This document shows, piece after piece, positions 1 through 23,229 of a stretch of 23,229 bases of DNA. The notes under the pieces were generated by a model. It did not search any database. It was not told where the DNA came from and saw nothing but the letters and a program-made list of their open reading frames with translations. The first letter of the stretch is position 1, and the number at the start of each line of letters is the position of its first letter. Both the position numbers and the translations under genes were made by a program. This DNA comes from a virus. The stretch covers positions 1 to 23,229 of the IMG/VR virus record IMGVR_UViG_3300036761_002433, one strand, 5' to 3'.

Positions 1-246
1 GGCGGATGGGTTAGGCGAGTTGTTGTCGAGGCGCGTGTTCGCCGTGGTGATAGGCGTGTTCGCCTCGGTGCCGACGGTCGTGCGGTTCAGGATGAACCGT
101 AGTCCGGCTGCCGATGTCGCCGCAGTGTTGCCGATGTGGAAGCCGCGAACCCTGCAACGCACGGTTGCGGCCACGATGCCCACCTGAGACTTCGGCGCGG
201 CGGCTCCTGCCGTGGCGTTTACTGCCGCGAATGCTGCTCCTGCCAT
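1..246 (-). CDS. Small beta-rich phage structural protein, partial (3' end off window)
   Basis: The frame is open from an ATG at 246 to the left edge, giving 82 residues without a stop, so the C-terminus lies outside the window. A strong AAGGAGG ribosome binding site lies about 8 bases before the ATG. The protein begins MAGAAFAAVNATAG and continues with Ala, Thr and Asn-rich sequence including RFILNRTTVGTEANTPITT. This composition is typical of small beta-rich head decoration or fibre proteins, but I do not recognise a named family. It is the most downstream visible gene of the leftward head operon, 15 bases after the stop of the 45-residue gene. Position and composition suggest a virion role; this is inference. 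The sequence on the opposite strand here reads as long open frames only because of the high GC content. Confidence 0.72.
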   Translation of the reverse strand, partial: MAGAAFAAVNATAGAAAPKSQVGIVAATVRCRVRGFHIGNTAATSAAGLRFILNRTTVGTEANTPITTANTRLDNNSPNPSA

Positions 247-261
247 GACTTATCCCTCCTT

Positions 262-399
262 CTACGGGTCGAGCGCTGCCGCGATAACGGCGAGCGTCGG
301 GTCGACGGGTTGCGCGATGTACTCGCGTTTGATGATGGTCCCTTCCGAATCCCGGACGATGAGTTCATCGCCCGTGACCTCCGTACTCGTCTCGGCCAT
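262..399 (-). CDS. Small head-module protein, 45 aa, unknown function
   Basis: A 45-residue protein starting MAETSTEVTGDELIV and ending AVIAAALDP. Its ATG at 399 overlaps the stop codon of the upstream gene in the TGATG arrangement, so translation is probably coupled, and the upstream GAGGGAGG sequence can serve as its ribosome binding site. The middle (IVRDSEGTIIKREYIAQPVDPT) reads as alternating polar and hydrophobic strands. I do not recognise the family. The compact spacing to both neighbours and the high-GC third codon positions are the reasons to accept it as a gene despite its length. Its place in the head operon suggests a small virion or assembly component. Confidence 0.6.
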   Translation of the reverse strand: MAETSTEVTGDELIVRDSEGTIIKREYIAQPVDPTLAVIAAALDP

Positions 400-734
400 C
401 AGTCCTCCCTCACGAACAGCGTGCCCGACAGGTTTGCTGCCGCGCTCGCGGTGGCGGTGAGCAAGTTCCCCGCTACGGCCGAGTGCAGCCCCTCCCCCAG
501 GTCGATGACGAACGGCGTGTTCGCCGCGAGCACGGGGGTGACGAAGATGGTCGCTCCGGCGGTGTTGTCCTTGAACGTCACCGCCGCTGCGGCCGATACG
601 GCGATAGCCATACCCGTCAGGCGGAAGCGTTTGCCCGCCGTCGTCGTGTGCACGGTCGTCTCGGAGGAGATAGCGGTAGCCGTGAAGAAGTCCTGCGGGT
701 ACCCGCCTGAGAACGCTCCGCCGCTCGACGCCAT
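399..734 (-). CDS. Beta-rich small structural protein, 111 aa
   Basis: The protein begins MASSGGAFSGGYPQDFF and is rich in Ala, Thr, Val and Gly, with short alternating strands such as KRFRLTGMAIAVS and ATIFVTPVLAANT. No signal peptide or membrane segment is evident. I chose the ATG at 734 over the TTG one codon earlier because GGAG lies 7 bases upstream of it. It lies five bases after the preceding gene's stop and overlaps the following 45-residue gene by one base. The composition resembles phage head decoration, fibre or receptor-like beta proteins. No specific family is recognised, so a virion role is inferred from composition and neighbours only. Confidence 0.7.
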   Translation of the reverse strand: MASSGGAFSGGYPQDFFTATAISSETTVHTTTAGKRFRLTGMAIAVSAAAAVTFKDNTAGATIFVTPVLAANTPFVIDLGEGLHSAVAGNLLTATASAAANLSGTLFVRED

Positions 735-738
735 CAAC

Positions 739-1098
739 TCACTCCGTCAGGTCGAACCACAGGTAGTTGAAGGTCGTCGATGCCGCGTCCTGCGATGCGG
801 TCCCCTGCGTCGCCCTCAGCGTCACAGTGTTCGCCGACACCTGCACGACCGCCCACAACACGTCGGCAGCTACGGCCGTGGCCGGAGCCGCAATCACGAT
901 GTCACCCGCAGCGACACCCGTGATGGTCACCGCGACTTCGACGATGTCGCCGACCGTCGCCGTGCCCGCCGGGAAGTCCACCGCTACGGTTCCAGCGGTG
1001 ATGCCCCAGATGGCGGAGCCCCTCGTGGCGTTGACCTGTAGAGCGTCGAGCACGCCGATGCCGCCGGGAACCCCGGCGACCTGTCCTCGTGATGGCAT
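739..1098 (-). CDS. Beta-rich head or decoration-type protein, 119 aa
   Basis: The protein begins MPSRGQVAGVPGGIG and is dominated by Ala, Val, Thr and Gly. Its C-terminal part reads ANTVTLRATQGTASQDAA and ends in an aromatic NYLWFDLTE tail. Long runs of alternating hydrophobic residues (VGDIVEVAVTITGVAAGDIVI) indicate a beta-sandwich-like fold. It starts three bases after the previous stop, with a purine-rich AAGGGGG upstream of the ATG. Together with its two downstream neighbours it forms a set of small beta proteins behind the capsid gene, as expected for decoration or head-completion proteins. I cannot name the family. No catalytic motif is visible. Confidence 0.7.
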   Translation of the reverse strand: MPSRGQVAGVPGGIGVLDALQVNATRGSAIWGITAGTVAVDFPAGTATVGDIVEVAVTITGVAAGDIVIAAPATAVAADVLWAVVQVSANTVTLRATQGTASQDAASTTFNYLWFDLTE

Positions 1099-1101
1099 AA
1101 G

Positions 1102-1347
1102 TTAGGCCCCCTTCTTGGTGGTGCGCTTCGCTGTGGACTTCTTCGCTGCGGGCATCTTCGCCGACGGCTTCACCACTCTCAGCTTCGCCGGAGCGCTGGC
1201 CGGGCCATCATCGTCGGCAGCCAGAACGATGCGCCCCTCGTCCAGGAGCACGTCGCGCTCGTGATTCGCGAGACCGACACCGATGATGTCGTCGCCCTTC
1301 TTGAACTCCACCCCGCCGTAGACCCCGTCTTCAGCCGCTCGTAGCAT
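1102..1347 (-). CDS. Small head-module protein with Lys-rich tail, 81 aa
   Basis: The start is set at the ATG at 1347, which has AAGGAGA 6 bases upstream and overlaps the previous gene by 17 bases. A longer frame to 1434 gives only an Arg-rich artefact. The first half (MLRAAEDGVYGGVEFKKGDD) looks like a small globular domain. The C-terminal 30 residues are almost entirely Lys, Ala, Thr, Ser and Pro, ending KKSTAKRTTKKGA, resembling a histone H1-like basic tail. Such tails occur on some phage head proteins and could contact DNA, which is inference here. The position two genes after the capsid protein suggests a head-completion or connector role. Confidence 0.72.
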   Translation of the reverse strand: MLRAAEDGVYGGVEFKKGDDIIGVGLANHERDVLLDEGRIVLAADDDGPASAPAKLRVVKPSAKMPAAKKSTAKRTTKKGA

Positions 1348-1564
1348 CAACCGTCTCCTTCGCCTTGCGCGCGCGAGAGGGCTCGGGCTTGGACGCGGGC
1401 TCCGCGTAGATGACTTCCTTGACGTAGCCCTCATTCACCCACGCTCGCAGAGAGCGCCAATCCCAGGTCTCCGCCTCGGGGACCATGTCGCCCCGCTCGC
1501 GGTACACCGGGTCACCGTTCTCGTCGGTCCCCATGTAAAGTCGTCGTTCCGCTCGGTACGCCAT
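1331..1564 (-). CDS. Small head or connector protein, 77 aa
   Basis: The protein begins MAYRAERRLYMGTDENGDPV and ends with a polar SRARKAKETVDATSG tail. The ATG at 1564 is preferred over one at 1606 because GGGAGG lies 6 bases upstream. That ribosome binding site lies in the 3' arm of a small hairpin (see 1571-1602). The middle contains ETWDWRSLRAWVNEGYVKEV, a compact aromatic helix. It follows the major capsid gene directly and overlaps the next gene by 17 bases. I do not recognise the family. Small proteins of this size between capsid and head-completion genes are common in phages. Confidence 0.72.
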   Translation of the reverse strand: MAYRAERRLYMGTDENGDPVYRERGDMVPEAETWDWRSLRAWVNEGYVKEVIYAEPASKPEPSRARKAKETVDATSG

Positions 1565-1570
1565 CTTGTT

Positions 1571-1602
1571 CCTCCCCCGAGGGAGGGGCCCCGAAGGACC
1601 CC
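1571..1602 (-). promoter_or_regulatory. Two alternative hairpins after the capsid gene, one covering a ribosome binding site
   Basis: On the minus strand, just after the capsid stop, GGGGTCC-TTCG-GGGCCCC (1602 to 1585) forms a 7-bp stem with one G-T pair, closed by a C(UUCG)G tetraloop, a very stable RNA loop. Immediately after it, CCTCCC-TCGG-GGGAGG (1586 to 1571) forms a 6-bp stem whose 3' arm is the ribosome binding site of the 77-residue gene. The two stems share two bases, so they compete. There is no T-run, so this is not a classical terminator. It may lower expression of the genes behind the capsid gene or protect the capsid mRNA end. The structure is seen; the function is inferred. 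Confidence 0.45.
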
Positions 1603-1617
1603 CCACCCGACTCCCTC

Positions 1618-2607
1618 TTAGGCGACCGCCGTCAGGAACATCTGCCCCAACTCGGGGGCAACCTGCTTCAGCGAGAAGGCCATCTCACCTTCGACTCGGT
1701 CGGCGTTCAACTGGTCCATGCGGAAGGTCTTGATGCGCGAGCCCATGATTCCGGCCCCCGTGTAGCCGGTCCACGAGAACGTGTATCCGGCGGACGGTTG
1801 CATCAGTCCGGGGTTGGAGGGCGAGTACAGGAGCAGCGCGTTCTTCCCGAACATGAACGACGTCGCCTCCGCCTGACCCTCTGCGTTGGTCGACGCCACG
1901 CCGTAGGACACGACGACCTTGTCGATTTCGCACAAGGAAGCGAGCAGGTCCGTGGAGACCTCGCCACGCTGCGTGTACTTCACGCGGTCGAGGAACTCCG
2001 GGTGGTCCTGCAACACACGCCATACGTGCGCACCCAAGACCAAGACGTTCGGGCGGTAGCCCGTCTTCTCAGCCATCAGGATGCGCTGCTTGCGGAGGTC
2101 CTCGATGGGCGTCGAGCCCGCCGCGTCCCACTGCTTGAACTGGTTCGCGCCCGGCGCTCCAGCGACCCCGGTGAGGTTCGCACCGTTCCCGCCGGTCCAG
2201 CCCGAGCCCGTCACGAAATACTGGGCGGCCCACAGGAGGTCCCGCTTCAGCAGGAGCTGTGTGGTCACCCACATCGTGGCGTCGCGGTCCATCGAGATGA
2301 CTGAGTCCGCGTTGGCCCGAATCTGGTCATCCACGTCCTTGTGGATGGCATACACCACGGCCGCGTACGAGTCCGTGGACAGGTGCCAGCCGCCTCCGGC
2401 TGACTCGGTGCCCGGCGCTCGGACCTCGGCCTCGGAACGGTACCAGTCGTCCCGCTGGTACTTGAAATACAGGTTCGACTGCTGCGGCACGGGGATGTTG
2501 GGGAACACCTGGTCCGCGACGAAGTTCGATTGCTGCTGCGCCCATGCGACCGAGATGTTCGTCAGCGGCACATTGACATGGACGTCTGATGCGGTTGGGG
2601 TCGGCAT
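1618..2607 (-). CDS. Major capsid protein
   Basis: A 329-residue protein beginning MPTPTASDVHVNVPLTNIS. The N-terminal region with FVADQVFPNIPVPQQSNLYF, followed by YQRDDWYRSEAEVRAPGTES, matches the style of major capsid proteins of many actinobacterial and related phages of the HK97 fold. In these, FPxxPV is followed by a strand and an E-loop region. Further support comes from the segment with LVLGAHVWRVLQDHPEFLDR, and from the C-terminal IKTFRMDQLNADRVEGEMAF, typical of the last capsid strands. A GGAG ribosome binding site lies 7 bases before the ATG. It follows scaffold and decoration genes, the usual order. There is no long N-terminal delta domain, consistent with a separate scaffold gene. 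Confidence 0.87.
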   Translation of the reverse strand: MPTPTASDVHVNVPLTNISVAWAQQQSNFVADQVFPNIPVPQQSNLYFKYQRDDWYRSEAEVRAPGTESAGGGWHLSTDSYAAVVYAIHKDVDDQIRANADSVISMDRDATMWVTTQLLLKRDLLWAAQYFVTGSGWTGGNGANLTGVAGAPGANQFKQWDAAGSTPIEDLRKQRILMAEKTGYRPNVLVLGAHVWRVLQDHPEFLDRVKYTQRGEVSTDLLASLCEIDKVVVSYGVASTNAEGQAEATSFMFGKNALLLYSPSNPGLMQPSAGYTFSWTGYTGAGIMGSRIKTFRMDQLNADRVEGEMAFSLKQVAPELGQMFLTAVA

Positions 2608-2633
2608 CTGTCATCTCCTCTCGATGTGCTCGC

Positions 2634-3035
2634 TTACGAAACGGGGTTCGGTCCGGGATTGATGCAGTCGATGATGGCCTTGAAGACGTCACCGCTGCTG
2701 CTGCTCTGCATCGCCTGTCCGTAGATGAACTCGGTCGGGCCGGTACCGAGCGCCTGGGCCGCGATGGCCGTCCCGTTCGATGACCGGATGCGCCCGGTGA
2801 CGCCCCCCGCCGTGATGGTGCCGCCGGAGAGGAACTTGGTGACGCCCAACACGCGCACGGTCGCGGCCTGCCCGGAGGTCGGCTTGTTCTGAAGAACGCC
2901 GACCGGAACATCGGTCGCGGCTGCGACCAATACCGCCGCGCCCGCCGCGTCGAGCTTCACACCCTTGAACTGATGGGTGCTCAGGTCCGCCCCCGCGATG
3001 AGGGTGATGTCCTGGTAGAAGTTGTCAGCGGCCAT
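2634..3035 (-). CDS. Capsid decoration/stabilisation-type protein (DUF2190-like)
   Basis: A 133-residue protein with the pattern GADLSTHQFKGVKLDAAG, then VPVGVLQNKPTSGQAATVRVLGVTKF. It matches my memory of DUF2190-like phage proteins, whose core is a small beta barrel with a GVLqn-P-G-xatV-V-GvtK signature. Relatives lie next to capsid genes and are thought to decorate or stabilise the shell. It lies directly between scaffold and major capsid genes. Its ATG overlaps the scaffold stop (TGATG), which implies coupled translation. The C-terminus ends in a Pro and Asn-rich CINPGPNPVS. No trimerisation or enzymatic motif is seen. The family assignment is by eye. Confidence 0.68.
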   Translation of the reverse strand: MAADNFYQDITLIAGADLSTHQFKGVKLDAAGAAVLVAAATDVPVGVLQNKPTSGQAATVRVLGVTKFLSGGTITAGGVTGRIRSSNGTAIAAQALGTGPTEFIYGQAMQSSSSGDVFKAIIDCINPGPNPVS

Positions 3036-3616
3036 CAGGCCTTCGCCTCCTTCTCACGCAGCGACTCCGCGTAGAGCTTCGCGCCCTCTTCGGTCTCCAA
3101 GACCTTCGAGTACGCGCTCGCGTAGTCCGTGTCCGACGCCTTGGACATGTGGTCCTTGGCGAGTGCATCCAGTCGGTTCTCCGCACCGCTCGTCGCGGGC
3201 AAGGACTTGCCGATACTGGAGAACAGCGCCGAGTTGGAGGCGAGCGTCTCCGCTCCGTCGAGCACCTTCTCGACCCCCGCTGCAACCTCCGGGTCGAGCT
3301 TGCGGAGCTTCTGCAAGGTCGCACCGAAGTCCTGCGGGTCAAGCCCGACGTGCGCCCAACCCCTCGCCTTCGCGATGGCCTCGGCCGTCTCCTTCTCCGC
3401 GACCATGGTCTCGACCGACTTCTGAAGCTCCTCGCGCTGCGAGCGCTCGGTCTCCAGCAGGGTCCGCACGGCCTCGGGCACGCCCTTCAACAGCTCGTCT
3501 TCCGTCCCAGCGGGCTCGGTCTTCGCGCCGATGCTCTCGATGGCCTTGAGGACCTCTTCCGGGGCCTCGGCCTTCTCCAGGAACTCACGGACGATGTCCG
3601 GCAGTTCGTTGCTCAT
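3035..3616 (-). CDS. Predicted short scaffold isoform from an internal in-frame start (193 aa)
   Basis: Inside the scaffold gene, codon 110 is an ATG preceded by AAGGAGGAGAG, among the strongest ribosome binding sites in the window, with 4 bases between GGAGG and ATG. It is in frame with the long protein. The product MSNELPDIVREFLEKAEAPE onward would lack the zinc ribbon and keep the whole helical scaffold part. Nested scaffold products from internal starts are known in other phages, for example lambda C and Nu3. The site is seen in the sequence; its use is predicted. A purine-rich Glu/Gly-coding stretch (SEGGEM) could create such a site by chance, which limits confidence. Confidence 0.5.
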   Translation of the reverse strand: MSNELPDIVREFLEKAEAPEEVLKAIESIGAKTEPAGTEDELLKGVPEAVRTLLETERSQREELQKSVETMVAEKETAEAIAKARGWAHVGLDPQDFGATLQKLRKLDPEVAAGVEKVLDGAETLASNSALFSSIGKSLPATSGAENRLDALAKDHMSKASDTDYASAYSKVLETEEGAKLYAESLREKEAKA

Positions 3617-3943
3617 CTCTCCTCCTTCGCTCTTGCTCGTCCCACGCTTGGTGACTACATCTCCGAGCGCCTTGTACAACGCCTGCAAACGCGACACGCG
3701 CGCCTGCACCGACTCGGTCGACTTCTTCATCCCAGCCCCGCAATCGGGGCAGTACGAATCGGCCGACGGTACGGTCGCCCCACAACTCGGGCACGTCTTC
3801 GTCGCCGCCTTCAGCAGTTCCTCGACTTCGCGGGTAAGCCCGTTGTCGGCGCTCTTCATCAGCAACCACCCCTCTTCGAGGGTCGCCGGATGGTCCACGC
3901 CACTCGTTTCATGAATATCCAGCCCATCCAGTCTCCCGGCCAT
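3035..3943 (-). CDS. Capsid assembly scaffold protein with N-terminal zinc ribbon
   Basis: A 302-residue protein. Residues 1-30 (GVDHPATLEEGWLLMKS) resemble the vDrPA...K segment found next to XkdF-type proteases. Residues 51-68 hold two CxxC pairs (C51, C54, C65, C68), a clear zinc ribbon. From about residue 110 the protein is highly charged and helical, with a Glu and Lys-rich stretch around ERSQREELQKSVETMVAEKE, a likely coiled coil. It ends AESLREKEAKA. Charge, helicity and position directly before decoration and capsid genes are those of a scaffold. AGAGGTGA lies upstream of the ATG at 3943. A strong internal start at 3616 probably yields a second, shorter product (separate entry). The zinc ribbon is unusual for a scaffold and may bind the portal, the protease or nucleic acid; this is inference. 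Confidence 0.76.
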   Translation of the reverse strand: MAGRLDGLDIHETSGVDHPATLEEGWLLMKSADNGLTREVEELLKAATKTCPSCGATVPSADSYCPDCGAGMKKSTESVQARVSRLQALYKALGDVVTKRGTSKSEGGEMSNELPDIVREFLEKAEAPEEVLKAIESIGAKTEPAGTEDELLKGVPEAVRTLLETERSQREELQKSVETMVAEKETAEAIAKARGWAHVGLDPQDFGATLQKLRKLDPEVAAGVEKVLDGAETLASNSALFSSIGKSLPATSGAENRLDALAKDHMSKASDTDYASAYSKVLETEEGAKLYAESLREKEAKA

Positions 3944-4026
3944 CAGCTCACCTCTTTCGCACGCCGCATCTGTGCCGTCAATCCTTCGCGCTGGCGCTCG
4001 ACCTCATCAGGGATACGCCAGCACAA
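3943..4026 (-). CDS. Possible tiny coupled ORF upstream of scaffold, 27 aa
   Basis: A short frame with a TTG start reads (M)CWRIPDEVERQREGLTAQM and ends in a TGA that overlaps the scaffold ATG as TGATG. The composition is protein-like (helical, charged) and the overlap is the same as between true genes here. Against it are the rare start, the lack of a clear ribosome binding site and the length. It could be a leader peptide that couples to scaffold translation, or the remnant of a gene cut when the plus-strand block was placed next to it. I do not recognise it. Confidence 0.28.
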   Translation of the reverse strand: MCWRIPDEVERQREGLTAQMRRAKEVS

Positions 4027-4108
4027 GGTCGTCAGCCATGCTCACCATCCTGATTCGTAAGGGGGACGGAACCGACCCGTAACGCGCGAGAACTTGCACA
4101 TCGGGAGG

Positions 4109-4150
4109 TTGAGACAAGCGTCTCGTTCCGGTATAGGATGTAGGTGGAGG
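4109..4150 (+). promoter_or_regulatory. Promoter with operator-like inverted repeat (site 1 of 4)
   Basis: TTGAGA (4109-4114) and TATAGG (4132-4137) are separated by 17 bases, a good match to a sigma-70-type promoter, just upstream of the first plus-strand gene. The inverted repeat GAGAC-AAGC-GTCTC (4111-4124) overlaps the -35 box and the spacer, where a repressor could block polymerase. AGGTGGAGG at 4142-4150 follows and includes the ribosome binding site of the 72-residue gene. The site lies in the only sizeable divergent gap (about 130 to 215 bases), so it may also influence leftward expression of the scaffold genes, for which I see no convincing promoter. Three related sites follow downstream. 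Confidence 0.6.
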
Positions 4151-4158
4151 TGAGCGGA

Positions 4159-4377
4159 ATGACCGCATACAAGCTCTATGTGATGACGAGCGAAGGTGGC
4201 CGATGGGTCACCAACGGGCTCAAGTTCGACACGGTCGAGGAGACGCTCGCGGCCGGGCGCGACCTCTTCGGTCGCTGGATGCTCGTGACCGACTTCATCG
4301 TGGTCGAATCCGATGGAGAAGACGCGCCCACCGACGAGGCCAGACTCGCGGCTCGGGGAATCCTGGGGAGGCGCTGA
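4159..4377 (+). CDS. Small phage protein, 72 aa, unknown function
   Basis: The start is the ATG at 4159 with GGAGGTGA 5 bases upstream; an earlier GTG would place the ribosome binding site inside the gene. The protein begins MTAYKLYVMTSEGGRWVTNG and has alternating strand and helix character (VTDFIVVESDGEDAP, then a helix EARLAARGILGRR). No known motif is visible. It is the first gene of the rightward block, directly behind the best promoter in the window, and its TGA overlaps the next ATG. Small genes of this kind in separate, regulated blocks are often early or accessory phage genes; this is inference. Confidence 0.72.
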   Translation: MTAYKLYVMTSEGGRWVTNGLKFDTVEETLAAGRDLFGRWMLVTDFIVVESDGEDAPTDEARLAARGILGRR

Positions 4378-4481
4378 TGAGGGTCGCTCTCATCCGCTGG
4401 CTCATCCGGGCCGCGTGGCGCTTGGGCTACTTGCCCGGCTGCTGCTCCTATCACGACCCGCTTCTGAGGGAGGAACGATGA
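4377..4481 (+). CDS. Very small protein, 34 aa, unknown
   Basis: MRVALIRWLIRAAWRLGYLP, followed by a Cys-Cys segment and LLREER. The ATG at 4377 overlaps the previous stop (TGATG) and its own TGA overlaps the next ATG (ATGA), so the three genes form a coupled chain. The first 18 residues are an amphipathic or membrane-seeking helix with Arg and Trp (LIRWLIRAAWRL). This could interact with the membrane, but it is too short to be sure. The overlaps on both sides are the main evidence that it is translated. No family is recognised. Confidence 0.45.
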   Translation: MRVALIRWLIRAAWRLGYLPGCCSYHDPLLREER

Positions 4482-4633
4482 GGGTTTACACCGTCATCCG
4501 CACCAACGTCCGCACCTACTTCGTGGAGCAGGTCGGCGACTGGCCGTCGGAGGTCTACCGCGAGGTGGAGCTTCGCGGCGAGCGCATCCTATCGGTCGTG
4601 AGCGGGCTGCCCCGGGGCGATTACGAGGGGTGA
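4478..4633 (+). CDS. Small protein, 51 aa, unknown
   Basis: The protein starts MRVYTVIRTNVRTYFVEQVG and contains EVYREVELRGERILSVVSG. It starts in an ATGA overlap with the preceding gene and has GAGGAACG as ribosome binding site. The predicted structure is a small beta sheet with one helix. No motif is recognised. It ends five bases before the second GAGAC operator-like repeat, so transcription of the next gene may be controlled separately. Confidence 0.58.
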   Translation: MRVYTVIRTNVRTYFVEQVGDWPSEVYREVELRGERILSVVSGLPRGDYEG

Positions 4634-4637
4634 CGCC

Positions 4638-4669
4638 GAGACGCTTGTCTCGTGTACTCTAGGTGGAGG
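4638..4669 (+). promoter_or_regulatory. Operator-like inverted repeat with -10-like box (site 2 of 4)
   Basis: GAGAC-GCTT-GTCTC (4638-4651) is a perfect inverted repeat and is the exact reverse complement of the repeat at site 1. TACTCT (4655-4660) could be a -10 box, and AGGTGGAGG follows with the ribosome binding site of the 425-residue gene. A standard -35 box is not clear; TGACGC lies 18 bases upstream of TACTCT. Recurrence of the whole arrangement at four gene starts supports a regulatory role. A promoter bound by a phage-encoded regulator is the simplest reading. An mRNA-level element is an alternative, because the site also abuts the ribosome binding site. Confidence 0.5.
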
Positions 4670-4675
4670 TTGTGA

Positions 4676-5953
4676 ATGACCGAGTACCGCATCCCCGCAG
4701 CGAACTGGCCGGGCGTCGAGCGCAAGCTGCTCCGCCTGGCTAAGGTCGCGACCAAGGTGGGCGCTGAAGCGCCGACCTGGAACAAAGTAGGCGAGGAGCA
4801 GGTCCCGCTCGTCGCGCGCAACGGTGGCTACGACGCGGACGAGCTGGGCTACAGCAGGACCCGCGAGGTCGCCGAACCCGGCCCCAACGACCGGGTCGTC
4901 GGCATGCGCACCTACTTCCTGGTCGAGGTGGCCGGTCCCGCCCCGAAGCTCGCGGGCTGGACCTTCGCCGCGACCCTGCAGAACGTGCCAGAGGTGGGCA
5001 ACATCCTGCGCACCCTGCCCGACGTGACCGTGCCCGAACGGTTCCGGTCCGCCGCCCCATGGTGCGAATACTGCCAGCTCGACCGTCGGCGGAAAGACAC
5101 GTTCGTCGTGACCAACGCCGACACGGGCGAGTGGAAGCAGGTCGGGCGGAACTGCCTGAAGGACTTCCTCGGATGGGAATCTCCCGAGCAACTCGCGTCC
5201 TACGCGGAAGCACTTGCCGCGCTGGACGAGGACCTGCGGCGCGCGAGCGAGTACTTCGGCGTGGCCGACGAGGAGGTCGTGTCCACCAGTGGGTTCGCAA
5301 CCATCGTCGCGGCGCTCGTTCGCGAGGACGGCTGGCTCTCGAAGTCCAAGGCCGAGGAGTACGGCGGTCGGCCCACGGCCGAGCGCGCGCGGAACCAGTA
5401 CTTCGGCACGAGCCCCACCGACGACCACGACGTCAAGCTCGACAACGCGACCGTGACCGAGGCTGACGAAACCGAGGCCGACGTCGCGCTGACGTGGGCG
5501 CGAGACCTGACCGATGAGGAGCTGGCCGACAACGACTTCCTGTGGAACCTGAAGGTCGCGACCGCGACCGAGTACGCGCCCGTGCGCGCGACCGGAATCC
5601 TCGCGGCGGTGTTCGTCGCCAAGAAGTACCGCGACGAAGACGCGCAGGAGCAGGCCGAGCGGCCCGAATCCAACTGGTTCGGCGAGGTGAAGAAGCGCGA
5701 GACCTGGCGGCTGACCGTCGTGTTCGAGAACTTCTACCAGGGCTACTACGGCACGACGCAGCTCGTGAAGTTCGCGGATGAGGCGGGCAACGTCGCGACC
5801 TGGTTCAACACGGGCTCGACCACCGCCGAGGTCGGCGTCACCTACGACGTGACCGCGACCGTGAAGGCGTTCGACACCTACGAAGACCAGAAGCAGACGA
5901 TTCTCACACGGGCGAAGCTCGTGGCCGTCGAGGAGGAGGTTGTCAGTGGGTGA
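4676..5953 (+). CDS. Zinc-binding, OB-fold-like phage/plasmid protein, 425 aa
   Basis: The N-terminal 125 residues begin MTEYRIPAANWPGVERKLLR and have no recognised motif. A zinc-binding segment follows: WCEYC (C130, C133), then KDTFVV and VGRNCLKDFLG (C160). This pattern is familiar to me from uncharacterised phage, plasmid and archaeal proteins. Residues about 337-418 are beta-rich (TWRLTVVFENFYQGYYGTTQ, later TYDVTATVKAFDTYEDQKQT and TRAKLV) and look like an OB fold, so nucleic-acid binding is likely. A strong GGAGG lies 6 bases before the ATG. It is the largest gene of the rightward block and follows operator site 2. The opposite strand carries a 520-codon open frame that I regard as a shadow. 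The exact function is unknown; single-stranded DNA binding or a replication accessory role is inference. Confidence 0.78.
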   Translation: MTEYRIPAANWPGVERKLLRLAKVATKVGAEAPTWNKVGEEQVPLVARNGGYDADELGYSRTREVAEPGPNDRVVGMRTYFLVEVAGPAPKLAGWTFAATLQNVPEVGNILRTLPDVTVPERFRSAAPWCEYCQLDRRRKDTFVVTNADTGEWKQVGRNCLKDFLGWESPEQLASYAEALAALDEDLRRASEYFGVADEEVVSTSGFATIVAALVREDGWLSKSKAEEYGGRPTAERARNQYFGTSPTDDHDVKLDNATVTEADETEADVALTWARDLTDEELADNDFLWNLKVATATEYAPVRATGILAAVFVAKKYRDEDAQEQAERPESNWFGEVKKRETWRLTVVFENFYQGYYGTTQLVKFADEAGNVATWFNTGSTTAEVGVTYDVTATVKAFDTYEDQKQTILTRAKLVAVEEEVVSG

Positions 5954-6248
5954 CGGGGAAATAGAGGAGTACGACGGGCGCGAAGAATCTGCACTACTCG
6001 ACGCGCGAGCCGAAGCGATGGAGAGGGGAGACATTGAAATGGGGAAGAAGCTGACCGAGGAGGAGCAGCTCAACCAGCTACGCGAGGACGTCTTCTTCGC
6101 GGGCAAGCGCGCGGAGGACAAGGAGCGCGCCGCGCTGGTGCGGTTCCGCAAGGCCGTGCAGCGCGCGCTGACGACGGACGGGCTCGGCCCGGTACAGCTC
6201 GTCGGCGTTATCCGCGACTACGCCGAGGAGGCCGAGACACCTGTCTGA
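5946..6248 (+). CDS. Charged helical protein, 100 aa, unknown
   Basis: The GTG at 5946 is preferred because GGAGGAGG lies 6 bases upstream; a TTG two codons earlier is possible. The start overlaps the end of the 425-residue gene by 8 bases. The protein is mostly helical and very charged (ESALLDARAEAMERGD, then EEEQLNQLREDVFFAGKRAE), a likely coiled coil, and ends VIRDYAEEAETPV. The last codons, GAG ACA CCT GTC TGA, lie inside operator repeat site 3, so the C-terminal ETPV is written by the regulatory repeat. An internal ATG at 6039 is a weaker alternative start. No family is recognised. Confidence 0.65.
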   Translation: MGDGEIEEYDGREESALLDARAEAMERGDIEMGKKLTEEEQLNQLREDVFFAGKRAEDKERAALVRFRKAVQRALTTDGLGPVQLVGVIRDYAEEAETPV

Positions 6249-6286
6249 TATACTCTAGGTGGAGAGAAGAGGAGGTTGCAGATGAC
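6233..6286 (+). promoter_or_regulatory. First copy of a 54-bp direct repeat with operator and promoter-like boxes (site 3 of 4)
   Basis: These 54 bases are identical to 6889-6942. In order they hold an inverted repeat AGAC-ACCT-GTCT; TGA-TATACT, which fits an extended -10 box (TATACT at 6250-6255); AGGTGGAG; a second purine-rich AGAAGAGGAGG ribosome binding site; and the ATGAC start of the next gene. The stop codon of the preceding gene lies at the right end of the inverted repeat. No good -35 box is present, which is compatible with an extended -10 promoter. The arrangement recalls the start-associated repeats known from cluster K mycobacteriophages, but the sequence is different. Confidence 0.6.
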
Positions 6287-6578
6287 GAAGAACCTGATGG
6301 GCAAGAGCCGGAAGGCCGACGCCCCCTACATGGTCTTCACCAACGACCAGGGCTGGACCTGGAAGGTCCTGAAGTCCTGGCAGGGTGATGACTCGAAGCA
6401 GTACGCGCGGTGGTTCACCGACGTGTCGAGCCCCATGACGTTCGGCGGCTCGGACATGGGCGATACGTACACGGCAGATGTGGTCAACTACGGTGACCTG
6501 GTCTACATCGACCCGATGCTAGTGGAAGCCGGGTACTCGCCACCCGCGAAAGGTTCCATCAAGAACCCAGAGTTCTGA
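6282..6578 (+). CDS. Small phage protein, 98 aa, unknown
   Basis: The ATG at 6282 has AGGAGG 6 bases upstream and lies at the end of the 54-bp repeat. The sequence contains APYMVFTNDQGWTWKVLKSW, then YARWFTDVSSPMTFG and MGDTYTADVVNYGDLVYID. I recall similar W-x-W-x-VLK proteins in many actinobacterial phages, none with a known function. It looks like a small soluble alpha/beta protein. Its TGA overlaps the ATG of the next gene by one base, so the two are probably translated together. Confidence 0.72.
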   Translation: MTKNLMGKSRKADAPYMVFTNDQGWTWKVLKSWQGDDSKQYARWFTDVSSPMTFGGSDMGDTYTADVVNYGDLVYIDPMLVEAGYSPPAKGSIKNPEF

Positions 6579-6904
6579 TGAACCGATTCGAGAAGATGAG
6601 CAAGACGAAGCGGGCCAACAACCCGCTTCCGTCTTGGGTCGCCGTGCATCATCGCCTCGCGCACGAACGCGGAAGCGCGCGCGGCCTACCATGTCTCGAC
6701 TGCGGGCAGCCCGCGATGGGCTGGACTCTCTCGTGGCGGCGCGCTCGCCGCGACCAGCTTGTTCTGGAGACGCGACCAGGCCCTCATCAGGGCTCGCCCT
6801 ATTCGACGGATTCCAGCTTGTACGACCCGCGATGCACGTTGCACGCTCGGCGCTACGGCATCATCCGCATCGCGGAGTTGCTGTGGGGCGAGACACCTGT
6901 CTGA
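6578..6904 (+). CDS. Small HNH-like zinc-binding protein, probably degenerate
   Basis: 108 residues. WVAVHHRLAHERGSARGLPC, followed by LDCG, then LYDPRCTLHARRYG, follows the layout of small phage HNH-like proteins, with a CxxC (C39, C42) and a second metal site late in the chain. Here the second site reads C86-x-x-H89 rather than the usual CxxCH, and I see no clear catalytic His-Asn pair, so nuclease activity is doubtful. The last residues, GETPV, come from operator repeat site 4, exactly as in the 100-residue protein upstream. It could be a DNA-binding relic of a homing-type nuclease. The family call is moderate; activity is not supported. Confidence 0.6.
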   Translation: MNRFEKMSKTKRANNPLPSWVAVHHRLAHERGSARGLPCLDCGQPAMGWTLSWRRARRDQLVLETRPGPHQGSPYSTDSSLYDPRCTLHARRYGIIRIAELLWGETPV

Positions 6905-6942
6905 TATACTCTAGGTGGAGAGAAGAGGAGGTTGCAGATGAC
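6889..6942 (+). promoter_or_regulatory. Second copy of the 54-bp direct repeat with operator and promoter-like boxes (site 4 of 4)
   Basis: Identical base for base to 6233-6286, 656 bases away, and again running from the last codons of one gene to the first codons of the next. TATACT lies at 6906-6911 and the ribosome binding site AGGAGG about 6 bases before the ATG at 6938. Perfect identity over 54 bases, while the bordering coding sequences differ, points to recent duplication, gene conversion or strong selection. The pair flanks two genes (6282-6904), which could be lost or gained by recombination between the copies. Confidence 0.6.
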
Positions 6943-7081
6943 CGACAAGAAACAGACCGACGAGAAGACGAGCGAGAAGGGCGAGACGAAGACGCTCGCC
7001 GAAGCCCTCGAAGAGAAGAAGCAGGAGGTCGCCGAGAACGGCTGGGCCGACCTGACGGACCTGCTCAACTTCCTCGGCTGA
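6938..7081 (+). CDS. Small highly charged protein, 47 aa
   Basis: The protein begins MTDKKQTDEKTSEKGETKTL and ends WADLTDLLNFLG. The first 32 residues are almost all Lys, Glu, Asp and Thr, likely disordered to helical, and the end is a short hydrophobic helix. A strong ribosome binding site is supplied by the 54-bp repeat. It ends 12 bases before the next gene. The sequence has no recognised motif. A disordered charged protein with a short hydrophobic C-terminal helix could be a protein-protein adaptor or inhibitor (inference). Confidence 0.6.
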   Translation: MTDKKQTDEKTSEKGETKTLAEALEEKKQEVAENGWADLTDLLNFLG

Positions 7082-7093
7082 AAGGAGGTTGCG

Positions 7094-7312
7094 ATGAAGC
7101 TCTACCGATTCGAGCCGGTCGGCCTCGACCTGTTCGACCGCAAGGCGTACATGCCAATCCCGGGCGACCTCGTCTACAAGACGCAGCCGTACGGCACCCC
7201 GCGCAACGGCACGATGGGCATGGCCTACGTGGCGGACGCGGAGACCGACGAGTTCAGGGGGCTGGTGCTGCTCGCATCGCTCGTCCCCGCGAAGAAGAGG
7301 AAGGAGACCTGA
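7094..7312 (+). CDS. Small protein, 72 aa, unknown
   Basis: MKLYRFEPVGLDLFDRKAYM, then IPGDLVYKTQPYGTPRNGTM and a Lys-rich end AKKRKET. AAAGGAGGT lies 4 to 5 bases upstream of the ATG, among the best ribosome binding sites of the block. The PGDLVYKTQPYG stretch resembles the first strands of a small SH3-like barrel, which is only a suggestion. Its TGA shares one base with the ATG of the next gene. Function unknown. Confidence 0.7.
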   Translation: MKLYRFEPVGLDLFDRKAYMPIPGDLVYKTQPYGTPRNGTMGMAYVADAETDEFRGLVLLASLVPAKKRKET

Positions 7313-7575
7313 TGAAAGACCTCGGCACCGGTCCGCTGGTAGAGGACGTGCAGAGCGTCGCCGCGACCCTGCTGCGCAACGCGAAGATGGAGGGCGAGGT
7401 GCTCGCGTTCTCGTGGAGTTTCCTCCGAGGAGGCAAGCTCCTGTACAAGCGCGACAAGCCCGTGTTCCCCAACGCGCCGTTCGTCGTGAGCCGGTTCGAC
7501 AACGACCTGAACCTGTACTCCGGGACCTACGACCTCGAACAGGAGCGGGCCTGGGAGGTCTACGAGAAGCCCTGA
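7312..7575 (+). CDS. Small protein, 87 aa, unknown
   Basis: MKDLGTGPLVEDVQSVAATL, then MEGEVLAFSWSFLRGGKLLY and VFPNAPFVVSRFDNDLNLYS. The start is a TGATG overlap with the preceding gene, preceded by AAGGAG. It reads as an N-terminal helix followed by several strands with many aromatic residues. The same region is also part of a long open frame running through the previous genes, but that longer frame is not supported by codon use or starts. No family is recognised. Confidence 0.65.
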   Translation: MKDLGTGPLVEDVQSVAATLLRNAKMEGEVLAFSWSFLRGGKLLYKRDKPVFPNAPFVVSRFDNDLNLYSGTYDLEQERAWEVYEKP

Positions 7576-7587
7576 AAGGAGCAACCG

Positions 7588-7803
7588 ATGACCGAAGGAC
7601 CGAACTACGAAGCGGAGGCCGACGAGGCCTTCAACGCCGCGATGGACGAGGCGAGCTACGAAGAGAAGAACGAGCCCATCCCCGGCGTGCAGTACCGCCT
7701 GACCGGCGGTCCCGACGTCCCGAGCATCCAGCGGGGCGACACCTGGGCCGCATCGCGCATCAAGCCGGGCGAAGACGCCCGCTTCACCATCATCAAGGTA
7801 TGA
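7588..7803 (+). CDS. Small acidic protein, 71 aa, unknown
   Basis: The first 32 residues are acidic and helical (EAEADEAFNAAMDEASYEEK). The rest (IPGVQYRLTGGPDVPSIQRG, then FTIIKV) is beta-like. AAAGGAG lies 7 bases upstream of the ATG. Its TGA overlaps the ATG of the following gene as ATGA. Acidic small phage proteins sometimes mimic DNA, but nothing specific supports that here. Function unknown. Confidence 0.65.
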   Translation: MTEGPNYEAEADEAFNAAMDEASYEEKNEPIPGVQYRLTGGPDVPSIQRGDTWAASRIKPGEDARFTIIKV

Positions 7804-8183
7804 ACCGCGAGGTCATCGTTCAGATGTGGTGCACGATGGCGGGCTACCGAGAGGAGAACGACGTGAGAGATACACCGAGGATGGGGCGAGGCCACTTCAA
7901 CGCGCTGGCGCGCGCGCTCGCGGAGACGCGCCCGACAGACAGCCCGAGCCGCCTGTCCCAATGGCGATACGACGTGCGCGCCATAGCGGAGGTCTGCTAC
8001 GACGCGTCGAACTTCACGCCGAACGGGAACCGCGCGTTCGACCAGGACCGATTCCTGAAGGCGTGCGGACTCGACCCCAACACCGAGCAGCGAGGACGCC
8101 ACACCCACGGGACCGGGCTCGTCCACAACCACAACGGCCAGTGGTGGACCCTGGAGCACGAGCACGCCGAGGTGAGCGCATGA
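7800..8183 (+). CDS. Small phage protein of a common accessory family, 127 aa
   Basis: MGRGHFNALARALAETRPTD, followed by a helical middle and RAFDQDRFLKACGLDPNTEQ, resembles a widespread family of small phage proteins with HF-x-x-LA...FD-x-x-RFL-x-ACG, of unknown function. The His-rich end (GRHTHGTGLVHNHNG) is unusual and might bind metal. The ATG at 7800 makes an ATGA overlap with the previous gene but has only a weak ribosome binding site. The GTG at 7863 has GGAG 6 bases upstream and would start close to where the family usually begins (106 aa). I keep the longer form because the gap would otherwise be large for this block. Confidence 0.62.
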   Translation: MNREVIVQMWCTMAGYREENDVRDTPRMGRGHFNALARALAETRPTDSPSRLSQWRYDVRAIAEVCYDASNFTPNGNRAFDQDRFLKACGLDPNTEQRGRHTHGTGLVHNHNGQWWTLEHEHAEVSA

Positions 8184-8311
8184 GGCCACGGCCGAAGCCC
8201 GTCGTCAAAGAGCTGCGTCCCGGCCTGTACGAGCTGTGGTTCGGGCAGTGGGTCCTGCTGGCGGGAACCGACCGGGAGCGGCTCGAAGAGCTGGCCGCTC
8301 TGATGGCCTAG
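8180..8311 (+). CDS. Very small protein, 43 aa, unknown
   Basis: The protein begins MRPRPKPVVKELRPGLYELW and ends with a helix TDRERLEELAALMA. The ATG at 8180 overlaps the previous stop (ATGA) and has GAGGTGA 4 bases upstream. The layout is a basic, Pro-rich start, a beta hairpin (GLYELWFGQWVLLAG) and one helix. No recognised family. Coupled translation and a good ribosome binding site support it. Confidence 0.55.
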   Translation: MRPRPKPVVKELRPGLYELWFGQWVLLAGTDRERLEELAALMA

Positions 8312-8312
8312 G

Positions 8313-8519
8313 ATGCAGACGCCTCGCCACGGTAGGCCCTCGAACGGCGGCGCATGGAAGCGCTGGCCGCTTCGAGCTATCGTCGAAACCCACGACCACA
8401 ACCGCTGCACCATCGAGGAGCTGGAGTGCGGCCACGCTCAGTACCGCAAGCGCCCCATCATGGGAAAGGAGGTGAAGTCAAGACGATGTCGAAAGTGTCC
8501 GCCCCTCGCGATAGACTGA
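8313..8519 (+). CDS. Small zinc-binding protein (CGH...CxxC), 68 aa
   Basis: The protein begins MQTPRHGRPSNGGAWKRWPL and carries LECGH (C39, H41) followed about 20 residues later by RRCRKC (C59, C62), a probable single zinc site. I recall small phage proteins with the same CGH...RRCxxC layout and no known function. It starts one base after the preceding stop; the only upstream purine run is weak. The end overlaps the start of the next gene by 34 bases, a large overlap for this block. A role as small DNA- or protein-binding factor is inference. Confidence 0.58.
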   Translation: MQTPRHGRPSNGGAWKRWPLRAIVETHDHNRCTIEELECGHAQYRKRPIMGKEVKSRRCRKCPPLAID

Positions 8520-8767
8520 ACGAGATGAAGCTCGAAACCCGTTATTTCGCCGACGTGAAAGGCAAGGGCCTGTACAAGGTCAACTGGGATACCACGCGCG
8601 ACGGATTCGCGGGAGGCGTCACCTTCGACCACCTCGCGAAGAGCTGGGGGCACCTGAACCCAGTCGCGTACTTCTCGGGCTTCGATGCGGAGCCGATGCA
8701 CGCGCTCTCCGCCGACGCCGCGCAACATCTGTTCGTGGGCTACGGCGGGGCTGCTGCGGACTTCTAG
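8486..8767 (+). CDS. Last gene of the plus-strand block, 93 aa, unknown
   Basis: From the ATG at 8486 the product begins MSKVSAPRDRLNEMKLETRY. The sequence AAGGAGGTGA, a perfect ribosome binding match, lies about 10 bases upstream, a little far. An ATG at 8525 (80 aa, MKLETRYFADVKGKGLYKVN) is the alternative and would remove most of the overlap with the previous gene. The sequence is soluble alpha/beta with several aromatic residues and no recognised motif. Its stop codon TAG shares CTAG with the stop of the convergent minus-strand gene, so no room for a terminator exists between the two opposing operons. Confidence 0.6.
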   Translation: MSKVSAPRDRLNEMKLETRYFADVKGKGLYKVNWDTTRDGFAGGVTFDHLAKSWGHLNPVAYFSGFDAEPMHALSADAAQHLFVGYGGAAADF

Positions 8768-10287
8768 CGATTGTCGTAGGTCGGCAGCGCGTCCATCCCA
8801 TCCGGTATCGGGATAAGCGCACCGAACGCAATCATCTTGCTCCCGGTCTCGGCCTTCAGCACGTCGTCGCCCGGCTCCGAATCCGCCACGCGCGCGGCGG
8901 CGTAGTAGGCGTGGTTCCCCGCCTCCTTGATGAAGTAGCTGTCGGCGGTGTGGAACTGGACCTCGAACTGCGCCCCGCTATCGGAGCGCCAGGTCGTGTT
9001 GTAGCCGAGGTAGGGCCCGCCCGAGTTGGTGTCCGCCTTAACCGGCTGGAAGCCCATCGACTCCAGCATGTCGCGCCCGGCCATCGCCTTCGTTGAGTAC
9101 TCGCCCTCAGGCACCACGATGGTGTAGCGAAGCGCATCGTAGATGTTCGCTCCCGCCGCGTCGGCGGTCATGCTCTTGGCGACGGAGTCCGCCGCAATCT
9201 TGCGCTGGAGCGAGTCCTCCGTCTTCGTTTCGTACTGCAACCCCTCCTGCGTCCCATCGAGCTGGTCGGCGACACTAGCGACCGCCAGGCCCACCTCCGT
9301 CCGCGCCTGCGCCGCCTGCTCGGCCAACGCCTGCGCGACGGGCGCGGCGGCGTCGAGCGCCGCTTGCCGCACGGGAGCCGTGCGCTCCTTCGCGTAAGCG
9401 ACCGCCTCGTCATAACTCGGTGGGAGCATGTTGTCCAGCCGCACGGCGGTCGAGACGATTTCCTCACTCAACTGCCCCTGCGCCTTGTCGCTCATCCCCA
9501 TCTTGACGAACGTCTCGACATGCGCTGAGCGCGCCGAGCCGGTCCCTTCGATGCCGCCCCCGCCCGAAGTCCAACGCCCTCTTTCGTCTCGCGCCTGGTC
9601 CTCGCTGAACTTCAGCAATAGCGACGTCGCTGCGCGCTCCGCCGCATCGAGCAGGTCGAGCGGGACGTCTGAATCCTTACGGAACCATCCGCGCACGCGC
9701 TCGCGGAACTTCATCAGCACCGGCTCGTTCGGCGCGAGCATGTCCATCATCGAGCGCTCGACATAGAGGCGCGCGAAGAGGCCGGAAGCGCGCATCGTCT
9801 CCTCCGAGAAGAACTTCTCCGAGTGCACCGCCTCGCCCGTGGTCGAGAACTCCGTCGCGATGATGCCGCCGAGTTCCCCCTCGGGAGTAACGGCGATGCG
9901 CTCACCGAACTGATTCGCGTAGGACCCGTTGCCCTGCGAGATGTAACCCGCGTTCTGCAGCTCCGCGTCGATTTCATCCAGCGCCGCAGCCCGGTCGTGG
10001 AAGGAACCGCCCTCGTCCCGCCCAACGGGGCCCGAAGGCCTCCCGCTCGGAACAGGAGCGGGGCCGGAGCCGCCGTAACCCGCCACGCCGCGCATCCCGA
10101 CCATGCCGCCCGCCATTCTCGCGGCTGCGGCGTCATCAGCGGAAGCGAAGCGTCCGAGGTGGTCGTGGCTGTCGTTGTACTTCTTGACGGGCTTCAGCTT
10201 GGCTGCAAGCGCTACGAGCTGCTCATCCGTCAGGGCGGCGAGGCGGCGCGCGAGCGCGTCATAGTCCGGCTCAGAAGTCGCCGCCAC
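8764..10287 (-). CDS. Virion-associated protein with RelA/SpoT-like C-terminal domain and two GRF/GRW motifs
   Basis: 507 residues. A first motif copy is at 35-50 (KKYNDSHDHLGRFAS) and a second at 226-244 (KFSEDQARDERGRWTSGGG). Residues 354-466 follow the layout of RelA/SpoT nucleotide pyrophosphokinase domains: K-T-E-D-S-L-Q-R-K-I (S359, K363), then YDALRYTIVV (D384, R387), YLGYNTTW, and FEVQFHT (E442) with a later GNHAYY. In the known family these positions bind ATP and magnesium and transfer pyrophosphate. By analogy this may be a toxic alarmone-type synthetase or tRNA-modifying relative; activity is inferred. Residues 100-220 form an unknown domain. The GTG start overlaps the previous gene by 17 bases and has GGGG about 7 bases upstream. 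It is the last gene before the plus-strand block. An ART fold is a less likely alternative. Confidence 0.72.
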   Translation of the reverse strand: MAATSEPDYDALARRLAALTDEQLVALAAKLKPVKKYNDSHDHLGRFASADDAAAARMAGGMVGMRGVAGYGGSGPAPVPSGRPSGPVGRDEGGSFHDRAAALDEIDAELQNAGYISQGNGSYANQFGERIAVTPEGELGGIIATEFSTTGEAVHSEKFFSEETMRASGLFARLYVERSMMDMLAPNEPVLMKFRERVRGWFRKDSDVPLDLLDAAERAATSLLLKFSEDQARDERGRWTSGGGGIEGTGSARSAHVETFVKMGMSDKAQGQLSEEIVSTAVRLDNMLPPSYDEAVAYAKERTAPVRQAALDAAAPVAQALAEQAAQARTEVGLAVASVADQLDGTQEGLQYETKTEDSLQRKIAADSVAKSMTADAAGANIYDALRYTIVVPEGEYSTKAMAGRDMLESMGFQPVKADTNSGGPYLGYNTTWRSDSGAQFEVQFHTADSYFIKEAGNHAYYAAARVADSEPGDDVLKAETGSKMIAFGALIPIPDGMDALPTYDNR

Positions 10288-12763
10288 CGACTATCCCCAG
10301 TTCTAGGAGCTTCTTCCAAGTATGGTGCATCGCCTTGTCGTGGTCGCGCTCCATCTTGGCGGACAAGTGCCTCTGCTCTTTCTGACTCAGATGGGAAATA
10401 GCGCCCGCGAGCGCGTTCACTTCCTTGTCATGTTTCCCAAGGTCTTGACCGCTTTCCGAAGGCCTGGTGGGCCCGCTGAAGCTGAACTCCCCGCTATGCG
10501 GGTCGTGGTTCTCGTTGTACTTCAGCAGGTCTTCAAGCTCGACCTCGATGGCGCGGCGCGCCTCCTTGACGGTGAGCGTCACGCCCTCGATGGTTACGAG
10601 GGTCTCGTCGTCATCCCACGAGCCAACGGAGAAAGGGGGCACCGTCGCCTTACCGTAAGGGTTGTACCCCTCGACCGCCTGCGCCCATCGCGGGTCGGTC
10701 CACATGGTGCGGTCCCCGCCACCCTCCGCAGCGGGCCCACCGCTCCCAACCGTGGTCTTGCCCGCGACGATGTCTTTCAGCTCGCTCTTGACCTCGCGCG
10801 CGACGTCCCCGCGCCACGAGCTGGCGTTCGAGAGGAAGTAGGAAACCACGCTCTTCGCGCTGTCGGCTCCGTAGTTGTCCTTGATGTCGTTGAGCTGCCC
10901 CATCGCATCGAGATAGGGCTTCGCAGCGAAGTTGACCTTCGACCCCCAGTCGCGCTTGATATCGGACGCGATGGTCGATAGCGGGCGATGGCCCGAGGCC
11001 GTGAGACTTCCACCACTTCCACGACTTCCACCACCCGACGACCACTTCCCCGTGTCATCACGAGGCTGGTCCTCGGAGAACTTCTGCACGAAGTCCACCT
11101 CAACGCGATGCGCGAAGCCGCCCATCGACAGGCCGCGAAGCTCGCCCGCCTTGACCTTCTTCCACGCCCACGGCTCCCACACGACGCCCATGTAGGCGGT
11201 ACCGGCCGGGAGCGTCGCTTTACGCACGACGCCCTTGGTCATGCCGGGCATCTGCATCTCGACCTCGGTCTCGTACGGCCACGCCATCAGCTCTACCCAC
11301 TCGCCCGCGCGCCTGCGCCCGTGTTGCAGCATGATGTCGCGCTTGCCCTTGCGGACGTAGTCCCAGATGCCCTCTTGCAACGTGTCGGGCGTCGTGAACT
11401 CGTCGTGCGCATCGAGACGGTCGGGGATGTAGAACGGGCCGAGCGTGAAGCGTTTCTCGTCGCTGGATTTCACGACGACGTAGGCCGCCTTGTTAGCGAA
11501 CTTCCCTTGCTCGTCTCGCGGATGCTCTGACTCATCCCAGTTCGAGCCACCGAGGGTAGCGCCCGACGTCGGGGCCTTCCCCGCCGCTATCCGCGAACGC
11601 GCCTCGGATAGCGCGTCCCCGTACTTGAACTTGTCGCGGAAACTCATCTTCTCGCCCGACGCGAGACTACGCATCGCCGCCTGAACCTGAGTCTCGTCAG
11701 GACCCTTCTTCGCTGGCCGATTCGCTACGGCGTCGGAGCCCGCTTGGAACGCGGGAGTCGCGCCCGCGCGCTTCTTGAACTGCGGGGGAACCTCACCCTT
11801 GCCCGATGCGGCAGGCGCGGCACCATCAGGCGGTCGCGGAGTGTCCGGCTCCTTCCACGTCTTCTCCCCGTCCCATCCCTGCGAGACGCGGTAGCTCGCC
11901 TCCTTGAACTCGGTCGGCGACGCGGCCTTCATGCCGAGCGCCTTCAGCTTCGCGAGCCCGCCCGCAAGCAACCCCGCCGCGATGAGCTGCGTGATGTGTT
12001 CGTCCGCGACCTTCACCGGCTCGGGCGCGACGGATGAGGCAGCGGCCGGTGGAGCTGACGCGGCGGCGGGCGGTATGTTCTTCGGGGGAAACGCCTTGGT
12101 CGTCTTCGACTGATTACGGTCCAGAGCCTCCGTCGTCGAGATGTCCCCCTGCCCGCTCTCCTGCCCCTCCGGGGGACCGGGGATGTCCGTCTCCTCCCCC
12201 GAGGTCTCGACCGGCACAGCAGAATCCTCTTCGGGCACTGGCATGTCCACGTAGGCGTTCGGCTTCAGATAGCCCAGCTCCACAAGATGCGCACGACGAG
12301 CCTCTGCCGCGTCGAGCAGGTCCTGGTGCTCCTTGTCCTTCACGTTCCACAGGTCGAGCAGCGCCTCGGGATGCTGCACGCGCGCGAGCCAGTAGAGCCC
12401 GTTCATGGGTCGACGCTCGGGCGCAACCTCACGCTCGGGCGTCGGTGGGATGGAGGGCTGAGCCTCCGGCGGCACCTGCCCCGGAAGGGCATTAGGGTCC
12501 GCCGGAGGGGCGGCCCCGTCCTGCGTAGACGAACTCGCGCCGCTAAGTTGGTCGAGGGTGTCAGACGGCAGGGCGTTGATGGCCGCGTCCAGCTCCTGCG
12601 GCGTCGCACCGAGGTCGCCCGTAAGGCGGTCCTGCATCGCCTGGAAGTCGAGCTGGAGCACGCCGGGATTCGATTGCAGATAGGAAACAATCGCATCCGG
12701 CGTTACGGCCTTATGCAGGAGCAGCTCCGAGACCAGGGAGCGCTCTAGGGCATCGAGGTCCAT
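10271..12763 (-). CDS. XkdF-type phage protease fused to motif-bearing flanking domains, 830 aa
   Basis: Residues 1-400 are a variable region with Pro/Ala-rich linkers. Residues about 427-557 match the XkdF putative phage serine protease: FTLGPFYIPDRLDAHDEF, H481 in MLQHG, AGEWVELMAWP, then GVVWEPWAWKKVKAGELRGL and S546 in GLSMGG. H481 and S546 are the likely catalytic pair. Motif copies lie just before the domain (408-423, NWDESEHPRDEQGKFA), just after it (561-579, KFSEDQPRDDTGKWSSGGG) and near the C-terminus (748-764, KYNENHDPHSGEFSFSG). A helical domain (590-740) and a charged tail follow. In related phages this protease matures the head, and its gene lies before scaffold and capsid, as here. 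The length is far above the usual protease, which is the odd feature. No good ribosome binding site precedes the ATG at 12763. Confidence 0.82.
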   Translation of the reverse strand: MDLDALERSLVSELLLHKAVTPDAIVSYLQSNPGVLQLDFQAMQDRLTGDLGATPQELDAAINALPSDTLDQLSGASSSTQDGAAPPADPNALPGQVPPEAQPSIPPTPEREVAPERRPMNGLYWLARVQHPEALLDLWNVKDKEHQDLLDAAEARRAHLVELGYLKPNAYVDMPVPEEDSAVPVETSGEETDIPGPPEGQESGQGDISTTEALDRNQSKTTKAFPPKNIPPAAASAPPAAASSVAPEPVKVADEHITQLIAAGLLAGGLAKLKALGMKAASPTEFKEASYRVSQGWDGEKTWKEPDTPRPPDGAAPAASGKGEVPPQFKKRAGATPAFQAGSDAVANRPAKKGPDETQVQAAMRSLASGEKMSFRDKFKYGDALSEARSRIAAGKAPTSGATLGGSNWDESEHPRDEQGKFANKAAYVVVKSSDEKRFTLGPFYIPDRLDAHDEFTTPDTLQEGIWDYVRKGKRDIMLQHGRRRAGEWVELMAWPYETEVEMQMPGMTKGVVRKATLPAGTAYMGVVWEPWAWKKVKAGELRGLSMGGFAHRVEVDFVQKFSEDQPRDDTGKWSSGGGSRGSGGSLTASGHRPLSTIASDIKRDWGSKVNFAAKPYLDAMGQLNDIKDNYGADSAKSVVSYFLSNASSWRGDVAREVKSELKDIVAGKTTVGSGGPAAEGGGDRTMWTDPRWAQAVEGYNPYGKATVPPFSVGSWDDDETLVTIEGVTLTVKEARRAIEVELEDLLKYNENHDPHSGEFSFSGPTRPSESGQDLGKHDKEVNALAGAISHLSQKEQRHLSAKMERDHDKAMHHTWKKLLELGIVGGGDF

Positions 12764-12793
12764 GGGCCAAGCCTAGACGCCCAGGGAGACCAA

Positions 12794-13339
12794 TCAGCCC
12801 CCGAGCCCCAACCCTTCGATGAGGGCTTCGGCGATGTCGGAGTCCGACGCGTCGCCCTTCACATAGACCTTCTCGACGGGCTTGGCCTTCATGACCTTGT
12901 ACTCGCCCGTGCCAGCATCGTAGATGGCCTTCTGCTCGTTCTCACGAGCAGCGGCCGTCGCTTCGTCGTCGTCCTGGATGTTCTCGCTCACGTCCAGATA
13001 CAATACACCCGTATCGACCCAGCCGCCCAGGTACACGTCCGGCGCGGCGAGAGCATCGGAGTGTGCGGCGCGGAACTCGCCCACGAAGCGCGCGACGTTG
13101 GCCTTGAACATGTCCACCGTCTGCCCCTCCCACGTCATCTTGCCACCTTCAGCAGAGAGCGCTTCGAGGGGCCGCGTCATCTCGGTGCCCTTCTGCGAGA
13201 CCATCCACCCCGTCTTCGGGGCGAGCCCTCCGTGCCCGACCGAGAAGCCGCCCGAACGAACAGCGGTTATACCCAGCCCGCCGACCGAAGACCACTTGCC
13301 GGTCTCATCGCGAGGCTGGTCCTCGCTGTACTTCAGCAT
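12794..13339 (-). CDS. Motif-led protein of unknown effector domain, 181 aa
   Basis: The protein starts directly with the motif (MLKYSEDQPRDETGKWSS), so the motif needs no N-terminal carrier. The remaining 160 residues form one domain containing VYLGGWVDTGVLYLDVSENI (103-121) and ENEQKAIYDAGTGEY. I recall similar G-x-W-x-x-G...LDVS...Q-x-AI-x-D domains in other phage head proteins and toxin-like proteins, of unknown activity. The ATG has only a weak upstream GACCGAG. The gene lies between the MuF gene region and the protease gene. A ligand of the other effectors, such as an antidote, is possible but unsupported. Confidence 0.7.
   Translation of the reverse strand: MLKYSEDQPRDETGKWSSVGGLGITAVRSGGFSVGHGGLAPKTGWMVSQKGTEMTRPLEALSAEGGKMTWEGQTVDMFKANVARFVGEFRAAHSDALAAPDVYLGGWVDTGVLYLDVSENIQDDDEATAAARENEQKAIYDAGTGEYKVMKAKPVEKVYVKGDASDSDIAEALIEGLGLGG
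13308..13334. repeat. 27-bp direct repeat inside motif-coding DNA (copy 1)
   Basis: These 27 bases are identical to 15496-15522 and encode K/Y-S-E-D-Q-P-R of the motif on the minus strand in both genes. A 15-base core (11061-11075) is shared with the middle motif of the protease protein. Identity extends through synonymous positions, so it reflects recent copying or recombination rather than protein selection alone. Confidence 0.8.
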
Positions 13340-13366
13340 CTCGGTCCGGGTGTCAGAGATAGTCGC

Positions 13367-13495
13367 TCACCGCCAGACCTTCCGATGGTCACGCGACTCA
13401 GAATGTTGCAACAGGTACACGAGCAGCGCGAGCGCGACAGGCTGAGCCTTGGCCTCGACCTTCGCGCGGACCGCCTCTATCTCGGCGCTGGTCAC
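13367..13495 (-). CDS. Possible small ORF after MuF, 42 aa
   Basis: A GTG-started frame reads (M)TSAEIEAVRAKVEAKAQPVA, then LALLVYLLQHSESRDHRKVW. It fills the 180-base space between the MuF gene and the next motif-led gene. The middle (PVALALLVYLLQ) is hydrophobic enough for a membrane-seeking helix, preceded by a charged helix. The ribosome binding site is weak and the start uncertain; the frame can extend to 13672, inside MuF. Accepted mainly because the space would otherwise be empty in a dense operon. Confidence 0.35.
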   Translation of the reverse strand: MTSAEIEAVRAKVEAKAQPVALALLVYLLQHSESRDHRKVWR

Positions 13496-13544
13496 GGGAC
13501 ATCTCGCCAGGTACGCCCGGTGGCGACGCGCTCGTCCAGAGACC

Positions 13545-14399
13545 TCACGCGCGCACCAGATTCTGCACGCAACGACAGCTTGGGTGGAGAGGCGGCGGTC
13601 CGTCGGGGAACTCATCGAACAGACCCACTTGCGTTCCGTCCAACGCGTCACACTCCTCGCACACGCCTTCATGCGATGCGTCCCATTCTTTCAGAACTTC
13701 ATCAACGCGGATGATGCCCTCTTCCGCGAGCTGTGTCCATCCCTCCATCCGCCCGGCGTTCTGCGCCGCCAACACCTCCGTCCGCGCAATCATGTACGCG
13801 CGCTGGTCCGCGAGCCGCTCGTAGTACGCGTCGGTCATCTCCGCCACGCGCGCGGGCGTGATGCCCTGCTCCTGAAGCCCCATGCCGTAGTTCACGACCG
13901 CCTGCGCCCATCGCGGGAACAGCGCGTTCTCCCCGAGCGCGGCGCGCACGAGCGGGATGGCGTCGTCCACGCCCATGCCCGCGCGGTACACGCGCCCGAT
14001 GACCGTTCGGATGGCCTCGCGTTGCTGCTCCGTGATGGACTTCACGAGCGCGGCCGTGCGCCGCTCAATCCACTTCTTCGTGCCCGGCGTCTGCGTGTCG
14101 AACCGGAGCGCGAGGCTCGCGGCGGGGGCGGCCTTCCGTAACGGAGCCGTATACGTCGGGTCGAGGTCCGCCCAACTTCCACCAGGTCCCGACGTGAACC
14201 GCCCTAGTTCATCGTGATACGGGTTCTCCTTCACGACCGCGCCCATCTGCCCGTACACGTCGAGCCCGGCCTGCTGGTAGGCCTTCAGCATCGCGGGACC
14301 GAGCACTTTCGTGAGCCGCAGCTCGAACATCGGCCAGGTCACCGAGGCGACGAGCGCCTTCGCGTCGCCCGTGCGCAGCGCATCACGCAGCGCGGTCAT
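13545..14399 (-). CDS. MuF-type minor head morphogenesis protein carrying a GRF motif
   Basis: 284 residues. The C-terminal half is a MuF (Mu gp30 / SPP1 gp7-like) domain: YMIARTEVLAAQNAGRMEGW (202-221), KEWDASHEGVCEECDALDG (C247, C250) and PPLHPSCRC (H272, C275, C277), the classic end of the family. MuF proteins are packaged in small numbers, act in head assembly and DNA ejection, and are known carriers of fused toxin domains. Here the motif (KENPYHDELGRFTSGPGG, 57-74) is inserted between an N-terminal helical part and the MuF core. The ATG at 14399 has no ribosome binding site. The frame stays open upstream without a usual start codon (residues such as ELKNALRANRVPIT), so the true N-terminus may be longer. 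It lies within the motif-bearing gene array. Confidence 0.85.
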   Translation of the reverse strand: MTALRDALRTGDAKALVASVTWPMFELRLTKVLGPAMLKAYQQAGLDVYGQMGAVVKENPYHDELGRFTSGPGGSWADLDPTYTAPLRKAAPAASLALRFDTQTPGTKKWIERRTAALVKSITEQQREAIRTVIGRVYRAGMGVDDAIPLVRAALGENALFPRWAQAVVNYGMGLQEQGITPARVAEMTDAYYERLADQRAYMIARTEVLAAQNAGRMEGWTQLAEEGIIRVDEVLKEWDASHEGVCEECDALDGTQVGLFDEFPDGPPPLHPSCRCVQNLVRA

Positions 14400-14434
14400 C
14401 GTGATGGGAACGCGGTTGGCGCGGAGAGCGTTCT

Positions 14435-14995
14435 TCAGCTCCCGGACCTGCGGCCCATCCTTACCCGCAGGGCGAAAGGGAGGCGGCCCCTGGCCTTGCC
14501 GACGACGACGGGACCCTTGCCCGGCTTCTTGTGCTTGCGCTTGACGGGGGGGACCGCGCCCATCGGGGCGTTGACGTGGACGTCGGCCATGTCGGGAGAC
14601 GCCTTGCGCACGCCATGGTACTCCCGAAGCTGTCGCACCATCTCGGTCGAGTTCGGAGGGGCCTCATCGCGGTCTATCGCGTTGTCGTACCAGTCCTCCG
14701 CCCGTTCGAGCGCATCGGGCAAGTCCGTCTCCAACGACTGGAACACCCGCGTGTGCGTGAGCTTGAAGAAATAGGCGTTCTTCCGGTCCTGCGCTACTTG
14801 ACGTTCTGGCGAGAGCTTCTTCGGCCCGTAGCTATTCCCGCCTCGACCCGATGTGAACTCCCCCGACTTCGGGTCATGGTTCTCGTTGTACTTGTTCACG
14901 CGCGCGCGTAGGCGCGCGAGGACCTCATCCGGTACGGGGCTCGTATGGCCCGCCTCTTCGCGCGTCGCGGGGAACGGGTCAGCTCGTTGGGCCAC
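14435..14995 (-). CDS. Motif-bearing protein with basic C-terminus, 186 aa
   Basis: I start it at the GTG at 14995, which has GGAAG 4 bases upstream and overlaps the previous gene by 17 bases; a longer frame to 15106 is a poor N-terminus. The motif (NKYNENHDPKSGEFTSGRGG, 34-53) follows a short helix. A helical domain with VFQSLETDLPDALERAEDWY comes next, then ADVHVNAPMGAVPP and a strongly basic end (VKRKHKKPGKG) that could bind DNA. The ADVHVNAP segment echoes DVHVNVPL at the start of the capsid protein, which may be chance. No enzyme motif is visible. It may be a small packaged DNA-binding protein (inference). Confidence 0.66.
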   Translation of the reverse strand: MAQRADPFPATREEAGHTSPVPDEVLARLRARVNKYNENHDPKSGEFTSGRGGNSYGPKKLSPERQVAQDRKNAYFFKLTHTRVFQSLETDLPDALERAEDWYDNAIDRDEAPPNSTEMVRQLREYHGVRKASPDMADVHVNAPMGAVPPVKRKHKKPGKGPVVVGKARGRLPFALRVRMGRRSGS

Positions 14996-16379
14996 TGTTC
15001 TTCCAATCTCTCGCGCCAGCCATCGGCGTTCCTTCCGTCCACGGGCCGTAGAAGCCAGTGCGCACCATCTCACCGATGGCCTCGTCCGTCGTGTACTCGT
15101 GCACATCCTGCGCCTGCCCGAGGTGCCTGTACAGCGCGTCCGGCATCACGACCGAGTTACCGCTGGACCAATCGTAGGCGTTGCGGAACATGACCGTCCC
15201 CGCCTGCGGATGGTCCACCCCTTGCCCATCCGCTTCGACCCACGAGTGACCGAAACGCACCCCCTCCAGCTCCCCGCGCCCCATCACCGTCGCCTGGATG
15301 ATGCGCACGTTCTGCAGGCCCAGCTCGTCCGCGTTCATCGCGAGGGTGACCGCCGCGTCATAGCAGTTGCCCGACCCCTGCGCGCGGATGTCCTCCTCGA
15401 CCCGCTTCCACGCGGGGGAGTTGGTGTCGGGGCCGACATCAACCACGTTGAGCTTGGTCGATGCGCCGCCGCCAGAGGCCCAGCGACCGTGCTCGTCGCG
15501 AGGCTGGTCCTCGCTGTACTTCGCCATCGCCATGCTCCAGCTTCTTTCGGGCGCTGGCCGCGATGACACGACCATCACGTCCTTCGGGTCGAATACCACG
15601 AGCCAGTCGTACGCCGACGGCCCCGCGTAGGTGTTCTGGATGCGTAGCCCGTCGTATCCCGCCGCCTTGAACGCATCCTGCATGGTCGAGTAATACTTCG
15701 CCGGGTCCTCCGCGCTTCCGCTCGCACCACGACCACCCGACGCCGCTATCGCCGAGTCGTAAACCGCCTGACCGTCCGGCAGGTACTCGATGGCCGCATC
15801 GGCGATGTTGTCTTCGTGCTGAAGGTTCACGGTCAACAGGTTCTGCACGTTCACATAGGCCGTCTGCAAGTTGGGCACCGTATCGGCCGCAACCCCCGTC
15901 ACCGCCGGTGACATCTGCTTGACCGGGTCCAGCCCGAAGTAGACGCCCGCTCCCCACTTTCCGCTCGATGCAGAACGCATCCCGTCACGCATCACCGCCG
16001 CGTTATCGGTCGAGCCCAGGTGATAGACCGGCTGCGTCACCTGAGAATCCTTCGCGAACGCCCTTCCCTCTTCCGGCGTTCCCGCGAGGCTACCGTCGCC
16101 GCTAGACCACGCCGCTGGCCGCCCCCCGATGCCCCCACTCGTCCACATGCCCTTCTCGTCCCGAGGCTGGTCGGGATTGAAGTCCTTGCGCACGGCCGCG
16201 TGCTGCACGACCGCGAGCACCACCTGGTCCTGCTCCGCGTCACGCCAGTAGCCGCGCGCGCTGAGCGCGAGCAGGGAGCGGGGGTGGTCCGAAAGGACCT
16301 CGCTCTGCGTCGCGATGACACCGTCCATCCCATCGAGGTCCACCAGGAAACGGTCGCCGTCGCGCGCGAGAACTTTCAC
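14979..16379 (-). CDS. Two-effector protein: ADP-ribosyltransferase-like and Cys-His (papain/TGase-like) domains, each behind a motif
   Basis: The GTG start at 16379 overlaps the previous stop (GTGA) and has GGAG 6 bases upstream; it is better than a GTG four codons earlier. Of 466 residues, the first 60 form a small beta domain. Motif 1 (KDFNPDQPRDEKGMWTSGG) lies at 65-83. Residues about 117-272 look like an ADP-ribosyltransferase: VYHLGSTDNAAVMRDGM (H120), GAGVYFGLDP (Y147), then GYDGLRIQN and WLVVFDPKDVMVV. Motif 2 (KYSEDQPRDEHGRWASGGG) lies at 287-305, followed by a domain with GNCYDAAVTLA (C339), FGHSWVEADG (H378) and D389, consistent with a papain or transglutaminase-like catalytic set. 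Two motif-domain units in tandem suggest modular assembly. The ART call is moderate and the Cys-His call weaker. Confidence 0.7.
   Translation of the reverse strand: MKVLARDGDRFLVDLDGMDGVIATQSEVLSDHPRSLLALSARGYWRDAEQDQVVLAVVQHAAVRKDFNPDQPRDEKGMWTSGGIGGRPAAWSSGDGSLAGTPEEGRAFAKDSQVTQPVYHLGSTDNAAVMRDGMRSASSGKWGAGVYFGLDPVKQMSPAVTGVAADTVPNLQTAYVNVQNLLTVNLQHEDNIADAAIEYLPDGQAVYDSAIAASGGRGASGSAEDPAKYYSTMQDAFKAAGYDGLRIQNTYAGPSAYDWLVVFDPKDVMVVSSRPAPERSWSMAMAKYSEDQPRDEHGRWASGGGASTKLNVVDVGPDTNSPAWKRVEEDIRAQGSGNCYDAAVTLAMNADELGLQNVRIIQATVMGRGELEGVRFGHSWVEADGQGVDHPQAGTVMFRNAYDWSSGNSVVMPDALYRHLGQAQDVHEYTTDEAIGEMVRTGFYGPWTEGTPMAGARDWKNSGPTS
15496..15522. repeat. 27-bp direct repeat inside motif-coding DNA (copy 2)
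   Basis: Identical to 13308-13334. It lies at the junction between the ADP-ribosyltransferase-like and the Cys-His domain of the two-effector gene, exactly where a domain exchange by homologous recombination would join two modules. Confidence 0.8.
16167..16188. repeat. 22-bp direct repeat inside motif-coding DNA (copy 1)
   Basis: These 22 bases are identical to 17525-17546 and encode K-D-F-N-P-D-Q on the minus strand. The similarity continues, with a few differences, for about 50 bases through the rest of the motif (CACATGCCCTT is shared, encoding the K-G-M-W part). This is a second sub-family of motif DNA, distinct from the 27-bp one. Confidence 0.78.
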
Positions 16380-17710
16380 GGCGGACTCCACTTCCCCCGG
16401 GACGTGTACTGCGAAACAGACCAGGGGATACCCGCTGCATCAAGACGCGCCGTGATGACGGGGTCGACCTGCTCCGAGATACGGAATACGACCTCGGAGA
16501 TATCGCTCATCCTCACGCCCCCGAATATCTGCGCCTCGACGTAGCCGGACGAGAGGCGCTCGGGGTTCAGCTCCGCGTCCATGAAGGGCGGAACGGTCTC
16601 CGGGATTATCGCCCCCAGTCGGAACCGATACGCCCCGGCGGTTTCGGTCGCCCATGAAGGGCTGAATATCTGCGCCTCGACGTCGGGATTCACGTCCAAA
16701 CTCTCGATATCATGCCCCGCCGTGCCCATCCGCCAGCCCTCGGCGTAAACGCCCGAACTTCCCGCACCAGGAGCGAGCGCGGATTGCCGCCAGGTCACGT
16801 CGGTCATCGGCTCGGGGATGGCGGTTCGGTCCAACGAATCCAGCGATGACACTGTCGTGCGTTCAGCCACGTCAGCGTTCAGCACGAGTGACACGTCTCC
16901 GTATTGACTGACACCGGAACCGTCTGAGCCATCGAGGTCCCCGACATAACCGTAGATGGGCCGGTCCGTACCCGGCACCCCTGTCTTCGGCAAGCCGAAC
17001 AGCTCCGATTCCGCATCCTTGCGGACACCGGGTGCATACGAGCCGTTGGAATCATGCGTGAGGAACTGGTTCTTCAACCCCTCGTCGAGCACCGAGGCGA
17101 GATTGTGCGAATCGACCATCACGCACGCGCGCGAGTCGTCGTAGAACTGCTGCGCGTTAGCCTGCATCGTGTCGAGCACCGTCTGCAACGGGATGCCCTT
17201 CTCGTCGGCGTAGAGCTGGATACCGGGCAGGACGCGCTCGTCGAACGCCGTCACGTAGCCCTGGCTCGCCTGTACCTCACGACCGTTGATGTCCATCATC
17301 GGCGCGCGGTCCGTGCCCGGCGCGACGTCCAGCTCCACGTCGTACTTCATGCCGACGATACGTTCGGTCATCGCGTAACCAGGCTTCAAGGGCGCGCGGT
17401 CACCATGCATCCACAACGCCGGATACCGCAGGTCTGCTTCACCTCGCCGGGACATGCCCGGCTCGGGCGTGAGCGTGAGTCGCCCCCCCGGAGCCTTCGT
17501 CCACATGCCCTTGTCGTCTCGCGCCTGGTCGGGATTGAAGTCCTTGTGGAACGGCGCGTTGAACTTGCGGAAGCGCTCCCACAGCGCGCGCAGGCCGCGT
17601 GACTTCTGCACCCTTGGAGAAGAGGGGTTTCCCCGTAGCGGGGGGGCGGGACGGCCGTGCACAAGCTCGTCCTCGCGTTCAGCCATCACGGCGGCGGACG
17701 GGACAGTCAT
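16376..17710 (-). CDS. Motif-bearing protein with ADP-ribosyltransferase-like (DUF3626-like) effector domain, 444 aa
   Basis: The ATG at 17710 makes an ATGA overlap with the previous gene; a longer frame to 17875 lies inside that gene. The motif (KDFNPDQARDDKGMWTKAPG) is at 56-75. The rest follows a layout I know from phage proteins and DUF3626-like domains: VMVDSHNLASVLDEGLKNQF (198-216), DRPIYGYVGDL (249-259), YGDVSLVLNADVAERTTVSS (270-289) with DSLD, and near the end YVEAQIFGGVRMSDISEVVF. The E of VEAQIFGG (392) is a candidate catalytic residue by comparison with ART-type folds. DVEAQIFSPSW (343-353) is a second, similar segment. The predicted role is a packaged or injected modifying enzyme. 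The fold assignment is by eye and moderate. Confidence 0.68.
   Translation of the reverse strand: MTVPSAAVMAEREDELVHGRPAPPLRGNPSSPRVQKSRGLRALWERFRKFNAPFHKDFNPDQARDDKGMWTKAPGGRLTLTPEPGMSRRGEADLRYPALWMHGDRAPLKPGYAMTERIVGMKYDVELDVAPGTDRAPMMDINGREVQASQGYVTAFDERVLPGIQLYADEKGIPLQTVLDTMQANAQQFYDDSRACVMVDSHNLASVLDEGLKNQFLTHDSNGSYAPGVRKDAESELFGLPKTGVPGTDRPIYGYVGDLDGSDGSGVSQYGDVSLVLNADVAERTTVSSLDSLDRTAIPEPMTDVTWRQSALAPGAGSSGVYAEGWRMGTAGHDIESLDVNPDVEAQIFSPSWATETAGAYRFRLGAIIPETVPPFMDAELNPERLSSGYVEAQIFGGVRMSDISEVVFRISEQVDPVITARLDAAGIPWSVSQYTSRGKWSPP
17525..17546. repeat. 22-bp direct repeat inside motif-coding DNA (copy 2)
   Basis: Identical to 16167-16188, in the neighbouring gene about 1.36 kb away and in the same orientation. 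Recombination between the copies would fuse the N-terminal part of one gene to the effector of the other. Confidence 0.78.
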
Positions 17711-18762
17711 GCGAGCACCGTATCGCGCATGTAGTCCACCATGCTCTTCGCTTCGGGGCGGAGCGCCGCGTACTGCTCGTCGCTCATCCGTATCGCGCTC
17801 ACGAACGTCTCCGCGAAGCCCTCCTGCGGATTCTCCAACGAGTAGAGGGAGAGCCCGCCGGACGGGCGGTTCCATAACCCGTTGTCGCCCTTGGTCCTAA
17901 CGTCGCTCGTCGCGTAGTCGGCCCAGTAGGTCTCCCACGCAGCGTTGGACGGGAGCTGGTCCTGGATGGCGTGCGCGTACTCGTGGATGAGCACGTCCTG
18001 CATGTTCGAGGACTGAACGTAGGCCATCGGCTTGAACCCGAAGACGGGATTCGGGGACGCCGGGATGCTCGGGTCGTTTCCGAACACGATGACCGCGTTC
18101 TCGTTCAGCGTCTCGGCGACGCTGCCCATCGGGTCCACTAGCCCATGAAATCCCGAACCGCCCGCCACAATGAACACCGGGAGGTCGTACTTGTCGAGCG
18201 GAAGCCCCGCTACCGAAGACAAACTCGCCGCCGCATCCGCCACCGTCGTCTCGAACTCGCGATTCAGCGAGGGGTTCGCCTGCGAGTAGTTCGGGTTGCT
18301 CGTCAAGTTCGTCGCGACCGCCTCGACCGCCTTATCCGACGTGAGCCAATCAGACTGCCCGAGCCACGCCTTCTGGTACTCGTTCAGCCCCTGGTTCATC
18401 GCGTACGCACTGAGCGCGCCCGAGTGATAGTCCTCCAGGAACTTCTGGCGCACCATGCTCGCGACCGCGCGCGTCGCGTCCATCTTGTCGCCCGCCAGCG
18501 GCACGACCTTGCCGGACGATGAGCCCGGCCCGCTCGCGAACCGCCCCAGCTCGTCGTGATAGGGGTTGTCCTTGCGCAACGCGTCCGCGATGGTCCGCGC
18601 GCGCGGATTGTCCGTCGCCCAGTGGAAGATAGGGAAGCGCGCCGACAGGATAGGTCCGGTCTTCGCCTCATCGCGGATGGCCTCCGCGTCGAGCATGTCC
18701 GGGTCGAGGTCAGCCGTCGGGTCGGGCGGCCCGTGACGCGGGTCGAGATAGGTGGTGGTCAT
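17707..18762 (-). CDS. Motif-bearing predicted zinc metallopeptidase (zincin), 351 aa
   Basis: The ATG at 18762 overlaps the previous stop (ATGA); a GGAGG lies rather far upstream. Residues 1-60 are a variable N-terminus with an aspartate-rich start (DPRHGPPDPTADLDPDMLDA). The motif (KDNPYHDELGRFASGPGSS) is at 64-82. The C-terminal half is a zincin: VLIHEYAHAIQDQL gives H260-E261-x-x-H264, and ENPQEGFAETF gives a likely third ligand, E318 (E314 is an alternative). The spacing and the ET-F segment fit gluzincin-type toxin peptidases. No signal peptide is present, which fits a protein delivered by the virion rather than secreted. The substrate is unknown. It could act on host wall-linked or intracellular proteins, or in head maturation. 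Confidence 0.76.
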   Translation of the reverse strand: MTTTYLDPRHGPPDPTADLDPDMLDAEAIRDEAKTGPILSARFPIFHWATDNPRARTIADALRKDNPYHDELGRFASGPGSSSGKVVPLAGDKMDATRAVASMVRQKFLEDYHSGALSAYAMNQGLNEYQKAWLGQSDWLTSDKAVEAVATNLTSNPNYSQANPSLNREFETTVADAAASLSSVAGLPLDKYDLPVFIVAGGSGFHGLVDPMGSVAETLNENAVIVFGNDPSIPASPNPVFGFKPMAYVQSSNMQDVLIHEYAHAIQDQLPSNAAWETYWADYATSDVRTKGDNGLWNRPSGGLSLYSLENPQEGFAETFVSAIRMSDEQYAALRPEAKSMVDYMRDTVLA

Positions 18763-19739
18763 ACCCGCGCCCCCCTCCCTGCGGGTCTGTACAGGTCAGC
18801 ATAGACCCACGCCGTCGCCTGCGTTTGGGAGTTGGTCTGGTCCGGCGGGACGATGCCCTCCGCTATCGCGCGCTCCGTCGCGGCCATGACCCCCTCCGAC
18901 AAGACCGCGTACGCGGGAGACATCTGCACGTCGCCCATGTACTTCGGCGCTCCGGCCGACAGCATGCTCCTCACCTGCTCCTGCGTCACGGCGGAGTTGT
19001 CCGCCAAGTACGCGCCCATCCAAGTGTCGTTCGTTATCTCATCCGACCCGACCGGGTCCATCGCGTTGTCGAAGAAGCTCCGCCGCTTCGCGCCCGTTAC
19101 CGCCTCATCGACGTTCAACGTGCCGTTCAACAACCCGACGACGGCCTCTCCGAACCCCTTCCCCCGGAAGTACTCCAACCCGTCCTGCGCGTCGATACGC
19201 TCCTGGAGCGTGGTCGCGCCGTCGAACTCTCCCCGCTGCGCAGCGGCAAGGAAGTTCTCCGCGACGTCGAGATTGCGATAGACCGTCTCGCCCGCCTCGT
19301 TCTCGTAGCTCCAGGGGGTCTGCGCGGAGGTGATGGCGATGACCGCCGCGACCTCATCGAGAGAACGCCCGTACTTGTCCGCAAGCGCCTGTGCCTTGTC
19401 CTGAAACTCCTGCTGGTACCAGACCGCACCCGACGCGCGCGCGGCCGGGTCCTTCAGCGTCGCGTACAGCGCGTCCGTCAGCCCGACCATATCGACGCCG
19501 TTCTTCATAGCCCAGCCCGCGATGCCCGCTTGCGCTGCGGGAGCCATATCCGCGAGGCGCACGGGGGAGTTGCCGCCGAGGTCCGTCCACCTCCCCGCCT
19601 CGTCTCGCAGTTGGTCATCGGAGTACTTCTGCACGGATTGCAGCTTCAGGAACGGGTGCTGCGGCCCCTGATACTTGCGGACGACGACGCGCGCCTGCGC
19701 CATGACCTCACGCGGGCCGAGCTGCGGCGACAGCGGCAT
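18759..19739 (-). CDS. Motif-bearing phage protein (DUF7178-like), 326 aa
   Basis: The motif (KYSDDQLRDEAGRWTDLGG) lies at 38-56 after a short N-terminus. The following domain has AVWYQQEFQDKAQALADKYG (105-124), then AAVIAITSAQTPWSYEN (131-147) and later TNDTWMGAYLADNS. This resembles phage proteins with WY-x-x-A...G...vaaviAaLSP-x-x-W-x-x-N, which I associate with DUF7178 (from memory). Their helical layout recalls helix-hairpin-helix DNA glycosylases, but activity is not shown. The gene overlaps the portal by 32 bases. An ATG at 19703, four bases after the portal stop, is an alternative start (314 aa); neither has a good ribosome binding site. It is the first of the nine motif-bearing genes. 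Confidence 0.7.
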   Translation of the reverse strand: MPLSPQLGPREVMAQARVVVRKYQGPQHPFLKLQSVQKYSDDQLRDEAGRWTDLGGNSPVRLADMAPAAQAGIAGWAMKNGVDMVGLTDALYATLKDPAARASGAVWYQQEFQDKAQALADKYGRSLDEVAAVIAITSAQTPWSYENEAGETVYRNLDVAENFLAAAQRGEFDGATTLQERIDAQDGLEYFRGKGFGEAVVGLLNGTLNVDEAVTGAKRRSFFDNAMDPVGSDEITNDTWMGAYLADNSAVTQEQVRSMLSAGAPKYMGDVQMSPAYAVLSEGVMAATERAIAEGIVPPDQTNSQTQATAWVYADLYRPAGRGARV

Positions 19740-22161
19740 CGACGGAGGGCTGGAGCTGGGGAGGCGTCACGCCCTTGGGAGGCGCGGCTACGGGAGGGAC
19801 GACTCCAGGAGGCACGGCTCCGGGTTGTCCCGGAATAGGCTGCTCGGATTGCACAGAAGACACCTCATCATCGGGGTCATGCTCGGGGAAGTTCGCGATG
19901 GTGCGCAGATGCTCTTCGAGCCCCGGGTCCGGGAACAGAGGCATGCCTGCCGTCGCGAGTGACTGGAGGTAAGCCGCTATCTCCGTCAGGTCAACGTGCT
20001 TCACATCCGCATGCGAGAGCATCGGCTGCAACTCGAACTCGATATCGTTCAGCTCCATCAAGCGTGGAAGCGCGTAGCGGTTGAACACCGCAGCAACCTC
20101 GTCGAGGAACGTACCGAGCGCGGTGCCGAACAGGTCAATCTTGGACGAGCCGAGCGCGAAGCTCCCCACGTTCTCGTGCCCGAGCAGGATGAAGTCCGCG
20201 AGCACCGACATCGCGATACGCTGGTCGTAGCGGGAGATGACACCATCCGTGTCGAACTGGCGACGCCCGCCGGTCGAGAGCAGCGTTAGGTCGTAACGCT
20301 TGTTCCCGTGCTCATCGTAGGACAGCGGGAACACGACGCCGTCCTGCTCATCGCGCTTGATGGTCGCGACTAGGTTCTTGATGACCCCGAGCGTCGCGGT
20401 CTCGGCGGGGGTCGCGCCATCGGCGAGCATCGAAGCGGGCACCCACGCGATGGGCAGACCCGCGAGGTCGCGCTCCATGCCGATGGCCTCAACCTCTTCG
20501 AGCCGGGACTTGAAGAACCATGGGCGGTAGGCGTTGCGGAGGATGGAGTTATGGGACGCCACGAGCCCTTCTCCAGCGAGGAACAGGTGCGACGGTCCGT
20601 CTGTCTCGATGCAGCGCGTGGGGCCATCTTCGATACGCTCACACCCGACGATGTAATGGAACCGCCGGGCTCGCACTTCCTTGCAGCGAGCACGCTTCCG
20701 CTCTAGCCGGAACGGCATGAAGGTCGGCGTGAACTTCGCGCACCACGCCTCCCTTGTGGAATCGGTCGCTCGCTTACGCAGCGACACCCGGCACCCGACA
20801 CCCAGGCTCCTGACGAGACCCGCCACTGCGTCAACGAGACCCCGATTCGTGTTGGTGAACTCGCAACGCCCATCCTTGTCCACCGTGCCATCGGAATCCA
20901 TGAGCCCCTGAAGGAGCGCAAGGCGTTGACCGCTGCTCGCGCGCAGATACTGCTCCGGGACATGCTTGTCTCCCAGCACTCCCTCGACCCGTAGGTCTCG
21001 CTGAAGGTCGCCATACACACGGAGCTGACGGCCATTCACCGAACTACCGTTCACCAACTCCTTGACCGGATACCCAGCTTGCTCGATGAGGAACGTGGTC
21101 TCTTCAGCATCCTGAGCATGGCACGCTATCGAACCAGCGAGGGTTGTACCGTCCCCCAGCCACAGGCCGAGCACATAGGGGTCGATGAGAAGGCTCTGCA
21201 CCGGGAGGTCCAAGGGCCCCGCCCATGCCACCGCATGATTCGTCACACCGTTCGCGTTCTTGACCTGCTGGGCAATCTCTTCGGTTGACCGAATCCGAGC
21301 CGCGACACGTCGCGCTCGCTCAGAGACCGTCGTCGTCTCCCACTGGTGCCCGCCGTCCGCGACGATGACGCTCCCGTCGCTGAACCGCATCCGATACCGG
21401 GGGCGACCCTCCCAACCGGCGACAGCCGAGACATACCGCATCCGCCCCGACTCGTCGAAGACCTTATCCCCTTCGCGCAGCTCTCCCATCGTGGTCCAGC
21501 CGTCGGGCGTGAAGATGGGTGTCGCCGGGTCGAGGGCGCGCCCCTCCGGGTTCCCCTTGTGCGCCTGCGTGCGGAACAGCAGCGCCTTCTCGATGGGGAT
21601 GAACACCAGCTCGTAGGTCGGCGGCGACTGCTGCCACATGCCCTTGGTCCCGCCGTCGTCGTCGAACTCCCACTTGTAGAGCGTGTCCTGCGAGCGCACC
21701 GCTATCTTGCGCCAGCCGATGCGCCCGTCGTCGTACTTCGAGCGGAGCTTCACGTCCTTCTGGTCGGGCCCGCGCCGGACCTTGTAGACCAGCTCGTGGT
21801 AGCTCCAGCCGAAGGGAAGGAACGACAGCACCGAGGACAAGGTCTCGGCCCACGATGACGACATGTCCGAGAGGCAGCTCTCGACGAACTCAGCAACCTC
21901 GTACGCCTCCACCGACTCGTCCACCGGGTCGAGCCGCCACTCGACCTGGCGCATGAGCATGTCGACCGTGAACAAGATGGCCCCGACCACCGGGTCGTTA
22001 TCCGCCATCTGGCGATAGATGCGGCGGCCCTTTACGTCCTGAAGGTCCTTGAGGAACTCCTCCTGAACCCGCCCCCCGAACTGAACGAGCCCGGTCGCGC
22101 CTATCTCATCCGTCGGCTTGAACTTCTTCTCGACCTGGGCCTCCCCGTTGGTACTACTCAT
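19708..22161 (-). CDS. Portal protein (DUF935 / Mu gp29-like) interrupted by an intein
   Basis: An 817-residue precursor. The exteins give a 487-residue portal: MSSTNGEAQVEKKFKPTDEI onward, with YRQMADNDPVVGAILFTVDM, FGWSYHELVYKVRRG and, after the intein, ILRNAYRPWFFKSRLEEVEA, GMERDLAGLPIAWVPASML and FALGSSKIDLF. This is the DUF935 portal family of many Mu-like and actinobacterial phages. Portals form the dodecameric ring through which DNA enters and leaves the head. The intein (A209 to N538) lies in the conserved NPEGR-SILRNAYRPW segment, so splicing is needed for function. The C-terminal 50 residues are Pro-rich (PGQPGAVPPGVVPPVAAPPK). The start overlaps the upstream 54-residue gene. It is the first large gene of the visible head operon. 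Confidence 0.92.
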   Translation of the reverse strand: MSSTNGEAQVEKKFKPTDEIGATGLVQFGGRVQEEFLKDLQDVKGRRIYRQMADNDPVVGAILFTVDMLMRQVEWRLDPVDESVEAYEVAEFVESCLSDMSSSWAETLSSVLSFLPFGWSYHELVYKVRRGPDQKDVKLRSKYDDGRIGWRKIAVRSQDTLYKWEFDDDGGTKGMWQQSPPTYELVFIPIEKALLFRTQAHKGNPEGRALDPATPIFTPDGWTTMGELREGDKVFDESGRMRYVSAVAGWEGRPRYRMRFSDGSVIVADGGHQWETTTVSERARRVAARIRSTEEIAQQVKNANGVTNHAVAWAGPLDLPVQSLLIDPYVLGLWLGDGTTLAGSIACHAQDAEETTFLIEQAGYPVKELVNGSSVNGRQLRVYGDLQRDLRVEGVLGDKHVPEQYLRASSGQRLALLQGLMDSDGTVDKDGRCEFTNTNRGLVDAVAGLVRSLGVGCRVSLRKRATDSTREAWCAKFTPTFMPFRLERKRARCKEVRARRFHYIVGCERIEDGPTRCIETDGPSHLFLAGEGLVASHNSILRNAYRPWFFKSRLEEVEAIGMERDLAGLPIAWVPASMLADGATPAETATLGVIKNLVATIKRDEQDGVVFPLSYDEHGNKRYDLTLLSTGGRRQFDTDGVISRYDQRIAMSVLADFILLGHENVGSFALGSSKIDLFGTALGTFLDEVAAVFNRYALPRLMELNDIEFELQPMLSHADVKHVDLTEIAAYLQSLATAGMPLFPDPGLEEHLRTIANFPEHDPDDEVSSVQSEQPIPGQPGAVPPGVVPPVAAPPKGVTPPQLQPSVDAAVAAARPA
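20548..21537 (-). mobile_element. Class 3-type intein with LAGLIDADG homing endonuclease, 330 aa
   Basis: Intein residues are A209-N538 of the precursor. Block A begins with Ala (ALDPATPIFTPDGWTTMGEL) instead of Cys or Ser. Block B reads VIVADGGHQWET, with H272 and W274. Two LAGLIDADG motifs are present: VLGLWLGDGT (330-339) and LLQGLMDSDGT (416-426), so the endonuclease looks intact. Block F is RCIETDGPSHLFL with C517, and block G is LVASHN-S. Ala1 with Trp at B:12 and Cys at F:4 is the signature of class 3 inteins, in which the block F Cys is the first nucleophile. The usual Thr before HN is Ser536 here. The +1 residue is Ser539. Precise removal restores NPEGR-SILRN. Such inteins are known mostly from phage genes. 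Confidence 0.92.
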
Positions 22162-22318
22162 GAGAGAGCCCTCGCGTCATAGGACACAAGTTCGCCAGAT
22201 GCATCGCCAAGAGCATCGCGCGCGCGTCAAGAATCTCTCTCAGCTCCCCGCACTCCGGGCACATGATGGACAGCTTCTCCTTACCGGGGTCACCCTGCTG
22301 ACCCGAGGCGGCCTCCAT
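22154..22318 (-). CDS. Small Cys-containing protein upstream of portal, 54 aa
   Basis: The protein begins MEAASGQQGDPGKEKLSIMC and contains CPECGELREILDARAMLLAM, then a last Cys in NLCPMTRG. C20, C23 and C45 could form part of a zinc site together with a His (H40 or H53). Its stop TAG overlaps the first codons of the portal gene, and AGGGG lies 4 bases before the ATG, so it is probably translated just ahead of the portal. The family is not recognised. The third codon positions and the overlap support it. It might be a small assembly or regulatory factor; nothing more can be said. Confidence 0.6.
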   Translation of the reverse strand: MEAASGQQGDPGKEKLSIMCPECGELREILDARAMLLAMHLANLCPMTRGLSHE

Positions 22319-22326
22319 GACCCCTC

Positions 22327-22354
22327 ATCCTACGTTGGACCGGGGACCAATCAA
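22327..22354 (-). promoter_or_regulatory. Weak candidate promoter for the portal operon
   Basis: On the minus strand TTGATT (22354-22349) and TAGGAT (22332-22327) are 16 bases apart, in the 70-base divergent gap before the 54-residue gene. The -10 box lies so close to the ATG that the transcript would be nearly leaderless, which is possible in actinobacterial hosts but leaves the AGGGG partly unused. The operon could equally be transcribed from further upstream. Confidence 0.25.
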
Positions 22355-22388
22355 CGAGCCCCCGAATCGGTCACCGTAGCGTGCCAGT

Positions 22389-22724
22389 ATGTCCCGCATG
22401 GATTGCGACTACTGCGACGAGGGCAACGTCGCCGTCGACGGGTGGCACACCTACTTCGCATCGACCCCGGTGGACGAAGCGTCCTACCGCGTGCCCTGCG
22501 CCATCAACCCGCCCTGCGCCTCCTGCGCGACCGGGAGCGTGGCCGTTGACGGGTGGCACACCTACCCAAAGATGGACCCTGACGAGTACGCGCTCATGGA
22601 CCTCAAGCCGTACCGGATACCCTGCACCGTAAACCCGCCATCTACCGACGACGTCGCCGTCGTCGCAAGCCTCCCCGAGCCTCATCCCTCGGGGGGGCTT
22701 ACGACTACTACGACGAACACCTAG
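22389..22724 (+). CDS. Protein with a duplicated Cys-containing unit, 111 aa
   Basis: Two units of about 40 residues follow each other. The first is CDYCDEGNVAVDGWHTY...RVPCAINPPC (6-43) and the second CASCATGSVAVDGWHTY...RIPCTVNPPS (43-84). Each has a CxxC pair and a later Cys, probably one zinc-binding knuckle per unit. VAVDGWHTY is identical in both, while the codons differ at third positions (GTC/GTG, GTC/GTT). This shows that the plus-strand protein is what has been conserved. The end (GGLTTTTTNT) runs through a hairpin. No ribosome binding site is seen before the ATG, so the start is uncertain and translation may be leaderless. It lies alone, opposite to the neighbouring genes. Function unknown; nucleic-acid or protein binding is plausible. 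Confidence 0.62.
   Translation: MSRMDCDYCDEGNVAVDGWHTYFASTPVDEASYRVPCAINPPCASCATGSVAVDGWHTYPKMDPDEYALMDLKPYRIPCTVNPPSTDDVAVVASLPEPHPSGGLTTTTTNT
22668..22699 (+). terminator. Strong GC hairpin at the 3' end of the duplicated-unit gene
   Basis: AGCCTCCCCGAG (22668-22679) pairs with CTCGGGGGGGCT (22688-22699) around an 8-base loop, a 12-bp stem with one mismatch. A smaller hairpin, GACGACG-TCGC-CGTCGTC, lies just upstream. No T-run follows on either strand, so this is at best a non-canonical terminator, which is common in high-GC actinobacterial replicons. It overlaps the last coding part of the gene. Confidence 0.4.
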
Positions 22725-22786
22725 GTGGCAGCGAGGCGCTTTGGTTGTCCTAGGCCCAGGTCCCCGGCTTGGTCCCTCGCTGCCAC
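22725..22786. other. 62-nt element with perfect 12-bp terminal inverted repeat
   Basis: GTGGCAGCGAGG (22725-22736) is the exact reverse complement of CCTCGCTGCCAC (22775-22786), enclosing 38 bases that contain the palindrome CCTAGG. The element starts right after the TAG of the plus-strand gene. As RNA it would form a long stable hairpin with a structured loop. It could be a bidirectional terminator between convergent transcripts, a small structured RNA or a binding or recombination site. It does not fold as a tRNA. No T-run is present. Confidence 0.45.
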
Positions 22787-22847
22787 GATTCACTGACGGC
22801 CAGATTCGTAGTGCGGACCTGGATACGTCAGAAGGCAATCACCTCCC

Positions 22848-22892
22848 CTACGAGCGCTCCTTGGGTTTCTCGAAGTCCTCGTCGATGCTCAT
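22848..22892 (-). CDS. Possible 14-aa coupled mini-ORF
   Basis: MSIDEDFEKPKERS, started in an ATGA overlap with the end of the upstream 80-residue gene. Only the overlap, in the style of neighbouring genes, supports it. It may be a real micropeptide, a chance frame or the rest of a decayed gene. Confidence 0.2.
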   Translation of the reverse strand: MSIDEDFEKPKERS

Positions 22893-23131
22893 GCCCGCCC
22901 CTCCCGTTCAGACAGGGCTGCGCGGGCGATGTCCTGCAACTCAACCGTGCGCTCGTTGAATCCGAACTCGCCGCTCGAAAGCTTCGTCTCTATTCGTTCC
23001 AGCGCGTCCTTGTAGCGGTCCATAAGGGCCACCGCGTTTCTCTGTGGCGGCACAATCTCATAGAGCAGGTGCATCCGGCGATTGTCACGGTACAGACGTT
23101 CGTTCTCGCTCATGGCCATATCGCGTTCCAT
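22889..23131 (-). CDS. Helical charged protein, 80 aa or longer, 5' end possibly off window
   Basis: From the ATG at 23131 the product is MERDMAMSENERLYRDNRRM, then LLYEIVPPQRNAVALMDRYK and helices up to ALSEREGRA. It is mainly alpha-helical with many Arg and Glu. No ribosome binding site precedes the ATG. The same frame stays open without a stop to the right edge and reads protein-like there (TTAALSRILTRLRTANVS), so the real start may lie outside the window and the gene be partial. No family is recognised. It lies upstream of the portal operon on the same strand, separated from it by the plus-strand gene and the hairpins. Confidence 0.5.
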   Translation of the reverse strand: MERDMAMSENERLYRDNRRMHLLYEIVPPQRNAVALMDRYKDALERIETKLSSGEFGFNERTVELQDIARAALSEREGRA

Positions 23132-23229
23132 CGAGACGTTAGCTGTACGTAGACGGGTGAGGATGCGGGAGAGAGCTGCGGTGGTCTGGTCCAGCGTTCC
23201 GTGTCCTCCATGAGGCCATTCTGCCTTCA

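What the first reader, a model, noticed from the sequence alone, without database searches (positions are those of the whole stretch)
8764..19739. Array of nine genes sharing a short KYSEDQPRDExGRW-type motif, 13 copies, in front of varied effector-like domains
Seen: 13 copies of K-[YF]-[SN]-[ED]-[DN]-[QH]-P-R-D-[DE]-x-G-[RKME]-[WF]-[TSA]-S-G-G or its NPYHDELGRF form. They lie in nine consecutive minus-strand genes from just after the portal to the protease and RelA/SpoT-like genes, and in none of the other genes. The flanking domains are unrelated to each other: DUF7178-like, zincin, two ART-like, Cys-His, MuF, XkdF protease, RelA/SpoT-like and unknowns. Known: MuF proteins carry toxin domains in many temperate phages, and T4 packages internal proteins (including the ART Alt) using a tag cleaved by its prohead protease. 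Inference: this motif is a shared head-packaging or processing tag, making a multi-gene cargo of injected effectors.
Basis: partly seen in the sequence, partly recalled or inferred. Interest (0 to 1): 0.92.

Follow-up and report, generated by a model that had tools for sequence, protein, structure and literature searches.

The report
Phage effector-module border peptide
A short, strongly conserved peptide stands in front of many unrelated enzyme-like domains encoded next to the head genes of this phage and of many others, and probably marks them as cargo to be carried in the virus particle into the next bacterium.

Summary
In detail: 13 copies, nine minus-strand genes, none elsewhere. The peptide is widespread, not chance: at least 119 viral stretches match QPRD[DE]xG[RK]W, 6 the reversed pattern. 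Proteins found by the peptide alone include portals, MuF and head proteases, and effector domains such as ADP-ribosyltransferases, Acb1, Zeta toxin and deamidase. It marks module starts: homology begins beside it in both proteins 52 times of 293, null 7.9. It lies between portal and toxin. Within a phage the protein sequence is kept while codons are nearly randomised. A second dialect, KHxxHDQxxHGxWA, precedes the same modules elsewhere. gJ holds an alarmone synthetase that other phage records carry in head-morphogenesis proteins; gC has an ADP-ribosyltransferase fold. I read the peptide as a phage-specific border or address tag for virion cargo, working like T4's capsid targeting sequence. 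Packaging, cutting and injection are inferred. Against: mixed bacterial-genome hits, one array far from the portal, no established protease partner.

The parts
19572..19628 (-). motif copy 1, gA, KYSDDQLRDEAGRWTDLGG
18523..18579 (-). motif copy 2, gB, LRKDNPYHDELGRFASGPG (HD form)
17486..17542 (-). motif copy 3, gC, DFNPDQARDDKGMWTKAPG
16128..16184 (-). motif copy 4, gD first, DFNPDQPRDEKGMWTSGGI
15465..15521 (-). motif copy 5, gD second, KYSEDQPRDEHGRWASGGG
14840..14899 (-). motif copy 6, gE, VNKYNENHDPKSGEFTSGRG (HD form with one more residue)
14181..14237 (-). motif copy 7, gF (MuF), VVKENPYHDELGRFTSGPG
13277..13333 (-). motif copy 8, gH, at its very N-terminus, KYSEDQPRDETGKWSSVGG
   Evidence: pLDDT about 38 in the model of gH
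11483..11539 (-). motif copy 9, gI, just before the XkdF protease domain, WDESEHPRDEQGKFANKAA
11027..11083 (-). motif copy 10, gI, just after the XkdF protease domain, KFSEDQPRDDTGKWSSGGG
10469..10528 (-). motif copy 11, gI, LLKYNENHDPHSGEFSFSGP
10132..10188 (-). motif copy 12, gJ first, VKKYNDSHDHLGRFASADD
9556..9612 (-). motif copy 13, gJ second, in front of the alarmone-synthetase module, KFSEDQARDERGRWTSGGG
18759..19739 (-). gA, 326 aa, weak DUF7178-like domain behind the motif
   Evidence: PF23802 26.2 bits, cut-off 27; leader and motif 73% identical to one L090 ORF, a distant gA-like module (27%) behind a motif in another L090 ORF
17707..18762 (-). gB, 351 aa, zincin-like (IHEYAHAIQ) behind the motif
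   Evidence: PF15890 E 8.7e-4, below cut-off
16376..17875 (-). gC, 499 aa, ADP-ribosyltransferase-fold module behind the motif
   Evidence: PF12294; model of aa 181-499, mean pLDDT 63, best PDB matches SopF Z 12.6 and DarT Z 12.1-10.5
14979..16391 (-). gD, 470 aa, two motif-led modules (first looks ART-like, second has GNC and GHSW; by eye only)
   Evidence: no supporting Pfam match, no PDB sequence match for the first module
14435..15106 (-). gE, 223 aa, motif then unknown module
13545..14399 (-). gF, 284 aa, MuF minor head protein carrying one motif copy
   Evidence: PF04233 42 bits; phrog_3517
12794..13339 (-). gH, 181 aa, stand-alone copy of a module that elsewhere also sits inside long ORFs, behind either dialect
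10271..12763 (-). gI, 830 aa, XkdF-type head protease (aa 429-555) with three motif copies and a further module at aa 592-666
   Evidence: PF14550 41 bits; phrog_13953
8764..10287 (-). gJ, 507 aa, alarmone-synthetase module behind the second motif copy
   Evidence: profile of the window module and 29 relatives hits 8vx3 (SaSAS) E 1.2e-27; relatives in head-morphogenesis proteins of other phage records
19708..22161 (-). portal protein with intein; no motif; upstream edge of the array
   Evidence: PF06074 and LAGLIDADG; L090 portal lacks the intein

Best explanation
The peptide is a border tag that stands N-terminal to exchangeable effector modules meant to travel in the phage head. Modules carry their own copy, whether encoded alone, behind a short leader, strung in a polyprotein, or hung on a structural carrier (portal or MuF). 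Something in that phage's head-assembly machinery reads the peptide, so phages use their own dialect. After ejection the modules act on the host or its defences. Shown here: the motif, its spread, its position before modules, module exchange at it, dialects, purifying selection on the protein sequence, a low-confidence (probably disordered) model, and head-gene and effector-domain company.
For: Retrieval by motif alone yields head proteins and effectors: of 108 non-redundant motif ORFs (the 108 shortest of 139), 13 match ADPrib_exo_Tox, 11 Phage_portal, 9 MuF, 6 Portal_Mu, 2 each Acb1, Zeta toxin and glutamine deamidase; of 107 length-matched ORFs without motif from the same loci no ART family has two or more members (13 of 108 against at most 1 of 107, Fisher p 0.0013). 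Module borders: with the motif masked, alignments begin within about 40 residues of a motif in both proteins 52 of 293 times (null 7.9, sd 2.7, max 17) and end so before one 48 of 293 (null 4.7, sd 2.2, max 12). Carrier-motif-cargo order: portal-motif-deamidase (L276), portal-motif-PBECR3 RNase (L247). Leader position: first motif within 80 aa of the start in 69 of 139 and 163 of 224 complete ORFs of the two dialects (nulls 39 and 62), last motif under 60 aa from the C-end in only 12 and 5. Copies grow with ORF length, Spearman 0.42 (n=176) and 0.71 (n=267). Dialects: the same modules behind either peptide, 15 mixed clusters of 169, best pair 64% identical over 230 aa starting 3 and 1 residues after the motifs. 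Motif identity within phages 0.555, between 0.418, permutation maximum 0.465. Where residues agree, codons are identical at 0.549 (expected 0.502) in the window and 0.498 (0.439) in L286 with eight nearly identical peptides, so old copies held by selection rather than fresh duplicates. Motif pLDDT about 38 in gH. A relative of the gJ cargo lies in proteins annotated as head morphogenesis or minor head in 22 of 30 listed phage records. T4 precedent: T-even internal proteins are diverse and share only a conserved targeting sequence (PMC3012670, passages).
Against: No virion proteomics exists here for any motif phage. Bacterial-genome hits are mixed: 66 of 119 loci reach 15 bits, phage families are few among the 25 of 120 families shown for 150 neighbour ORFs, and 9 of 58 of their modules resemble viral ones. 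In G003 9 of 12 copies lie in an ORF about 30 kb from the portal. In 70 of 139 complete first-dialect ORFs the first copy is more than 80 aa in. 11 of 42 long records show no S78, S78_2, S14 or S49 protease. The copies flanking the window's protease are not seen beside its 54 printed relatives, save a partial look-alike in four. Proteases 51% identical go with different dialects. Portal and MuF fusions would not need a targeting tag, and the Acb1 domain of L037 has no motif next to it. 115 of 169 module clusters are singletons.
Confidence: 0.55

Rival explanations
1. The peptide is only a cutting site: a head-maturation (or other) protease recognises it and separates cargo modules from each other and from portal or MuF; entry into the head is by other means (leader, carrier).
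For: Sits at portal-toxin borders where no targeting tag is needed; about one copy per module in polyproteins, e.g. L286 with ART, GNAT, ART and a gH-like module between near-identical copies; low pLDDT; 31 of 42 long records hold an S78 or S78_2 match.
Against: Stand-alone modules such as gH carry the copy at the very N-terminus with almost nothing to cut off. 11 of 42 records lack any of four protease families. Dialect does not follow protease similarity. A conserved stretch this long is more than the prohead proteases of T4 or phiKZ are known to need (recalled).
Confidence: 0.22
2. The peptide is a passive hinge: a favoured joint at which domains are shuffled, with no recognition by other proteins.
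For: Breakpoints between relatives fall at it: gA and gE match L090 ORFs up to and including the motif and not behind it; Gly-rich tail, low pLDDT.
Against: A DNA joint does not explain exchange between dialects, whose peptides differ, nor near-identical peptides with nearly randomised codons, nor the N-terminal position and rarity near C-ends.
Confidence: 0.13
3. The peptide acts after ejection, in the recipient cell: it helps the cargo unfold through the tail, cross the envelope or be freed by a host factor, like the border before the toxin in Rhs or CdiA proteins (recalled).
For: Position between carrier and toxin resembles polymorphic toxins; the same toxin families occur (PBECR, RNAse_A_bac, Tox-REase-5).
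Against: Dialects differ between phages with related head modules; no immunity genes recognised between the window's modules, apart from one 101-aa ORF of unknown role.
Confidence: 0.08

Closest known systems
T4 internal proteins and Alt with the capsid targeting sequence (CTS)
   Same: Functionally diverse defence proteins that share only a short conserved targeting sequence (PMC3012670, passages read); an ADP-ribosyltransferase (Alt) is head cargo in T4 (PMC5512222, passages).
   Different: Here the peptide is inside polyproteins, about one per module, at portal and MuF borders, in at least two dialects, and in phages with Mu-type portals and S78 or XkdF proteases. No sequence comparison with the T4 CTS was made.
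MuF polymorphic toxins (Jamet et al. 2017, PMC5576092; passages read) and MuF-Apk2 (PMC12226406; passages read)
   Same: Head-gene location, variable C-terminal toxin; the gJ module is related to the alarmone-synthetase modules of Streptococcus, Pasteurella and Mannheimia phage records annotated mostly as head-morphogenesis or minor head proteins.
   Different: Eight of the nine window genes have no MuF domain; a short peptide stands in its place; no recognised immunity gene, whereas in Javan119 a hydrolase gene follows soon after. The words 'motif' and 'linker' do not occur in the main text of PMC5576092.
Polyvalent proteins of phages and conjugative elements (Iyer et al. 2017, PMC5512222; passages read)
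   Same: Several effector domains in one chain near virion genes; several of the same domains (ART, PBECR, 2H, RelA/SpoT), there fused to MuF or portal.
   Different: That paper has no occurrence of 'linker' or 'short motif'; the border peptide and its dialects are what is new here.
SPN3US ejection proteins (PMC7411985, PMC10052503; starts of abstracts in search listings only)
   Same: Many proteins packed in the head and ejected, some cut by the prohead protease.
   Different: Giant phage; no shared peptide of this kind mentioned in what I saw.

Membership tests
T4-type CTS cargo | short sequence shared by otherwise unrelated proteins, N-terminal to the functional part | tested here: met
T4-type CTS cargo | protein found inside the head and ejected | not testable with these tools
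   needs virion proteomics
T4-type CTS cargo | tag removed by the prohead protease | not testable with these tools
   a protease match is present in 31 of 42 long records; cutting itself not seen
T4-type CTS cargo | sequence homology to the T4 CTS | not tested
   no comparison made
MuF polymorphic toxin | N-terminal MuF domain fused to a C-terminal toxin | tested here: not met
   only gF has MuF (PF04233) and it shows no toxin domain; the other eight genes have no MuF match
MuF polymorphic toxin | cognate immunity gene next to the toxin gene | tested here: inconclusive
   only one 101-aa ORF was picked out between array genes; its role is unknown
Polyvalent proteins | two or more effector domains in one polypeptide in a virion-gene context | tested here: met
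   L286 and L037; in the window gD, gI and gJ carry two or three motif-led stretches, though few of these have a named domain
(p)ppApp synthetase (Apk-like) for the gJ module | alarmone-synthetase family with RYT and GxN signatures | tested here: met
   profile hit 8vx3 E 1.2e-27; gJ letters DALRYT and YLGYN against signatures named in PMC12226406; activity untested
ADP-ribosyltransferase fold for gC | ART fold | tested here: met
   nine top rows are SopF (Z 12.6, 12.2) and DarT (Z 12.1-10.5); 66 chains compared, model mean pLDDT 63; catalysis untested
S-adenosylmethionine lyase for gH | fold or sequence match | tested here: inconclusive
   best PDB matches are SAM lyases but Z only 3.3 and 3.2; no Pfam match in gH

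The most novel reading that the evidence does not exclude
Many tailed phages share an undescribed addressing code for virion cargo: exchangeable anti-defence and host-takeover modules, often strung in polyproteins, each led by a phage-specific dialect of one short peptide that the head machinery reads to load them and set them free. The same cargo can ride on MuF, on the portal, or on the peptide alone.
Probability: 0.45. Interest if true: 0.92.

Novelty: new variant of a known kind. Interest (0 to 1): 0.8.

Why it matters
If true, the peptide is a finder for virion-borne effectors: a domain behind it becomes a candidate anti-defence or host-takeover enzyme, and most such modules here have no name. 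It would explain how phages without MuF fusions load many different proteins, and it makes a testable question of how cargo enters and leaves tailed-phage heads. The set seen here includes ADP-ribosyltransferases, an alarmone synthetase, deamidases, Zeta toxin and RNases, with anti-CBASS Acb1 in a motif-bearing ORF.

Tried and rejected
Chance: rejected. Fresh duplication or gene conversion: not supported. Protease flanked by its own sites as a general rule: the window shows it, its relatives do not. Protease-specific dialects: not supported. 'Only between portal and capsid': not general.

gH as SAM lyase: weak lead only. gD modules: only L090 was a relative among held loci and the first module had no PDB sequence match, so the ART-like and Cys-His labels stay unproven. 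In one search the last search (gB) ended with an empty alignment and its printed row repeats the one before, so it says nothing about gB. One search's codon test was empty through a length slip and was redone.

Isolated phages: no near DNA relative of 8764-19739. Motif-only tblastn is too weak for such short queries: six weak rows (E 8-9), two (a prohead protease of MW202897, E 1, and a portal of a Nitrososphaera provirus, E 7), none. The MW202897 stretch (L278) does carry two copies in that protease ORF and a weaker one in the portal ORF, but it is a metagenome-type record. So I know no isolated phage with a strong motif.

Limits of the counts: motif loci were fetched by the motif, so prevalence among all phages is unknown. 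Pfam of motif ORFs used 108 of 139 (the 31 longest left out for the residue limit); control ORFs 107 of the 108 drawn from 952; module representatives 150 of 163; genome neighbours 150 ORFs from 53 of 63 loci. Family lists of alignment scans show 25 rows only. Module clusters are single-linkage and the largest mix domains. The second-dialect profile was built from the loci it was run on. The five loci fetched by the protease look like close copies of one lineage. The low pLDDT of the motif in gH could also reflect an alignment that mixes dialects.

Absence from print: text strings of both dialects gave two unrelated papers and none; topic searches showed no description of it in their listings. 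The library lacks most subscription journals and all bioRxiv preprints.
Full report
The window is a whole IMG/VR virus record of 23,229 bases. Its minus strand carries a portal with an intein, then nine genes with the motif, then, beyond a block of plus-strand ORFs, a scaffold-like protein, a small protein and a capsid-like protein (the last three named by eye). The core is D-[EDHP]-x(1,2)-G-[RKME]-[WF], often with K-[YF]-x-x-x-Q-P-R or N-x-x-H before it and [TSA]-x-G-G behind.

The motif is not chance and not private to this phage. A pattern for the HDExGRF form gave 27. With the window's profile at 15 bits or more, 175 copies lie in 96 of the 119 loci, 42 copies in all 25 new loci of the HDE scan, and none in the 6 control loci.

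What carries it was tested without using gene context. I took 139 non-redundant motif ORFs of at least 120 aa and scanned the 108 shortest (residue limit). Pfam: ADPrib_exo_Tox 13, Phage_portal 11, Phage_Mu_F 9, Portal_Mu 6, DUF7178 3, ART-PolyVal 3, ART 3, Peptidase_S78 2, Acb1 2, Zeta_toxin 2, 2_5_RNA_ligase2 2, Gln_amidase 2, and single Pesticin, RNAse_A_bac, SprT-like, ParB_N, acetyltransferase and others (an ORF can match several). PHROGs adds portal, head maturation protease, head morphogenesis and Alt-like ART. As control, 107 length-matched ORFs without motif from the same loci gave terminase, portal, MuF, capsid and S78 families, with no ART family in two or more members. The loci are head regions either way; the effectors go with the motif (13 of 108 against at most 1 of 107, Fisher p 0.0013).

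The motif marks where modules begin. With motifs masked, 293 alignments (at most 70% identity) between motif ORFs of different contigs start within about 40 residues of a motif in both proteins 52 times and end so before one in both 48 times; sliding the alignments at random gives 7.9 (sd 2.7, maximum 17 of 500) and 4.7 (sd 2.2, maximum 12). gH is the plainest case: 181 aa and stand-alone here, stand-alone in L069 and L060, and inside ORFs of 842, 1316, 474, 475, 722, 450 and 1537 aa elsewhere; in all nine the match begins at a motif (the motif was not masked there). In the near relative L090 (portal 96-98% identical) gD is kept at 96% and gC at 87%, but gC as the last module of a 910-aa ORF. 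The leader and motif of gA are kept in one L090 ORF while a distant gA-like module (27%) lies behind a motif in another; gE is alike only up to the motif; gB only around it. Copies per ORF rise with ORF length (Spearman 0.42, n=176; median spacing 229 aa, n=58).

Order matters. In ORFs complete within their locus the first copy lies within 80 aa of the start in 69 of 139 (null 39, sd 5, maximum 55), and the last copy is less than 60 aa from the C-end in 12 of 139. So the peptide tends to lead a module rather than merely join two; in the other 70 the first copy is further in. In fusions the order is carrier-motif-cargo. Of ten bacterial-genome ORFs that I picked, most of them long, seven have a portal domain and in all seven the motif follows it by 43-67 aa; behind it come a glutamine deamidase in L276 and a PBECR3 RNase in L247. 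In L260 a weak MuF match is followed by motif and a weak PBECR3. L037 is one 1505-aa ORF with portal, anti-CBASS Acb1 and MuF, then motif, module, motif, module; no motif lies next to its Acb1. L286 has an 892-aa ORF with ART, GNAT, ART and a gH-like module and a 1321-aa ORF with three ADPrib_exo_Tox stretches, each ORF with four copies of KYSEDQERDDHGR[WF].

There is a second dialect. Loci fetched by the window's protease domain lacked the motif in 5 of 5 (they look like one lineage), but L284 repeats K-H-x-x-H-D-Q-x-x-H-G-x-W-A in such places, among them before its gH-like module. In them a profile finds 468 copies in 120 of 120 loci (profile built from them), up to 13 per locus; copies track ORF length with Spearman 0.71 (n=267) and spacing has a median of 208 aa, quartiles 197-240. 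Here the first copy lies within 80 aa of the start in 163 of 224 complete ORFs (null 62, sd 7, maximum 87), and the last is under 60 aa from the C-end in 5. The same modules follow both dialects: of 169 clusters of 708 modules, 15 are mixed; the best pair is 64% identical over 230 aa and starts 3 and 1 residues after the two peptides. The dialects are nearly exclusive: 6 loci hold both, of 136 with the first and 125 with the second. Some mixed clusters are chained by single linkage, but the best pairs are direct.

Selection acts on the peptide. Within a phage, copies of the first dialect are 0.555 identical, between phages 0.418; 1000 label permutations reach at most 0.465. Where residues agree, codons agree at 0.549 against 0.502 expected from codon use in the window, and at 0.498 against 0.439 in L286, whose eight peptides are almost the same. 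The copies therefore look old or independent and kept at protein level. In the AlphaFold2 model of gH the motif region (1-28) has pLDDT near 38, while most of residues 31-150 are at 84-95.

The cargo. gJ: a profile of the window module and 29 relatives hits the PDB chain 8vx3 'SaSAS', E 1.2e-27. A paper on exported alarmone synthetases uses that name once for the Streptomyces albidoflavus enzyme (PMC12691689, passages); that the entry is this protein is my inference. gJ has the RYT and GxN signatures given for (p)ppApp synthetases (PMC12226406, passages). A relative (L309) finds 42 phage records, 33 of Streptococcus; of the 30 listed, 22 are annotated as head-morphogenesis or minor head proteins, 1 as capsid and scaffold, 7 as hypothetical. 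In Javan119 that gene lies between portal and capsid and is soon followed by a hydrolase gene. So the same cargo seems to ride on a MuF-type head protein there (MuF taken from PMC12226406 and the gene slot, not tested here) and on the short peptide here. gC: ART fold, SopF Z 12.6 and DarT 12.1-10.5. gH: unknown, with weak likeness to SAM lyases and several short, stand-alone phage relatives. gI: an XkdF protease plus a module (aa 592-666) that matches hypothetical proteins of actinophages. gA and gB: weak DUF7178 and zinc-peptidase matches. gD and gE: unknown.

Mechanism. A targeting tag explains the copy on stand-alone modules such as gH, where almost nothing precedes it, and matches T4, whose internal proteins are diverse with only a conserved targeting sequence in common (PMC3012670, passages). 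A cutting site explains copies at portal borders and between cargo modules. I join the two, as in T4 where tag and cutting go together (recalled), and hold the cutting step as the less certain half. The protease evidence is thin: S78_2 in 25 (22 over the cut-off) and S78 in 8 of 42 long records, 31 together; the 11 others show neither S14 nor S49, though records may be fragments. Among 54 printed relatives of the window's protease I saw neither dialect in the 25 residues before or 40 after the domain; four distant ones (L025, L083, L134, L148) have a partial look-alike there, such as DDNGRFLGG, which may belong to their own domain. The window and L284 have proteases 51% identical but different dialects. 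What reads the peptide is unknown.

Results against. In bacterial genomes the pattern gave at least 119 stretches, 66 with 15 bits or more. Of 51 non-redundant ORFs 5 match Phage_portal, 4 carry RNAse_A_bac, and PBECR, S78 and Gln_amidase occur, but among 150 neighbour ORFs phage families are a minority of the 25 of 120 families shown and 9 of 58 modules resemble viral ones. Some may be remnants, some chance; a group of related proteins with KAGFNPxQPRDExGRWT-like motifs in Afipia and other Alphaproteobacteria is unexplained. In G003 9 of 12 copies lie in a 2912-aa ORF at about 43.9-51.7 kb, with the portal at 12.7-13.6 kb. No particle has been examined.

Verdict. T4 and MuF toxins make it a variant of a known kind; the peptide, its dialects and its polyproteins were not found in print in the searches named under Tried and rejected.

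Noticed in passing
19708-22161, about aa 211-538 of the portal: Intein with LAGLIDADG domain inside the portal; the L090 portal, 96-98% identical outside it, lacks it. PHROG 'terminase' matches to this region are probably inteins of other genes.
   Followed up: partly
4144-8767, plus strand: A block of plus-strand ORFs (including one of 425 aa at 4676-5953) interrupts the minus-strand head module between gJ and the scaffold-like gene.
   Followed up: no
L037 8551-13065 (-): Anti-CBASS Acb1 domain inside a single ORF with portal and MuF: a possible pre-loaded anti-CBASS.
   Followed up: partly
L286 2-6585 (+); same contig as L298: Polyprotein-like pair of ORFs with eight near-identical motif copies and five ADPrib_exo_Tox stretches, plus one copy of the second dialect.
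   Followed up: yes
L022 record G003, about 43.9-51.7 kb: An ORF of 2912 aa with nine motif copies far from the portal gene.
   Followed up: no
L178, L196, L208, L214, L220, L224: Six related motif-led modules of unknown function in bacterial genome loci, Alphaproteobacteria by their titles.
   Followed up: partly
L279 (Arthrobacter phage Edmundo): A phage with an XkdF protease related to gI has genes annotated as ssDNA-binding, nuclease, RNase and RecA-like between terminase and capsid, without the motif.
   Followed up: no
L285 3094-6537 (+): A possible further variant lacking the QP part (TRDAQGRWVKG, LRDERGRFATSGG) before acetyltransferase-like and gH-like modules; modules other than gH named by eye.
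   Followed up: no
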